From NCBI RefSeq assembly GCF_947495965.1, contig NZ_CANMBB010000001.1, forward strand, positions 372,001 through 436,000: 64,000 bases of DNA. The letters run 5' to 3'. The position numbers and the translations under genes are program-made. Below are positions 1 to 64,000 of this stretch, piece by piece. This DNA is from an uncultured Maribacter sp. (GTDB lineage: Bacteria; Bacteroidota; Bacteroidia; Flavobacteriales; Flavobacteriaceae). Numbering within the stretch: position 1 is the first letter of the stretch; each line of letters opens with the position of its first letter. Below the pieces are notes generated by a model. The model ran no database searches and was not told the origin of the DNA. It was given only the letters and a program-made list of their open reading frames with translations.

Positions 1-899
1 AAAAACAATGTTTTATCTGGTCTTATAATTTTTACTCCAGCTTCTTGCACCGCATCTAGAGCTTCTTTTTCTGCTTCCATCCATAGTTTTCTTTGGTAAA
101 TAATAGAATTATTTACCGCTTCTTTTAACCAAATTCTTTCTTGTTCATTCAATTTCTCCCATAAATGAGTTCCTGCAATAAGAACATCTGGTAAAACGGT
201 ATGCTCATCTAAACTATAAAACTTACAAACCTCATAATGTCTAGACAAATAAAAACTAGGAGGGTTATTTTCTGCACCATCAACAACACCTTGCTGTAAT
301 GAGGTATATAGTTCTCCCCAAGAAATAGGGGTTGGCGAACCACCTAACTTATTCACCATATCCATAGCAGTAACACTTTCCATTACTCTAATTTTTAATC
401 CTTTAAGATCCTCTGGTGTATTAACTGGGTTGCTTTTAGTATAAAAACTACGACTACCAGCATCATAATAGCCCAATCCTTTTAGCCAATATTGCTCTCC
501 ATCATTCAATAATTTTTGCCCTATTGGGCCATCTAAAACCTTAAAAGAATGCTCTCTATCTCGGAATAAAAAAGGAAGTCCTAACACCTTCATTTTTGGA
601 GCAAAATTTTCTAAAACCCCAACAGAAACCTTGGTCATATCTAAGCTTCCAATTTGTAGCAACTCTAAACATTGCCTTTCTGTTCCTAATTGTTGACTAG
701 GGTAAATTTCTAAGGCCATTTTTCCACCAGATAATTCTTTTAAATCTTCACCCATTTTAACCATAGCAATATGTACAGAGTGTCCAACATCTAAACCATG
801 TGCTAATTTTAAAGTTCTTTTTGAAGATATTTCAGAACAGCCATTTAGTATAAAAATAACAGCTAATAAAGGCAGCATTCTAATGGTTTTAATTTTCAT
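1..899 (-). CDS. TRAP transporter substrate-binding lipoprotein (DctP family), 3' end outside window
   Basis: The reading frame starts at the ATG whose complement is at 897-899 and stays open to the window edge, giving about 299 residues without a stop. The N-terminus is a lipoprotein signal peptide ending in NGC-SE (Cys about residue 21). The body reads like DctP/UxuT-type periplasmic binding proteins of tripartite ATP-independent transporters: LAHGLDVGHSVH near the N-terminus, then FLFRDREH, LKGLKIRVMES and LQQGVVDGAENNPPS. Such proteins capture small acids, often hexuronates, for a DctQM membrane pair, which would lie beyond the window. The gene begins 30 bp after the LacI gene on the same strand, so the two are probably co-transcribed. 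The divergent kduI-kduD operon supports a sugar-acid substrate. The family call is firm; the ligand is inferred. Confidence 0.88.
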   Translation of the reverse strand, partial: MKIKTIRMLPLLAVIFILNGCSEISSKRTLKLAHGLDVGHSVHIAMVKMGEDLKELSGGKMALEIYPSQQLGTERQCLELLQIGSLDMTKVSVGVLENFAPKMKVLGLPFLFRDREHSFKVLDGPIGQKLLNDGEQYWLKGLGYYDAGSRSFYTKSNPVNTPEDLKGLKIRVMESVTAMDMVNKLGGSPTPISWGELYTSLQQGVVDGAENNPPSFYLSRHYEVCKFYSLDEHTVLPDVLIAGTHLWEKLNEQERIWLKEAVNNSIIYQRKLWMEAEKEALDAVQEAGVKIIRPDKTLF

Positions 900-929
900 A
901 TATTAATGTTGTATTGGTATTTTATAAAC

Positions 930-1958
930 TTACTTCTTTTTTTTCTTAGATGACTCTCTAATTAATAAGGATGGCTTTACAATTATAGTTTTAGATTCTC
1001 TTTCTAACGGTTTAATTTGAAGTTGTTCAAATAATAAATTTGCAGATAACTCTCCCATTTTTCCTCCAGACTGATCAATTGTACTTAATGGCGGATCCAT
1101 AACTGCTGAAGTGGGACCATTACTAAAACCAACCATTGCTATATCTTTTGGAATATTTATACCTTTCTGTTTTAAATATTGCATAGCACCTATTGCCGCT
1201 ACATCATTTGCAGAAAAAATTCCATCTATACTTTCTGGTAGTCTTAAAACTTTTTCCGCTAATGTGATTCCGTCTTCTTGCATTAAATGAGAATTAAGCA
1301 CTAAATTTTCTCTAAAAGGAATTTCATGTTTTTCTAATGCTGCTTTATATCCCTTTAATCTATTTCTATAAACATTTAGATTCTTAGGCCCTGAAAAATG
1401 TACTATATTTATACATCCCTCTTCAATTAAATGATTAGTTGCTTCAAAAGCTCCTGCAAAATCATCTAACAAAACATTATTACGATCTGGTATATCACAA
1501 TGTCTATCAAAAATCACAATTGGTGTTCCATTTTTTTTTAGTCCATCTAAATGATTATAATTAAGAGTTTCCATGGAAACAGACATTATAATACCATCTA
1601 CCCTATTTGCTGCTAAAGTGTTAATCAAGTTTTCTTCCCTTTCTAACTGTTCTAAAGATTGGCAAATAATTACATTATACCCTTTCTCAAAAGCTGTTTT
1701 TTCTATTCCTGAAATAGCGGAAGAAAAAAAGTATCTAGATATTCTTGGAACAATTACACCTATTGTATTTGTCTTATTTCTTCTAAGATTAGATGCTAAT
1801 AAATTTCTTTGATACCCTAACTCATTTGCCTTATCTATTATTTTCTTTTTTGTCTTTAAAGAAACCCTATTACTATTGTTCAATGCTCTAGAAACCGTAG
1901 AGCTATCTATACCTAGAGCTTTGGCAATATCATGTATAGTTATTAAGTTATTTTCCAT
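930..1958 (-). CDS. LacI-family transcriptional regulator, probably of the kdu/TRAP region
   Basis: A 342-residue protein with an N-terminal LacI helix-turn-helix (residues about 6-30: IHDIAKALGIDSSTVSRALN), the hinge helix region (LLASNLRRNKT) and a periplasmic-binding-protein-like effector domain opening with TIGVIVPRIS. Length and order match the family. It is transcribed divergently from kduI. The 125-bp gap to the kduI start contains a perfect LacI-type palindrome (2004-2017), which makes autoregulation and kdu control likely. The inducer is unknown; a 2-keto-3-deoxy sugar acid or related uronate intermediate would fit the neighbours. The C-terminus is a run of five lysines, a minor oddity. 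Confidence 0.93.
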   Translation of the reverse strand: MENNLITIHDIAKALGIDSSTVSRALNNSNRVSLKTKKKIIDKANELGYQRNLLASNLRRNKTNTIGVIVPRISRYFFSSAISGIEKTAFEKGYNVIICQSLEQLEREENLINTLAANRVDGIIMSVSMETLNYNHLDGLKKNGTPIVIFDRHCDIPDRNNVLLDDFAGAFEATNHLIEEGCINIVHFSGPKNLNVYRNRLKGYKAALEKHEIPFRENLVLNSHLMQEDGITLAEKVLRLPESIDGIFSANDVAAIGAMQYLKQKGINIPKDIAMVGFSNGPTSAVMDPPLSTIDQSGGKMGELSANLLFEQLQIKPLERESKTIIVKPSLLIRESSKKKKK

Positions 1959-2003
1959 AGCCCAAAAATACGAACTTCGAATATAGGATAAATATACAAA
2001 AAA

Positions 2004-2017
2004 TACAATCGATTGTA
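2004..2017. promoter_or_regulatory. Probable LacI-type operator, 14-bp perfect palindrome
   Basis: TACAATCGATTGTA is a perfect inverted repeat with the central CG typical of LacI-family operators. It lies between the divergent LacI gene and kduI and overlaps the expected -33 region of the kduI promoter, so bound repressor would block that promoter. The link to the adjacent LacI gene is inferred from position. Confidence 0.65.
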
Positions 2018-2044
2018 CTAGTTCATTATTTTTTATTAGGTTTG
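2012..2044 (+). promoter_or_regulatory. Bacteroidota-type promoter for kduI
   Basis: TAGGTTTG at 2037-2044 matches the Bacteroidota -7 consensus TAnnTTTG exactly. ATTG at 2012-2015 is a one-mismatch -33 element (consensus TTTG) with a 21-bp spacer. Transcription would start around 2050, leaving a leader of about 30 nt to the kduI ATG at 2084. This argues against a start at 2042, inside the -7 element. Confidence 0.65.
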
Positions 2045-2083
2045 TATTTTAATTACATATTTAAAACACCACATAGTATACTT

Positions 2084-2923
2084 ATGGAAACTATTTATGA
2101 AACAAGATACGCCTCTAGCCCTGAGGCAGTAAAAAAATATAATACCAAAGAATTAAGAGAAGAGTTTTTGGTAGACAACCTAATGCAATTAGGTAAAATA
2201 AACCTAACATATTCTCATTACGATCGCTACATAGCGGGTTCTGCAGTACCCCAAAAACCTCTAAAACTGGAAGCCATTGACCCTTTAAAAGCAGGTTTCT
2301 TTTTAGATAGAAGAGAATTAGGAATTATTAATGTTGGAGGAAATGGCTCTGTAGAGGTAGACGGAGAAACATACCAATTAGGCCTTAAAGATGCTTTATA
2401 CATTGGCATGGGAATAAAGTCTGTTATTTTTAAGAGTGACGACCAAAAAAATCCTGCTAAGTTTTATTTAAACTCGGCTCCTGCACACACCAATTACCCA
2501 ACTACAAAAGTTAGTTTAAAAGATGCCAATAAATTAGAATTAGGTTCTTTAGAGACTGCAAATCACAGAACAGTTAACCAAATGATTATTGGCGGTGTTG
2601 TAACTTCTTGCCAACTACAAATGGGAATGACAGAACTTAAAACTGGAAGTGTTTGGAACACTATGCCAGCACATGTTCACGACCGTAGAATGGAAGTTTA
2701 TTTTTATTTAGATATTCCAGAAGAACAAGCAGTTTGTCATTTTATGGGGCAACCACAAGAAACAAGACATATTTGGATGCAAAACCACCAAGCAGTAATT
2801 TCTCCGCCATGGTCTATTCATTGCGGATCCGGAACTTCAAACTATACATTTATTTGGGGTATGGCTGGTGAAAATTTAGATTATACAGATATGGATGTTG
2901 CTAAAATTACAGAATTAAGATAA
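2084..2923 (+). CDS. kduI: 5-keto-4-deoxyuronate isomerase (4-deoxy-L-threo-5-hexosulose-uronate ketol-isomerase)
   Basis: The 279-residue product aligns by eye along its whole length with E. coli KduI. All four metal-binding residues are present: His197, His199 and Glu204 in the [12 protein letters not shown] segment, and His246 in WSIHCGSG. KduI converts 5-keto-4-deoxyuronate, the open form of unsaturated uronates released by lyases and unsaturated glucuronidases, to 2,5-diketo-3-deoxygluconate in the cytoplasm. I place the start at 2084 (METIYETRY) because that N-terminus matches the family and the promoter overlaps any earlier start. The gene is followed after 2 nt by kduD, so they form an operon. 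Its presence implies that a uronate-containing or ketodeoxy-sugar-acid stream enters here, which is not required for simple galactan breakdown. Confidence 0.95.
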
Positions 2924-2925
2924 CT

Positions 2926-3720
2926 ATGAGTATTTCACTATTTAATTTAGAAGGAAAAATAGCTTTAGTCACTGGTAGCACGCATGGTTTAGGAATGGCA
3001 ATGGCCAAAGGCCTTGGAAAAGCAGGAGCTACTATTATTGTTAACGGAAACTCTTCACAACAAAAAATTGATGCTGCAGTAGCATATTATAAAAAGGAAA
3101 GTATTAACGCTATTGGCTATAAATTTAATGTTACTGATGAAAACGCAGTAATTAAAGCTATACAAACTATTGAAAAAGAAGTTGGAGCAATAGATATTTT
3201 AGTAAATAATGCAGGGATAATAAAGCGCACTCCTTTAGAAGATATGGAAGTGGCAGATTTTAAACAAGTTATAGATGTAGATTTAGTAAGCCCTTTTATT
3301 GTCTCTAAACACGTAGTAAAAGGCATGATTACCAGAAAAGAAGGAAAAATTATTAATATATGCTCTATGATGAGCGAATTAGGAAGAAATACTGTTGGTG
3401 CTTATGCTGCTGCCAAAGGAGGTTTAAAAATGCTTACTCAAAATATGGCTACGGAGTGGGCAAAACACAACATACAAGTAAATGGTATTGGTCCTGGTTA
3501 TTTTGCAACTTCCCAAACAGAACCTATACGAGTAGACGGGCACCCTTTTAATGATTTTATTGTTAACAGAACGCCCGCTGCAAAATGGGGAGACCCAGAT
3601 GATTTAGCTGGAGCGGCAATATTTTTAAGCTCCCAAGCAAGTGATTTTGTAAATGGCCATGTAGTGTATGTAGATGGCGGCATACTTGCTACAATAGGCA
3701 AGCCAAATAACGAGGAATAA
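2926..3720 (+). CDS. kduD: 2-dehydro-3-deoxy-D-gluconate 5-dehydrogenase (KduD-type SDR)
   Basis: A 264-residue classical short-chain dehydrogenase with a Rossmann motif at residues 17-24 (GSTHGLGM), NNAG at 94-97, and the catalytic triad Ser147, Tyr160 and Lys164 (YAAAK). It follows kduI by 2 nt and is best called KduD, the NAD(H)-dependent enzyme that interconverts 2,5-diketo-3-deoxygluconate and 2-keto-3-deoxygluconate. In published agar catabolism, 2-keto-3-deoxy-L-galactonate is also routed through a 2,5-diketo-3-deoxy acid before reduction to KDG. KduD here could therefore serve either uronate or L-galactose-derived acids. The SDR family is certain; the exact substrate is inferred from the operon. 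Confidence 0.88.
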   Translation: MSISLFNLEGKIALVTGSTHGLGMAMAKGLGKAGATIIVNGNSSQQKIDAAVAYYKKESINAIGYKFNVTDENAVIKAIQTIEKEVGAIDILVNNAGIIKRTPLEDMEVADFKQVIDVDLVSPFIVSKHVVKGMITRKEGKIINICSMMSELGRNTVGAYAAAKGGLKMLTQNMATEWAKHNIQVNGIGPGYFATSQTEPIRVDGHPFNDFIVNRTPAAKWGDPDDLAGAAIFLSSQASDFVNGHVVYVDGGILATIGKPNNEE

Positions 3721-3730
3721 AAAAACAGAT

Positions 3731-4897
3731 ATGAATATTCAAAAGACCTTTACAATTTTTGCTAGTATAATAGTATTGTTTTCTTGTAACTCAAAAAAAG
3801 AAGATGCTATATTTATTGTTAAAAACTCACTTAATGTAGAAAGGTCTTTTGAAACCGTATCTATAGACAAAAAATTCTATAAAAAAGAAATCTCAGACAA
3901 TGTTGGTATTAAAGATGTAACTACTGGTAAAATTATAACCTCTCAATTAGTAGACAATAATGGAGATGGTATTAAAGATGAAATAATTTTTCAACCCAAA
4001 ATAGCTGCAAACTCAAAAAAAGAATATCAAATAGTATATCTTAAAGAAATTCCAAAAAAAGAAGTAATATGCTACTCCCGCTTTGTTCCTGAAAGAACAG
4101 ATGACTACACATGGGAAAACAATAAAGTTGCTTTTAGAATATTTGGCCCAACAGCTCAAAAAATGAAAGAAGATGGCGTACCAGGAGGAACTTTATCTAG
4201 TGGTGTAGATGCTTGGCTAAAAAAAGTAGATTACCCAATTATTAATAAATGGTATCATAAAGAATTACAAACTAATGGTAGTTACCATGAAGATAATGGC
4301 GAAGGTTTAGATAATTTTCACGTAGGAGTTAGCCGAGGTGTTGGTGGTACTGCCATAAAAAAAGACACAACCTTTTTCTACTCTAAAAATTATACTAAAT
4401 GGAAAACCATAACTACCGGACCTATTAGAACTAGTTTTTATGTGGAATATGCGGATTGGGATGCAGCAGGAAATACAATTAAAGAATCTAAAATTATAAG
4501 TCTAGATTTTGGTAATTATTTTTCTAAATTCAATTGTACTATAAAAGGTGCTAATAGTATTTCTGCAGGTTTAACACTTCATGAAAAAGACGGAAAAGTT
4601 ACCTCTAATACTGAGGAAGGGTGGACTAGCTATTGGCAACCACATGGAGATTCTGAGCTAGGAACGGCAATTATAGTCCCTGAAAATTATATTTCTTCAT
4701 TTGAAAAATATGACACCCCTATCGTAGATTTAAGTAATGCTTATGCCAACCTAAAGGTAATGAACCAACAAGTAACTTATTTTTCAGGTTTTGGTTGGAA
4801 AGAAAGAGGCGAATTTAATTCCCAACAAGAATGGGAGGAATATGTAAGTAGCTTTTCAAAAAAAACAAACTCTCCTATGACCTTAGAATGGCGTTAA
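3731..4897 (+). CDS. DUF4861-family lipoprotein
   Basis: A 388-residue lipoprotein (signal ends IVLFSC-NSK, Cys19). The sequence fits DUF4861 as I recall it: a short N-terminal domain with SQLVDNNGDGIKDEIIFQ, then VPERTDDYTWENNKVAFRIFG, KWYHKEL, a YHEDNGEGLDNFHVG block rich in His, Asp and Glu, and GPIRTSFYVEY. DUF4861 proteins recur in Bacteroidota loci for uronate-containing glycans, next to unsaturated-uronyl hydrolases or kdu genes. I do not know a settled activity. The conserved acidic and histidine block suggests an enzyme acting on carbohydrate in the periplasm. It starts 10 nt after kduD and is the last gene before an inverted repeat. Confidence 0.75.
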   Translation: MNIQKTFTIFASIIVLFSCNSKKEDAIFIVKNSLNVERSFETVSIDKKFYKKEISDNVGIKDVTTGKIITSQLVDNNGDGIKDEIIFQPKIAANSKKEYQIVYLKEIPKKEVICYSRFVPERTDDYTWENNKVAFRIFGPTAQKMKEDGVPGGTLSSGVDAWLKKVDYPIINKWYHKELQTNGSYHEDNGEGLDNFHVGVSRGVGGTAIKKDTTFFYSKNYTKWKTITTGPIRTSFYVEYADWDAAGNTIKESKIISLDFGNYFSKFNCTIKGANSISAGLTLHEKDGKVTSNTEEGWTSYWQPHGDSELGTAIIVPENYISSFEKYDTPIVDLSNAYANLKVMNQQVTYFSGFGWKERGEFNSQQEWEEYVSSFSKKTNSPMTLEWR

Positions 4898-4972
4898 ACC
4901 ATCTACAAAGTATAATCATTTGTTATACACTCTAAGCCATTTAATATAGAGCTTAAAAACAATTCTAAATAC

Positions 4973-5003
4973 ATTTGGTAATTAGGAGTACTAATTACCA
5001 AAT
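4973..5003. terminator. Perfect 13-bp inverted repeat; terminator or operator
   Basis: ATTTGGTAATTAG (4973-4985) and CTAATTACCAAAT (4991-5003) pair perfectly around the 5-nt loop GAGTA. It lies 75 nt after the DUF4861 gene and 60 nt before the sensor gene. A T-run follows only about 10 nt later (from about 5014), so it could be a weak intrinsic terminator of the kdu operon or a binding site controlling the sensor gene. Confidence 0.5.
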
Positions 5004-5062
5004 ATGTACAAAGGTTTTTTTATATTATATAAATTATTAACCTATGTTCTAATAAAAAGAAT

Positions 5063-8000
5063 TTGAAGCAGCTACTATACATTATATTATATTTCTCTTT
5101 TTGCAATATACTTTATTCGCAAAATGATATTTATTTTGACCACCTAACAACTAAAGACGGATTATCTCAGAATGATATTAATGACATATACCAAGATTCC
5201 AAAGGTTTTATGTGGTTCGCTACACATGATGGGTTAAATAAATACGATGGGTACAATTTTACAAATTATGTTCCAGAGGCAAATACAAAAGGCTCCATAA
5301 GTTCTAATTTAATTTATAGTATAACCGGCGATAAAGATGGAAATTTATGGATTGGAACAACTGGAGGAGGACTTAATTTTTTTAATAGTAAAACCGAAAA
5401 GTTTCATCATTTTACAAGTAATAAAGAGGACCCAAACAGCATAGACAGCAACTATATTTCTAATCTTCATATAGATAAAAAAAACAGGCTATGGATTGGT
5501 ACAAACGGAGGTATTAATATGCTAGACCTTAACAAACCTTTAAACAATCCTATTTTTACTAAGTTTAGCCCTGTAAAAGAACCTAATAGTAGTGGCTGGG
5601 ACGGCAGCTCAATTTTATCAATTTTCGAAGACAATAAAGGGCAATTATGGGTTGGTGGTATTAATGGCATATACAAGTTAGCAAATGATAAAAACAACAA
5701 TTTATATTTTAGATTAGAAAATGAAACTACAGGAATACCTTCTGCCGCTGTTCGCGCCATTAAAGAAGATAAATTTGGGCGTTTAATCATTAGTACTAAC
5801 ATTGGTTTATACTGTTACGGCATTAAAAATAATATACTGACAAGTAGCAAAATTGCTGATGGTTCTTTTGGATCAATCCAAATAGATAATTATAATAATA
5901 TATGGATAGGCAGTAATTCTGGATTAAAATATTACTCTAGCAATAATGGATCTAACTTCCCTAAACTAATTACCAATTTCACCTATAACCCTCAAATAAC
6001 AAACAGCTTAAGTAAAAACATTATAAAATCACTTTTTATTGATAAAACAGGAATAATTTGGATAGGAACTAATGGCGGAGGTATAAATAAAGTAGATTTA
6101 GAACGAAAAAAGTTTCGACAAATTAGAAAAACATTTTCGGAGAATAGCTTAAGTTATGACAAAATACGCTCTATTTTAGAAGACAGCAATGGCAACTTAT
6201 GGCTAGGAACAGAAGGAGGCGGTTTAAACATGACTCTTTATAAAGATAAAGAAGCATACACAAACTTTAAAAAATTTAATATTAGCAATAAAATTTTTTC
6301 TCTTGAAGAAATTAAAGAAGGGAATAAAAAACTACTCTTAATTGGCGCAGAAGGCATTCCATCTTTATACCAATTAGATATTACTAATCCGCAAAAAATA
6401 AAAAAAGCAATTCCAATTCCTGAAATTAACAAAAGTGTTTTTACCATTACAGAAGATAGGCAAGGAACAGTTTGGGTAGGCACCTATAGCGGTGGTGTAT
6501 TTAGAAGAAAATACGATTCTATTTCTAAAACATATACAATTAAAAGATTTACAAGTAACCTTACTAATAAAAGAAGTATTTCTAACGATATTATTAGAAA
6601 TATTTACGAAGATAGTAACGGCTTTATATGGTTTGGAACTGGTGATGGTTTGTGCAGATTAAGCCCTAAGCAAGCTCAGAAAGAAAATCCAAAATTTAAA
6701 GTTTACAAAAACAACCCAAAAGATAGCACCTCTATAAGCCATAACTATATTCTGCCAATTTTAGAAAGTAGTACTGGAGATATTTGGATTGGAACATTTG
6801 GTGGCGGCTTAAATAAATTTGTAAAAGGAACTAAAGAAAAGCCAGAACATTTTATAAATTTTGACACCAAACAAGGGCTCCCTAACAATGTAATAAAAGG
6901 AATATTAGAAGACGATGATGCCAACCTATGGATCTCCACTAATAAAGGCATATCTAAATTTAATCCAGAAACAGAAACTTTTACAAATTATGATGAAATA
7001 GATGGTTTACAAAACTATGAATTTCAAGAATTGGCATGTTTAAAAAGAAAAAGTGGTGAATTTTTATTTGGTGGTGTAAACGGTTTTAATTCTTTTTATC
7101 CAGAAAATATTGAAAAAAATGAAGTCCCCGCAGAAACTGTAATAACAAACTTTTTAATTTCTAATAAAAAAGTAAAAATTGGAAAAACCTATAATGGTAG
7201 AACTATTTTAAATAACACACTTAATACAACTAAAACAATAGAGTTAAAATACAAAGAAAATAGTTTTTCTTTTGAGTTTGCAGCGTTGCATTTTGCCGCA
7301 CCAAATAAAAACCAATTTGCATATATGCTAAAAGGTTTTGATAAAGATTGGGTAAAAACAACATCAAAAAAACGTTTTGCTACTTATACAAATTTAGAAC
7401 CCGGAAACTATACACTATTAGTAAAAGCATCTAACAATGATGGTATATGGGATCCAACACCTTCGGAAATTGAAATTAAAGTAATCCCTCCTTTCTGGAG
7501 AACAGACTGGGCATATATAGTATACATTGCACTTGGTTTTGCTCTTATTTGGCTATTTTGGAGATATACTTTTATAAAAACAACCGAAAAACACCAACTA
7601 GAGTTAGAACACTTAGAAAAAGAAAAATCTGAAGAAATGCAAAAAGTAAAACTAGAGTTTTTTACTAATATTTCTCATGAATTTAGAACTCCATTAACCC
7701 TTATAAAAGGCCCTCTAGAATACCTACAAAAGAACGGAGAAAATATTCCTCAAAAAGCAGTGCAGGAACAATACACTTTAATGCATAAAAACACTAATTA
7801 TTTATTAAAATTAGTAACGCAATTATTAGACTTTAGAAAAATTAACCAAGGTAAAATGCACCTTGTAGTAAGGCAAACTAACATTGTTTCTTTTATCATG
7901 GAACTAGCAGAACCATTCCAATTTCTTGCGCATAAAAAAATGATAGATTTTAATATTATTTCCACTCCAGAGGAAATACAATCTTGGGTAGATCATGATG

Positions 8001-9277
8001 CACTAGAAAAAATTTGCAATAATTTACTCTCTAATGCTTTTAAGTTTACTCCTGAAAATGGGAAAATTGAGATTAAAATATATAAAGAAAAAAATGCTTT
8101 ATTAAAAACCCCTTCTAGTGAAAATATTGTAATTAAAGTCATTGACAATGGAAAAGGCATCTCTAAAGAAAAATTAAACAATGTTTTTAAAAGATTCTAT
8201 AGTAATAAAGAAGATACAAAATTAAATGCCGAAGGTATGGGTATTGGCTTATCTTTTACAAAAAACCTTATAGAACTACATAGAGGAGAAGTAGATGTTA
8301 CAAGCGAACCAGGATCTGGTACAGAATTTACTGTACACCTACCGCTAGAACGTAAAGCGTATGAAAACATTGAAGAAATTAGTTGTAAAGAAGTTTCTGA
8401 TAGTGATTTTCTTACCAGGTCTTCGGAAACAGAATCTTTTGCAATTAGTATTAATGACGAAATTTTAGATAAAAACCTGTCTAACTCTAGATCAAAAATG
8501 CCAATACTTTTAGTGGTTGATGATAATGCAGATATACGGCAATTTATTACACAAGCTCTTTCAGACAAATTCACTATTTATGAAGCAGAAAACGGAGAAC
8601 AAGGTTTAGAATATGCTTTAAAACTTATGCCGAACATAATATTAAGTGATGTTGTAATGCCTGTTTTAGATGGTATTTCTTTATGTAAAACAATAAAAGA
8701 AAAAGAAGAAACCAGTCATATTCCCGTAATACTACTTACGGCTAAATCTTCAGATGAAAGCAAATTAAAAGGATTAGAGTCTGGTGCAGATGATTACTTA
8801 ACAAAACCATTTAATCTTGAATTGCTAAAAGTTAAATTAGACAATACCATATCTAGAAGAGACACACTTAGAAAAAGGTTTAATAGAAATATTAAAATTC
8901 AACCTAAAGAAATTACTGTTACATCTGTTGATGAAAAATTCTTAAATCAGGCTATAGAAATTGTTGAAAAACATATGATGAATAGCGATTTTAATGTAGA
9001 AATGCTTGTAAAAGAAATGGGATTAAGTAGAAGCAACTTGTACCTAAAATTTAAAGAACTTACTGGCCTTTCTTCTAGTGAATTTATAAGAAACATAAGA
9101 TTAAAAAGAGCAGTGCAATTATTTGAAAAAAGTGATTTATCTGTAAAAGAAATTATGTACATGACTGGTTTTAATACTGCCTCTTACTTTTCTAAATGCT
9201 TTAAAAAACAATTTGGCGTTATACCAAGTGAATATGTCAACAAAATGAAAAATAACAACAAAGCCTCTAGTTTATAA
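5063..9277 (+). CDS. Hybrid two-component system sensor-regulator (HTCS)
   Basis: The 1404-residue product has a signal peptide (about 1-20), then about a dozen Reg_prop propeller repeats carrying LWIGT-GGGLN type motifs (to about residue 690), a Y_Y_Y domain, a membrane segment at about 814-836, a HisKA site with phospho-acceptor His872 (NISHEFRTPL), an HATPase domain (NNLLSNAFKF, DNGKGI, GMGIGLSF), a receiver domain with phospho-acceptor Asp1196 (SDVVMP), and a C-terminal AraC helix-turn-helix. HTCS proteins sense periplasmic oligosaccharides and activate nearby glycan-use genes. No in-frame ATG gives a signal peptide. The TTG at 5063 does, after an A-rich AAAAAGAA stretch, so I take TTG as start. 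The gene ends 3 nt before the next sulfatase gene. Confidence 0.93.
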   Translation: MKQLLYIILYFSFCNILYSQNDIYFDHLTTKDGLSQNDINDIYQDSKGFMWFATHDGLNKYDGYNFTNYVPEANTKGSISSNLIYSITGDKDGNLWIGTTGGGLNFFNSKTEKFHHFTSNKEDPNSIDSNYISNLHIDKKNRLWIGTNGGINMLDLNKPLNNPIFTKFSPVKEPNSSGWDGSSILSIFEDNKGQLWVGGINGIYKLANDKNNNLYFRLENETTGIPSAAVRAIKEDKFGRLIISTNIGLYCYGIKNNILTSSKIADGSFGSIQIDNYNNIWIGSNSGLKYYSSNNGSNFPKLITNFTYNPQITNSLSKNIIKSLFIDKTGIIWIGTNGGGINKVDLERKKFRQIRKTFSENSLSYDKIRSILEDSNGNLWLGTEGGGLNMTLYKDKEAYTNFKKFNISNKIFSLEEIKEGNKKLLLIGAEGIPSLYQLDITNPQKIKKAIPIPEINKSVFTITEDRQGTVWVGTYSGGVFRRKYDSISKTYTIKRFTSNLTNKRSISNDIIRNIYEDSNGFIWFGTGDGLCRLSPKQAQKENPKFKVYKNNPKDSTSISHNYILPILESSTGDIWIGTFGGGLNKFVKGTKEKPEHFINFDTKQGLPNNVIKGILEDDDANLWISTNKGISKFNPETETFTNYDEIDGLQNYEFQELACLKRKSGEFLFGGVNGFNSFYPENIEKNEVPAETVITNFLISNKKVKIGKTYNGRTILNNTLNTTKTIELKYKENSFSFEFAALHFAAPNKNQFAYMLKGFDKDWVKTTSKKRFATYTNLEPGNYTLLVKASNNDGIWDPTPSEIEIKVIPPFWRTDWAYIVYIALGFALIWLFWRYTFIKTTEKHQLELEHLEKEKSEEMQKVKLEFFTNISHEFRTPLTLIKGPLEYLQKNGENIPQKAVQEQYTLMHKNTNYLLKLVTQLLDFRKINQGKMHLVVRQTNIVSFIMELAEPFQFLAHKKMIDFNIISTPEEIQSWVDHDALEKICNNLLSNAFKFTPENGKIEIKIYKEKNALLKTPSSENIVIKVIDNGKGISKEKLNNVFKRFYSNKEDTKLNAEGMGIGLSFTKNLIELHRGEVDVTSEPGSGTEFTVHLPLERKAYENIEEISCKEVSDSDFLTRSSETESFAISINDEILDKNLSNSRSKMPILLVVDDNADIRQFITQALSDKFTIYEAENGEQGLEYALKLMPNIILSDVVMPVLDGISLCKTIKEKEETSHIPVILLTAKSSDESKLKGLESGADDYLTKPFNLELLKVKLDNTISRRDTLRKRFNRNIKIQPKEITVTSVDEKFLNQAIEIVEKHMMNSDFNVEMLVKEMGLSRSNLYLKFKELTGLSSSEFIRNIRLKRAVQLFEKSDLSVKEIMYMTGFNTASYFSKCFKKQFGVIPSEYVNKMKNNNKASSL

Positions 9278-9280
9278 ATT

Positions 9281-11092
9281 ATGAAAAACAAGCACCTTTT
9301 TAAAGTAACAATTTGCTTACTTTTTACAATTGTTAGTTGCTCTAATAAATCAAAAAAAAATATTGTTAGCAACGAAAACAAAAAGCCCAATGTTATATTT
9401 ATTGTTACAGATGACCAAGGTTATGGAGACTTAGGTTCCCACGGAAACCCTTGGATAAAAACACCCAATCTAGATTCGTTTTCAAAAGAGTCTTTAGAGC
9501 TTACCAATTTTCATGTTGGCACCACATGTGCTCCAACAAGAGCTGGTTTAATGACTGGAAGAAATGCAAACAGAAACAATGCTTGGCACACTATTGCCGG
9601 CTGTTCTATTTTATTAGATGACGAAGAAACTATAGCTCAAGTTTACAAGAAAAATAATTATGAAACTATAATGCTTGGCAAATGGCATCTAGGAGACAAC
9701 TACCCATATAGACCAGAAGATAGAGGTTTTAATAAAACATTAAGCTTATTGGGTGGCGGCGTAAACCAAACTCCAGACTATTGGAACAACACCTACTTTG
9801 AAGATACTTATTATAGAAATGGTACTCCTGAAAAAGTAAAAGGTTATTGTACAGATGTTTTCTTTGATGAAGCAATAGATTATATAGATAAATCTAAGGA
9901 AAAACCCTTCTTTATGTACCTAGCATTAAATGCTGCTCACGGGCCATTTAATGTTCCCGAAGAATATGCCAAAATGTATTCTGATACTCCATTATCAGAC
10001 ATTCAAAAACGTTTTTATGGTATGATCACCAATATTGATGAAAATTTTGGAAAGCTTGTTGCGCATTTAAAAAAAGAAGGCATTTACGACAATACCATTC
10101 TTGTATTTACAACAGATAACGGTACTGCTGCGGGAATAAAAAGAGGAAAATCAGAAGGTCCTAATATAGGATATAACGCTGGTTTAAAGGGAACAAAAGC
10201 AAGTCATTATGATGGTGGCCATAGAGTTCCATTTTTTATTAGTTGGCCCAATGGAAACTTATTACATGGCCAAAAAATAGGAGATTTAGCAGCACATGTA
10301 GATATGCTACCAACTTTAGCAGAACTTTCTGGCATTCCTTTTTCAGAAAAAAAACCGCTAGATGGCACAAGTATCGCTGGCATCTTAAATGGTAAAACAA
10401 AAGCTACTAATCGTATGTTAGTTGTAGACACTCAAAGAAATCAATTACCAGAAAAAAATAGAAACAGTTGTGTAATGTCTAGAGATTGGAGATTAATTAA
10501 CGGAAAAGAATTATATCATACGTTAGAAGATCCAGGACAAAAAAATGACATTGCTGCTAAGCACCCAGAGAGAGTAGAAAAAATGAAAAAATTCTACAAC
10601 CAATGGTGGGAATCAATACTTCCAGATGTACGTTATGCCGAAATTCCTCTTGGAGACAAAGCAGCAAACCCTGTATTAATTACGGTGCATGACATACATA
10701 CTAAAGACCCTATTCCATGGAATCAAGAGCAAATTAGAGAGGCAAAAAATTTCCCAAAAGGGTTTTACAGTATTAATGTTAAAGAAGCTGGAAATTACAG
10801 GTTTAAACTTTATAGATATCCGCCAGAATCTAATTTAGCAATTAACGCATCTACCCCAGCAATAGACGGTGGAGAGTTTAGTAACTCTCTCCCACCAGGA
10901 AAAATAATTACAGCAACTAAAGCAAAAATTAGTATTGGAGACACCGTTATTAATGCAACAGTAGACCCTAACAAACCTTATGTTGTTTTAGAAGGAGAAT
11001 TAACCTCTGGAAGCGGCATGCTAGAAAGCTACTTTATTAATGAAAAAGGAGAAGAAATATCTGCATACTACACCCATATAGAAAAGATTTAA
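9281..11092 (+). CDS. S1 sulfatase lipoprotein with C-terminal extension
   Basis: A 603-residue formylglycine sulfatase; the family hydrolyses sulfate esters on sugars in the periplasm. The lipobox is IVSC (Cys20). Metal ligands are in VTDDQGYGD (about 43-50). The maturation motif is Cys83-A-P-T-R87 followed by AGLMTGR, then GKWHLGD and the second metal site TTDNGT. The catalytic domain ends around residue 460 (LEDPGQKNDIA). About 140 further residues follow, with NVKEAGNYRFKLYRYPPES, which looks like a beta-sandwich of the kind seen on longer arylsulfatases. It starts 3 nt after the HTCS gene and is probably co-transcribed with it. The sulfated sugar cannot be told from sequence alone. Confidence 0.93.
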   Translation: MKNKHLFKVTICLLFTIVSCSNKSKKNIVSNENKKPNVIFIVTDDQGYGDLGSHGNPWIKTPNLDSFSKESLELTNFHVGTTCAPTRAGLMTGRNANRNNAWHTIAGCSILLDDEETIAQVYKKNNYETIMLGKWHLGDNYPYRPEDRGFNKTLSLLGGGVNQTPDYWNNTYFEDTYYRNGTPEKVKGYCTDVFFDEAIDYIDKSKEKPFFMYLALNAAHGPFNVPEEYAKMYSDTPLSDIQKRFYGMITNIDENFGKLVAHLKKEGIYDNTILVFTTDNGTAAGIKRGKSEGPNIGYNAGLKGTKASHYDGGHRVPFFISWPNGNLLHGQKIGDLAAHVDMLPTLAELSGIPFSEKKPLDGTSIAGILNGKTKATNRMLVVDTQRNQLPEKNRNSCVMSRDWRLINGKELYHTLEDPGQKNDIAAKHPERVEKMKKFYNQWWESILPDVRYAEIPLGDKAANPVLITVHDIHTKDPIPWNQEQIREAKNFPKGFYSINVKEAGNYRFKLYRYPPESNLAINASTPAIDGGEFSNSLPPGKIITATKAKISIGDTVINATVDPNKPYVVLEGELTSGSGMLESYFINEKGEEISAYYTHIEKI

Positions 11093-11109
11093 TAGCCTAA
11101 AAAAAATAT

Positions 11110-12615
11110 ATGAAAAAAATAGTCTTATTACTACTAGCTACAATTATGTTTAGCTGTAAAAGTGAACAAAAACCAAAAGAAAAAACGAAACCAAATATTG
11201 TCTTTATTTTTGCAGATGACATGACCTACTCAGCATTAAACGCTTTGGGGAATAAAGAAATTAAGACCCCTAACCTAGATCGTTTAGTACACCAGGGAAC
11301 AACCTTTACACATGCCTATAATATGGGTGCTTGGAATGGTGCAATATGCGCAGCTTCTAGAGCAATGTTAATTTCGGGAAGAAGTGTATGGAATGTAAAC
11401 AATTTTCGTCAAGAGTGGTCCAAAAATAAAGGATTAGATAAAACTTGGGGGAAATTGATGGAAGGTGCTGGCTATGACACATACATGACAGGAAAATGGC
11501 ATGTAGATGCTAAGGCAGATAGTGTTTTCCAAAATGTAGTACATATTAGACCTGGAATGCCAGGAGATGCATGGGAGCATGAGGATATGGTAAAAACTTT
11601 TAAAGAAATTAAAGGTACAAACATTAAACCCTCTAGTGTTATGCCAGTAGGTTATAATAGACCCTTAAGTAAAACAGATAACTCATGGTCCCCTACGGAT
11701 AAAAAATTTGGCGGTTTTTGGAAAGGCGGTAAACATTGGAGTGAGGTTTTAAAAGATGATGCTTTTTCATTTATGGATAGAGCAGAAAAGAAAGACAATC
11801 CTTTCTTTATGTATTTAGCATTTAATGCCCCTCATGATCCTAGACAAGCACCACAAGAGTTTTTAGATAAATATCCTTTAGAGAATATTAGTTTACCAGA
11901 AAGCTGGATGCCAGAATACACCTATAAAGACGATATGGGTTGCGGTCATAGTTTAAGAGACGAAGCTTTAGCTCCTTTTCCAAGAACAGAATATGCAACC
12001 AAAACACACATACAAGAATACTATGCATTAATAACCCACCTAGATGAACAAATAGGAAAAATTCTAGACCGTATAGAGGCTACGGGGAAAATGGACAACA
12101 CCTACGTTATTTTTACTGCTGATCATGGTTTAGCTGCAGGAAGGCACGGTTTAATTGGAAAACAATCGCAGTTTGATCATAGCATAAGAGCTCCTTTTAT
12201 GATAACAGGGCCAAATGTTCCTAAGAACAAAAAAATAGATGCAGATATTTATTTACAGGATGCAATGGCTACCGCTCTAGATTTAGGCGGTGTTAAAAAA
12301 CCTGACTATGTTTTCTTTAATAGTATTATGGATTTAATTTCTGGAAAACAATCTAAAAGTCACTACGATGCAATTTATAATGGCTATGTAGATTTACAAC
12401 GTATGATCCGTAAAGATGGTTTTAAACTTATTATATACCCTAAAATTGAGAAAGTTCTATTGTATGATTTAAAGAATGATCCAGAAGAAATAACAAATCT
12501 GGCAGAAGATGCTTCTTATAAAGAAAAAGTAACCACTTTATTTAAAGAACTAATTGTTATGCAAAAAGAACTAAATGACCCTCTAAATATAGAAGACATT
12601 TATAGAAAATTATAG
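11110..12615 (+). CDS. S1 sulfatase lipoprotein with CxAxR-type site
   Basis: 501 residues with lipobox FSC (Cys16), FADDMTYSALN metal site, and the maturation motif Cys80-A-A-S-R84 followed by AMLISGR. Alanine at the third position is the CxAxR variant known from clostridial sulfatases and accepted by anaerobic sulfatase-maturing enzymes. GKWHVD, AFNAPHDPRQAP and TADHGLAAGRHG complete the active-site set. This head region resembles choline-sulfatase or iduronate-sulfatase-like S1 groups more than the preceding gene does, so the two probably remove different sulfates. The stop codon at 12613-12615 touches the stop of the convergent AraC gene with no base between. Confidence 0.92.
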   Translation: MKKIVLLLLATIMFSCKSEQKPKEKTKPNIVFIFADDMTYSALNALGNKEIKTPNLDRLVHQGTTFTHAYNMGAWNGAICAASRAMLISGRSVWNVNNFRQEWSKNKGLDKTWGKLMEGAGYDTYMTGKWHVDAKADSVFQNVVHIRPGMPGDAWEHEDMVKTFKEIKGTNIKPSSVMPVGYNRPLSKTDNSWSPTDKKFGGFWKGGKHWSEVLKDDAFSFMDRAEKKDNPFFMYLAFNAPHDPRQAPQEFLDKYPLENISLPESWMPEYTYKDDMGCGHSLRDEALAPFPRTEYATKTHIQEYYALITHLDEQIGKILDRIEATGKMDNTYVIFTADHGLAAGRHGLIGKQSQFDHSIRAPFMITGPNVPKNKKIDADIYLQDAMATALDLGGVKKPDYVFFNSIMDLISGKQSKSHYDAIYNGYVDLQRMIRKDGFKLIIYPKIEKVLLYDLKNDPEEITNLAEDASYKEKVTTLFKELIVMQKELNDPLNIEDIYRKL

Positions 12616-13479
12616 CTAAATATTTATTTGTTTTTTTCTAAAATTGCTAGGTGTTATCCCTACAATTTTTTTAAAAACTTTTAGAAAATAAGAGTAATTA
12701 TAAAACCCTACTCTTATAGAAATATCATGAAAAGAGTCCTTTGTTGTTAATAACAATAATTGGGCTCTTTCTATTCTTCTTAGTTGTATGTATTGGCTTG
12801 GTCCCATAGAATATTGTTTTTTAAAAGTTCTTGAAAAATAATCTTTACTTAAATTACATTGCTTAGCTAAACTTTCTATAGATATTGATTCATGTAAGTT
12901 TTCTGATATATAATTTAAAACCTCTATTAAATTACGTTCAAAATTCTTTTTAGATGCTACTTCATCGTCTATAAACTTTGACAATAAATACTTAATTAGA
13001 GCTTTAGTCTCTAATAATTTGGACACAGACAAAAAGGTATTCGCAGTAGTATAATTCTCTAATATAGAATTCTTAGTATACGTTTTAGGGTCACTATTTA
13101 CTATATTCCTGTTGGGATTTATTTTAAGTAGTCTTTTAAAACTTTCAATATCTAAATCATTTGCTTTTACTTCATATTTAAAATGTACTAAACTATATAC
13201 AGAAACCCCTTTACTGGTTTCTTCAAAAAAACTTATATAGTATTGTTCATGCTTTAAATTACATTTATAACTACTAAAAGTATAACTAGGAATTAAATAT
13301 AAGTTCCCAGGTTTTAACTTAAATTCAGTATTATTATGGTATACAGAGGCATCTCCGCTTGTTATTAAATAAAGTCTAGAAAAAGGACTAATAACATTCG
13401 TAAAATTCCATTTACTATCTAATTTGGCAAAACCAACATTTAATAAATTAATTTTTAAGGGTTCTAATATAGAGAACAT
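12616..13479 (-). CDS. AraC-family regulator (second of a tandem pair)
   Basis: 287 residues: an N-terminal cupin-like sensor half (ISPFSRLYLITSGDASVYH, LKPGNLYLIPS) and a C-terminal double helix-turn-helix with SIESLAKQCNLSKDYFSRTFKK and YSYFLKVFKKIVGITPSNFRK. It has exactly the same length as the upstream neighbour and shares most motifs with it, so they are recent paralogs. It starts 2 nt after the neighbour's stop and is probably in the same transcript. Its own target is unknown; the flanking sulfatases and the divergent cytochrome module are the candidates. Confidence 0.9.
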   Translation of the reverse strand: MFSILEPLKINLLNVGFAKLDSKWNFTNVISPFSRLYLITSGDASVYHNNTEFKLKPGNLYLIPSYTFSSYKCNLKHEQYYISFFEETSKGVSVYSLVHFKYEVKANDLDIESFKRLLKINPNRNIVNSDPKTYTKNSILENYTTANTFLSVSKLLETKALIKYLLSKFIDDEVASKKNFERNLIEVLNYISENLHESISIESLAKQCNLSKDYFSRTFKKQYSMGPSQYIQLRRIERAQLLLLTTKDSFHDISIRVGFYNYSYFLKVFKKIVGITPSNFRKKQINI

Positions 13480-13481
13480 AA

Positions 13482-14345
13482 CTAATTACCTAATTTTTGT
13501 TTTCTAAAAGTAGCAGGTGTAACCCCTGTTAGCTTTTTAAATGTTTTTGATAAATAAGCCCCATCATATAAACCCACTTCTTCTGCTATTTGTTTTAAAG
13601 GTTTTTGAGAGGAAAGTAATAAAAATTGAGCTCTTTCTATTCGTTTTAACTGTATAAAACGGTTTGGTCTAACACCATAAATAGCTTTAAAACTCCTTGA
13701 AAAATAATCTACATTTAAATTACAAAAAATGGCTAGCTGCTCTACACTTATTTCTTCCGATAGGTTTTTAGAAATATAAACTAACACTTTATTTAGGTCT
13801 CCGGTATTAGTATTAGTCTTAACCTCATTCTTAAAACCGTTTGTTATAAATTTAGAAAGTAATATCTCTAAAATAGATTTTGTTTCTAATTGCAACTTTA
13901 AATTATTTTCTAAATCATCACCCATTTTAATTAACCCTCCATTAATAAATAGCTTTGGATCCGAGTTTTCTACCATCTTATTAGGATGCATTTCTAATAA
14001 TCTTTTAAAATAATCTTCCTCTAATTTATTTGCTTCCACCTCATAAACAAACTCATGTAAGTTAAATATAGAAACCCCTGCTGAAACCTCTTCAAAAAAA
14101 CCAGTATAATACTGTTCATGATAATTTTTACATCTGTAATTATTATACGTAAAACTCGGTATTAAATACATATTCCCTGGTTTTAAATTAAAAAAAGAAC
14201 CAGAATGCTCCATTTCTGCAGAACCTTTTGTTATTAAAAACAACCTAACAAAGGTGCTAATTACATTATTATAATCCCATTTATTATCTAATTCTGCATA
14301 ACCTGCATGCAATAAATTAAGCTTTAAATTTTGTAAAAATTCCAT
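13482..14345 (-). CDS. AraC-family regulator (first of a tandem pair)
   Basis: 287 residues with the same layout as its tandem neighbour: sensor half with STFVRLFLITKGSAEMEH and LKPGNMYLIPSFT, helix-turn-helix half with SVEQLAIFCNLNVDYFSRSFKAIYG and GAYLSKTFKKLTGVTPATFRK. It is transcribed divergently from the PSCyt/DUF1553 gene across a 175-bp gap. The conserved PGN-YLIPS loop suggests both paralogs bind related small molecules, most likely a sugar. Paralogy is clear; ligand and regulon are not. Confidence 0.9.
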   Translation of the reverse strand: MEFLQNLKLNLLHAGYAELDNKWDYNNVISTFVRLFLITKGSAEMEHSGSFFNLKPGNMYLIPSFTYNNYRCKNYHEQYYTGFFEEVSAGVSIFNLHEFVYEVEANKLEEDYFKRLLEMHPNKMVENSDPKLFINGGLIKMGDDLENNLKLQLETKSILEILLSKFITNGFKNEVKTNTNTGDLNKVLVYISKNLSEEISVEQLAIFCNLNVDYFSRSFKAIYGVRPNRFIQLKRIERAQFLLLSSQKPLKQIAEEVGLYDGAYLSKTFKKLTGVTPATFRKQKLGN

Positions 14346-14486
14346 CTTAAAACCATTATAATATATTATTCAAAAGACTTTTTTTGAGGAATAAAGAGTA
14401 CCGTTAAACGATATAAAAATATCTTAAAAGTCGGAAATGTACAAATTTTAGACGGATTTAAGCAAGAATTATCATTTTACAAAATA

Positions 14487-14494
14487 TAATTTTG
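14487..14494 (+). promoter_or_regulatory. Bacteroidota -7 element before the cytochrome module
   Basis: TAATTTTG matches TAnnTTTG. It places transcription start near 14500 and leaves a leader of about 20 nt before the ATG at 14521. The TTG at 14500 would then sit at the start site, which supports the ATG. No clear TTTG is present at the -33 distance. The leader holds the small inverted repeat TGATAAATATCA (about 14505-14516). Confidence 0.5.
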
Positions 14495-14520
14495 TTTAGT
14501 TGCATGATAAATATCATTTT

Positions 14521-17500
14521 ATGATAAATTTTAAAGAAATATTATTTTTACTCGCCATAGTTTTAACATCTTGTGGCGGCCCAGAATTACCTGAAAATGT
14601 AGCGCTTGCATATGAAAACCTACCAAAAGAGGTAGATTTTAACCAACATGTAAAGCCTATTTTATCCGATAAATGTTATTTATGTCATGGTCCAGACAAA
14701 GGAGATATAAAAGCAGGATTACAATTACATGAAGCTGAGTTTGCTTATGCAGAGTTACCAGAAAATCCTGGTAAAGTAGCAATTACTCCTGGTAATTTAA
14801 AAAAGAGTGAATTTTTTCATCGTATAATGACCGATGACCCTAAACTAGTTATGCCAGAACCTGGCTCCCACTTAACATTAACCGATTATGAAAAAGCGGT
14901 ATTAATTAAATGGATAGAAGATGGTGCGGAATATAAAGATCACTGGGCTTTTTTAAAACCAAAAAAACATTCAACTCCCATTGTTAAGGAAGACCAACAC
15001 ACAAACAATCCAATAGACAATTTTGTAGTAGCGCAATTAGAACAAAAGAATTTATCTCCTTCTAAAAAAGCAAGTAAAGAAATTTTACTACGTCGTGCTT
15101 CTTTCGACTTAACAGGTTTACCTCCAACAATTGAGGAGATAGATGCCTTTTTAAAAGACAACTCTCCTAATGCTTTTGAAAAACAAATTGACCGTCTTTT
15201 AACCTCTCCCCATTATGGAGAACAAATGACATTAGATTGGATGGATGTTTCCCGCTATGCAGATACACATGGGTATAGCAATGATAGGTACAGAGACACT
15301 TCTCCTTGGAGAGATTGGGTAATTGCTGCCTTCAACAAGAATATGCCTTATGACGAGTTTGTTACTTGGCAGCTTGCCGGAGATATGTTTGAAAATGCTA
15401 CTAAAGAACAAAAATTAGCAACTACATTCAATAGACTACATCCGCAAAATTTAGAAGGTGGAATTATCGATGAAGAATTTAGGTCTGAATACGTGGCAGA
15501 CAGGACTGCTACTGTTAGCCAAGGAATGTTAGGTTTATCTTATGCCTGTGCTAAATGCCATGATCATAAATACGACCCCATATCTCAAAAAAATTATTAC
15601 GAAATGTATAGCTTTTTTAATAACGTGGATGAGACTGGTTTAATTCCTTGGGATCTAGCTACTCCCGTACCCGCAATGTTATTACCTACTGAGGAACAGG
15701 AAAAAGTTGTTGCTTATTTAGAGAAAATTGTAGAAGATACGGAAGAAAGGTTAAACACAACAAGCAAGAATGAAAGTAAGAAGGCACATCAATGGTTAGC
15801 AAATAACGCTCACCAAAAAATCGCTCTAAAAGCAAAGCCAAAAGGCCTAATAGCTGCATTTAATTTTGACAACGAAAAACTTGTTAACGCCGTTGGAGGG
15901 AATGGAACAAACAATATAAGAATGCGCCAACATTTTGTAGATAATGAAAAAGCTATCTATAAAAAAGGAGTTAATGGTAAAGGTCTTTTTATGAATGGAG
16001 ACACTTGGTTAGAGTTAGATAAAATAGGAGTATACAAACGTAATGAGCCTTTTAGCATTTCCATTAAAGTCTTTATACCTAAAGATTTAGAGGAGGGCGT
16101 TATTTTTCACAAAATGCAAGGCCCAGAACTACACAGTTATAGAGGCTACCATTTAAAAATAAAAGACAATAAGCTAGAAGCCCTTTTTGCACATGTTTAT
16201 CCAGACAATGCAATGGTTATAGAATCTTTAAAAGATATTCCTAAAGAAGAATGGGTACAAGTTACCCTCACTTATGACGGTTCCAGTAAAGCAAAAGGAA
16301 TAGGTCTATATATGAACGGTGAAGTTGTAGAAACCAAAACAACTTTTGACAATCTATATAAAGATATTGTTTTTAACAATATGTCAGACCGCATTTATAA
16401 AGGAACAGTTGAGCCAGGGTTAAGAATTGGTGCCATATGGCGTGGAAAAGGTATTAGTAATGCTATCGTAGATGACTTGTTAGTATTCGACAAAGAAATA
16501 AGCGCTATTGAAGTAATGCAAATAAGTGATTCAGAAACACTTAAGAAAATTATTTCCACACCATTTAACACTTTAACAAAAAAAGAAAAACAGCTTTTAA
16601 CTGAATACTATTTAAGTAACAACTCTTCCTCCTATATAACAGTACTGAAAGAATTAGAGGCTAAAAGAAAAGTGTTAGTAGACAGTATTGAGCCCATAAA
16701 GCAAATTATGGTTATGAAGGAGGCTAAAACCCCTAGACAAGCTTATATTTTAGATAGAGGAAATTACGATTCTCCAACTGATTCTGTATTCTCTAATGTA
16801 CCTGAAAAAATATTTCCAATGCCTGAAGGAGCTCCAAAAAACAGACTCGGCCTTGCTAAATGGATAACACATAAAGACAACCCTCTAACAGCAAGAGTTA
16901 CTGTAAATAGGTATTGGCAAAATTTATTTGGCCGAGGATTAGTAAAAACATCAGAAGATTTTGGAAACCAAGGAGAGTTACCTAGCCATCCCAAACTACT
17001 AGATTGGTTAGCTGTAACCTTTATAGAATCTGGATGGGATGTAAAGGCTCTACATAAACTAATCATGCTATCTAACACCTACCAGCAAAGTTCTATAATT
17101 AGTGAAGAACTATTAGCCGTAGATGCTGAAAACAAATGGTTAGCAAGAGGGCCTTCTAACAGATTAACTGGAGAAATGCTAAGAGATAATGCTTTGTATG
17201 CATCTGGTTTATTAAACAAAGAAATTGGAGGGGAAAGTGTAAAACCATACCAACCAGAAGGTCTATGGAAAGTAAATGGAGATACGTATGTACAAGACGG
17301 AGAAGAAGGTTTGTATAGGAGAAGCATGTACACTATTTGGAAACGTACGGTACCTAATCCTACTATTTCTATTTTTGATACTCCCACACGAGATTTATGC
17401 TCTAGTCGTAGACAAAAAACCAACACCCCTTTACAAGCCTTAGTTATTTTAAATGACCCTACGTATATAGAAGCTTCTAGAGTAATTGGAAAGCAAATTA

Positions 17501-17766
17501 CAGAGGCAGAAAATTTAAAGAGTGGTATAACAAAAGCCTTTAGAAAACTAACTGGCAGAAGTATTTCTGAACAAGAACTAAATCTCTTAACCGAATTACA
17601 AAAAACAGAATACGAAAAATTTAATAGTAATAAAGAAAAAGCAAAAGGCTGGTTACAAACAGGAGCTTTTAAAATATCTAAAAATGACAATAAAGCTTTA
17701 ATTGCAGCAAATGCTGTAGTAGCAAGCACTATCATGAATGCAGATGCTAGCATCACAAAAAGATAG
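14521..17766 (+). CDS. PSCyt1-DUF1549-LamG-DUF1553 diheme lipoprotein (PSD1-type)
   Basis: 1081 residues from the ATG at 14521 (MINFKEILFL, lipobox LTSC, Cys18). Order: a planctomycete-type cytochrome c domain with heme motif Cys52-YL-Cys55-His56 (NQHVKPILSDKCYLCHG); DUF1549 (about 155-360) with a second CxxCH in YACAKCHDHKYDPIS; a concanavalin-like LamG insert (about 430-620, with YDGSSKAKGIGLYMNG); and DUF1553 (about 770-1010, with NRYWQNLFGRGLVKTSEDFG and CSSRRQKTNTPLQALVILNDPTY). It has the family's full length. Such proteins are abundant in Planctomycetes and Verrucomicrobia, usually next to a DUF1501 gene as here. Their reaction is not established to my knowledge; two heme sites and a glycan-binding-like fold suggest periplasmic redox chemistry, possibly on carbohydrate. 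Confidence 0.9.
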   Translation: MINFKEILFLLAIVLTSCGGPELPENVALAYENLPKEVDFNQHVKPILSDKCYLCHGPDKGDIKAGLQLHEAEFAYAELPENPGKVAITPGNLKKSEFFHRIMTDDPKLVMPEPGSHLTLTDYEKAVLIKWIEDGAEYKDHWAFLKPKKHSTPIVKEDQHTNNPIDNFVVAQLEQKNLSPSKKASKEILLRRASFDLTGLPPTIEEIDAFLKDNSPNAFEKQIDRLLTSPHYGEQMTLDWMDVSRYADTHGYSNDRYRDTSPWRDWVIAAFNKNMPYDEFVTWQLAGDMFENATKEQKLATTFNRLHPQNLEGGIIDEEFRSEYVADRTATVSQGMLGLSYACAKCHDHKYDPISQKNYYEMYSFFNNVDETGLIPWDLATPVPAMLLPTEEQEKVVAYLEKIVEDTEERLNTTSKNESKKAHQWLANNAHQKIALKAKPKGLIAAFNFDNEKLVNAVGGNGTNNIRMRQHFVDNEKAIYKKGVNGKGLFMNGDTWLELDKIGVYKRNEPFSISIKVFIPKDLEEGVIFHKMQGPELHSYRGYHLKIKDNKLEALFAHVYPDNAMVIESLKDIPKEEWVQVTLTYDGSSKAKGIGLYMNGEVVETKTTFDNLYKDIVFNNMSDRIYKGTVEPGLRIGAIWRGKGISNAIVDDLLVFDKEISAIEVMQISDSETLKKIISTPFNTLTKKEKQLLTEYYLSNNSSSYITVLKELEAKRKVLVDSIEPIKQIMVMKEAKTPRQAYILDRGNYDSPTDSVFSNVPEKIFPMPEGAPKNRLGLAKWITHKDNPLTARVTVNRYWQNLFGRGLVKTSEDFGNQGELPSHPKLLDWLAVTFIESGWDVKALHKLIMLSNTYQQSSIISEELLAVDAENKWLARGPSNRLTGEMLRDNALYASGLLNKEIGGESVKPYQPEGLWKVNGDTYVQDGEEGLYRRSMYTIWKRTVPNPTISIFDTPTRDLCSSRRQKTNTPLQALVILNDPTYIEASRVIGKQITEAENLKSGITKAFRKLTGRSISEQELNLLTELQKTEYEKFNSNKEKAKGWLQTGAFKISKNDNKALIAANAVVASTIMNADASITKR

Positions 17767-17793
17767 ATTGTAATCCTATAAATTCAGAAAATC

Positions 17794-19311
17794 ATGTGTA
17801 ACGATCACCATCATAAAAAGTTAACATCTAACAATAGAGATTTACAAAAAATTGAAAAACAACTAGACCGAAGACACTTTTTAAAAAAGACATCTTTAGG
17901 GCTAGGCGCTATAGCATTAGGAAGCCTATTAGGTTCCGAAAAATTACTAGCTAATATTAGTAATGAAAGTGCTCAAGAAGCTATATTAAAAAACTATAAT
18001 AAGAATAGATTAGGTTTACCACATCATTTACCTAAAGCAAAAAGAATTATTTACCTATTCCAAAGTGGCGGGCCATCACAATTAGATTTATTTGATTATA
18101 AGCCTAAGTTAACCGACATGTTTGGTAAAGAACTACCAGAATCTATTATTGGTGGGCAAAGACTTACAGGAATGAGCGGTAGCCAAAGTACATTACCAGT
18201 TGCACCGTCTTCTTTTAATTTTAAACAATACGGGGAATCTAGAGCTTGGGTTAGTGATGCCATGCCTTATTTATCAGAAGTAGTAGATGATTTATGCTTT
18301 ATAAAAGGAATGCAAACAGACCAAATAAACCATACTCCAGCTATTACATTTATGCAAACTGGGAACCAATTACCAGGCAGGCCATCTATTGGTTCTTGGT
18401 TAAGTTATGGTTTAGGTTCCGATAATGAGAATTTACCAACCTTTATAACTTTAGTTTCTAAAAATGGAAAAGGACAACCTTTAAAAGCTAGCTTATGGGG
18501 TAATGGCTTTTTACCAACAGAACATCAAGGCGTTCAATTTAGATCTGGGAAAGATCCAGTTTTATACTTAAGTGACCCTGAAAATTATGATGGTCAGGAC
18601 AGAAGACATATGTTAGATTACTTGGGTCATTTAAATAACATACAAAAAGATGCGTACGGTGACCCAGAAATACAGGCTAGAATGGCACAGTATGAAATGG
18701 CGTTTAAAATGCAAACTTCTGTTCCCGAAGTAACCGACTTATCGGATGAACCAGAACATATTTTTGAGATGTACGGTAAAGATAGTAGAGACCCAGGAAC
18801 CTATGCTGCAAATTGTTTAATGGCTAGAAAACTCCTAGAAAAAGGAGTGAAATTTGTACAACTATATCACCAAGGTTGGGACCAGCATAATTACTGCCCT
18901 GGAGGGGTAAAAAGTCAATCCAGAAAAACTGACCAAGGTACTGCAGCTTTAATTAAAGATTTAAAGCAACGTGGCATGCTAGATGACACTTTGGTAATTT
19001 GGGGAGGAGAATTTGGAAGAACAGTTTATTCTCAAGGACAATTAACTAAAGATAACTATGGTCGTGACCACCACCCAAAAGCATTTACCATGTGGATGGC
19101 AGGTGCAGGTGTAAAACCAGGATTTACGTATGGAGAAACAGATGACTTTAGTTATAACGTAGTTAAAGACCCCGTACATGTACACGATTTTCATGCAACA
19201 TTACTACACTTATTAGGTGTAGACCATGAACGACTAACTTTTAAACACCAAGGAAGACGTTACAGACTAACTGATGTTCATGGTAATGTAGTAAAAGATT
19301 TATTAACCTAA
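17794..19311 (+). CDS. DUF1501 protein with Tat signal
   Basis: 505 residues. A twin-arginine signal (LDRRHFLKKTSLGLGAIALG, about residues 25-45) indicates export of a folded, probably cofactor- or metal-bearing protein. The body has the DUF1501 features: IYLFQSGGPSQLDLFDYKP near the N-terminus, FVQLYHQGWDQHNYCPGG, and WGGEFGRT with HHPKAFTMWMAG. DUF1501 belongs to the alkaline phosphatase/sulfatase-like fold as far as I know, with metal-binding His and Asp residues, but its substrate is unknown. It begins 27 nt after the DUF1553 gene; this pairing is the standard one in Planctomycetes. The His-rich start (MCNDHHHKK) precedes the twin arginines, so a later start is possible but none is clearly better. 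Confidence 0.9.
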   Translation: MCNDHHHKKLTSNNRDLQKIEKQLDRRHFLKKTSLGLGAIALGSLLGSEKLLANISNESAQEAILKNYNKNRLGLPHHLPKAKRIIYLFQSGGPSQLDLFDYKPKLTDMFGKELPESIIGGQRLTGMSGSQSTLPVAPSSFNFKQYGESRAWVSDAMPYLSEVVDDLCFIKGMQTDQINHTPAITFMQTGNQLPGRPSIGSWLSYGLGSDNENLPTFITLVSKNGKGQPLKASLWGNGFLPTEHQGVQFRSGKDPVLYLSDPENYDGQDRRHMLDYLGHLNNIQKDAYGDPEIQARMAQYEMAFKMQTSVPEVTDLSDEPEHIFEMYGKDSRDPGTYAANCLMARKLLEKGVKFVQLYHQGWDQHNYCPGGVKSQSRKTDQGTAALIKDLKQRGMLDDTLVIWGGEFGRTVYSQGQLTKDNYGRDHHPKAFTMWMAGAGVKPGFTYGETDDFSYNVVKDPVHVHDFHATLLHLLGVDHERLTFKHQGRRYRLTDVHGNVVKDLLT

Positions 19312-19323
19312 ACCAACCAAATA

Positions 19324-20454
19324 ATGTCTACAAGAAGAAATTTTATTAAAAAAACAGGGCTAGCAGGTGCCGCTATAGCTTCCTCTTCCTCTGCTTTTGG
19401 AGCCTCTATTATTACAAAAAAAGAAAGTGCTAAACATTTACTTAATGAAACAGATACTATTCTTGGACATGGAGATTATAAATATAAATTAACTAAAAAT
19501 TGGGCTCAAATAAGCTCTACAAGAATCCCTTTACTTAATTGCCATGAAATGGTAATGGATAGTAAGGGTAGGTTAATTATGATTGGAGACCACCCGCAAA
19601 ACAATATCTTAATTTTTGATAAATCTGGAAAGTTATTAGACTATTGGGGAACTGCATATCAAGGTGGGCATGGTTTAACAATTCATGACGAAGGTGGAGA
19701 AGACATGCTATATATTGCAGATTCTGGTTGGGCATTAGGAAAAAATAACAAAATGGTAAAACACAACGGACGTATTGCCAAAACTACTGTGGATGGAAAA
19801 GTTATTTTTGATATTGGCCACCCAGTAACTATTGGAGTTTATAAACCAGGGGAATATTTTTGCCCAACAGAGACCGCTATTGGTCCAAACGGAGATATTT
19901 ATGTTGCAGATGGTTATGGCATGAGTAGAGTTATTCAATATGATGCTTACGGAAGATATATTAGGCATTGGGGAGGGAGTGATAACCCAGACAAAAATTA
20001 CCAAATAAAAAGTGCCCATGGCGTTGCTATAGATTATAGAGACAAAAACAACCCAATGGTTGTAGTTACTTCTAGAAGTCAAGCTAGTTTTAAGTGGTTC
20101 ACATTAGATGGTAAGTATATTAAAACATTACACTTACCAAATATGCAAGTATGTAGACCCGTTTTTGATGATAATAACTTATATGCTGGTGTTTGTTGGT
20201 CGCAACCAAAAGATGGAAAAACAAATTGGAGAGACCACACGGGATTTGTAACCATTTTAGAAGGTGACAAAGTAGTATCCAATCCAGGTGGCACAGAACC
20301 TGTTTACAAAGATGGAGAACTACAAGAAACCTTCCAAATAGATGAAAAACCTATATTACACGGCCATGATGTTTGTATTGATGAAGATAAAAATGTATAC
20401 ATATGTCAGTGGAATGCAAATCATTCTGCCCCATACAAATTAGAGCGCGTTTAA
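19324..20454 (+). CDS. NHL-repeat six-bladed propeller protein with Tat signal
   Basis: 376 residues starting with a twin-arginine signal (STRRNFIKKTGLAGAAIASS). The rest is a propeller of NHL-type blades: VMDSKGRLIMIGDHPQNNILIFDKSGKLLDYWG, then ETAIGPNGDIYVADGYGMSRVIQYD, GVAIDYRDKNN, and a final HDVCIDEDKNVYICQWNANH. The layout resembles peptidyl-hydroxyglycine lyase-like or lactonase-like propellers, which are often metal-dependent. It begins 12 nt after the DUF1501 gene and shares its Tat export route, so the two probably act together in the periplasm. No catalytic residues can be assigned with confidence. Confidence 0.85.
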   Translation: MSTRRNFIKKTGLAGAAIASSSSAFGASIITKKESAKHLLNETDTILGHGDYKYKLTKNWAQISSTRIPLLNCHEMVMDSKGRLIMIGDHPQNNILIFDKSGKLLDYWGTAYQGGHGLTIHDEGGEDMLYIADSGWALGKNNKMVKHNGRIAKTTVDGKVIFDIGHPVTIGVYKPGEYFCPTETAIGPNGDIYVADGYGMSRVIQYDAYGRYIRHWGGSDNPDKNYQIKSAHGVAIDYRDKNNPMVVVTSRSQASFKWFTLDGKYIKTLHLPNMQVCRPVFDDNNLYAGVCWSQPKDGKTNWRDHTGFVTILEGDKVVSNPGGTEPVYKDGELQETFQIDEKPILHGHDVCIDEDKNVYICQWNANHSAPYKLERV

Positions 20455-20475
20455 AAATTATTTACAGTTTATTTT

Positions 20476-21867
20476 ATGAATCAAGCACCAGATATAGTTT
20501 TATTCTTAGGAAGATTTCATCCCCTTATAGTACACATGCCAATAGGCTTTTTGTTTTTTGCTTTTTTATTAGAAATAGTTAGCAAATGGAAAAAAAACGA
20601 AACCCTTCTCTCTGGCATTCCTTTAGCTCTTTTAATGGGAGGAATTACCGCTACAGTATCTTGTATTCTTGGATATATGCTCTCTTTAAGTGGCGATTAC
20701 GAAGAAAGTGCTGTAGATAGCCATTTTTGGTTTGGAATAGCAACTACTGTAGTTGCATTTATAGCTTGGCTTATTAGGATAGATAAAATTAAACTCCCAA
20801 AAGGAAATACTTTTAAGGGTAATATTGCAACCCTTACGCTACTTGTTATTCTTTTGAGTATTACTGGGCACTATGGAGGTAATTTAACTCACGGTAGCGA
20901 TTATTTGCTTAAATATTTGCCTTTCGGTAAAGAAGAGAAGAAAGAATTAGTAGCAATTACAAAAATAGAAGATGCTGTTGTCTATGATTATTTAGTAGAG
21001 CCAATCTTAGATAACAAATGCACAAGCTGTCATAACTCTAGCAAGAAAAAAGGCGGTTTATCTTTAACAGACAGTACCTCTATCTCTAAAGGAGGAAAAA
21101 ATGGAGATGCCCTAATTGCGGGAAACTCATCAAAATCAGAAATGATAAAAAGAGTTCTCCTAGACCCCCACAATGAGGATTTTATGCCGCCAGAAGGCAA
21201 AACACCATTAACAGAAGAGGAAATAGCAATATTAACCTATTGGATAGACAATGCAAATGCTAATTATTCTTCTAAAGTTGCAGCAATAGAAACTCCTGAA
21301 AACATTACTCAAATTGCTTCTAATATGCTAGACATTCCTATTGAGGGTCAAAAAGGAGCAACTAAACTACCTACGGTTTCTGTAATAAACCAAGAAACTA
21401 TAAACGCAATTACTGCGCAAGGATTTACATTAAGAGAACTTGTGTTTGAATCTAGCTTATATGAAGTTGTTTTACCTCCTAAAAGCACTAAAAACAGCAC
21501 TCCTGAAGAGTTAGCAAAGAAAATAGAATCTTTATCTAGTATAAAAGATAATATTCTTTGGTTTTATGCCGATAACAATGGAATTACAGACGAGCATTTA
21601 AGTAAAATAGCGGAGTTTAAAAACTTACAAAAATTAAGCCTAAATAATAATACTATATCTGATAAAGGAATTGCATTTTTAGGAAATTTAAATAGTCTTA
21701 GTAGCCTTAATATTTACAACACTCAAGTTTCCAAGAACTCCCTATCTACATTTTTAAATATGAAAAACTTAGAGCATGTATATGCTTGGAAGACTTCTTT
21801 AAAAGAAGAAGATTTAGAATCTTTAAAAGAAAAAGAGAATGCTCCAAATATTGGTCTAGGAAAGTAA
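20476..21867 (+). CDS. Membrane cytochrome: DUF2231-like domain, cytochrome c and leucine-rich repeats
   Basis: 463 residues in three parts. The first about 155 residues form four membrane helices with paired histidines (FHPLIVHMPIGF and ITGHYGGNLTHG), a DUF2231-like pattern often thought to bind heme b. Next is a planctomycete-type cytochrome c domain (about 170-265) with CTSCH and a likely Met ligand in DFMPPEGK. The C-terminal third carries leucine-rich repeats (FKNLQKLSLNNNTISDKGIAFLGNL). It follows the NHL gene by 21 nt. It is the natural membrane electron acceptor for the soluble members of the module. Heme c attachment is supported by the motif; heme b is inference. Confidence 0.85.
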   Translation: MNQAPDIVLFLGRFHPLIVHMPIGFLFFAFLLEIVSKWKKNETLLSGIPLALLMGGITATVSCILGYMLSLSGDYEESAVDSHFWFGIATTVVAFIAWLIRIDKIKLPKGNTFKGNIATLTLLVILLSITGHYGGNLTHGSDYLLKYLPFGKEEKKELVAITKIEDAVVYDYLVEPILDNKCTSCHNSSKKKGGLSLTDSTSISKGGKNGDALIAGNSSKSEMIKRVLLDPHNEDFMPPEGKTPLTEEEIAILTYWIDNANANYSSKVAAIETPENITQIASNMLDIPIEGQKGATKLPTVSVINQETINAITAQGFTLRELVFESSLYEVVLPPKSTKNSTPEELAKKIESLSSIKDNILWFYADNNGITDEHLSKIAEFKNLQKLSLNNNTISDKGIAFLGNLNSLSSLNIYNTQVSKNSLSTFLNMKNLEHVYAWKTSLKEEDLESLKEKENAPNIGLGK

Positions 21868-22014
21868 ATTTAGTTTTTGTTTAGTGTAAAATACAAGCTT
21901 AAGTATTTTTTTAACCATATGTGGTACCCAAAAGAACGTATTTAATCATTAAAAATTAATGAAATAGGTATTTTTACTCTAACAATAAATTTCAAAAACT
22001 AAAATCACTTTTCT

Positions 22015-23700
22015 ATGTTAGCGCTTTGTAAAAAATTGCTTGTATTAGCAATCTATGTCTTTGTTTTCTTTTTATTCTCTTGCAATGAAAAAAAAGAAGA
22101 ACCTGCCAAAAAACCAAATATTATTTACATAATGGCAGATGACCATACCACACAAGGTTTTGGAATTTATGGAAGTCGTTTAGCTAATTTAAACCCTACT
22201 CCTACCTTAGACAAAATTGCTAATGAAGGTATTATTTTTGAAAATTGTTTTGTTAACAACGCTATATGTGTGCCTAGTAGAGCAGCAATTTTATCTGGCC
22301 AACGCGCGCAAACCAATGGCGTTTTAGATTTAGAAGGTATTCTCCCAATAGCAAAACAATATTTACCACAAGAAATGAAAAAGCTTGGTTACCAAACTGC
22401 TATTGTTGGTAAATGGCATTTGCATGAAGAGCCAGCTTCTTTTGACTACTATCAAGTATTACCTGTACAAGGAAAATACTTTAATCCAGAATTTAGAATT
22501 CAAGGAGACAAACCATGGCCAAATAACGTTGTTAAAACAGAAGGACACTCTTCTGACATGGTTACAGACATAAGTTTAGATTGGCTAAAAAACAAAAGAG
22601 ACCCTAACAAACCTTTCTTCTTAATGCATCATTTTAAAGCACCGCATGATGATTTTGAATATGCTCCAAGATATGAAGATTACTTAGCAGATACTTTTAT
22701 TCCAGAACCAGAAAGTTTATATGATAATAAAAACAATGGCTCTATTGCTACAAGAGGAAAAAACGATTCTTTAACACGTATTATTGGATCTTCTGTTTCT
22801 CATAGAAATTTAATACGTAACCAAGCACATAATATTTATTGGAATGACACTACTTTACATAGAAAGTACGGAAACGCAAGGGATATAAAGCCAGAACAGC
22901 ATGTGAAATTTGAGCTCACTCCTGATGAAAAAACATATACTAGTAAAGTATACCAAGATTATCTTAAAAAATATCTTCGTTGTGTAAAAGGTGTAGATGA
23001 TAATGTAAAAAGATTAATAGATTACCTAGAAAAAGAAAACCTTTTAGAGGAAACAATTATTGTTTACACTGGCGACCAAGGGTTTATGCTTGGTGAACAT
23101 GATTATATTGATAAAAGATGGATGTATGATGAAGCCATGCGTATGCCATTCTTTGTTCGTTACCCAAAAACTATTGCTAGTGGAACAAGAACTGACGCTA
23201 TTATAAACAATACGGACTTTGCCCCTACAATGATAGAACTAGCTGGCGGTAAGACTCCAGATTACATGCAAGGAAAAAGCTTTAAATCTATTTTAGAAAC
23301 AGGAAAAGAACCTGCAAATTGGCAAAAATCTACATACTACAGGTATTGGATGCACTTAGCTCACAGACATCAAAACCCTGCGCATTTTGGTGTAAGAACT
23401 AAAGATTATAAACTTATTTTCTTTTATGGAAAATATTGGGTAGATACAGACAATCCAGATGCAGAATACAACAAAAAAAGTTGGGGTAATGATTATGCAA
23501 ACCATACTCCTGCCGCTTGGGAATTTTATGATTTAAAGAAAGACCCTAAAGAAATGAATAATGCATATAACAATCCTGCCAATAAAGAAATCATTGCGGA
23601 ATTAAAAAAAGAACTACTAAAGCTACGTAAGGATTTAAATGAAACAGATGTTAACTACCCTCACATACAAAAAGTCATAGATGCGCATTGGAATGATTAA
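22015..23700 (+). CDS. S1 sulfatase lipoprotein
   Basis: 561 residues, lipobox LFSC (Cys23), metal site MADDHTTQGFGIYG, maturation motif Cys85-V-P-S-R89 followed by AAILSGQRAQTNG, then VGKWHLHEEP and TGDQGFMLGEHDYIDKRW. The last motif and RTKDYKLIFFYG near the C-terminus are typical of a large S1 group in marine Bacteroidota resembling iduronate and glycan endo/exo sulfatases. A 147-nt gap after the cytochrome gene suggests its own promoter, though no clear -7 element is visible. It precedes a LacZ-type GH2 by 22 nt, so the pair probably removes a sulfate and then the exposed galactose. Confidence 0.92.
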   Translation: MLALCKKLLVLAIYVFVFFLFSCNEKKEEPAKKPNIIYIMADDHTTQGFGIYGSRLANLNPTPTLDKIANEGIIFENCFVNNAICVPSRAAILSGQRAQTNGVLDLEGILPIAKQYLPQEMKKLGYQTAIVGKWHLHEEPASFDYYQVLPVQGKYFNPEFRIQGDKPWPNNVVKTEGHSSDMVTDISLDWLKNKRDPNKPFFLMHHFKAPHDDFEYAPRYEDYLADTFIPEPESLYDNKNNGSIATRGKNDSLTRIIGSSVSHRNLIRNQAHNIYWNDTTLHRKYGNARDIKPEQHVKFELTPDEKTYTSKVYQDYLKKYLRCVKGVDDNVKRLIDYLEKENLLEETIIVYTGDQGFMLGEHDYIDKRWMYDEAMRMPFFVRYPKTIASGTRTDAIINNTDFAPTMIELAGGKTPDYMQGKSFKSILETGKEPANWQKSTYYRYWMHLAHRHQNPAHFGVRTKDYKLIFFYGKYWVDTDNPDAEYNKKSWGNDYANHTPAAWEFYDLKKDPKEMNNAYNNPANKEIIAELKKELLKLRKDLNETDVNYPHIQKVIDAHWND

Positions 23701-23707
23701 GTAATAA

Positions 23708-26950
<3,243 letters not shown>

Positions 26951-26964
26951 AGAGCTTCTAGGTA

Positions 26965-27092
26965 AGCCTCGAGACTTTTAAATATTAATTACCAAGAGTA
27001 AACTATCTCGGGGCAAGCCCACGAGACATTAGAAGGAAAATTAGTATTCATTCCGACGCAAGCGTCAGAGCATTTAAATCTCGATTATCGAG
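26965..27092. repeat. Cluster of small extragenic palindromes
   Basis: Four GC-richer palindromic units lie in the gap after the GH2 gene: CTCGAG (about 26968-26973), CTCGGGGCAAGCCCACGAG (27007-27025), GACGCAAGCGTC (27055-27066) and CTCGATTATCGAG (27080-27092). They contrast with the AT-rich surroundings and resemble short extragenic repeats that I recall from other flavobacterial genomes. They may be REP-like sequences; no coding capacity is seen here. Confidence 0.55.
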
Positions 27093-27096
27093 TAAA

Positions 27097-27134
27097 TTAA
27101 AAATCCAGAAAGTTTATACTCTCTGGATTTTTAA
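27097..27134. terminator. Bidirectional intrinsic terminator
   Basis: TTAAAAATCCAGA (27097-27109) pairs perfectly with TCTGGATTTTTAA (27122-27134) across a 12-nt loop, with A- and T-rich ends on both sides. It sits between the converging GH2 gene and the FN3-like lipoprotein gene and can end both transcripts. Confidence 0.8.
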
Positions 27135-27154
27135 TTTTAGGAGTTTTAAACCTT

Positions 27155-27871
27155 TTAATTAGTTGAAAAACTATACACTAAAGAAGTTGAAGTATTTCCG
27201 TTTTGATCACGAGTAATTACTTTCCAATAATAGGTATTTCCTGCAACTAAAACTTGCCCTGTTAGGGCCAATGAAGTTGTAGTAGCAACTTTAGTAGTAG
27301 GTTCTACATTCGTGTCTAAATAAACATCGTACTCTTTAATATCATTATCTACATCTGTTCCGCTCCAAGACAAATCTACAGTTAAAGAAACGGAGCTTTC
27401 TTCATTTTCAGGACTAATTAATTCTGCAGGAAAAGGAGCATAGTTCTCTATACCTGGGCCTGCCAAATAAAACTTCCAAGTTTCACTAACAGCTGTAGTT
27501 TTTGTTTTATTAGACTTAGATTCAACATACCAAGAATACGGTTTACCGTTTTCTAAAGAGACCTCAACCTCATCAGTGGTAGCATTAGCTTCTGTTATAG
27601 TACCTGTATCTAAATTTTTCACATACACGGTATAAGAAGTAGTATTATCAGCCTTATTCCAATCCAAATTTAAATTGGTTTGCGAGTCTGATACTACAGT
27701 ACCTCCTGTACACTCTTCATTATTATCAGGGTAAACTAAAACAGCTTTAGTAGGATCTAGAACCTTTTCTTCGTCTTCACCAGAATCTTTATTACCTCCG
27801 CAAGAAGTTACTAAGACTAATACTAACAAAACAAACACCTCTCTTATTCTATTTCTATTCATTTTTCTCAT
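27155..27871 (-). CDS. FN3-like surface lipoprotein downstream of GH86
   Basis: 238 residues, lipobox VTSC (about residue 24) followed by a Gly/Asp/Glu-rich stretch (GGNKDSGEDEE) of the kind that can direct surface export of Bacteroidota lipoproteins. Two fibronectin-III-like domains follow: NLNLDWNKADNTTSYTVYVKNL with PYSWYVESKS, and VDLSWSGTDVDNDIKEYDVYLD with TYYWKVITRDQNGN. No catalytic motif is seen. The start could also be the Met three codons later. It begins 10 nt after the GH86 gene in the same transcript, so a role in holding substrate or enzyme at the cell surface is plausible. The specific ligand is unknown. Confidence 0.82.
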   Translation of the reverse strand: MRKMNRNRIREVFVLLVLVLVTSCGGNKDSGEDEEKVLDPTKAVLVYPDNNEECTGGTVVSDSQTNLNLDWNKADNTTSYTVYVKNLDTGTITEANATTDEVEVSLENGKPYSWYVESKSNKTKTTAVSETWKFYLAGPGIENYAPFPAELISPENEESSVSLTVDLSWSGTDVDNDIKEYDVYLDTNVEPTTKVATTTSLALTGQVLVAGNTYYWKVITRDQNGNTSTSLVYSFSTN

Positions 27872-27881
27872 CTCAATTATT

Positions 27882-30512
27882 TTATTCTACAACAAACTTA
27901 GAAGTTGCTTTTTCTGCTTCATCATTTTTAAAAACAATAACGTAAACTCCTTTGGCAAGGCTATTAACCATTATCTTGTTTTCTATAGTACGCATAGACT
28001 GTTCTTTTACCAACTCGCCATTTACATTATAAATGTATACCATAGCATTTAACAATTCTTTAGAAACAACAACAGATAGCTCTTCTTTTACAGGGCTGGG
28101 GTACACATAAAAAGAAGTGTCTACAAAAAAGTTTTCTTCATAAATACCTTGACAATTTTTATCTGTTACTACTTTTAGTTTATTGTCTCCTTCTTTTAAT
28201 GGTAATTTAATTTCATTAGAGCTTGTATGTATCTCTCTCCCATTAATTTCTATGAAATAGTTACTCCCTCCATCTAATTTTAAAGTAATTGCTTTTTTGG
28301 CAACACCTACTTTAGAGGATACATTTAATGCTTCAGGTTCTTTTATTAGCACTTCAAATTCTGCTTTATAATCAGGAAAAGATGGCAATGTAATACTAAT
28401 AATATAGGATCCTGGTTTTAAATTTTCTACATTCAATTCGTTCGTAAAACTAAAATTCTCATTATATCCACTTCCAGTAATGTTTGCACTATAATTCTGT
28501 GCAGTAATAGTTTTAATATTTATAACACCATTGTTCTTATTTATACATGTAGCATCTACTACTTTAACTTTAAAATTGTTTCTTGGTAATTTTGATGGAT
28601 GAAACTCTCTAACATTAGAACTAAAATTAAACACCTGTAAAGCCATACTACTTATATGGCCTCCTGCATCGGGAAATTCTACTGATACAGTATTGTTTTC
28701 TTCTAAAACATCATATGCAACTGGAATTTCTAAAGTACCAAAAAAACGACCTTTATCTGCTTGATTATAACCGCGCCAGTCTTCTGGAACAACTACACTA
28801 GTACCATTTACTTTTACTATTGGAATTAACTCTTTTCCATGATCTCTACCAATACCAACTCGCAATACAGCTTCTCCATACATTGCACTTTTTACAACTC
28901 CATTAATCGTAAAGGTATTTTCCTGCGATGCTATAATTGGCTTTAAATAATCAGTCGCATAATACTTAACTTCATCCGAGGTTTCGTCTACAGTTAAAGC
29001 TTCTGCAAATGTATATTCCAAAATAATAGTACTTTCGGCTCCAAGTACCACACTAGAAATAGAACTAGTAAAAGTTTCTTCTTCTAAAACAGGATTACTA
29101 CCATTAAGAGTTAAATGCCTTTTTAAAACACTTGCTACTGCTATATCATAAGCATCAAACACATTTAAATTTATAGTTACAGGATTAAATTCTAGATTAT
29201 TTAATATTACATATCCTTTATCTCCATCTATATAAGCATCTACCTGGATATCTAGATCCGAAGATTTAGTATCAATCCTTGTTCCTTTTACGTTTTTCCA
29301 TAAATCATAAAATTTAACTCGGTCCGTATAAACCCATTCTCCAGTGTAACTATTTGGCTCATTAGTTTTTCTCATTAAACGAGCAACATACGGAACATTT
29401 AAAGCAGAATTATATCCCCATTCTGCTTTAACAATAGTAAAAGGTATTGCAATAGCAATAGCATCTGGACGTTCCATAAAAGACATCATTTGAGAATTCT
29501 GTGCTTTTAAAAACAACCAATCTCTATAAGGGCTCCATTGCTCATTATTATAGTCATGTGTTTGTGCACCGTATTCTGATATTACATATTGCTTGGTATG
29601 GCCTAACCTAATCATACTATAATGATCCATCATATCAAAAGTAGCTTCTACATTGCTCCCTGATCGCAAATCAACTTTTCCGCCAATTGTAGGAAAATCA
29701 TATAAATGCCAAGACCAAAAATCCATTTTTTCTCCTGCTACATCTACAAACAATTTATCTCTATTAATCCAACGCTGAAAATCTCCAGTTTCAAAATCTG
29801 GAAACGCTACAGTATATCCTCCTATTTTTAAGTTAGGATTTTGAACTCTAATAGCATCTGCAACTTCTACATGAAAGTCTGCGATTTCTTGTAATGAATT
29901 GGTAAAATTCTTTTTACCACCCAAGGCTTCATAAGCTGGTTCATTTATAACTTCTACCCATGTAGGTTCTTCCTGCCCGTTATCTCCATGAAACTCATTA
30001 AAATAACGCCCCATATATTCTCCTGTAGCGATTGCACTTGCTAATTTCCATCCAGTATTACTAGTAGCTCTTTGGCTTTCTCCTGTCCAAAAAGGATGCA
30101 ATTGGCCTGCTATTACATGATTTTTCCTATTTTCATAAGGATGTAAATTGGGTTTTGAAGCATAATTATTTCGTGCAATTAAACCTTTAGAAGCTATTTT
30201 GGCGGGGTCTGCAAAGCCAGGTCTGGCAGGATCTTCTTCCATATTATTTAAATTCCAGGTAATGCCTCCTGTATCTCTCCCTAAATAAACATCATAACCA
30301 TTTAAAAAGTCATCTCTTAAATCGGATGTAAAATTATCTCCATCCCACTCTCCCTCTATCTGATTTGCATGGATGGTAATAAACTTAGAACGGTCAAATT
30401 CTGAAATATTCCCAACAGTATGTTTAACATTTAAATTTACATCTACACTTACTTGTGCATAAAAAGGGAAATATGTAAAACATAGAAACACTCCAATAAT
30501 TAGCTTATTCAT
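27882..30512 (-). CDS. GH86 beta-porphyranase/beta-agarase with type IX sorting domain
   Basis: 876 residues. A signal peptide (ends FPFYAQ) precedes a GH86-like catalytic domain: EFDRSKFITIHANQ near the N-terminus, acid/base Glu191 in VEVINEPAYE, WSWHLYDFP, and nucleophile Glu313 in YVISEYGAQTHD, then beta-sandwich domains to about residue 640. The final 75 residues (VYPSPVKEELSVVVSK, NGELVKEQS, LAKGVYVIVFKN) are a type A sorting domain for the type IX secretion system. GH86 enzymes cut beta-1,4 bonds in agarose or porphyran in endo fashion, so this is the probable chain-opening enzyme of the locus. Porphyran is favoured over agarose by the sulfatase-rich, GH117-free context, but this is inference. 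Confidence 0.82.
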   Translation of the reverse strand: MNKLIIGVFLCFTYFPFYAQVSVDVNLNVKHTVGNISEFDRSKFITIHANQIEGEWDGDNFTSDLRDDFLNGYDVYLGRDTGGITWNLNNMEEDPARPGFADPAKIASKGLIARNNYASKPNLHPYENRKNHVIAGQLHPFWTGESQRATSNTGWKLASAIATGEYMGRYFNEFHGDNGQEEPTWVEVINEPAYEALGGKKNFTNSLQEIADFHVEVADAIRVQNPNLKIGGYTVAFPDFETGDFQRWINRDKLFVDVAGEKMDFWSWHLYDFPTIGGKVDLRSGSNVEATFDMMDHYSMIRLGHTKQYVISEYGAQTHDYNNEQWSPYRDWLFLKAQNSQMMSFMERPDAIAIAIPFTIVKAEWGYNSALNVPYVARLMRKTNEPNSYTGEWVYTDRVKFYDLWKNVKGTRIDTKSSDLDIQVDAYIDGDKGYVILNNLEFNPVTINLNVFDAYDIAVASVLKRHLTLNGSNPVLEEETFTSSISSVVLGAESTIILEYTFAEALTVDETSDEVKYYATDYLKPIIASQENTFTINGVVKSAMYGEAVLRVGIGRDHGKELIPIVKVNGTSVVVPEDWRGYNQADKGRFFGTLEIPVAYDVLEENNTVSVEFPDAGGHISSMALQVFNFSSNVREFHPSKLPRNNFKVKVVDATCINKNNGVINIKTITAQNYSANITGSGYNENFSFTNELNVENLKPGSYIISITLPSFPDYKAEFEVLIKEPEALNVSSKVGVAKKAITLKLDGGSNYFIEINGREIHTSSNEIKLPLKEGDNKLKVVTDKNCQGIYEENFFVDTSFYVYPSPVKEELSVVVSKELLNAMVYIYNVNGELVKEQSMRTIENKIMVNSLAKGVYVIVFKNDEAEKATSKFVVE

Positions 30513-30644
30513 AAAATAGAATTTTTGTTAAAATTGTATTTTCTAAATATAGCTAAGAGAGCCGAAAACTATAGATAATAGCACTCAATAATAACTTAAC
30601 AAACTAATATAATAGACTATACATTTATTATACTCCTTATATGT

Positions 30645-30688
30645 AAAAAGCACTTATGCTAAGATTAATCTTAACATAAGTGCTTTTT
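30645..30688. terminator. Strong bidirectional hairpin terminator
   Basis: AAAAAGCACTTATG (30645-30658) pairs with CATAAGTGCTTTTT (30675-30688), and the interior TAAGATTAATCTTA is itself a perfect palindrome. The whole forms a nearly perfect 44-nt hairpin with one mismatch. On the minus strand it ends the SDR-fucP-mutarotase transcript 22 nt after the mutarotase stop and separates it from the GH86 unit, which must have its own promoter between 30513 and 30640. Confidence 0.85.
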
Positions 30689-30709
30689 ATCACAAATAAC
30701 AGCCTTTAA

Positions 30710-31051
30710 TTACAACTGAAATACCTTTTCCATTTCAATCCATTTTTCGCCTTTTTTTGCCCATGGCAACTCTTGTTGGAAATTCCACATTAGTTGCTCC
30801 CATTCTTGCACCTTTGGATTATTAGCATCCATCTCTGCTTTTTTATTAGGATCAAAAGTTTCATCAACTTCCATAATCATAAACATACGATTACCTGTTA
30901 AGTAAATTTGCATATCTACTATACCAGCATCCTTTATACTTTTAGTAATTTCTGGCCAAGCGTTTCCTGCTGCATGGTATTCTTTATACTCTGCAATTAA
31001 TTTAGGATCATTCTTTAAATCACACGAAAGGCAAAATCTTTTTGTATTCAT
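30710..31051 (-). CDS. L-rhamnose/L-fucose mutarotase (RhaM family)
   Basis: A 113-residue protein with the family's length and motifs: RFCLSCDLKNDPKLIAEYKEYHA at the start, DMQIYLTGNRMFMIMEV in the middle, WEQLMWNFQQELPWA near the end. Members interconvert the anomers of L-rhamnose or L-fucose in the cytoplasm. With fucP 5 nt upstream and an L-fucose-dehydrogenase-like SDR before that, the natural substrate is L-fucose or its 6-hydroxy analogue L-galactose. L-galactose fits the GH86 context better. Confidence 0.88.
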   Translation of the reverse strand: MNTKRFCLSCDLKNDPKLIAEYKEYHAAGNAWPEITKSIKDAGIVDMQIYLTGNRMFMIMEVDETFDPNKKAEMDANNPKVQEWEQLMWNFQQELPWAKKGEKWIEMEKVFQL

Positions 31052-31056
31052 TTTAT

Positions 31057-32376
31057 TTAATTAGGTTGTTTTTTATAAGTGCTATATCCGTAAAATGCAA
31101 CAACTGCAAGACAAATTAATGGTAAAATAAACGAAAAATTAACTTCTGGAATAAAGCCTAAAACTTTAACATCCGAAAATCCAGAACCTCCCCAATCTAA
31201 AATTCCACCTTGTAAAACAGGCATTAACGCACCACCTACAATAGCCATAACTAAACCTGCGGAACCAATTTTAGCTTCATCTCCCATATCTTTTAAAGCA
31301 ATACCATAAATGGTTGGAAACATAATTGACATAAAAAGAGATACAGCAACTAAAGAAACTAAGCCAACCATTCCAGACAACAACACTGCTCCCGCGCAAC
31401 AAATAACACCACCAATTCCAAAAAGCATCAACATCTTAGAAGGGTTAATTTTTTGCATTAAAGCGGTTCCAATCCAACGACCTAAAAGAAAAGAGATCAT
31501 GGCTGCAACATTAAAGTAAGTTGCTGTTAGCTCCATACCAAAAGTTTCATTTATGTTATCTACATATTGAAAAATATAGGTCCAACACATGATTTGAGCG
31601 CCTACGTAAAATGCCTGAGCCAAAACACCAAATTTATAATTACCATTAGCAAACAACTTTGAGAATGATTCTGAAAGTGACATTTTATCCTCTTCGGCAG
31701 TTTTTGGCATTTTTGTGAATATAATAATTGCCATAATCACTAAAACCAAAATACCTAATCCTATATAAGGAACGCTTATAATACCTAAATCATTTTCTCT
31801 AACTGTAGCCAATTCTTCAGATGTTAAAGCTTTATAAGCTTCTTCTGTATAATCGTCAGAACGTAAAGCACTAATTACAAATACTTGCGCTATTATCATC
31901 CCAGACAAAGAACCTATAGGGTTAAATGCTTGTGCTAAATTTAAACGTTGCGTTGCTGTTTCTTTATCTCCTAAAGCTAAAATTAATGGGTTTGAGGTGG
32001 TTTCTAAAAAGGCTAATCCACAGGTAATAACCCATAAAGAAATTAAAAAATATGTAAAAGTTTCATTAGCTGCTGCAGGATAAAACAAAAATGCTCCTAA
32101 TGCATACAAAGAAAGTCCTAAAATAATACCAGATTTATAACTATATTTTCTAATAAACAACGCTGCGGGTAAAGCCATAAAAAAATATCCAAAGTAAAAT
32201 GCAAATTGTACTAAAGATGCTTCCATATTAGACAACTCTGGCATTACCTTTTTAAATGCAGATACCATGGGGTTAGTTAAGTCATTTGCAATTCCCCATA
32301 AGGCAAACAAAGATGTTATAATTACAAAAGGAAATAACAAATCCTTACTTACAACTGGAATTTTCTTAGTACTCAT
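31057..32376 (-). CDS. fucP: FucP-like L-fucose/L-galactose:proton symporter
   Basis: 439 residues with 12 predicted membrane helices of the FucP branch of the major facilitator superfamily. The two acidic residues important in E. coli FucP (Asp46 and Glu135) have counterparts at Asp32 (ANDLTNPM) and Glu125 (LAFLETTSNPLI). E. coli FucP is known to carry L-galactose and D-arabinose as well as L-fucose. It lies between the SDR and mutarotase genes with small gaps (37 nt and 5 nt). This forms a compact uptake and first-oxidation cassette. Confidence 0.9.
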   Translation of the reverse strand: MSTKKIPVVSKDLLFPFVIITSLFALWGIANDLTNPMVSAFKKVMPELSNMEASLVQFAFYFGYFFMALPAALFIRKYSYKSGIILGLSLYALGAFLFYPAAANETFTYFLISLWVITCGLAFLETTSNPLILALGDKETATQRLNLAQAFNPIGSLSGMIIAQVFVISALRSDDYTEEAYKALTSEELATVRENDLGIISVPYIGLGILVLVIMAIIIFTKMPKTAEEDKMSLSESFSKLFANGNYKFGVLAQAFYVGAQIMCWTYIFQYVDNINETFGMELTATYFNVAAMISFLLGRWIGTALMQKINPSKMLMLFGIGGVICCAGAVLLSGMVGLVSLVAVSLFMSIMFPTIYGIALKDMGDEAKIGSAGLVMAIVGGALMPVLQGGILDWGGSGFSDVKVLGFIPEVNFSFILPLICLAVVAFYGYSTYKKQPN

Positions 32377-32413
32377 AATATATTAGAATTAAGGTTGGTT
32401 GATTTTTTAAACG

Positions 32414-33205
32414 TTATTCTGTTAATAAAGACCTATCTAAATTAACATAACCACCATCTACAGCAATAAACTGCCCTGTGGTGTGTGATGCTTTTTCCGA
32501 AATTGTAAACAAACAAGTATCTGCAATTTCTTGTGGGGTTGTCATTCTATTTCCTAAAGGGATTTTCTTTACTATAGATTTTAGTTTTTCTTCGCCATTT
32601 TCTAAAGTCTTTATCCAACTATCATAAGCAGGTGTCCAACTTTCTGCAATAATAATTGCATTTACCCGTATACCATATGTAATTAAATCTACAGCCCATT
32701 CTCTTGTTAAGCCAAGAACACCTCCTTTAGATGCTGCATAACCAGATGTTCCTCCTTGGCCAGTTAAACCAACTTTAGAACCAATATTTAATATATTTCC
32801 CTTTGATTTTTTAAGTAATGGAAGCGCATGTTTTACTACTAAAAAATAGCTCACCATATTTAACTTAAGTGAGTTCATAAAATCTTCATAAGAAGCATCT
32901 AAACCTGCCCCATCATTTACTCCCACATTATTAATAACAACATCTATTCTGTTGTATTTTTTAATTATCGCATCAAAAGCCTCTTTTATTTCTTCCGGAT
33001 TGGTAACATCAGTCTGGCAAAAAATAGCATCTATCCCTTTTTCCTGAAGTTCGTTTACATATTCAAAACCTCTTGCGTTTCTATCAATTACAGCAGGTAT
33101 TGCTCCTTCATTTGCTAGGTTTTGCAAAATAGTTTCCCCTATACTTCCTTTAGAGCCTGCAGCTCCAGATATTACGACTACTTTGTCTTTCAACTTTAAA
33201 TCCAT
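32414..33205 (-). CDS. SDR oxidoreductase, L-fucose dehydrogenase-like
   Basis: 263 residues. It closely resembles the L-fucose dehydrogenase of the non-phosphorylated pathway described in Burkholderia, sharing VNDGAGLDASYEDF, TGQGGTSGYAASKGG, LTREWAVDL, a TTPQEIADT loop and a C-terminal VNLDRSLL. Catalytic Ser143, Tyr156 and Lys160 are present. The cofactor loop reads SGAAGSKGSIGE, with apparent extra residues compared with the usual TGxxxGIG. It would oxidise L-fucose or L-galactose to the lactone. Lactonase, dehydratase and downstream genes are not in the window. The unit starts after the terminator at 33272-33294. Confidence 0.85.
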   Translation of the reverse strand: MDLKLKDKVVVISGAAGSKGSIGETILQNLANEGAIPAVIDRNARGFEYVNELQEKGIDAIFCQTDVTNPEEIKEAFDAIIKKYNRIDVVINNVGVNDGAGLDASYEDFMNSLKLNMVSYFLVVKHALPLLKKSKGNILNIGSKVGLTGQGGTSGYAASKGGVLGLTREWAVDLITYGIRVNAIIIAESWTPAYDSWIKTLENGEEKLKSIVKKIPLGNRMTTPQEIADTCLFTISEKASHTTGQFIAVDGGYVNLDRSLLTE

Positions 33206-33271
33206 CTCTCCTAAATTATATAAATATTTTGATATTCCTTTAAAAATTACAGTCTTCTTAAAACCGAAAAA

Positions 33272-33294
33272 GAACGCACCGAAAAGGTGCGTTC
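33272..33294 (-). terminator. Intrinsic terminator after the GH29 gene
   Basis: GAACGCACC (33272-33280) and GGTGCGTTC (33286-33294) form a 9-bp GC-rich stem with a 5-nt loop. Read on the minus strand it is followed by TTTTTC. It lies 36 nt after the GH29 stop and separates GH29 from the SDR-fucP-mutarotase unit. Confidence 0.85.
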
Positions 33295-33329
33295 GAAAAC
33301 TAAATAAAACTAACTCTAATCAACTATTA

Positions 33330-34880
33330 TTACTCACTCAAAGTAATTTCTAAGGTATGAGCAAACTCACCAGACTTATCTCCCAGATTGGTTATAGACA
33401 ATCCTTTTTCGGCTTGCTTATACACTATATCTTTTTTAGACCCTAAAAGAGTTACATTTTCTATTTTTATACCCTTAGCATATTCACTATTTTTCCCTAA
33501 AGATTCTATAGTAACTTCTCCGTTTTTAGGCCATGCCATCATGATAGCATATAATTTATTTCCTTTTTTAGTAAACCTAATGTCTTGCCCTGTAAAATCT
33601 TTATTATCTCCTTCAGAATGGTGTCCTTTTTTAACTTCCGTTGGTCCTTCGCCAAAAGTATTCCAATACTTTGTGTCATAAATTGCTTCTCCATTTACTT
33701 GTAACCACTCTCCTATTTGTAATAAAATTTTAGCCTGATCATCTGGTATTGTACCATCTGCCTTAGGACCTACATTTAAAAGTAAATTTCCGTTTTTTGA
33801 AACTATATCTACCAAATCATCCACTAATTGGTTCGCTGTTTTAGACTTCCAATCTGTAACATGACTCCATGAGTTTTTCCCTATAGAAGTATCTGTTTGC
33901 CATGGTAATTTTCTTATTCCTGGCAGCTTTCCTCTTTCTAAATCATAAACCACAGTTCCTTCAGGAAAAGCTTCATGACTAAAATTCTTGTCTTGTAAAA
34001 CAACTTCCTTATTCCACTCAATACCTTTATTATAGTAATAAGCAGCAATTTTTGGTCTTACATCTGCGTAATCAGGAATATCCAAATAAAAATCAAACCA
34101 TAGAATATCTGGTTGGTAATTATCTATTAAATCTACCGTACGATCCCACCACATTTTTTTAAATTCTTCTGAAACAGGCTCATTTATATCTTTTCCTTTT
34201 GGCGAATATAAATCTGCATATTCCGGATCTGTAGTATCAAACTTATCTTTCTTATTATAAAAAGACCAGTTAAATGCATAATGAGAAGAAGCTCCCATTA
34301 TTAAACCTTGTGCTCTACCTTCTTTAAAAAGCTCTCCTAAAACATCTCTTTTAGGCCCCATCTCTACAGAGTTCCATCTTGTAGTATTAGATTTGTACAT
34401 TGCAAAACCATCATGGTGGTCCGCAACTGGAACAACGTATTTTGCACCAGATTTTTTAAAAAGGTCTATCCAATTTTTAGCATCAAACTTTTCTGCTTTG
34501 AACATAGGAATAAAGTCTTTATACCCAAAATTCTTTTGATCTCCGTATTTTTTCTTATGGTGTAAAAAAGTTGCATTTGGCCCTTTTTTCTGTAAATTTA
34601 ATTGCGCTGTAAATGTAGCAGTATCCATATACATTTGTCTTGGATACCATTCCGAACCAAAAGCAGGTACAGAATATGCTCCCCAATGAATAAAAATTCC
34701 AAATTTTTGATTATTAAACCACTCTGGGTCTTTATAATTCTTCTTAATAGATTCCCAATTTGGTTCATATCTTGGAATACTATCTGTAGTAGCTAAATCT
34801 TTCTTTGCTTCTTTATTCTCGGTTTTGCAAGAAACTATTAATAATGTAAAAGCAATTAATCCTAAAAAATATTTTTTCAT
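33330..34880 (-). CDS. GH29 alpha-L-fucosidase/alpha-L-galactosidase lipoprotein
   Basis: 516 residues, lipobox IVSC (Cys18). GH29 motifs: FGIFIHWGAYSVPAFGSEWYPRQM (about 60-83), KYVVPVADHHDGFAMY, and the nucleophile Asp263 in DILWFDFYLDIP, followed by LLNVGPKADG. The enzyme removes terminal alpha-L-fucose or, in some members, alpha-L-galactose by retention. I recall a GH29 from a Bacteroides plebeius porphyran locus reported as an exo-alpha-L-galactosidase. Next to GH86, FucP and an L-fucose-dehydrogenase-like SDR, the L-galactosidase reading is attractive. The acid/base residue is not conserved across the family and I do not assign it. Confidence 0.9.
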   Translation of the reverse strand: MKKYFLGLIAFTLLIVSCKTENKEAKKDLATTDSIPRYEPNWESIKKNYKDPEWFNNQKFGIFIHWGAYSVPAFGSEWYPRQMYMDTATFTAQLNLQKKGPNATFLHHKKKYGDQKNFGYKDFIPMFKAEKFDAKNWIDLFKKSGAKYVVPVADHHDGFAMYKSNTTRWNSVEMGPKRDVLGELFKEGRAQGLIMGASSHYAFNWSFYNKKDKFDTTDPEYADLYSPKGKDINEPVSEEFKKMWWDRTVDLIDNYQPDILWFDFYLDIPDYADVRPKIAAYYYNKGIEWNKEVVLQDKNFSHEAFPEGTVVYDLERGKLPGIRKLPWQTDTSIGKNSWSHVTDWKSKTANQLVDDLVDIVSKNGNLLLNVGPKADGTIPDDQAKILLQIGEWLQVNGEAIYDTKYWNTFGEGPTEVKKGHHSEGDNKDFTGQDIRFTKKGNKLYAIMMAWPKNGEVTIESLGKNSEYAKGIKIENVTLLGSKKDIVYKQAEKGLSITNLGDKSGEFAHTLEITLSE

Positions 34881-35015
34881 TGTGTTGTTTTAATCCATGA
34901 TTAGTGCTTTGCTAAATTCATATTTTAAAACAACAACTGAAACGACACATGTTCCAATAAGTATAACAAATGGTTCAAACCTAATAAAAAGGAGGGCTAA
35001 CAACTAGATAAAAAC

Positions 35016-35879
35016 TCAATTCGCAAAAGCTCTTGCATATTTTTGTTGGTAAACCAAAGGAGTACATTTAATGAATTTATTAAACTGCCTGTAAAAAAAA
35101 GGTAAACTTTCATAGCCTGATAAGAAAGCAATTTCTGCAACTTGTTTATTAGAATCTATTAAAAGTTGACAAGCCAACTTTATTTTATACTCATTAAGAA
35201 ACGTAAAAAATGATTTATTAAATGTTTTTTTAAAAAACCTACAAAAAGATTCTTCACTCATAGAAACTACACCTGAAATTTCTTTTAATGTAATTTGTCT
35301 TTGGTAATTCTCCATAATAAAATTATGAATTACATTAATTCTTTCATTTACCTTAACATTAAGCTTAGGAGCAAAATTATTCCCAGATAAAGTAATTTTA
35401 TTTTTAGAATGCGCTAGCGTATTTAATATTTGAAGCAATGAAATAATATTTTCAAAAGGAGTTTGTTTTTCCATTTTACGAAGTAACGGAACTATCTTTT
35501 TTGTAACCCTATTATTAAATTTTACCCCACGAGAAGCTAATATTAAAAGCTTATTAATATCTGAAAATTCGGTTTTAGTAAGCCATCCTTCTCCAATTAC
35601 ATCTTCTTTCCATTGCACTACTATAGATTTAGAGGTCATTTCACTCACCGTGGTATTTTTCCAACAATGCGGTAAATTAGAACCTAAAAGAACTAAATCT
35701 CCTTTTTCAAATTCTAATACACTGTCTCCAACATACCGCATACCACTACTCTGCTCAATATAAGTAAGCTCATATTCTGGGTGAAAATGCCAAGGAGCAT
35801 TAAACATAGAGTCTGAATATGTAAACACTTTAAAAGAACTTCTGGGGGAGCTAGATATTTTTTCTAATTGTGCCTTCAA
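35016..35879 (-). CDS. AraC-family regulator with cupin sensor domain
   Basis: 287 residues. The N-terminal cupin carries PWHFHPEYELTYIEQSSGMRYVGD and LVLLGSNLPHCWKN, the usual arabinose-binding-like fold. The C-terminal double helix-turn-helix has TLKEISGVVSMSEESFCRFFKK and VAEIAFLSGYESLPFFYRQFNKFIKCTPLVYQQ. Although the same length as the AraC pair at 12.6-14.3 kb, its sensor half is different and it is not a close paralog. It lies upstream of GH29 on the same strand (135-nt gap) and is divergent from the alcohol dehydrogenase gene (152-nt gap). It is likely to control one or both. Confidence 0.9.
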   Translation of the reverse strand: MKAQLEKISSSPRSSFKVFTYSDSMFNAPWHFHPEYELTYIEQSSGMRYVGDSVLEFEKGDLVLLGSNLPHCWKNTTVSEMTSKSIVVQWKEDVIGEGWLTKTEFSDINKLLILASRGVKFNNRVTKKIVPLLRKMEKQTPFENIISLLQILNTLAHSKNKITLSGNNFAPKLNVKVNERINVIHNFIMENYQRQITLKEISGVVSMSEESFCRFFKKTFNKSFFTFLNEYKIKLACQLLIDSNKQVAEIAFLSGYESLPFFYRQFNKFIKCTPLVYQQKYARAFAN

Positions 35880-36031
35880 ATCAAATTTAATTTTAGTTTA
35901 ATATTGCTCATATTACAACAAAAAAATAAAAAACACGAATTTTATGTTAGAATAGGGTATTAAATCGGTTTATTTAGATAAATTCATGAATCTTTAAATC
36001 TAGTAGATTTATATTTTAAAAAATAACTAAC

Positions 36032-37147
36032 ATGGCTATTAAATGTAAAGCGGCTATTGCTAAAGGTGATGGTTCTTTTTCTATTGAAGAAATTAAAGTA
36101 CAAAACCCAAAAAGTGATGAAGTTCTTGTACAAATTAAAGCTGCCGGACTCTGCCATACAGACCATGATTCTCTACAATGGGGTAAACCCATCGTAATGG
36201 GACATGAAGGCGCAGGAATTGTAACTGCAATTGGCAATGCTGTTAAAAGTGTTACTATTGGAGATTCTGTAATATTAAATTGGGCAACTCCATGCGGAAC
36301 TTGTTTTCAATGTAAAAATAAAAACGAACATATTTGCGAGAATAATTCTCCTGTCGTTGCAGGAGGAAATGGGTATACAAAAGGGCATGCCCATATAGAA
36401 GGTACTACTTGGAAAAACACCCCTATAGAACGCTCCTTTAATATTGGAACCATTGCAGAATATACCTTAGTAAAAGAATCTGCTGTAGTAAAAAACACAA
36501 CCCCCAACATGTCTTATAGTGCTGCCAGCATTGTAAGTTGTGGTGTAATGACTGGTTTTGGATCCGCAGTAAACACTGCTAAAGTAAAGCCAAATTCATC
36601 AGCCGTTGTTCTGGGTACAGGAGGCGTAGGATTAAATGTAATTCAAGGTATAAAAGTTTGTAATGCCGATAAAATTATAGCCGTAGATATAAACCAAAAC
36701 CGATTAGACATGGCTGTAGAATTTGGTGCAACGCATACTATTTTGGCCGATAAAAATGACAAAGGTCTTCTTAAAGCTGCTGAAAAAGTAAAAGAAATGA
36801 CTGATGGTAGAGGTGCCGATTATGCATTTGAATGCACCGCAATACCAGAACTTGGAGCCGCTCCTCTTGCCATGGTAAGAAACGCAGGAACAGCAGTGCA
36901 AGTAAGTGGTATTGAACAAGAAGTATTAATAGATATGTCTTTGTTTGAATGGGATAAAAAATATATTAATCCATTATATGGAAAATGTAATCCACAAACC
37001 GATTTTCCGAAAATTTTAAATCATTATAAAAATAATGAGATTAAGTTAGATGAAATGATTACAAGAACCTACCCTATTAACGATTTACAGCAAGCTTTTG
37101 ATGATATGCTTTCTGGCAAAAATGCTAAAGGTGTAATTGTCTTTTAA
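36032..37147 (+). CDS. Zinc-dependent alcohol dehydrogenase (class III-like)
   Basis: 371 residues of the medium-chain family. Catalytic zinc ligands are Cys41 (LCHTD) and His58 with Glu59 (GHEGAG). The structural zinc site is Cys88, Cys91, Cys94 and Cys102 (PCGTCFQCKNKNEHIC). The cofactor motif is GTGGVGLNVIQG. Class III-like enzymes often act on formaldehyde adducts. Alcohol dehydrogenases beside P450 demethylases in Zobellia and Formosa have been linked to use of 6-O-methyl-D-galactose, a porphyran component. No P450 gene is present in this window, so that link is only suggestive. It is followed after 13 nt by an intracellular esterase. Confidence 0.88.
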   Translation: MAIKCKAAIAKGDGSFSIEEIKVQNPKSDEVLVQIKAAGLCHTDHDSLQWGKPIVMGHEGAGIVTAIGNAVKSVTIGDSVILNWATPCGTCFQCKNKNEHICENNSPVVAGGNGYTKGHAHIEGTTWKNTPIERSFNIGTIAEYTLVKESAVVKNTTPNMSYSAASIVSCGVMTGFGSAVNTAKVKPNSSAVVLGTGGVGLNVIQGIKVCNADKIIAVDINQNRLDMAVEFGATHTILADKNDKGLLKAAEKVKEMTDGRGADYAFECTAIPELGAAPLAMVRNAGTAVQVSGIEQEVLIDMSLFEWDKKYINPLYGKCNPQTDFPKILNHYKNNEIKLDEMITRTYPINDLQQAFDDMLSGKNAKGVIVF

Positions 37148-37160
37148 TATTTGTTATAAA

Positions 37161-37964
37161 ATGTTTAGAACTACTGAAATATCTAATCCGGAATTTGAGA
37201 GTAATAACCTTAGATTCATTACTGTAAAAACCAAAAATTTAAAAGGAAGAGGAGATATTTGCGTTTTTGTTCCTCCTATAAAAGATTTAAAAAATGTTCC
37301 CATTGTAATTTTATTACATGGTGTATATGGTAGTGCCTGGATATGGTCTCAAAAAACAGGAATACATATTACAGCATGGGAAATGATGCAGAAAGGAGAG
37401 TTACAACCTATGATTATAGCAATGCCATCAGACGGATTATGGGGCGACGGCTCTGCTTACTTACCACACAACCAAAGAAATTTTGAAAAATGGATCGTAG
37501 ATGATGTACCTAATGCTATAATTGAAAACATAGAAAGTGCAACTACAAAATCTAACCTTTTTATTGGTGGTTTATCTATGGGTGGGTATGGAGCTTTAAA
37601 CCTTGGCATAAAATACGCTTCAAAATTTAAAGGGGTTTCTGGACACTCTTCTATTACCTCTTTTGAACAAATGGCACTTTTTGTAGAAGAACCTTTACAA
37701 GAATATGATACTTTAGAAAAAGAAATTCCATCTGTCTTTAAAACTATTATAGAATCTAAAAACAAACTTCCAAAATTTAGGTTCGATTGCGGAAAAGAAG
37801 ATTTGCTTATAGATCATAATAGAAAGCTACACCAACAATTAACCGAAGAAAAAATTCCTCATATTTATGAAGAATTTGAAGGAAAACATGAATGGCCTTA
37901 TTGGCAAGAACATGTAATAGATACGTTGCTATTCTTTAATTCTAAAGAAAACTTAAAAAAATAA
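37161..37964 (+). CDS. Intracellular esterase (PF00756-like, esterase D type)
   Basis: 267 residues from the ATG at 37161; an in-frame TTG at 37137 overlaps the preceding gene and is less likely. The fold is alpha/beta hydrolase: LLHGVYGSAWIWSQ oxyanion region, nucleophile Ser139 in GGLSMGGYGAL, an acid in FDCGKEDLL (Asp214 or nearby) and His243 in EGKHEWPYW. There is no signal peptide, so it is cytoplasmic. The GGLSMGG site and position beside a class III-like alcohol dehydrogenase recall S-formylglutathione hydrolase partners in formaldehyde oxidation. A general acyl-esterase, such as a sugar deacetylase, is the alternative. Confidence 0.82.
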   Translation: MFRTTEISNPEFESNNLRFITVKTKNLKGRGDICVFVPPIKDLKNVPIVILLHGVYGSAWIWSQKTGIHITAWEMMQKGELQPMIIAMPSDGLWGDGSAYLPHNQRNFEKWIVDDVPNAIIENIESATTKSNLFIGGLSMGGYGALNLGIKYASKFKGVSGHSSITSFEQMALFVEEPLQEYDTLEKEIPSVFKTIIESKNKLPKFRFDCGKEDLLIDHNRKLHQQLTEEKIPHIYEEFEGKHEWPYWQEHVIDTLLFFNSKENLKK

Positions 37965-38402
37965 ATACTACCTCTTACAAAAGGTAAACTTCATCCCTTT
38001 TTTCTTCTTTTTAAGCTTTAAACACAACAAATGTTTTTAATTATAGCTCCTTTGGTTTTATAGCCATCTACTTCCCTAACTATCTTATATATTTATAGGA
38101 ACAATTATAAATACTCAAGATATGCTACTAAAAAACAGTATTCCTATAGTAAATAAAATAGTTTTTCTCAAAGCGTTCTTGAGCACAACAGCACCTAATA
38201 CATTTGCTCAACACAGTATTAATCCTTTTTCAAAAGGAGAAATAAATACAACATATACTACTTCAGAAAAGCCAAACCCAGAGAACAACAAAATAGAAGT
38301 TTTATATACTTAGAAAAAAAGTCCTTTCGGGATAATTACTACTAAAGAATACAGTCATAACAATTTATAATTACAACCCTAAAAAATAAGAACATATATA
38401 TC
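37965..38402. other. 438-nt gap with a doubtful 63-codon open frame
   Basis: The gap separates the esterase from the three-sulfatase cluster. It contains an ATG-initiated frame at 38122-38313 encoding a short product with a weak signal-like start (VFLKAFLSTTAPNTFAQ) and a tail ending EKPNPENNKIEVLYT. The tail faintly recalls the N-terminal KPNIIVLLTDD of sulfatases, so it could be a decayed remnant, but codon content is poor evidence and I do not call it a gene. No clear terminator or consensus -7 element is seen. Confidence 0.35.
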
Positions 38403-40079
38403 ATGAAAAAAATACTCAGATTCATCCTTCCAATTATCCTATATAGCTTCTCTACTTTTACTATACAAGCACAAGATCGTCCAAATATTATCTTTATACT
38501 TACAGATGATCAACCATATGGGTATATGGGAGTAACCGGAAACACTATTGTAAAAACACCTAACCTAGATAAATTAACTAATGAAGGTGTTCTTTTTACA
38601 AATGCACATATTACAAGTGCTATTTGCACACCTAGTAGAGTATCTATTTTACTAGGGCAATATGAAAGAAAACACGGTGTTAATTTTAACTCTGGAACAA
38701 GTGTATCTAACGAAGCATGGGAGCAAGCTTATCCTATGCAATTTAAAAAAGCAGGATATTATACAGGTTGGATAGGTAAAAACCATGCTCCAGTTGGTAA
38801 AGGTGGTTACCAAAGCGGATTAATGGAGAAAAGTTTTGATTTTTGGTATGCTGGTCACGGCCATCTAACATTTTATCCAAAAAAACACCATCCAATTTTT
38901 AAAAATGCAGAGTTTGATACGCAAGTAGAAATAATAGATGAAGGAGTTACTAAATTCTTAGATATAAATGAACAAAAGTTTGAAGGAGCAGTACAATTTC
39001 TTGAAAAAAGACCAAGAGACAAGCCTTTTATGCTATCTATAAACTTTAATTTACCACATAGCGCAAGTACACGCACTATGCAACAAAAAGAGTCTGATGA
39101 TGATATATACAAGTCTTTATATAGAGACTTAGACATACCACTCCCAGACAATTATATTGCTAAAGCTGATATTAAAACTCCCAAATTACCTGCTAGTATA
39201 CACAGAGTAGAAGATAGACAAGTTGGTTATAGTTTTGTTGATACACCTGAAGAAACAAAAGAAAGATATATAAGACAAATGCAAGCTATGACTGGCATAG
39301 ATAGGCTAGTTGGCAACTTGAGAAAAAACTTAAAAGCTCTTAATATTGACAAGAATACTATTATTGTTTTTACTTCAGACCATGGACTTTATATGGGGCA
39401 ACAAGGTTTAGGTGGTAAAGCATTGTGTTATGAAATTACAACTCATGTACCTTTTGTTGTTTATAACCCAAAACTTAAAAAGAAAAAAAGAGGGGTTAAA
39501 AACGATGCCTTAGTACAAAGCATTGACGTTGCACCAACCATCTTAAGTCTTGCAGGGGAACCTATACCGGAGGCTATGCAAGGAAAAGATTTATCAAAAA
39601 TAATATCTGGAGAAAAAATAGCAGTTAGAGATTATGTATACACCGAGAATTTATGGTCTACACAATTTGGAAATCCAAGATGTGAAGCTGTTCAGAATAA
39701 AGAATGGAAATACATTAGGTACTATAAGAACAATACTTTCCCTGCATCAAAAAAAATAAAAACTGCAAAAGATTTAGGCATTATAGAAAAGAACATGTTA
39801 TATGCTGTTCACGATTCGGACATAGCTATTTATAGAGATTATATTGAATCTCCACTCCAAGGAGAAGAACCTGTTTACGAAGAACTTTATAATTTAAAAA
39901 ATGACCCTTCAGAATTGCATAATGTAATAAGCAAAAAAGAACACAACGCCATCTTAGAACAGCTTAGAAAAGAATGGAAAAACCAAATAACAATTGCACG
40001 AGGTACCGAAAATCCTAAAGTATATAGGTATACTATTGACAGTCAATTAGAGACATCTGATAAAGTACAATTAGAATAA
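38403..40079 (+). CDS. S1 sulfatase, secreted
   Basis: 558 residues with a cleavable signal peptide (FSTFTIQAQ-D) rather than a lipobox, unlike most sulfatases here, so it is probably a soluble periplasmic enzyme. The metal site is TDDQPYGYMG, the maturation motif Cys75-T-P-S-R79 followed by VSILLGQYERKHG, then GWIGKNHAP, where Asn replaces the common Trp of GKWH, and TSDHGLYMGQQGLGGK. It is first of three sulfatase genes separated by 15 and 29 nt, an evident operon. The GKNH variant marks a distinct S1 subfamily that I cannot number from memory. Confidence 0.92.
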   Translation: MKKILRFILPIILYSFSTFTIQAQDRPNIIFILTDDQPYGYMGVTGNTIVKTPNLDKLTNEGVLFTNAHITSAICTPSRVSILLGQYERKHGVNFNSGTSVSNEAWEQAYPMQFKKAGYYTGWIGKNHAPVGKGGYQSGLMEKSFDFWYAGHGHLTFYPKKHHPIFKNAEFDTQVEIIDEGVTKFLDINEQKFEGAVQFLEKRPRDKPFMLSINFNLPHSASTRTMQQKESDDDIYKSLYRDLDIPLPDNYIAKADIKTPKLPASIHRVEDRQVGYSFVDTPEETKERYIRQMQAMTGIDRLVGNLRKNLKALNIDKNTIIVFTSDHGLYMGQQGLGGKALCYEITTHVPFVVYNPKLKKKKRGVKNDALVQSIDVAPTILSLAGEPIPEAMQGKDLSKIISGEKIAVRDYVYTENLWSTQFGNPRCEAVQNKEWKYIRYYKNNTFPASKKIKTAKDLGIIEKNMLYAVHDSDIAIYRDYIESPLQGEEPVYEELYNLKNDPSELHNVISKKEHNAILEQLRKEWKNQITIARGTENPKVYRYTIDSQLETSDKVQLE

Positions 40080-40094
40080 ATAACTACTAATAAA

Positions 40095-41489
40095 ATGAAT
40101 TTTTTAAAACTAACTATTCTTTTACTTTGCCTTTTAAATATTAGCTATGGCAATGCGCAAGAAAAAAGCAACAAACCAAATATTATAGTAATACTAACAG
40201 ATGACCAAGGCTGGGCCGATGTTGGTTTTAATGGATGTACTGACATACCCACACCAAACTTAGACAAATTAGCAGAAAGTGGGGTAATTTTCTCTAACGG
40301 TTATGTATCTCACCCCTACTGTAGTCCTTCCAGAGCAGGTTTACTCACCGGAAGATACCAAGCAAGATTTGGGCATGATTGTAACATGACGTACGACACA
40401 GATAATGATAACACTGTAGGCACACCACTATCTGAGGTAATGATATCTGAAGCATTAAAAGAAGTAGGATATAGAACTTGTGCAATAGGAAAATGGCATG
40501 TTGGAGACCACCCAGATTTACACCCCACCAATCAAGGCTTTGACTATTGGTTTGGATTTTCTGGTGGCGGCATGAATTATTGGGGAATTCCAGATGGCCC
40601 ATTAAAAACCATCGTTAGAAATGGGAAACCTGTACCGCAAAAAGAATTAAGCTACATAACAGATGATTTTACAGAAGAAGCCATAAAGTACATTAATAAA
40701 AAAGATGACAAACCCTTTTTTATATACCTTGCATATAATGCTCCCCATTCCCCAGATCATGCTACAGAAAAATATTTAGAACAAACAAAACATATAGAAT
40801 ATAGTGACAGGAGTGTGTATGGTGCAATGGTAAATGCTGTGGACAATGGTATTGGGAGAATCGATGCGGCACTTACTGCTAATGGCATAAAAGACAACAC
40901 TATAGTTGTTTTTCTTAGTGACAATGGCGGAAGAAAAGAACATGCAGACAATAGACCTAATAGAGGACATAAAGGAATGTTATTTGAAGGTGGTATTAAA
41001 GTACCTTTTGTTATATCTTGGCCTAAGAAAATAAAAGCAAAGCAAACCTATAATCAAAATGTTATTTCTTTAGATTTATACCCTACCTTTTTAGAAGCCG
41101 CAGGAGTTAATGTAGAAACTAAAAAACAATTAGATGGTAAAAGTTTATTACCTTACTTAAATGGAAACTTATCTACCGTACCTCATAACACTCTCTTTTG
41201 GCGTTCTGTTGGCGGATTTGAGTATGCTGTAAGAAAAGGAGATTATAAACTTTACAAGAGCTCTTATAAAAACAAAACAATGCTTTTTAATTTAAAGAGT
41301 GATGCATATGAACGCAATGATATTGCCAAAAATTATCCAGCTATTATGGCCGAATTAGAACAAGAATATAAAACTTGGGATAGCAAAAACATAGCACCTG
41401 GTTGGTTAGACCCTCACCCTGAAAATGTAATAAAAGAAGAGAAAAAGCTTCAAGATGCTAGAAAAAAATCTACTAGAAAAATAAAATAA
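40095..41489 (+). CDS. S1 sulfatase, secreted (S1_19-like)
   Basis: 464 residues, signal peptide ending GNAQ, metal site TDDQGWADVGFNGC, maturation motif Cys76-S-P-S-R80 followed by AGLLTGRYQARFGHDCN, GKWHVGDHPDLHPTNQGFDYWFGF and LSDNGGR. The CSPSRAGLLTGRYQARFGH stretch and size resemble S1_19 enzymes, which include exo-acting sulfatases on carrageenan and porphyran oligosaccharides. This is the best sequence-based candidate for a red-algal galactan sulfatase in the cluster. The subfamily call is from motif memory and should be treated as tentative. Confidence 0.92.
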   Translation: MNFLKLTILLLCLLNISYGNAQEKSNKPNIIVILTDDQGWADVGFNGCTDIPTPNLDKLAESGVIFSNGYVSHPYCSPSRAGLLTGRYQARFGHDCNMTYDTDNDNTVGTPLSEVMISEALKEVGYRTCAIGKWHVGDHPDLHPTNQGFDYWFGFSGGGMNYWGIPDGPLKTIVRNGKPVPQKELSYITDDFTEEAIKYINKKDDKPFFIYLAYNAPHSPDHATEKYLEQTKHIEYSDRSVYGAMVNAVDNGIGRIDAALTANGIKDNTIVVFLSDNGGRKEHADNRPNRGHKGMLFEGGIKVPFVISWPKKIKAKQTYNQNVISLDLYPTFLEAAGVNVETKKQLDGKSLLPYLNGNLSTVPHNTLFWRSVGGFEYAVRKGDYKLYKSSYKNKTMLFNLKSDAYERNDIAKNYPAIMAELEQEYKTWDSKNIAPGWLDPHPENVIKEEKKLQDARKKSTRKIK

Positions 41490-41518
41490 TTAAATATTAA
41501 AAATCATCTTAAATAATT

Positions 41519-43369
41519 ATGAAAACCATATTTACAAAAAGAATACTTCTTTTTTTTCTGAGTATAGCTACTTTTTTTTCCTGTAAAACGGCAGAGAAAA
41601 CTCCAGAGAAACAACCAAATATTGTTTGGATTGTTTCTGAAGATAATTCTAAACACTATTTAAAGTTATTTGATGACAATGGCATAGAAACTCCTAACAT
41701 TGCATTTTTAACCGATCAAGGAGTTATGTTCACTAGAGCATTTTCTAATGCTCCAGTATGTAGTGTTGCTAGGTCCACAATAATTTCTGGTACTTATGCT
41801 CCAAGAACTGGTGTACAGTTTCATCGAAAAAGCGAGTTAGCACCATTACCAGATGGTTTACATATGTTCCCTGCGTATTTAAAACAAGCTGGATATTACA
41901 CAACTAATAACAGTAAAGAAGATTATAATTTTGTAAAAAGTGATACCGTTTGGGATGATTCCTCTAAAAAGGCTAGTTATAGAAATAGGAATGAAAATCA
42001 ACCATTTTTTCATGTATTTAACATAGGTACTAGTCACGAATCTAGAATTCATTTTACCAAAGAAGAAATGGATGCCGCTTTGGCAAAAGAAAAAAAAGAA
42101 AGTTTCATTCAACCAAATCATCCACAAACAGAATTGTTTCAATACACTAATGTCCATTACCGAAATAAAATTCAGGAAATGGATAAGGAAGTTGGAGCAG
42201 TAATTAAAGAACTAGAAGAAGACGGATTACTAGAAGATACCTTCATTTTCTATTATGGAGACCACGGAGGAGTTTTACCAGGAAGTAAAGGCTATTTATA
42301 TGAAACAGGCCTTCATGTTCCTATGGTAGTTCGTATTCCAGAAAATTTTAAGCATTTAACACATTTAAAAGCTGGCACCAGTACAGAACAATTTGTAAGC
42401 TTTATAGATCTAGCACCAACAGTGTTAAAACTTGCAAATGTTACTATTCCAAAACAAATAGATGGGAAGCCTTTTCTTACCAAAGAAGAAACTAATAACA
42501 ACGTAACCTACGGTTATGCAGACAGGTTTGATGAAAAATATGATTTAGTACGATCTGTACGTAAAGGAAAGTATAAATACATCCGTAATTTTCAGCCTTT
42601 TAATTTTGATGGCCTAATGAATAATTACAGGTATAAACAATTAGCGTATCAAGAATGGCAAGATTTATATAAAGAGGGGAAACTTAATGACATTCAATCC
42701 ACTTTCTTTAAAACAAAAGCTCCAGAAATGCTTTTTGATGTTGAAAATGACCCTTATGAAACTAATAATTTAGCTAACAATCCTGAATATAAAGAAACTT
42801 TAAATGATGTAAGGTCATTATTAAACAACTGGATAACAGGAATGCCAGACCTTTCTTTTTACCCTGAGCATTACTATCTTGAAAACGGTCTAAACAATCC
42901 TGTTAAATGGGGTCTAGAACACAAAGAAGACATTCGTAAATATATTACTACTGCGAATTTAATGTTACAAGACTTTAAATCTTCGGAGGAACAATTAAAA
43001 GCTAAATTACGCTCTAATGACCCTTGGGAACGTTATTGGGCACTAATTGTTTGCAGTACTTATGGCACTAAAGCTAACTCTCTTAAAACAATAATAAAAA
43101 CTATAGCAAAAGAAGACTCCGAAGGGTTAAATAAAGTTAGAGCAGCAGAATTTTTGGCTTTTACTAAAGCAGAAAACCCAGAACAAGTATGTTTAGAAGC
43201 CTTATACACTACTACAGATCCCGTGGAAGCACTATTAATACTTAATTCTATAACCCTTTTAAGTTCTTTAGACATAGGATACCCTATACATATAGACAAT
43301 ACAAAGCTTGATGAAAATGTATTAAATGATTCGCAAGTATCTAGACGAATTGAATATTTAGTGCCTTAA
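41519..43369 (+). CDS. S1 sulfatase lipoprotein with unusual CSVAR site
   Basis: 616 residues, lipobox FFSC (Cys22). The N-terminal metal site is IVSEDNSKHYLKLF, with Ser-Glu-Asp where others have Asp-Asp, as in heparan N-sulfatase-like groups. The maturation motif is Cys81-S-V-A-R85: valine replaces the usual proline or alanine at the third position. The rest of the fold is intact (YYGDHGGVLPGSKG, GLHVPMVVRIP, DVENDPYETNNLA). After about residue 440 there is an alpha-helical tail (RSNDPWERYWALIVCSTYGT) that looks HEAT-like. It is last in the three-sulfatase operon, and its stop abuts the stop of the convergent LacI gene. Confidence 0.9.
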   Translation: MKTIFTKRILLFFLSIATFFSCKTAEKTPEKQPNIVWIVSEDNSKHYLKLFDDNGIETPNIAFLTDQGVMFTRAFSNAPVCSVARSTIISGTYAPRTGVQFHRKSELAPLPDGLHMFPAYLKQAGYYTTNNSKEDYNFVKSDTVWDDSSKKASYRNRNENQPFFHVFNIGTSHESRIHFTKEEMDAALAKEKKESFIQPNHPQTELFQYTNVHYRNKIQEMDKEVGAVIKELEEDGLLEDTFIFYYGDHGGVLPGSKGYLYETGLHVPMVVRIPENFKHLTHLKAGTSTEQFVSFIDLAPTVLKLANVTIPKQIDGKPFLTKEETNNNVTYGYADRFDEKYDLVRSVRKGKYKYIRNFQPFNFDGLMNNYRYKQLAYQEWQDLYKEGKLNDIQSTFFKTKAPEMLFDVENDPYETNNLANNPEYKETLNDVRSLLNNWITGMPDLSFYPEHYYLENGLNNPVKWGLEHKEDIRKYITTANLMLQDFKSSEEQLKAKLRSNDPWERYWALIVCSTYGTKANSLKTIIKTIAKEDSEGLNKVRAAEFLAFTKAENPEQVCLEALYTTTDPVEALLILNSITLLSSLDIGYPIHIDNTKLDENVLNDSQVSRRIEYLVP

Positions 43370-44380
43370 TTAGTTTCTAACAGAAGATTCTCTAATGGTA
43401 AGCTCTCCATTTAAAACAATGGTTTGGGGCTCCATTAGAGAATTATGTATTTGTTTATGTAACAACTCTGCAGCACTTTTACCCATTTCAAAAGTTGGTT
43501 GTTTTACACTACTTAGTCTTGGTGTCATTAAATTTACCATTCTAGTTTCTGTGAATCCCATTAAAGCAATATCTTGTGGCACTTTAATAGCATTACTTTT
43601 TAATATAGAAATAACTCCCATAGCAACCCTATCGTTAAAACAAAAAATAGCATCTGGCAAATCGTGATTATATATTAAATCTTCCATTATTTGCATACCA
43701 TCCTCTGCAAGCAAACCAGTTTCTAGTATCTTATACCTCTCTTTCGGAATTTTGTGTTTGCTCATTGCCCTTTTAAAGCCATCTATTCTATCTACAGAAA
43801 CGTTTAAATTTTTAGATCCCGCCAAATAATATATTTTAGAATACCCTTGCCTTATTAAATGTTCTGTTGCAAAAAAAGCCCATTTTTTATTATTAAAAAG
43901 AACTTTAGATGCTTGTAAATTCTCTTTTACTCTACTCATAAATATTATAGGACAACCATTATTTAATTCTTTTAAATAATACTCCATATTAGTACTTTCC
44001 ATGGTAGGGGCTATAATTAACCCATCTACCATACTATGTATTAAGGTTTTTACATTTTTTAATTCTATTTCTGGGTTTTCATCAGATTGAGTAATTAATA
44101 CTTGATACCCATGCCCCATAAAAACTTCTTGAATGCCTATAATAATTTCGGAGTAATATTCATTTATAAACTCGGGAACAACAACTCCAATATTAAAAGT
44201 TTTATTCTGGCTTAGCTTCTTTGCAATAGGATTAGGAAAATAGCCCATTTCCTCTGCCGTTTTTAGTATAAGTTCTTTTGTTTCCTTTTTAATATCATAC
44301 TTATCATTAAAAGCTCTTGATACAGATGAGATAGAAACATTTAATCTTTTTGCTACATCTTTTATAGTAACGTGCTTCAT
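43370..44380 (-). CDS. LacI-family regulator of the SusCD and symporter operons
   Basis: 336 residues from the ATG complement at 44378-44380 (MKHVTIKDVAKRLNVSISSVSRAFND). The frame stays open 270 nt further upstream, but that part would not align with the family and would start inside the operator region. Hinge (PIAKKLSQNKT) and effector domain (NIGVVVPEFINEYYSEIIIGIQEVF) are typical. It is divergent from susC. Two operator-like sites lie in the shared gap and two matching ones precede the symporter gene at 53.2 kb. It therefore probably controls both operons. It is distinct from the LacI at 930-1958, whose operator has another sequence. Confidence 0.92.
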   Translation of the reverse strand: MKHVTIKDVAKRLNVSISSVSRAFNDKYDIKKETKELILKTAEEMGYFPNPIAKKLSQNKTFNIGVVVPEFINEYYSEIIIGIQEVFMGHGYQVLITQSDENPEIELKNVKTLIHSMVDGLIIAPTMESTNMEYYLKELNNGCPIIFMSRVKENLQASKVLFNNKKWAFFATEHLIRQGYSKIYYLAGSKNLNVSVDRIDGFKRAMSKHKIPKERYKILETGLLAEDGMQIMEDLIYNHDLPDAIFCFNDRVAMGVISILKSNAIKVPQDIALMGFTETRMVNLMTPRLSSVKQPTFEMGKSAAELLHKQIHNSLMEPQTIVLNGELTIRESSVRN

Positions 44381-44569
44381 AATTAAAGTATTAAGTTTTA
44401 AAATAAATTTTCGGAAATAAATATACGCCCTTTTGCAAACAATCTTCTTTAATAATAAAAAAGCGCTTAAGATTATATGATAATTAATAAAATAGCATAT
44501 AAAATTATAATAATACACAATATAACATTCATTAATAAGAATACACCAATTATTGAAAATACTTTGTTT

Positions 44570-44615
44570 CCGAAAACGTTTCCGAATAATTAAACCGTTT
44601 CCGAAAACGGTTCCG
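44570..44615. promoter_or_regulatory. Operator doublet in the LacI-susC gap
   Basis: CCGAAAACGTTTCCG (44570-44584) and CCGAAAACGGTTCCG (44601-44615) are near-identical LacI-type sites in the same orientation, with central CG steps exactly 31 bp apart (three helical turns). The second overlaps a perfect 20-bp palindrome, AACCGTTTCCGAAAACGGTT (44593-44612). They lie about 90-130 nt before the susC start in the 323-nt gap 44381-44703, which otherwise holds only AT-rich sequence and no exact TAnnTTTG. Binding by the adjacent LacI is inferred. Confidence 0.7.
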
Positions 44616-44703
44616 TAAAAATAAACACCACCCCTACACTTTTCTAACACTAAATTAACCCTCGAATTAACTTAAAATTAACTTATTAATTAACAGACAA
44701 ATT

Positions 44704-47700
44704 ATGAAAAGAAAACATGTCTATTTAATTTTCTTCTTTTGCTGTAGCGCTATGCTATGGTCTCAAGAGAAAATAGTAAATGGGTCTATTACAGATTCAG
44801 ATGGAGTTCCTTTACCTGGAGCCAGTGTTGTAGAAGTAGGAACAACAAATGGCACACAATCCGATTTTGATGGAAATTACCAAATCACAGTAAACGAAGG
44901 TGCTGCAGTATCTTTTTCTTACGTAGGAATGGTAACACAAACAATCACTATTTCTGACCAAAACAAAATCAACATAATTTTACAAGAAGATGCCGCACAA
45001 TTAGATGAAGTGGTAGTAGTTGGTTATGGTGCTCAAAAGAAAATAAATCTAACTGGATCCGTAGAGGTTGTAAAAGCAGAAGAGATAACCAGACAACCGG
45101 TTGCACAAGCTTCACAAGCTCTTGCCGGTTTAGTACCTGGATTAACTGCCACACAATCTAGTGGACAACCTGGTTCGGATGATGCTACGCTAAGAATAAG
45201 AGGTGTAGGAACTTTAGGAAATGGGAGAAAAAACAACCCTTTAGTTTTAGTAGATGGTATTCCAGATGATATTAATGGTGTAGATCCTAATGATATTCAA
45301 TCCGTATCTGTACTAAAAGATGCAGCAGCAGCAGCTATTTACGGATCAAGAGGTGCCAATGGTGTAATATTAATAACAACAAAAAGAGGAAATGAAGGAG
45401 GTGTAAAAACAACTTACAATACTTATGTTGGCGTACAAACTCCTGCTCAAAATCTTGACTTTGTGGATGCCCTTGGGTACATGGAAGCATTTAATGACGC
45501 TATACCAAATTCTTTTTCTGAAGAAACTTTAGAACAGTATAGGAGTGGTGTTGGTGTTGGAACAGAAGCTTTACCAGATACCGATTGGGTAGATTTACTT
45601 TTTTCGCAGAATGGATTACAACATTATCATAATATAGGAGTAAGAGGAGGCTCTGAAAAAGCAAAAATTGGAGGTTCTATCTCATACCTAAGTCAAGAAG
45701 GTAACATACCTAATTATAAGTTTGAGAGGTATTCAGGAAGATTTAATACGGATCTTAAAATTAGTAATAAATTAGATTTATCTTTTGATTTAAACTTTAG
45801 AAGAGAAGTTAGGAACCAACCAAGAGAATTATTACAAACAACTAGACAAGCATATAGGCTTCAACCTTTATTTAATGCCATTAATGACGATGGTAGTTGG
45901 GGATCTGGTTTTAATGGGAGTAATGCTATAGCTTTGGTAAACACCTCTTCGTTAGATGAAAGAATAAAAAACTACTTTAGAAGTGTTATAAAGGCTACAT
46001 ATAGGCCTATAGATGAATTAGCGTTTACTGCTTCCTATGCACCGCAATATACAGACACGGATAGAGATGCTTTTATTGCTGGTTGGGTCTACAAAGAAAA
46101 TTCAAATGCAGAACCTAATAACGAACGTGTTTCTAATAATAGTTTAAATAAATCTACATCCGAAGTTTTTGTAGATAACTTTAACTTTTTAGTTAATTAT
46201 AATAAAGACTATGGAAAACATAGCCTTTCTGCATTAGCTGGTTATGAATTCATAAAAACTAAATCTGAAAATTGGAATGCATTTAGAAGAACCTTTGTTG
46301 TTCCAGAATTTAGAACTTTAAATAACGGAGATGCAGAAACATCTACTAATGGTGGTAGTGCTACTCTCTTTGGATTAGAATCCGTTTTTGGAAGATTAAA
46401 CTATTCCTATGACAGTAAATATTTACTGGAAGCCAATGTAAGAAGAGATGCCTCTTCAAGATTTGGGCCGGACACTAGATCACAAACGTTTCCTTCATTT
46501 TCTGCTGGTTGGGTGGTTTCCAACGAAGATTTTTTCCCAGAAAGTAATTTCATAACATTTTTAAAACTTAGATCTTCATGGGGACAACTAGGGAATCAAG
46601 AAATTTATACCACAGATAATAATGGAAATCCTGTAGCACAGAATTTTATATATGCATCGCAATTTGGACTTGGTAATGCGAATACAGTCTTAGGAGGTTC
46701 TTCTCAAGTAGGTGGGGCTCAAACCCAATTAGCCAACCCACGTTTAATATGGGAAACAGGAGAAAACTTTAACGTAGCAGCAGACATTAACTTTTTTAAC
46801 GACAAGTTAAAGTTAACCGGGGAATATTATGTTAGAAGTACAAAAGATATAATACTACAAATAGGTACACTACAACCTAGTCAAGGTTTTGATGTTCCTT
46901 TTAGAAATGCAGGATCTGTTGAAAACAAAGGGATTGATATTTCCTTAGATTGGAGAGATAACATTGGAGATTTTAATTATGGTATAACTGCAAATATTTC
47001 TAAATTTAATAATGAAATTACAGATTTAGCAGACGGACTTCAAGAGTTACCTCCTGGGCAAACCATAAATAGACTAGGAGAACAAATAGGCTCTATATAT
47101 GGCTTAAAAACAGACGGTTTATATCAAGAAAGTGATTTTACAAATGGTGTCTTAAACTCTAATTTACCAACCCCAACCTTTGGCGCAGTTGCACCTGGTG
47201 ATATTAAGTATGTAGATTTTAAAGAAGATGGTGTCATAAATAATGATGACAGAACTATAATTGGTAGTACCATAGCAAACACCAATTGGGGTATTGATCT
47301 TTTTACTTCTTATAAGAATTTTGATTTATCTATTTCTTTTATAGGTGAAAGTGGTAGAGATGTAGTTTTACAAGAAGATGCTGGATGGTCCTTCTACAAT
47401 GCAGGAAAAATACAAAAGTGGCAAACAGATTATTGGACTCCACAAAATACAAATGCAGCCTATCCACGTGCTTTTGTAGCAAGTAGTTCTCCAAACTGGA
47501 GAGTTAATGAAACTTGGATGTTTGACGCTTCTTATGCTAGGTTAAGAAACTTATCCTTAGGATATAAGTTTCCTTCGGAACTATTAGATAAATTAAACTT
47601 AAACAATTTAAGACTTTATGTATCTGGTCAAAACTTGTTAACCTTTGATAATATGCCAGATGGTATAGATGCTACAGTTCCTAATTTTACAACAGGTAAT

Positions 47701-47751
47701 TTCTACCCTGTATTAAAAGTTTATACACTAGGATTAAGTGTAGGGTTTTAA
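44704..47751 (+). CDS. SusC-like TonB-dependent outer-membrane transporter
   Basis: 1015 residues. Signal peptide (1-20), CarboxypepD_reg-like domain (about 24-100, VNGSITDSDGVPLPGASVV), TonB-box region DEVVVVGYG, plug domain (about 115-230, with LRIRGVGTLGNGRKNNPLVLVDG and ANGVILITTKRG), then the barrel with a C-terminal strand ending LKVYTLGLSVGF. It imports oligosaccharides across the outer membrane with its SusD partner, which follows after 11 nt. The protein is within normal SusC length. This is the only SusC/D pair in the window, so it probably serves the whole locus. Confidence 0.96.
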   Translation: MKRKHVYLIFFFCCSAMLWSQEKIVNGSITDSDGVPLPGASVVEVGTTNGTQSDFDGNYQITVNEGAAVSFSYVGMVTQTITISDQNKINIILQEDAAQLDEVVVVGYGAQKKINLTGSVEVVKAEEITRQPVAQASQALAGLVPGLTATQSSGQPGSDDATLRIRGVGTLGNGRKNNPLVLVDGIPDDINGVDPNDIQSVSVLKDAAAAAIYGSRGANGVILITTKRGNEGGVKTTYNTYVGVQTPAQNLDFVDALGYMEAFNDAIPNSFSEETLEQYRSGVGVGTEALPDTDWVDLLFSQNGLQHYHNIGVRGGSEKAKIGGSISYLSQEGNIPNYKFERYSGRFNTDLKISNKLDLSFDLNFRREVRNQPRELLQTTRQAYRLQPLFNAINDDGSWGSGFNGSNAIALVNTSSLDERIKNYFRSVIKATYRPIDELAFTASYAPQYTDTDRDAFIAGWVYKENSNAEPNNERVSNNSLNKSTSEVFVDNFNFLVNYNKDYGKHSLSALAGYEFIKTKSENWNAFRRTFVVPEFRTLNNGDAETSTNGGSATLFGLESVFGRLNYSYDSKYLLEANVRRDASSRFGPDTRSQTFPSFSAGWVVSNEDFFPESNFITFLKLRSSWGQLGNQEIYTTDNNGNPVAQNFIYASQFGLGNANTVLGGSSQVGGAQTQLANPRLIWETGENFNVAADINFFNDKLKLTGEYYVRSTKDIILQIGTLQPSQGFDVPFRNAGSVENKGIDISLDWRDNIGDFNYGITANISKFNNEITDLADGLQELPPGQTINRLGEQIGSIYGLKTDGLYQESDFTNGVLNSNLPTPTFGAVAPGDIKYVDFKEDGVINNDDRTIIGSTIANTNWGIDLFTSYKNFDLSISFIGESGRDVVLQEDAGWSFYNAGKIQKWQTDYWTPQNTNAAYPRAFVASSSPNWRVNETWMFDASYARLRNLSLGYKFPSELLDKLNLNNLRLYVSGQNLLTFDNMPDGIDATVPNFTTGNFYPVLKVYTLGLSVGF

Positions 47752-47762
47752 TAATTTAAAAA

Positions 47763-49571
47763 ATGAAAAAGATGAAAAATATAAAATATTTAGTAACATT
47801 TTGTCTTCTAATTACAGCCTTAAGTAGCTGTGAAGATGAGGTATTAAATTTAACAGATCCCGGAACCCCTAATAGTGCTTCTTTTTTCTCCACAGAAGCA
47901 GAATTAGAAGTTGCTTTAGTGGGTATATATGAACAATTAAACTATGTTAACGCAACACCCTTTCCTCAGATATTAGACCATACCACAGATTTTGGTTTTA
48001 GTAGAGGTAATGTTGCTGGAACAGCAACAGTTACTACAGGAGGTTTAACCTCTACTGATGGATTAGTTAACGGGTTTTGGAATGAATTTTATCGTGGTAT
48101 ACAACGAGCAAATTCGTTACTAGCAAATATGGAAAGAGCAAAAGATATTGCAACCCCTGCTAGATTTGAAGAAATAAAAGCAGAAACGCTTTTTCTAAGA
48201 TCATTATTTTACAGCTATTTAATAGAACTTTATGGAGATATTCCTTTTCACGATGAAAGTACAGTAGACTCTCAAGATGCTCTACCAAGAACATCAAAGT
48301 CTGAAATTGTCTCAAATATTATTGCTGATCTAGAAGAGGCTGCTAGTATATTGCCATTAAATCCATCAGAAACAGGAAGAACCTCGGCAAATACTGCAAA
48401 CGCTTTAATAGCTAGAATAGCTTTGTATAATGGAGATTACACCTTAGCTGCTGAAAAAGCACAGCTTGTAATGGATAGTGGCATACAACTAGATAGCGAT
48501 TATGAATCTTTATTTTCCGCAAACGGAATAAACTCTCCAGAAACTCTTTTAAGCTTACAATATGTAACGGGAGTTAAAACACACGGTTTATCTGTAAGAC
48601 AAGGTAGTAGATTTGGAGGTTGGTGTCAATTGGTACCATCGCAACAAACAGTAGACAGCTATGAAACTATTAACGGTCTTCCAATAGATGAAGACCCAGA
48701 TTTTGATCCTGCTAACCCTTTTGAAAATAGAGATCCAAGATTAAAAGCTTCCATTGCTGTTCCTGGAGAAGAGTGGTCCGGTCATATTATTGAAACACAT
48801 AGTGATAGTTTAGCTACTTGGAAAATAGAAAATGGTGCTAAATCCGAAAGAGTTTATAACCCTAATTCTACAAACCCTGCAGGAGTGAGTATTGTAGATC
48901 CAATTAGCGGAAATACCTTCTCTTCTGGTGGAGCCAACCGTTTTGTTTCTTTTACGGGTTATTTCTGGAAAAAATTCTCTGATGAGCCTACATTAAAACA
49001 AGAAACTGGTCTTTGGGCCGGAGCGGCAGAACACCCGGTTATATTAATGCGTTATGCAGAAGTTTTACTAACTTACGCAGAAGCAAAAATTGAAGCTGGT
49101 GACATAGACAGCTCTGTTCTTGATGCTATAAACGCAGTAAGAGAAAGAGCTTATAATGGCTCCGGAATTCCTTATCCAGCTATAACAACGACGGATCAAA
49201 CAGAACTAAGAAGAATTATTCGTAGAGAGCGTAAAGTTGAATTGGCAGATGAAGGATTACGTTTATTTGATATTAGACGATGGGGAATAGCAGAAAAACT
49301 AATGAATACTGTTTTATTTGGAAGCCCTGCTAACGGATTTAGTAAAATTGGTGGCGATTTAGGATTTATACCAAATATTGATGAGGATGGTTTTGTAACA
49401 TACCCAGGAGCTCCTTCGCAACCTAGAATTGAAAAAGGTAACCTAGATTACAGAGAATTAGAGGCTCGAATTTTTGACCCAGCGAAAGATTATTTATGGC
49501 CTATACCAGATGCTGAGATACAAGCTGCTGCAAGTAGCGGTGTTACCTTAGAACAAAACCCTGGATACTAG
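47763..49571 (+). CDS. SusD-like surface glycan-binding lipoprotein
   Basis: 602 residues, lipobox LSSC (Cys23) followed by EDE, a surface-export-like signal. SusD/RagB features include TPNSASFFSTEAELEVALVGIYEQLN, a helical core with EIKAETLFLRSLFYSYLIELYGDIPFHD, the C-terminal RYAEVLLTYAEAKIEAGD, and RERKVELADEGLRLFDIRRWG near the end. SusD captures glycan and caps the SusC channel. A hairpin at 49617-49646 follows the gene and would lower expression of what lies downstream. Confidence 0.95.
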   Translation: MKKMKNIKYLVTFCLLITALSSCEDEVLNLTDPGTPNSASFFSTEAELEVALVGIYEQLNYVNATPFPQILDHTTDFGFSRGNVAGTATVTTGGLTSTDGLVNGFWNEFYRGIQRANSLLANMERAKDIATPARFEEIKAETLFLRSLFYSYLIELYGDIPFHDESTVDSQDALPRTSKSEIVSNIIADLEEAASILPLNPSETGRTSANTANALIARIALYNGDYTLAAEKAQLVMDSGIQLDSDYESLFSANGINSPETLLSLQYVTGVKTHGLSVRQGSRFGGWCQLVPSQQTVDSYETINGLPIDEDPDFDPANPFENRDPRLKASIAVPGEEWSGHIIETHSDSLATWKIENGAKSERVYNPNSTNPAGVSIVDPISGNTFSSGGANRFVSFTGYFWKKFSDEPTLKQETGLWAGAAEHPVILMRYAEVLLTYAEAKIEAGDIDSSVLDAINAVRERAYNGSGIPYPAITTTDQTELRRIIRRERKVELADEGLRLFDIRRWGIAEKLMNTVLFGSPANGFSKIGGDLGFIPNIDEDGFVTYPGAPSQPRIEKGNLDYRELEARIFDPAKDYLWPIPDAEIQAAASSGVTLEQNPGY

Positions 49572-49616
49572 ATAATAAGTTTTAATTATACATAGTTGAG
49601 TTAGTTTTTTAGTACA

Positions 49617-49646
49617 GCAGGGGACAAAAGTTTGTTCCCTGCTTTT
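49617..49646 (+). terminator. Hairpin with T-run after susD
   Basis: GCAGGGGACAAA pairs with TTTGTTCCCTGC with one mismatch, followed by TTTT. It lies between susD and the FG-GAP gene and could act as a partial terminator, keeping SusC/D more abundant than the next product. It also overlaps any start before 49659 for that gene. Confidence 0.7.
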
Positions 49647-49658
49647 AAAGTTAATAGA

Positions 49659-52600
49659 ATGAGAATACAAAATAACATAAAGTATTACTTAAGCCTTCTT
49701 CTTGGGCTTCAATTATTCTCCTGTTCTATATCTGATAAAGAAACGCGCACAGCTACAAACAAAAATGAAAATCAATTATTATTTGAAATAATTCCAGACT
49801 CCATTTCTAAAATAAACTTCTCTAATAACCCAAAAGAGAACGCTTTTATGAGCGCCTTAAACTATGATTATATGTATAACGGCGCAGGCGTTTCTGTTGG
49901 AGATTTTAATGGAGATTCTTTACCTGACATCTATTTTGTATCTAACCAAGAGGATAATAAATTATATCTAAACAAAGGAGATTTACAATTTGAAGATGTT
50001 AGTCATATTTCTAAAACAACTAGTAAAGAAGGTTTTAAAACTGGAAGTACTGTTATTGATATTAATAACGATGGTCTTCTAGATATATACATCTGTAAAT
50101 CTGGATTATATCAAGACCCTGAAAAAAGAAAAAATGAACTTTATATAAATCAAGGTAATAACCAAAATGGTATTCCCACTTTTATAGAAGAAGCTCATAA
50201 ATACAAATTAGATTTAGAACACTATTCTACACAAGCATCTTTTTTTGATTATGATAAAGATGGAGACTTAGATATGCTTTTAATTAATCATAATGTAGAT
50301 TCTAATGTACATTATGATTTTGAATATTATAAAAAAATAAAATCCAACCTTACTAGCGATAGATTATATCAGAACAATAATAACATTTTTACAGATGTCT
50401 CCAAAGAAGCTGGCTTATTAAATGATGGTATAGGGTATGGCTTAGGTATTGGTATTGGAGATTTAAATAATGACACTTGGCCAGATGTAATCGTGAGTCA
50501 GGATTTTGCTTCTAAAGACCGAATGTACCTCAATCAAAAAAATGGCACATTTAAAGAAATTATCAATACTGCAACAGGACACATTTCTAACTTCTCCATG
50601 GGTAATGATATCGCCGATTTTAATAATGATGGTTGGTTAGATTTTATATCTCTGGATATGGTTTCCGAAGATAATTACGGAATAAAAGCAAGCATGAGTG
50701 GTATGAACCCAGAAAGATTTAACTCTTTTGTAGAACAAGGGTATCACCATCAATACATGTACAATACACTTCAAATAAACAATGGTATTTCTGCAAACCA
50801 CAAAATTCCAGTTTTTTCAGATGTTGCTGCAATGGCTGGTGTTGCAAGTACAGATTGGAGTTGGGGCCCTCTCTTTTTTGATATGGATAATGATGGAGAC
50901 AAAGACTTATTTGTATCTAATGGTATAAAAAGGGACTTTAGAAATGTAGATTACATTCATTACAGAGAGCGTAAAGAAGTAGAATTTCAAGAAAAGACAA
51001 AAAATATAGCTAAAAATTTACTTCCTTTTTTTACAGAACAACATAATGCAGACATAATTAAAAACATGCCTCCACGTAAAAAAGACAATTATTTTTACGA
51101 AAATCTAGGAGACGCCCAATTTATAAAAAAGAATAACGACTGGACTGTAGAAAAATTAACTGCAACCAATGGGGCATCTTATGCCGATTTAGACAATGAC
51201 GGAGATTTAGATTTGGTTACTAATAACATGAATGACAAGGCTTTTATTTACAAAAATAACAGCAGAGAACTTGGACTTGGAAATTATCTAAAAATTAAAT
51301 TAAAAGGACATTTTAAAAACAAAAATGGTATTGGCGCAAGAGTAAGCGTTGTTACAAAAAAAGGAACTCAAGTTTTAGAGCAATATGCTTCTAGAGGTTT
51401 CCAGTCTTCTAAAGATTATTCATTACACTTTGGGGTAGGAAAAGAAACTACTATTGATACTCTTAAAGTGGATTGGCCTAACGGCAAATCGCAGCTATTA
51501 CTAAATATTAAAAATAACCAAACAATAGAATTAAATTATACGAATGCGACAGATATTGCAGAAACCACTCCTAATATAGCTTCCATATTTAAAGACATAA
51601 CTAACCAAATAAGTCCTAAACATTATACACCCCAAAACATTTTCAACGATTTTAAACGCGAAAGCCTGTTACCCCATAAAATGTCCGAAGAAAGTATTGC
51701 GCTTTCTATAGGCGATATTAATAATGACGGTTTAGATGATTTTTTTGTTGGAGGAGCTCTAGGCTTTTCAGGAGTATTATATATACAGAATAAAGAAGGT
51801 CAATTTAAAAAAGTTAAGACCAATATTTTTCATAATGACAAAGAATTCGAAGATGTTGATGCTTCTTTTTTCGATGCCGATAATGATGGTGATTTAGATT
51901 TGTACGTGGTTAGTGGAGGTAATGAACATAAATCAGGATCCAAATATTACAATGATCGCATTTATGTTAACCGCAATGGTATGTTTTATAAAACACAAAA
52001 ACCATTTGATAACATCTCCCCTTCTAGCGGTTCTGTAGTAAAGCCCTATGATTTTGATAAAGATGGAAAAATAGACCTTTTCATTGGCGGAAGACAAACT
52101 CCAAACAAATACCCTTTTCCCGGCAGTAGTTTCCTTTTAAAAAATGTATCCAAAAAAGATACTATAAAATTTAAAGTAATTACCAATAAAGAACTTCATA
52201 AAATTGGAATGGTAACCGATGCTAATTGGGTTAATATAGATACTGATGAAGCAAAAGAATTGGTAATTGTAGGAGAATGGATGCCAATAACCATATTTAA
52301 ACAAGTAAACGGAGAATTTATTAATTACACTAAAAAAGCAGGCTTAGATAAAAGTTCTGGTTGGTGGAATACCATAAAACCTCTTGATATTGACAAGGAT
52401 GGACACATAGATTTTGTTGCTGGTAACTTGGGGTTAAATTCTAAATACAAAGCATCCGAAGCAGCACCATTTGAAATATATACCAATGATTTTGATGATT
52501 CTGGTTCCTTAGACATAGTCCTAAGTTATCATCAAAATGGAGAGAAATTTCCATTGAGAGGAAGAGAGTGTAGTTCTCAACAAATGCCTTTTATAAAAAA

Positions 52601-53069
52601 GAAATTCCCTAATTACCACACTTTTGCCTCCGCTAAACTAGAAGAAGTATATTCAACTAAAAAAATGAAAGAAGCACTAACATATAAGGCAAATACTTTT
52701 GCTACTAGTTATATAAAAAATAATGGGGATGGCACCTTTAAAGTTGAGAAAACGCCTTTTGCAACGCAGCGTACGTCTACAAAAAAAATATGTCTTTTAG
52801 GCAATGATGCGCACAGCACTACAGACCTTCTTTTCTTTGGAAACACTTATGGTTTTGAAGTAGAAACCCCAAGACAAGATGCTGGTTATGGTATTTATTT
52901 AAAACAAGAAGAAAATAATCTATTTAAAGCAAAAGAGGCATATGAAAGCGGCTTATATATTTCTGGAGAAGTTGTTAATGCGCAAATTATTTCTTTAGCT
53001 AATAACAAAAAGGGAATATTGATTGTAAAGAATAATGATTCCCTACAATTAATTAAAATAAATGATTGA
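49659..53069 (+). CDS. FG-GAP/VCBS-repeat lipoprotein with ASPIC/UnbV domain
   Basis: 1136 residues from the ATG at 49659 (MRIQNNIKYYLSLLLGLQLFSC, lipobox). An in-frame start 27 nt earlier would fall in a hairpin and spoil the signal peptide. About twelve Asp-rich calcium-binding repeats of the type DFNGDSLPDIYFV, DINNDGLLDIYI and DADNDGDLDLYVV form two propeller-like blocks. Between them lies an ASPIC/UnbV segment (NGIGARVSVVTKKGTQVLEQ, GFQSSKDYSLHFGVG, about residues 555-620). It takes the place where SusE/SusF-like surface glycan-binding proteins usually follow SusCD, so I infer a surface-binding role. Catalysis is not excluded and its ligand is unknown. Confidence 0.88.
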   Translation: MRIQNNIKYYLSLLLGLQLFSCSISDKETRTATNKNENQLLFEIIPDSISKINFSNNPKENAFMSALNYDYMYNGAGVSVGDFNGDSLPDIYFVSNQEDNKLYLNKGDLQFEDVSHISKTTSKEGFKTGSTVIDINNDGLLDIYICKSGLYQDPEKRKNELYINQGNNQNGIPTFIEEAHKYKLDLEHYSTQASFFDYDKDGDLDMLLINHNVDSNVHYDFEYYKKIKSNLTSDRLYQNNNNIFTDVSKEAGLLNDGIGYGLGIGIGDLNNDTWPDVIVSQDFASKDRMYLNQKNGTFKEIINTATGHISNFSMGNDIADFNNDGWLDFISLDMVSEDNYGIKASMSGMNPERFNSFVEQGYHHQYMYNTLQINNGISANHKIPVFSDVAAMAGVASTDWSWGPLFFDMDNDGDKDLFVSNGIKRDFRNVDYIHYRERKEVEFQEKTKNIAKNLLPFFTEQHNADIIKNMPPRKKDNYFYENLGDAQFIKKNNDWTVEKLTATNGASYADLDNDGDLDLVTNNMNDKAFIYKNNSRELGLGNYLKIKLKGHFKNKNGIGARVSVVTKKGTQVLEQYASRGFQSSKDYSLHFGVGKETTIDTLKVDWPNGKSQLLLNIKNNQTIELNYTNATDIAETTPNIASIFKDITNQISPKHYTPQNIFNDFKRESLLPHKMSEESIALSIGDINNDGLDDFFVGGALGFSGVLYIQNKEGQFKKVKTNIFHNDKEFEDVDASFFDADNDGDLDLYVVSGGNEHKSGSKYYNDRIYVNRNGMFYKTQKPFDNISPSSGSVVKPYDFDKDGKIDLFIGGRQTPNKYPFPGSSFLLKNVSKKDTIKFKVITNKELHKIGMVTDANWVNIDTDEAKELVIVGEWMPITIFKQVNGEFINYTKKAGLDKSSGWWNTIKPLDIDKDGHIDFVAGNLGLNSKYKASEAAPFEIYTNDFDDSGSLDIVLSYHQNGEKFPLRGRECSSQQMPFIKKKFPNYHTFASAKLEEVYSTKKMKEALTYKANTFATSYIKNNGDGTFKVEKTPFATQRTSTKKICLLGNDAHSTTDLLFFGNTYGFEVETPRQDAGYGIYLKQEENNLFKAKEAYESGLYISGEVVNAQIISLANNKKGILIVKNNDSLQLIKIND

Positions 53070-53124
53070 ATGCATAATTTATAACAAACCTTTAAACGGT
53101 GATTTTTGGTTCTTTTATCGAAAA

Positions 53125-53172
53125 TTCGGAAACGCTTCCGAAAATAACAAGGCTATTCGGAAAGGTTTTCGG
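53125..53172. promoter_or_regulatory. Operator doublet before the symporter operon
   Basis: TTCGGAAACGCTTCCGAA (53125-53142) is an 18-bp near-perfect palindrome (one mismatched pair). CGGAAAGGTTTTCGG (53158-53172) differs by one base from the inverse of the first susC site. Their centres (53133/34 and 53164/65) are 31 bp apart, the same spacing as the doublet before susC. This ties the symporter operon to the LacI at 43370-44380. The doublet is 73 nt before the symporter start. Confidence 0.7.
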
Positions 53173-53244
53173 TAATATATTTTTCGTTTTAGTATAAAAA
53201 AAAGAAAAATAGCTTTTAATTGTATTAATTACACTTATAAAATT

Positions 53245-54903
53245 ATGAATAATATAGACATTGGAGTAATAGTAATTTTTACTTTACTAGTTTTTGTTTG
53301 CGGAATGAGTTTCTCTAAATCTGGCAAAAACATGAAATCATTTTTTGCTGCTGGTGGTGCTCTTCCTTGGTGGATGAGTGGTCTATCTTTATTCATGAGT
53401 TTCTTTTCCGCAGGAACTTTTGTTGTTTGGGGATCCATTGCTTATTCTAGCGGATGGGTTGCAGTATCGGTGCAATGGACAATGTGTATAGCCGGAGTCA
53501 TTATAGGCTTTTTTTTAGCGCCTAAATGGCAAAAAACAAAAGCATTAACTGCTGCTGAATATATCACAGACCGTTTTGGAAAATCTACCCAAAAAACATA
53601 TACCTATCTATTTTTAATTATCTCATTATTTACCACAGGAGCTTTTTTATACCCTGTTGCTAAAATTGTAGAAGTTTCTACAGGTGTTCCAATTTCAACC
53701 AGTATTATAATATTGGGAATTCTAATTTTAATTTACACCGCCGTAGGTGGCTTATGGGCTGTAATAGTAACCGATGTGTTACAATTTATTGTATTAACAG
53801 CTGCTGTTTTAATAGTACTACCTCTTTCCCTTGATAAAGTTGGTGGTATAGACAACTTTATTACAAATGCCCCTGAGCAGTTTTTTGAATTTACCAATTC
53901 AGAATATTCGGGTTTATTTTTAGTAGCTTTTTGTTTCTACAATCTATTTTTTATCGCGGGTAATTGGGCATATGTACAACGCTATACGAGTGTTGCAACA
54001 CCTAAAGACGCAAAAAAAGTTGGTTGGTTATTTGGTGGACTATACCTAATTAGCCCATTAATATGGATGTTACCTCCTATGATTTATCGTGTATTGAATC
54101 CTGAATTGGCAGAGCTAGCAGATGAAGGAGCATACTTATTAATGTGCAAAGAAGTATTACCAATTGGTATGCTTGGGTTAATGTTAGGAGGAATGATATT
54201 TGCAACATCTAGTTCTGTAAATACTACTTTAAACATATCGGCAGGAGTACTAACGAATGATATTTATAAAAGTTTGTTTCCTAAAACAAGTAATAGTAAG
54301 TTAATGAGAGTTGCTAAAATTGCAACTGTAGTTCTTGGAATACTAACTATAATTGTGGCTTTATTAGTTCCTTATATGGGCGGGATTGTAGAGGTAGTAT
54401 TAAGCTTAGGTGCTCTAACAGGTGGTGCTATGTTTTTACCTCCCCTTTGGTCATTATTTTCAAAACATCAAACAGGGAAAACTATATTATTTGTAACTAT
54501 ACTATCCCTAATAGTAAACTTTTTCTTTAAATTTTTTGCTCCAGAAATTATTAATGTAACACTGAGTCGTTCTACGGAAATGGCAGTTGGTATGGGTTTA
54601 CCTATTTTATTAATGGGCTTAATTGAGGTTATACTTATTACTTCAAAAAGTGATACATCTGCCTACTACAATTATGAAAAATTAAGACAATTAAAAATCA
54701 CCAATAGTAAAGAAGAGGAAGTAAATGATGATGATAAAGACAATAAAAGAGGAACTAAAGTAATTGGTATTGGAGTTGCAGCAACTGGCTTGCTAATATT
54801 ACTACTCTCTTTTATTGCAGAAAATGGAGTATTCTTAGTTGGGGGTATGGGGTTTACTGTTCTTTTACTTGGAGCATTTATCATACGGAAATCAAGAATA
54901 TAA
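53245..54903 (+). CDS. Sodium:solute symporter (SSS/SGLT family)
   Basis: 552 residues with about 13-14 membrane helices. SSS hallmarks: an N-terminal FFAAGGALPWWMSGLSLFMS helix pair, AAEYITDRFG, a TAVGGLWAVIVTDVLQF segment and NTTLNISAGVLTND. These carriers use the sodium gradient to import sugars or sugar acids across the inner membrane. It opens a six-gene plus-strand run (symporter, FAD oxidoreductase, GH97, sulfatase, GH2, sulfatase) with gaps of 40, 40, 3, 5 and 2 nt. The substrate is probably a monosaccharide released by GH97 or GH2, such as galactose. A hydrophilic stretch rich in Glu, Asp and Lys precedes the last two helices. Confidence 0.93.
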   Translation: MNNIDIGVIVIFTLLVFVCGMSFSKSGKNMKSFFAAGGALPWWMSGLSLFMSFFSAGTFVVWGSIAYSSGWVAVSVQWTMCIAGVIIGFFLAPKWQKTKALTAAEYITDRFGKSTQKTYTYLFLIISLFTTGAFLYPVAKIVEVSTGVPISTSIIILGILILIYTAVGGLWAVIVTDVLQFIVLTAAVLIVLPLSLDKVGGIDNFITNAPEQFFEFTNSEYSGLFLVAFCFYNLFFIAGNWAYVQRYTSVATPKDAKKVGWLFGGLYLISPLIWMLPPMIYRVLNPELAELADEGAYLLMCKEVLPIGMLGLMLGGMIFATSSSVNTTLNISAGVLTNDIYKSLFPKTSNSKLMRVAKIATVVLGILTIIVALLVPYMGGIVEVVLSLGALTGGAMFLPPLWSLFSKHQTGKTILFVTILSLIVNFFFKFFAPEIINVTLSRSTEMAVGMGLPILLMGLIEVILITSKSDTSAYYNYEKLRQLKITNSKEEEVNDDDKDNKRGTKVIGIGVAATGLLILLLSFIAENGVFLVGGMGFTVLLLGAFIIRKSRI

Positions 54904-54943
54904 ATCATTATAAACAAATAAAATACACATAACACATTATTAA

Positions 54944-57223
54944 ATGTTAATACAGAATTTTCAAGAAAAAGTACGTGATAATAAGGAATTAACCCTAAAT
55001 AGTGATTTTGTTATCATTGGAGGCGGTACTGCAGGCGTATGTGCAGCAATAACCGCTGCAAGAAAAGGAACCAAAACAGTACTCATTCAAGACCGTCCAG
55101 TATTAGGTGGTAATGCTTCTTCGGAAGTGCGCCTATGGATTTTAGGTGCTACATCTCATATGGGAAATAACAATAGATGGGCTCGTGAAGGCGGTGTGAT
55201 GGATGAGATACTAGTAGAAAACATGTACCGAAATAAAGAAGGAAATGCAGTTATTTTTGATACCATTCTTCTTGAAAAGGTAATGTTAGAAAAAAACATT
55301 ACGCTTCTTTTAAACACTAGTGTTTATGACATTACTAAAAGTAATGACAAAAAAATTGAGTCTGTTGTAGCTTTCTGTTCTCAAAACTCAACAACTTATA
55401 AAGTTAGCGCTCCCTTATTTTGTGATGCTTCTGGAGATGGTATTGTTGCTTTTAAAGCAGGCGCATCTTTTAGAATGGGTGCAGAAACTAAAGAAGAATT
55501 TGGAGAACTTTTTGCTCCTGACAAAGCTTACGGTGAGCTTTTAGGACATTCTATGTATTTCTATAGTAAAAGAGAAAATACTCCTGTAAAATATACACCT
55601 CCTGCATTTGCATTAAAAGATATAAAAGAAATTCCTAGATATAAAGCTATTGGAAAAGATGATAAAGGCTGTAGATTTTGGTGGTTTGAGTATGGAGGAA
55701 GAGGAGATACTATACATGATACCGAAGAAATAAAACACGAATTATGGAAAGTAATCTATGGCGTTTGGGATTATATTAAAAACTCTGGCGAGTTTGAAGA
55801 TGTAGATAACCACACTTTAGAATGGGTTGGTACAATCCCTGGCAAAAGAGAGAGTAGACGTTTTGAAGGTCTATATATGATGAAACAACAAGACGTAATG
55901 CACCAACAAGAATTTTATGATGCTATTGCGCATGGTGGTTGGGCAGTAGATTTACATCCTGCGGACGGTATTTATAGTGAACTTTCTGGCTGTACACAAT
56001 GGCATTCTAAAGGAATTTACCAAATACCATATCGTTCTTTTGTAAGCAAAGACATAGACAACTTACTTTTAGCTGGCAGAATAATAAGTGCTACCCATGT
56101 AGCTTTTGGTTCTACTAGAGTAATGGCAACTACAGGACTTTGCGGACAAGCAGTTGGTATGGCAGCCGCAATTTGTAATGAAAAAAATTTAGTGCCTGCT
56201 CAAATTTTAGAAGGAGACAAAATTACATACTTACAAAATGAATTAAACAAAATAGGGCAAAGTATACCTAATATTCCTATTCATAAAACAAGTAATTTAG
56301 TTACCGAAGCAACAGTAACTGCATCTTCAGAATTAGAAATATCAGAAATACCGTTTAATGGAAAATGGATGCCCTTAACTACAGCTTCTGCGCAGTTATT
56401 ACCTTTAATAAAAAAAGAAAAATATACTTTTAAAATAAACATTAAAGCGGAAGAAAAAACCTCTTTAATTGCCCAATTAAGAACTTCAGATAAGATAAAC
56501 AATTATACTCCTGAAATAATTTTAGAAACCCAAGAAATTAACCTTTCCAAAGGAGAACAATTAATAACCATTTCTTTTGATGCTACAATGCCAAATGACC
56601 AATATGGTTTTGTAACCTTTTTGGTTAATGAAAAAGTAAGTTTGCCAATTAGTGATGAAAGGTATTCTGGAATTTTATCGGTTTTTAATGGGGTTAACAA
56701 GGCGGTATCTAACAATGGTAAGCAAACTCCTCCTGATGGAATTGGGGTAGATACTTTTGAATTTTGGATACCTCATCGTAGACCAGAAGGAAAAAATATA
56801 GCTATGGACATTTCACCAGCTATCTCTTCTTTTAAAACAGAAAATATTGGTAACGGTTTTGTAAGACCTTGGGGAGGAGCCAATTCGTGGACTGCAGATT
56901 TAAAAGATGTTAATCCAACTTTAAGAGTAGAATGGGATGAAGAAAAAACATTCTCAGAAATAAAATTATTCTTGGATACAGATTATGACCATCCTATGGA
57001 ATCTACACTGTACGGCCACCCAGAATCTATTATCCCATTTTGTATTCAGAACTATATAATTAAAGATTTAGATGGTGTTGTTATTGCAGAGGTAAAGGAT
57101 AATCACCAAACTATAAATACTATTACTTTACCAGCAGGGTGTTCTTCTAAAGGTTTTACTATTGAAGCGGCGCATCCTTCTAAAGAAGTACCTGCATCTA
57201 TTTTTGAAATATTAATTAGCTAA
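54944..57223 (+). CDS. FAD-dependent oxidoreductase (FAD_oxidored type) with C-terminal beta-rich region
   Basis: 759 residues. The N-terminal half is a flavoprotein with the dinucleotide motif GGGTAG at 26-31 (DFVIIGGGTAGVCAAITAARKG), RPVLGGNASSEVRLWILGAT, and DASGDGIVAFKAGASFRMG. It ends near residue 430 with the STRVMATTGLCGQAVGMAAAI flavin-binding segment. The C-terminal 300 residues look beta-rich and resemble a discoidin-like module (SEIKLFLDTDYDHPMES), which I do not recognise firmly. No signal peptide is seen, so it is probably cytoplasmic. Members of this family recur in glycan loci of Bacteroidota and Verrucomicrobia without a known reaction. Its place behind the symporter suggests it oxidises an imported sugar. 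Confidence 0.85.
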   Translation: MLIQNFQEKVRDNKELTLNSDFVIIGGGTAGVCAAITAARKGTKTVLIQDRPVLGGNASSEVRLWILGATSHMGNNNRWAREGGVMDEILVENMYRNKEGNAVIFDTILLEKVMLEKNITLLLNTSVYDITKSNDKKIESVVAFCSQNSTTYKVSAPLFCDASGDGIVAFKAGASFRMGAETKEEFGELFAPDKAYGELLGHSMYFYSKRENTPVKYTPPAFALKDIKEIPRYKAIGKDDKGCRFWWFEYGGRGDTIHDTEEIKHELWKVIYGVWDYIKNSGEFEDVDNHTLEWVGTIPGKRESRRFEGLYMMKQQDVMHQQEFYDAIAHGGWAVDLHPADGIYSELSGCTQWHSKGIYQIPYRSFVSKDIDNLLLAGRIISATHVAFGSTRVMATTGLCGQAVGMAAAICNEKNLVPAQILEGDKITYLQNELNKIGQSIPNIPIHKTSNLVTEATVTASSELEISEIPFNGKWMPLTTASAQLLPLIKKEKYTFKINIKAEEKTSLIAQLRTSDKINNYTPEIILETQEINLSKGEQLITISFDATMPNDQYGFVTFLVNEKVSLPISDERYSGILSVFNGVNKAVSNNGKQTPPDGIGVDTFEFWIPHRRPEGKNIAMDISPAISSFKTENIGNGFVRPWGGANSWTADLKDVNPTLRVEWDEEKTFSEIKLFLDTDYDHPMESTLYGHPESIIPFCIQNYIIKDLDGVVIAEVKDNHQTINTITLPAGCSSKGFTIEAAHPSKEVPASIFEILIS

Positions 57224-57263
57224 TTATTATGGATAAAGACTCAATAAATCAAATACAAAACGT

Positions 57264-59195
57264 ATGGTAACCCGTATAATAAATCTTTTCTTGCTTTGTA
57301 TTGTAATTAGTTCTTGCGCTAAACAAGAAACAGCTAAAACAATAACTAACAATGCTATTAAAGTAAAAGTTTTTACATTAGATAACAATCAACTTGCGTA
57401 TACCATTTCAAAAGAGAATAATATTGTTCTAGACACCTCATTACTGGGTATTGTAGTAAACAATAAACCTCTAGGAGCTAACTCCAAAATCGTAAGGGAA
57501 GAAAAAACAACAGTTTCTACTTCTTTCCCTTTATTAGGAATAAAAAGTAAAGGAACATATAATGCTGATCAAACAAAATTTACACTTCAAGAAAAAGATG
57601 GTTTCACATGGCATTTAGAGTTTAACGTGTCTTCCGAAGGCGTTGCATACAGATACCTAGTTCCTGGAGAAGGCAAACAAACTGTAAACGCAGAATTAAC
57701 TTCCTTTAAACTACCTAGCAAAACCAAAATATGGTACTTTGAAAGAGATAGCGATTGGAAACTAAAATCACACGCCGGCGAATGGTTATCTGCGGATATC
57801 TCTGCTATGCCAACGGTTTCTAAAATGGGACCCATACAAGGACTTACTTTAACTTGCGAATTACCTAATAGTGGATATGCACTTATAGCGGAATCTGCCC
57901 TTTTTAATTATAGTGGTCTGCGATTAAAAGCCACTGGAAATAACAGTTTTAAGGCAAACTTTACCGAAGAAGAAACTGGTTTTGCGGTAGAAAATAATAT
58001 AACATCTGCTTGGCGGTGTATTCTAATAGCTGATGATTTAAACACATTGGCAAACAATACTATGGTTGCAGCTTTAAACCCTGCTCCAGACCCAAACATA
58101 TTTACGAACACGGGTTGGATAAAACCAGGAAAATCGGTTTGGCACTGGTGGTCTGGAAAATATGTGAATTACAAAGAAGAAATAGAAATGGTGGATGATG
58201 CCGAAGCTCTTAATTTTGATTATTCTATGGTAGACGAAGGATGGGAAAGATGGGATAACAAATGGAAACAAGTAAAAGAATTATGCGATTATGCAGCAAC
58301 CAAAGACGTTAGTATTTTTCTATGGAAACACTCCAAAGAGATAAACTTTCCAGAAGATGAATATGCTGTTATGCGTCATTTTTTAGATAGTGTAAAACAA
58401 ACTGGAGCCGTTGGTGTAAAAGTAGATTTTATGAATGGCCAGAATAAATCTTTAATTGCTTTTGACGAAGCTCTTTTAAAGAACGCTGCAAAACGTCAAC
58501 TAATGGTTAATTTTCATGGCTGTCAACAAAGTTCGGGGGAATATAGAACGTACCCTAACGAAGTAACTCGTGAAGGGATTCGTGGTTTAGAAGTAAATCA
58601 TATGAAAGAAGGCCCATTACCTGCAACACACAACGCAGCTTTACCATTTACTAGATACGTAACTGGCCATGCGGATTATACCCCAATAGGTTTTACAGAG
58701 CCTGGAGAAACTACATGGGCTCACCAATTAGGAACTTTAGTTACTTTTTATTCCCCGTTTAATTGTATTGCCGAAAACACGCAGTTTTTATTAACAAACA
58801 AATCAGTTCAACCAGCGCTAGATTTTATTAAAGAAGTGCCTTCCGTTTGGGATGAAACTTTTGTTTTACCAGAAAGTGAAATTGGAGAACTAGCTGCTAT
58901 TGCAAGAAGAAACAAGGAAGATTGGTATGTTGGTGTATTACACGCCCGAAACCAAGAGAAATTAATAATTGACTGTACTTTTTTAGGGGATGGGGAATAC
59001 ACAGCATCCATTTTTACGGATGATATGGAAACCGAAAGAATAAATCTAGAAGGCTTTAATAAAGAAGCAAATTTAAGACAATGGAATACTGCTATTCCTT
59101 TTAAAAAGGAAGTAAAGTCTGTAAACAAGAACTCCAAAATCACTATTACATTAGCTTCTAAAGGTGGAGCTGCAATTCAATTTAAAAGAAACTAG
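57264..59195 (+). CDS. GH97 alpha-galactosidase-like lipoprotein (retaining type)
   Basis: 643 residues, lipobox VISSC (about Cys18). The N-terminal GH97 beta-sandwich (residues about 35-280) is followed by a TIM barrel opening with NTGWIKPGKSVWHWWSGKY and SMVDEGWERW. The probable nucleophile is Asp388 in VGVKVDFMNGQNK. This Asp is the mark of retaining GH97 enzymes such as the Bacteroides alpha-galactosidase, as opposed to inverting SusB alpha-glucosidases. It ends with a beta-rich C-terminal domain. A periplasmic exo-enzyme removing alpha-linked galactose, or a related L-sugar, fits a galactan locus. It overlaps no neighbour and is followed after 3 nt by a sulfatase gene. Confidence 0.9.
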   Translation: MVTRIINLFLLCIVISSCAKQETAKTITNNAIKVKVFTLDNNQLAYTISKENNIVLDTSLLGIVVNNKPLGANSKIVREEKTTVSTSFPLLGIKSKGTYNADQTKFTLQEKDGFTWHLEFNVSSEGVAYRYLVPGEGKQTVNAELTSFKLPSKTKIWYFERDSDWKLKSHAGEWLSADISAMPTVSKMGPIQGLTLTCELPNSGYALIAESALFNYSGLRLKATGNNSFKANFTEEETGFAVENNITSAWRCILIADDLNTLANNTMVAALNPAPDPNIFTNTGWIKPGKSVWHWWSGKYVNYKEEIEMVDDAEALNFDYSMVDEGWERWDNKWKQVKELCDYAATKDVSIFLWKHSKEINFPEDEYAVMRHFLDSVKQTGAVGVKVDFMNGQNKSLIAFDEALLKNAAKRQLMVNFHGCQQSSGEYRTYPNEVTREGIRGLEVNHMKEGPLPATHNAALPFTRYVTGHADYTPIGFTEPGETTWAHQLGTLVTFYSPFNCIAENTQFLLTNKSVQPALDFIKEVPSVWDETFVLPESEIGELAAIARRNKEDWYVGVLHARNQEKLIIDCTFLGDGEYTASIFTDDMETERINLEGFNKEANLRQWNTAIPFKKEVKSVNKNSKITITLASKGGAAIQFKRN

Positions 59196-59198
59196 ATT

Positions 59199-60608
59199 AT
59201 GAAAAAATCATACATCTACATATTATCTTTAATCTTAATTTCCCTGCAATCCTGTGAAGAAAAGTCTAAAAAAACACTTAATTCAAAAGAAACAAAAATC
59301 AATGAAACCATAAAAAAACCAAACATACTTTTCTTACTTGCAGACGATTTAGGTTATGGAGAACTAGGTTCCTATGGTCAAAAAATATTAGAAACACCTG
59401 TTTTAGACAGTCTTGCAGGAGAAGGAATGCGGTTTACAAATTTCTATGCAGGTAGTGCCGTATGTGCTGCATCAAGAGCAGTATTAATGACTGGTAAAAA
59501 ATCTTCCACAAACACTATTAGAGCCAATAAAGGATATTACCCAGATGGTACTTCTAGGCGAGTACCTCTAAAAAAACAAGATACTACGCTTGCAGAAATG
59601 TTAGCAGATAACGGCTACCAAACCGCATTTATAGGAAAATGGCATTTAGGGCTTCCAGACGATATTAGTTCTTGGGCACATGGAAGAGGGTTTCAATATG
59701 CAGTACAAGAGCAATGGAGTTCTAAATATGATAAAAGTAATTATGATGGTCCTATGGAATACATTAATGGAATACAAGACTCCATAAATTTTGATTATAC
59801 AAAATGGGATAGTCATGACGATTATAGAACTCATTTAGCATTAGACTATCTAGACAATCAGTACACCAAAGAAAAACCACTGTTTTTATTCATGTCCTAC
59901 CGCGCTCCGCATGGACACGAGAAAGTTATAGGCAACAAAACCTTATACATGAATAAAGATTGGCCTGCTGCTGAGCGCCTGCATGCCGCCAAGATTAATT
60001 TATTAGACAAACAAGTGGGGCGTTTACTTAAAAAATTAGATGCTATGGGCGAGCTAGAAAATACTCTAGTAGTCTTTACAAGCGACAATGGCCCTCATCA
60101 TGAAGGCGAAGGTCATGACCATGAATATTTTAATAGTAATGGCGCTCTAAAAGGGTTCAAAAGAGATTTTTACGAAGGTGGTATTAGAGTACCTATGCTT
60201 GCATATTGGAAAGGAAAGATTAAAAGTGGTGTTTCTAGCAATTTAGTTGCTGGCTTTCAAGATTTTATGCCCACACTTGCAGAAGTTGCAGGTATTAAGA
60301 CTCCAACACAATCTAACGGAATCTCCATTCTTCCTGTATTATTAAATAACAGCACAAAAATTAATAGAGAATACCTAAACTGGGAGACTAGTGAAAAAGG
60401 ATTTAGACAAGCCGTTCGTATAGGTAATTTAAAAGGTGTGCGTTATGGTGTTAATTCTCCAATAGAGCTATATGACATGAATACTGATATTTCTGAAACC
60501 ATAGATTTAGTTTCAGACTATCCAGAACTAATTCCAAGAATTGATTCAATTTTCAGGGAGGATCGCACACAGAATAAGTATTACCCTTATGGAGGAAAAA
60601 AGAAATAG
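59199..60608 (+). CDS. S1 sulfatase lipoprotein with CxAxR-type site
   Basis: 469 residues, lipobox LQSC (Cys19), metal site LADDLGYGELGSYG, maturation motif Cys89-A-A-S-R93 followed by AVLMTGKKSSTN, GKWHLGLPDD and TSDNGPHHEGEGHDHEYFN. The last His/Glu-rich stretch after the DNG motif is characteristic of a common arylsulfatase-like S1 group. It sits between GH97 and GH2 with 3- and 5-nt gaps. Desulfation may therefore be needed between the two exo-hydrolases. It shares the CAASR site with the 11110-12615 sulfatase but is otherwise not close to it. Confidence 0.92.
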   Translation: MKKSYIYILSLILISLQSCEEKSKKTLNSKETKINETIKKPNILFLLADDLGYGELGSYGQKILETPVLDSLAGEGMRFTNFYAGSAVCAASRAVLMTGKKSSTNTIRANKGYYPDGTSRRVPLKKQDTTLAEMLADNGYQTAFIGKWHLGLPDDISSWAHGRGFQYAVQEQWSSKYDKSNYDGPMEYINGIQDSINFDYTKWDSHDDYRTHLALDYLDNQYTKEKPLFLFMSYRAPHGHEKVIGNKTLYMNKDWPAAERLHAAKINLLDKQVGRLLKKLDAMGELENTLVVFTSDNGPHHEGEGHDHEYFNSNGALKGFKRDFYEGGIRVPMLAYWKGKIKSGVSSNLVAGFQDFMPTLAEVAGIKTPTQSNGISILPVLLNNSTKINREYLNWETSEKGFRQAVRIGNLKGVRYGVNSPIELYDMNTDISETIDLVSDYPELIPRIDSIFREDRTQNKYYPYGGKKK

Positions 60609-60613
60609 AAAAA

Positions 60614-63121
60614 ATGAAAAGAAAATATTTTTACATATTCGTTTTTATCTCTCTTTCTGTTTTTGGGCAAAAAGCACCAGATAAAAACCGCGTATTACTA
60701 AATGGTAATTGGTCTTTTGCAGATTCTACCGCATACAAAACTAATACTTGGGATGTTCTTCCTGTTCCTGCTAGCTGGAACACCTTTACAGCCTATGCAG
60801 ATTATGTTGGAGATGCTTGGTATAAAAAAACAGTATCTATTCCTAAAGATTGGAACAACAAAAAGATTTATCTAAAATTTGATGCCGTTTATGATATTGC
60901 CGATGTTTGGTATAATGGGATTTATTTAGGGCAACATACTGGTGGGTATACTCCATTTGAATTTGATATAACAACCTTCGCTAAACCAGGAGAGAAAGGA
61001 GAATTAAAAGTTAAAGTAAATAATGAACATGTAGTTGGTGCATGGTTTCAATGGGGCGGAATTAATAGAGATGTATCACTTTTTGCTAAAGAAGAGGTTC
61101 GCATACTAAGACAAAAAATAGAACCTGTTTTAGATTTGGTTACAGGAACATCTCAAATAAAACTGATAGTAACTGTTGAGAATAAATCGGACACCAATAA
61201 GCATATTAATCTAAATGGAGTTATTCGAGAATTAAATGAAGTAGGTTTCATTTTTGATGGAATAATAAAAGCAAATGAAACGACTAAATTTAGTCAAACC
61301 ATAACTTTAAACTCCACACAAACAAAACCCTGGCATTTTGACGACCCGCAATTATACAATCTAAAAACAACTTTAAGTATTGGTAAAAAAACTTTTGATG
61401 TTGTAAAAGATAGATTTGGAATTAGAAAAATAGATATAAAACCAGAAGGTTTTTTCTTAAATGGAGAAAAAGTAAGGCTAATGGGTTATAATCGCGTGCA
61501 CGACCATAGAGCCTATGGTAATACAGAACCAACACATTTAATTCGTTCAGATATTGATATGATGAAACGTTCTGGAGCTAATTTCTCTAGATTAATGCAT
61601 GCTCCAAGTGCTCCTGAGTTACTAGACTATGCAGATGAACGTGGTTTATTATTATGGGCTGAAATTCCTATGTGGCAAACGGTCTACAGAACACCTATGG
61701 ATTCTGAAAATGATGCTAAAAATGCTCCAAAGAATTTTCCTGGAATTACTATAAGAGAAATGATAGAAAGAGACTGGAACCATCCATCTATAGTTGGTTG
61801 GTCTCCAGGAAATGAACTAAGAGGAGAAGCTAGCAAGTATGTAACGGCTATGCGTCCTTTCGTAAAAAAGTTAGACCCTTCTAGGTTCTATGCAAACATT
61901 CACGACCAAGGCTTCCAAAAAACATCGCAAGGAGGTTTTAAAGGATTAGAATCCAATAGTGTAGATATTATTTTTATGAATAAATATAGAGATGATAGCA
62001 CCAAAATAAAAGCAGTACTAGCACAACATAAATCCATTCCTAATTTACCCATTTTTTATAGCGAATATGGAGAAACAAGAAGTGAATCATTAAATCACAC
62101 ACAAGATTACACCAAACTCTGGGAACGCTTAGGAAAAGAGTCCTATGTAATTGGTGGTTCGCATTGGACATTTAATGATTATCGAAGTTATTGGCATAAA
62201 AGTAATCCTGCTAGTCAAAATAGAGATTGGGGTATTGTGGATGTTTGGAGGAACCCAAAGAAATTCTATTTCCAAATGTCTAGAATGCATTGGCCTGTAC
62301 ATAATATAACAGCCAATATAAAAGCTAAAAGTGCTATTATAACTATACAACCAAGAAAAGCTACGGAAATTCCTTCTTTTACACTAAACAACTATACTTG
62401 GGTGTATGAACTTAGAGATGCAAACAATAGTACTTTAGAAGGAAATATTTATTCTCTTAAAAAAACAATCCCAGGAGATGCCGCTATTAGTAAAAATATT
62501 ACATGGAGTGTAGATGCTAAAACCTTAGCTATCTCCTTAATTTCTAATAATGGATATACTGTAGCCCAAACCAAATTTTTAATTGCAGACGGAAAACGCA
62601 CTCCTCTCCCAACCTACCCTGAAGCTAAAAACCCAGAAGTACGTAAAGTACTGCCTTTAGATTCTAGTTTTATGGTTGGTGTTACAAGTTTAGAAGGAGA
62701 TACTGGTATTGAGGTACAATACGGATTAAAAAGCGGAAACTATAACAAAATAATTTCTGCTCCAGTTATGGGAGCTATTCGCATTAGAAATGTAAAAAAC
62801 GGCAAGCTTTATTACGGAAAAGTAAGAAGACTTCTTGCTTCTGGTAAAAGTCCTTGGTCTAGCGAATTTACTGTTATACCAGATGGTGGTTTAGTACCTA
62901 AACCACCTAAAGTATTAGGAATTATAAAAAGTCCTACCAATTTAGCAGTTAGATTAGAAAGTAATGAAAAAACAACCGGATACCAAATAACACTTGAAAA
63001 CGGAAATAAAATAAAGCTGTCTTATGTAAATCCAGGCATATTGCTATTACCAAGAAACACAAAAAGTATAGCAGTAATTAATGCTAATGGAATTTCAGAA
63101 GAAACAAACCTTAATAATTAA
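60614..63121 (+). CDS. GH2 glycoside hydrolase, secreted
   Basis: 835 residues with a signal peptide (IFVFISLSVFGQ). Order: sugar-binding domain (LNGNWSFADS, PVPASWNTF, GGYTPFEFDIT), Ig-like domain, TIM barrel with GYNRVHDHRAYGNTEPTH, acid/base Glu401 in WSPGNELRGE and nucleophile Glu484 in IFYSEYGETRSES, then FN3-like C-terminal domains (about 640-830). It is shorter and divergent compared with the LacZ-type enzyme at 23.7 kb and lacks Bgal_small_N, so it probably has a different specificity: a beta-galactosidase on modified galactose, a beta-glucuronidase, or an agaro-oligosaccharide enzyme. The catalytic pair is intact. Confidence 0.9.
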   Translation: MKRKYFYIFVFISLSVFGQKAPDKNRVLLNGNWSFADSTAYKTNTWDVLPVPASWNTFTAYADYVGDAWYKKTVSIPKDWNNKKIYLKFDAVYDIADVWYNGIYLGQHTGGYTPFEFDITTFAKPGEKGELKVKVNNEHVVGAWFQWGGINRDVSLFAKEEVRILRQKIEPVLDLVTGTSQIKLIVTVENKSDTNKHINLNGVIRELNEVGFIFDGIIKANETTKFSQTITLNSTQTKPWHFDDPQLYNLKTTLSIGKKTFDVVKDRFGIRKIDIKPEGFFLNGEKVRLMGYNRVHDHRAYGNTEPTHLIRSDIDMMKRSGANFSRLMHAPSAPELLDYADERGLLLWAEIPMWQTVYRTPMDSENDAKNAPKNFPGITIREMIERDWNHPSIVGWSPGNELRGEASKYVTAMRPFVKKLDPSRFYANIHDQGFQKTSQGGFKGLESNSVDIIFMNKYRDDSTKIKAVLAQHKSIPNLPIFYSEYGETRSESLNHTQDYTKLWERLGKESYVIGGSHWTFNDYRSYWHKSNPASQNRDWGIVDVWRNPKKFYFQMSRMHWPVHNITANIKAKSAIITIQPRKATEIPSFTLNNYTWVYELRDANNSTLEGNIYSLKKTIPGDAAISKNITWSVDAKTLAISLISNNGYTVAQTKFLIADGKRTPLPTYPEAKNPEVRKVLPLDSSFMVGVTSLEGDTGIEVQYGLKSGNYNKIISAPVMGAIRIRNVKNGKLYYGKVRRLLASGKSPWSSEFTVIPDGGLVPKPPKVLGIIKSPTNLAVRLESNEKTTGYQITLENGNKIKLSYVNPGILLLPRNTKSIAVINANGISEETNLNN

Positions 63122-63123
63122 AA

Positions 63124-64000
63124 ATGAAAATATTTAAAAAAGCCTTGCTAGGCCTTGCCATCCTCCTTACATTAAATTGTACTACAGCACAGAAAAGTGC
63201 AGTAAAGGAAACTTCTGAACGCCCAAATATTATTTGGATAATGTTAGAAGATTGGAGTCCAGATTTAAGTTGTTACGGCACAAAGGGAATAGAAACACCA
63301 GTTACAGATAAACTTACTTCTCAAGGTGTAAAATATACCAATGCCTTTTGTACTGCTCCAGTTTGTTCTGCTTCTAGATCTGCAATGATGACAGGCTTTC
63401 ATCAAGATTATATAGGAGGAGAAGAACACCGATTAAAAAAAGAAGAAAAAAAACCACTTCCATACGGTATTAAACCTATGCCACTTTTACTTAAAGAAGC
63501 TGGTTATTATACCGCATTAATGGCTTCCAACAAAACTGATTGCAACTTTGATGCAGACATGGGGTTTATGGGGAAGGATTGGAAAAATAAAGAAAAAGAC
63601 CAACCTTTCTTTGCGCAAATTACACTTCAGGGAACACATAGGCAATGGGAAAGAGACCCTATTAACCCCATAGACCCAAAGAATGTAGAACTTCCTCCAT
63701 ATTACGTAGATACTCCTTTTGCGAGAAGAGATTGGGCCAATGGTTTAGAGCAAATGCAAATTTGCGATAGAGAAATTGGTGTTCTTTTAGACCGCTTAGA
63801 TAAAGAAAAACTAACTGATAATACCCTTGTGTTTTTAATAGGTGATAACGGAAGGTGTCATATAAGAGGAAAACAATTTTTGTATGACCCAGGATTACAA
63901 GTCCCATTAATTATAAAATGGCCTGGCAAAGTAAAACCAAATCAGGTAAACGAAAACTTAGTACAGACTATAGATATTACGGCAACTATATTAGAAGTTG
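63124..64000 (+). CDS. S1 sulfatase lipoprotein, cut by window end
   Basis: About 292 residues are visible. The ATG at 63124 follows the GH2 stop by 2 nt. Lipobox TLNC (Cys19), metal site MLEDWSPDLSCYG, maturation motif Cys81-S-A-S-R85 followed by SAMMTGFHQDYIGGEEHR, and IGDNGRCHIRGK. The Leu-Glu-Asp metal site and APVC position make it a relative of the 41519-43369 sulfatase (heparan N-sulfatase-like branch), but with the ordinary CxAxR motif. The C-terminal part lies outside the window. Confidence 0.9.
   Translation, partial: MKIFKKALLGLAILLTLNCTTAQKSAVKETSERPNIIWIMLEDWSPDLSCYGTKGIETPVTDKLTSQGVKYTNAFCTAPVCSASRSAMMTGFHQDYIGGEEHRLKKEEKKPLPYGIKPMPLLLKEAGYYTALMASNKTDCNFDADMGFMGKDWKNKEKDQPFFAQITLQGTHRQWERDPINPIDPKNVELPPYYVDTPFARRDWANGLEQMQICDREIGVLLDRLDKEKLTDNTLVFLIGDNGRCHIRGKQFLYDPGLQVPLIIKWPGKVKPNQVNENLVQTIDITATILEV

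Follow-up and report, generated by a model that had tools for sequence, protein, structure and literature searches.

A conserved four-gene PSCyt/DUF1501/NHL/cytochrome module in a flavobacterial sulfatase locus: a candidate redox-plus-lyase system for red-algal galactans

RESULTS

The module and its surroundings

In the window (the whole 64,000-nt stretch of Maribacter sp. DNA analyzed), four plus-strand genes, g1 to g4, occupy positions 14521-21867 and are separated by 27, 12, and 21 nt (ORF list). The start of g1 is the ATG at 14521, the listed ORF beginning at the TTG at 14500. Three CxxCH motifs occur in the module, two in g1 and one in g4, and none is found in g2 or g3. A sequence-only reading had already described this layout and domain make-up, the three CxxCH motifs, Tat-type signals, and a position between sulfatase genes, and all of these are borne out by the ORF coordinates, the Pfam matches, and the motifs discussed below. 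The motif counts are constant among relatives: two CxxCH in 80/80 g1 ORFs and one in 57/57 g4 ORFs of the relatives' clusters.

The flanking sulfatases (Pfam) lie at 11110-12615 and, directly downstream from the module, at 22015..23700 (plus strand). Further on come a GH2 β-galactosidase-type enzyme (23723..26950, plus strand; domain match) and a porphyranase with BPA_C and Porphyrn_cat_1 domains (27882..30512, minus strand), which we take to be of family GH86 and which points to a red-algal galactan as the predicted substrate. GH29 is also present near the module, and a gene set compatible with L-galactose breakdown is found inside the window and just upstream.

Upstream of g1, an AraC-family regulator (13482..14345, minus strand; ORF list, Pfam) is followed by a second AraC-type regulator (12616..13479, minus strand), a tandem paralogue with 48.6% identity to the first. 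The pair had been called divergent; both genes are indeed divergent from the module, but mutually they stand in tandem on the minus strand. As for the promoter that the module was thought to possess, the intergenic region (14346..14520) gives a faint hint, a single TAATTTTG at 14487, judged against the Bacteroidota promoter consensus. In relatives, the AraC cluster occurs in 55/80 loci, and an AraC or HTCS regulator in 51/67 full loci.

The lipoprotein g1

Gene g1 (14521..17766, plus strand) encodes PSCyt1, PSCyt2/DUF1549 with the second CxxCH, a lectin-like LamG domain (Laminin_G_3), and PSD1/DUF1553. The scores of PF07635, PF07583, and PF07587 (45.3, 289.1, and 344.5 bits) are above the curated cut-offs. 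A lipobox, LTSC, can be recognized by eye, and a lipobox-like pattern occurs in 67/80 relatives. The product is thus likely a diheme-type lipoprotein, the c hemes being predicted from the motif. In alignment A7, one row of 19% identity (L057:78-3428) depresses the invariant count.

The structural model of g1 has a pLDDT of 85.7 and that of the DUF1549/1553 core 83.5. For the core, there are zero Foldseek matches among solved structures at E ≤ 0.001, and no PDB relative was found for a LamG-free g1 paralogue. The closest PDB similarity of g1 (Foldseek and profile search) is between its LamG region and an arabinanase domain (5hon). The 50 matches listed of 961 in Foldseek are mostly the lectin-like binding domains of an arabinanase and of clostridial neurotoxins; the output has no query range, and the matches are assigned to LamG because of their alignment lengths and because 5hon falls on the LamG columns in the profile search. 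Such lectin-like matches of the full-length protein were rejected as functional clues, and those to neurotoxin domains carry no information on toxicity. Weak matches of the N-terminal heme region in the profile search, to hydrazine synthase α (E 0.0055) and to FoxE (E 0.11), are of the sort that a c-type domain should give. Membership in the CCP/MauG family was rejected (PF03150 does not match in Pfam at E ≤ 0.001), as was an LPMO identity; no LPMO catalytic domain is found in g1–g4 at the same threshold, nor, with Pfam, a PHM domain.

The DUF1501 protein g2

PF07394 (DUF1501) covers g2 (17794..19311, plus strand) at full length (530.9 bits, positions 1–390 of 390). An RRxF (Tat-type) motif lies near the N-terminus in 82/82 DUF1501 ORFs. 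Gene g3 passes the TIGR01409 Tat model, which does not match g2, so that the Tat assignment of g2 comes from the motif. The C-terminal part resembles sulfatases (hhalign probability 84.6%, 92 columns). The formylglycine motif of S1 sulfatases is [CS]xPxR; it occurs in 0/82 DUF1501 ORFs versus 43/61 in the sulfatase cluster, and g2 was accordingly rejected as a sulfatase. DUF1501 is present in 76/80 related loci and in 24/24 dereplicated loci, and is absent from 3/67 full loci. The two other DUF1501 matches of the genome (both partial) adjoin DUF1800 genes, away from the listed sulfatases.

The NHL propeller g3 and its PAL-like site

Gene g3 (19324..20454, plus strand) encodes an NHL β-propeller with a Tat-type signal; the RRxF motif is found near the N-terminus in 49/49 NHL ORFs. 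The observation new here is that g3 appears to carry the three histidines and the tyrosine of peptidyl-hydroxyglycine lyase (PAL), at H116, Y198, H232, and H348. The fragments PHGLSID, PHSLAL, and PHDIV of PAL (PDB 3fvz) correspond to H116, H232, and H348; H232 and H348 (the latter weakly) were aligned by the program and H116 was matched by eye. In PAL, a zinc propeller enzyme, the three histidines are the metal ligands. The PAL tyrosine also aligns (SDGY versus ADGY198). The catalytic dyad of PAL is Tyr plus Arg (PMC10303134); that arginine lies outside the printed 3fvz alignment, and R251 as its counterpart in g3 is a guess. The PAL-like residues are invariant in 38/38 aligned g3 sequences and present in 14 further genes (17 rows, or 15 genes including the g3 of the window, rows weaker than E 1e-40 being dropped). 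The strong match to PAL is limited to one blade region, the piece with the third histidine scoring 2–4 bits, and generic NHL propellers match g3 with equal scores. Overall, g3 looks like a PAL-type metallo-lyase, with zinc and activity as predictions.

Among 395 Bacteroidota genomes, a g3-type gene (E ≤ 1e-40) occurs in 46, PSD1 in at least 49, and both in at least 38. At least 22 of the 45 g3 genes compared lie within 10 kb of a PSD1 gene, among the PSD1 matches listed (45 of the 53 listed g3 places were used, 8 from PSD1-free genomes being omitted). In 8/46 genomes, g3 occurs without PSD1 among the matches listed. Five g3 regions of PSD1-free genomes were read and none has a CxxCH ORF; therefore, a redox partner is not obligatory for g3.

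The membrane cytochrome g4

Gene g4 (20476..21867, plus strand) combines a four-helix DUF2231 domain, a PSCyt1 heme-type domain, and a weak LRR match, under its Pfam cut-off. Residues H15, H20, H83, H132, and H139, the CxxCH, and an MPP motif are invariant in 36/36 sequences. From hydropathy and the K/R residues at 37–40 and 101–114, the five histidines and the c-type domain would be on the predicted periplasmic side, where the histidines are probably b heme ligands. The protein is thus a candidate membrane b/c-type cytochrome.

Distribution and linkage to glycan genes

The counts refer to 80 loci, the best of 130 relatives found, mostly from Flavobacteriaceae; 67 of the 80 are full (≥23 kb). 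The g4-type cytochrome is found in 53/80 loci and NHL in 49/80, some loci ending early. Maribacter and Cellulophaga relatives carry the compact four-gene set, and three Zobellia species a version with three genes. Several related loci have a sulfatase after the module; in L013, L014, and L036, where g4 is missing from the module, it comes directly after NHL. Elsewhere in the same Maribacter-like genome, a second copy of the module has a changed gene order. The conservation of the set and this reordered copy establish g1–g4 as a real module.

Any glycan marker is present in 54/67 full loci versus 7/40 control regions, and in 17/24 versus 7/40 after reduction to 24 groups; for sulfatases, the counts are 28/67 versus 3/40. 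The controls come from fixed positions in three genomes, and all 40 were retained, including one that holds module genes (L166). The gene clusters were built by single-linkage BLAST, each named from one Pfam-scanned representative; being defined on the real loci, they favor loci over controls, and the sulfatase profile derives partly from the same loci. Since the loci are related, the Fisher values are descriptive. By the cluster method, 12/67 full loci have no glycan marker, or 9 if SusC-profile matches are counted, as the clusters overlook divergent members (matches in L019, L061, and L063 fall outside the SusC cluster). No sulfatase was found near the second copy, a region short of a whole Pfam scan. 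Because of these 12 loci and the second copy, the glycan association is not obligatory. The co-occurrence with glycan genes, which the sequence-only reading had named as a check, thus appears as an enrichment over controls with marker-free exceptions, and the situation said there to speak against a glycan redox role, relatives with the module and without glycan genes, is encountered in part.

DISCUSSION

Relation to known systems

In Verrucomicrobia and Planctomycetes, PSCyt2/PSD1 genes have the same domain set, a CBM-like insertion, sulfatase neighbors, and unknown function (PMC5615132, PMC2754498); the former states that nothing is known of what such genes do. They are very numerous in Planctomycetes, with 41 copies each of PSD1/DUF1553 and DUF1549 in Rhodopirellula baltica (PMC2754498). 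The present module differs in belonging to Bacteroidota, beside AraC/HTCS-type regulators, and the passages concerned in both papers do not contain the four-gene set with a PAL-like NHL and a DUF2231-cytochrome, which is this module. A function altogether undescribed, as first suggested, goes too far: for Verrucomicrobia, the PSCyt–sulfatase link had been published and a carbohydrate role for PSCyt proteins proposed (PMC5615132). The DUF1501–DUF1800 pair (PMC5122149) likewise has a Tat-type DUF1501 adjoining a second large protein, but from another family than g1; the PSD1 and DUF1800 profiles are weakly similar (probability 18.6%, 38 columns).

PAL and g3 are alike in the propeller, the three histidines in HG/HS/HD motifs, and the DGY tyrosine, and PAL acts after an oxidizing enzyme, an order proposed also for g3. 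Their overall similarity is low, and g3 is a Tat-type bacterial protein in sugar loci. A LacABC-type dehydrogenase includes a flavin (GMC) subunit, and Pfam detects in g1–g4 neither an FAD or other flavin domain nor DUF1080. Apart from this difference, LacABC lactose 3-dehydrogenase with DUF1080 (PMC9007349) offers a parallel, since there, too, a membrane-linked system oxidizes sugar in the periplasm before a bond is cleaved, the order proposed here.

A redox-plus-lyase model and its alternatives

The conserved heme and lyase-like gene set beside seaweed-sugar genes suggests algal sugar processing of an undescribed kind. The model starts from the gene set, its motif conservation, its linkage, and the predicted topology, as observed, and takes hemylation, metal, substrate, and reaction as predictions. 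In it, g1–g4 would form a periplasmic, inner-membrane-linked redox-plus-lyase system whose substrates are sugars or oligosaccharides from the sulfated galactans of red algae, e.g., porphyran, a tentative reading to which we give a probability of roughly 0.4. The LamG domain of g1 would hold the saccharide, and the DUF1549/DUF1553 core with the second heme would oxidize a sugar carbon adjoining a C–O bond. The activated bond would then be cut by the zinc-type propeller g3, as PAL does after PHM oxidation, with g2, nearly always present together with g1, as a structural or metal-enzyme partner. The c hemes would exchange electrons with the quinone pool via g4; the donor could be the sugar, with the chain as acceptor, or quinol, with an oxygen-activating heme as acceptor. 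The redox reading made from the sequence is in keeping with the heme motifs, the Tat-type signals, the candidate membrane cytochrome, and the glycan enrichment, although the glycan link is not obligatory. Its contrast between redox chemistry and hydrolysis is oversimplified, as g2 has a sulfatase-like C-terminal part and g3 is of PAL type, neither with a CxxCH. A more specific version is improbable, namely a PAM-like two-step oxidative cleavage of ether or glycosidic bonds in bacteria, the DUF1549/1553 heme enzyme (a fold for which no solved relative was found) oxidizing or hydroxylating a sugar carbon, the PAL-like propeller cleaving, and electrons being exchanged with the quinone pool via g4.

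The module could instead serve as respiratory electron sink for a 3-keto-glycoside pathway, in which a Tat-exported Gfo/Idh/MocA protein oxidizes, PSCyt accepts the electrons, and NHL eliminates the glycosidic bond. Genes of the Gfo/Idh/MocA cluster (named from one representative) occur in 19/67 full loci and 3/40 controls, 24/25 of the cluster's ORFs have the RRxF motif, and the periplasmic LacABC–DUF1080 system is a known parallel (PMC9007349). But 48/67 full loci are without the cluster, and no relative of it at E ≤ 1e-20 is present in the window, the two 20-kb flanks, or the second-copy region, which leaves this pathway unlikely. Rather unlikely, too, is a general respiratory accessory that handles oxygen or peroxide and shares no more than its regulation with polysaccharide genes: the enrichment near glycan genes, the LamG domain, and the frequent AraC or HTCS regulators argue against it. 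It would agree with a CCP_MauG-type gene after g4 in 5/80 loci (one representative scanned), with six full Arenibacter loci free of glycan markers, with the second copy away from sulfatases, and with the proposed ECF regulator of a Rhodopirellula PSD1/DUF1549 gene, up under three stresses (PMC2754498). The profile similarity of DUF1501 to sulfatases and the richness of the locus in sulfatases would suit a hydrolytic system, with DUF1501 a working sulfate or phosphate esterase and the hemes redox-sensing or structural; the missing formylglycine motif and the DUF1501 matches beside DUF1800, away from the listed sulfatases, make it a poor prospect.

Significance

The portions consulted of two Zobellia transcriptome papers (PMC5613140, PMC5698469) have no line attributable to the module; gene deletion has been achieved in Zobellia galactanivorans (PMC5698469). 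The compact module, its red-algal context, and the active-site hypothesis for g3 make the question of PSD1/DUF1549 function testable. If true, the PAM-like cleavage would be a new redox carbohydrate-active class, distinct from LPMOs, P450 demethylation, and LacABC. An answer on the function of the module would be relevant to seaweed carbon turnover.

Gene content and conservation of the module

The ORFs confirm the four genes that the sequence-only reading had placed at 14521-21867 of the window, with gaps of 27, 12 and 21 nt; on the forward strand they are g1 (14521-17766), g2 (17794-19311), g3 (19324-20454) and g4 (20476-21867). In Pfam, g1 contains PSCyt1, PSCyt2/DUF1549, Laminin_G_3 and PSD1/DUF1553, g2 is a DUF1501 protein, g3 has an NHL domain, and g4 carries DUF2231 and PSCyt1 as well as an LRR match that stays under the cut-off. 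The TIGR01409 Tat domain passes its cut-off in g3; g2 has no match to it, and its Tat signal is predicted from the RRxF motif.

Relatives of g1 were collected by a search of genome contigs, and the best 80 of 130 were kept with their loci. Among these, the nearest records found are from Maribacter (91% identity over g1 in the uncultured Maribacter of L010); DUF1501 occurs in 76/80 loci, AraC regulators in 55/80, the DUF2231-cytochrome in 53/80 and NHL in 49/80. Three Zobellia loci (L013, L014, L036) have the module without g4, and a sulfatase directly after NHL. In L042 (17317-18486), as in L019, L021, L027 and L032, a CCP_MauG-type diheme gene (one representative scanned) lies directly 3′ of g4.

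The genome contains a second set on contig C1 (~925-932 kb), immediately preceded by an HTCS regulator and in the order NHL, PSCyt (without LamG), DUF1501, DUF2231/PSCyt1. No sulfatase is present in the 20 kb read around it, and a comparison with the glycan-enzyme clusters, rather than a whole-region Pfam scan, gave no relative there. In this region (L007), the membrane cytochrome (12056-14167), at 703 aa, extends at its C-terminus by a part that g4 of the window does not have, and adjoining ORFs (29-1927) may be carotenoid-synthesis genes, judging by a reading of the ORFs. In 395 Bacteroidota genomes, PSD1 occurs in 49 (E ≤ 0.001) and g3-type proteins in 46 (E ≤ 1e-40); 38 have both, eight g3 without PSD1, and 11 PSD1 without g3. 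Of the 45 g3 genes compared, 22 lie within 10 kb of one of the PSD1 genes listed, in several families. This adjacency and the reordered second copy argue for a functional set.

The g1 and g2 proteins

A full-text literature search, covering few subscription journals and no bioRxiv preprints, returned no tested reaction for DUF1501, DUF1549, DUF1553, PSCyt or DUF1800 in the portions of text retrieved. The model of the full g1 (pLDDT 85.7) has structural matches of LamG type; that of the LamG-free paralogue (pLDDT 83.5, pTM 0.86) gave no Foldseek match in the PDB at E ≤ 0.001 (best 1.3). Near the second heme motif of g1, F303, R305, H307, E312, G314, E318, E319, Y324, C343, C346, H347, D348, H349 and D352 are invariant in 73 sequences, and this polar cluster could be catalytic.

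The C-terminal part of DUF1501 is similar to sulfatases but has no sulfatase motif. Each of the four DUF1501 matches of the genome adjoins a large gene of one of two types: PSCyt in two cases, and DUF1800 in the other two (C10:~41-43 kb and C1:~700-703 kb), which match part of the profile only. A DUF1501-DUF1800 pairing and a Tat motif are reported in an excerpt of PMC5122149.

The g3 propeller

In phmmer, g3 matches peptidyl-hydroxyglycine lyase (PAL, PDB 3fvz) with E 7e-7, a score that generic NHL propellers equal. The g3 segments GGHGLT (H116), ADGYG (Y198), AHGV (H232) and GHDV (H348) are invariant in 38/38 sequences; the PAL fragments in the alignments are PHGLSID, SDGYCNSR, PHSLAL and PHDIV. 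Y198, H232 and (weakly) H348 were aligned by the program, and H116 was matched by eye; in PAL, the histidines are zinc ligands. Parts of PMC6529398 and PMC10303134 describe PAL as a zinc propeller of six blades that has a Tyr-Arg dyad.

The same four residues are kept in 14 more g3-type genes. One adjoins a trehalase (L157) and another shares its SusCD locus (L159) with a DHDPS-type gene. In L161 (8884-16352), a PAL-like NHL gene without a Tat signal belongs to a locus of sialic-acid type, which also encodes a NanM-type epimerase, a DHDPS-type lyase and SusCD; no CxxCH ORF occurs in the 18 kb read. CxxCH is absent from all ORFs of at least 120 aa in the five PSD1-free g3 regions read. Since the PAL-like residues persist at other loci and these regions lack CxxCH ORFs, g3 is best seen as a putative enzyme in its own right, recruited to the redox module, and not as an electron carrier.

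The g4 membrane cytochrome

Hydropathy gives four helices in g4 (about 13-37, 43-71, 82-105 and 115-135), and the K/R residues at 37-40 and 101-114 predict both termini outside, so that all five histidines and the c-type domain would face the periplasm. H15, H20, H83, H132, H139, CxxCH and the MPP motif are invariant in 36 sequences (identity down to 27%). A b heme may be bound at the periplasmic histidines.

Glycan context

The window contains a GH86-type porphyranase, GH2, GH29, GH97, SusC/SusD and several sulfatases. The stretch just upstream has relatives (65-79% identity) of amidohydrolase, mannitol-dehydrogenase-type, altronate-dehydratase-type and zinc-ADH genes, which border the module in other loci too; an MFS gene (31057-32376) and an SDR gene (32414-33205) of the window match this set. 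The set may serve L-galactose breakdown. At 2042-4897, KduI-type isomerase, SDR and DUF4861 genes upstream of an HTCS regulator suggest uronate-type breakdown beside the galactan genes. An FAD-dependent oxidoreductase (PF12831, 759 aa; 54944-57223) adjoins GH97 and a sodium-solute symporter.

In porphyran users, a P450 with redox partners and such an ADH forms the neighbourhood of 6-O-methyl-galactose demethylation (PMC10033563, in part). Among the best 80 of 130 relatives, the P450 cluster occurs in 7/80 loci, and at least two of P450, zinc-ADH, ferredoxin reductase and esterase in 9/67 full loci (at least 23 kb each). Of these four genes, the window shows only a zinc-ADH and esterase pair (36032-37964), related to genes adjoining the P450 cluster in other loci; the single P450 match of the genome lies on contig C7.

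Sulfatases are within reach in 28/67 full loci (among the best 80 of 130) vs. 3/40 control regions, and any glycan marker in 54/67 vs. 7/40; with loci grouped at 75% identity, the counts are 12/24 and 17/24. Regions no more than about 10 kb from a sulfatase make up about 10% of the genome length. By the cluster method, 12/67 full loci (six from Arenibacter) are without a glycan marker, or nine if SusC-profile matches are counted, which counts against a strict glycan link. The gene set of the sequence-only reading holds, and its glycan redox interpretation is partly right. In Verrucomicrobia, PSCyt genes with CBM-like domains occur near sulfatases, adjoining two unknown families, with function unknown in the part of PMC5615132 retrieved. 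For the Maribacter module, the most likely function, as judged from sequence, would be to process sugars of red-algal galactans in the periplasm by combined redox and lyase steps.
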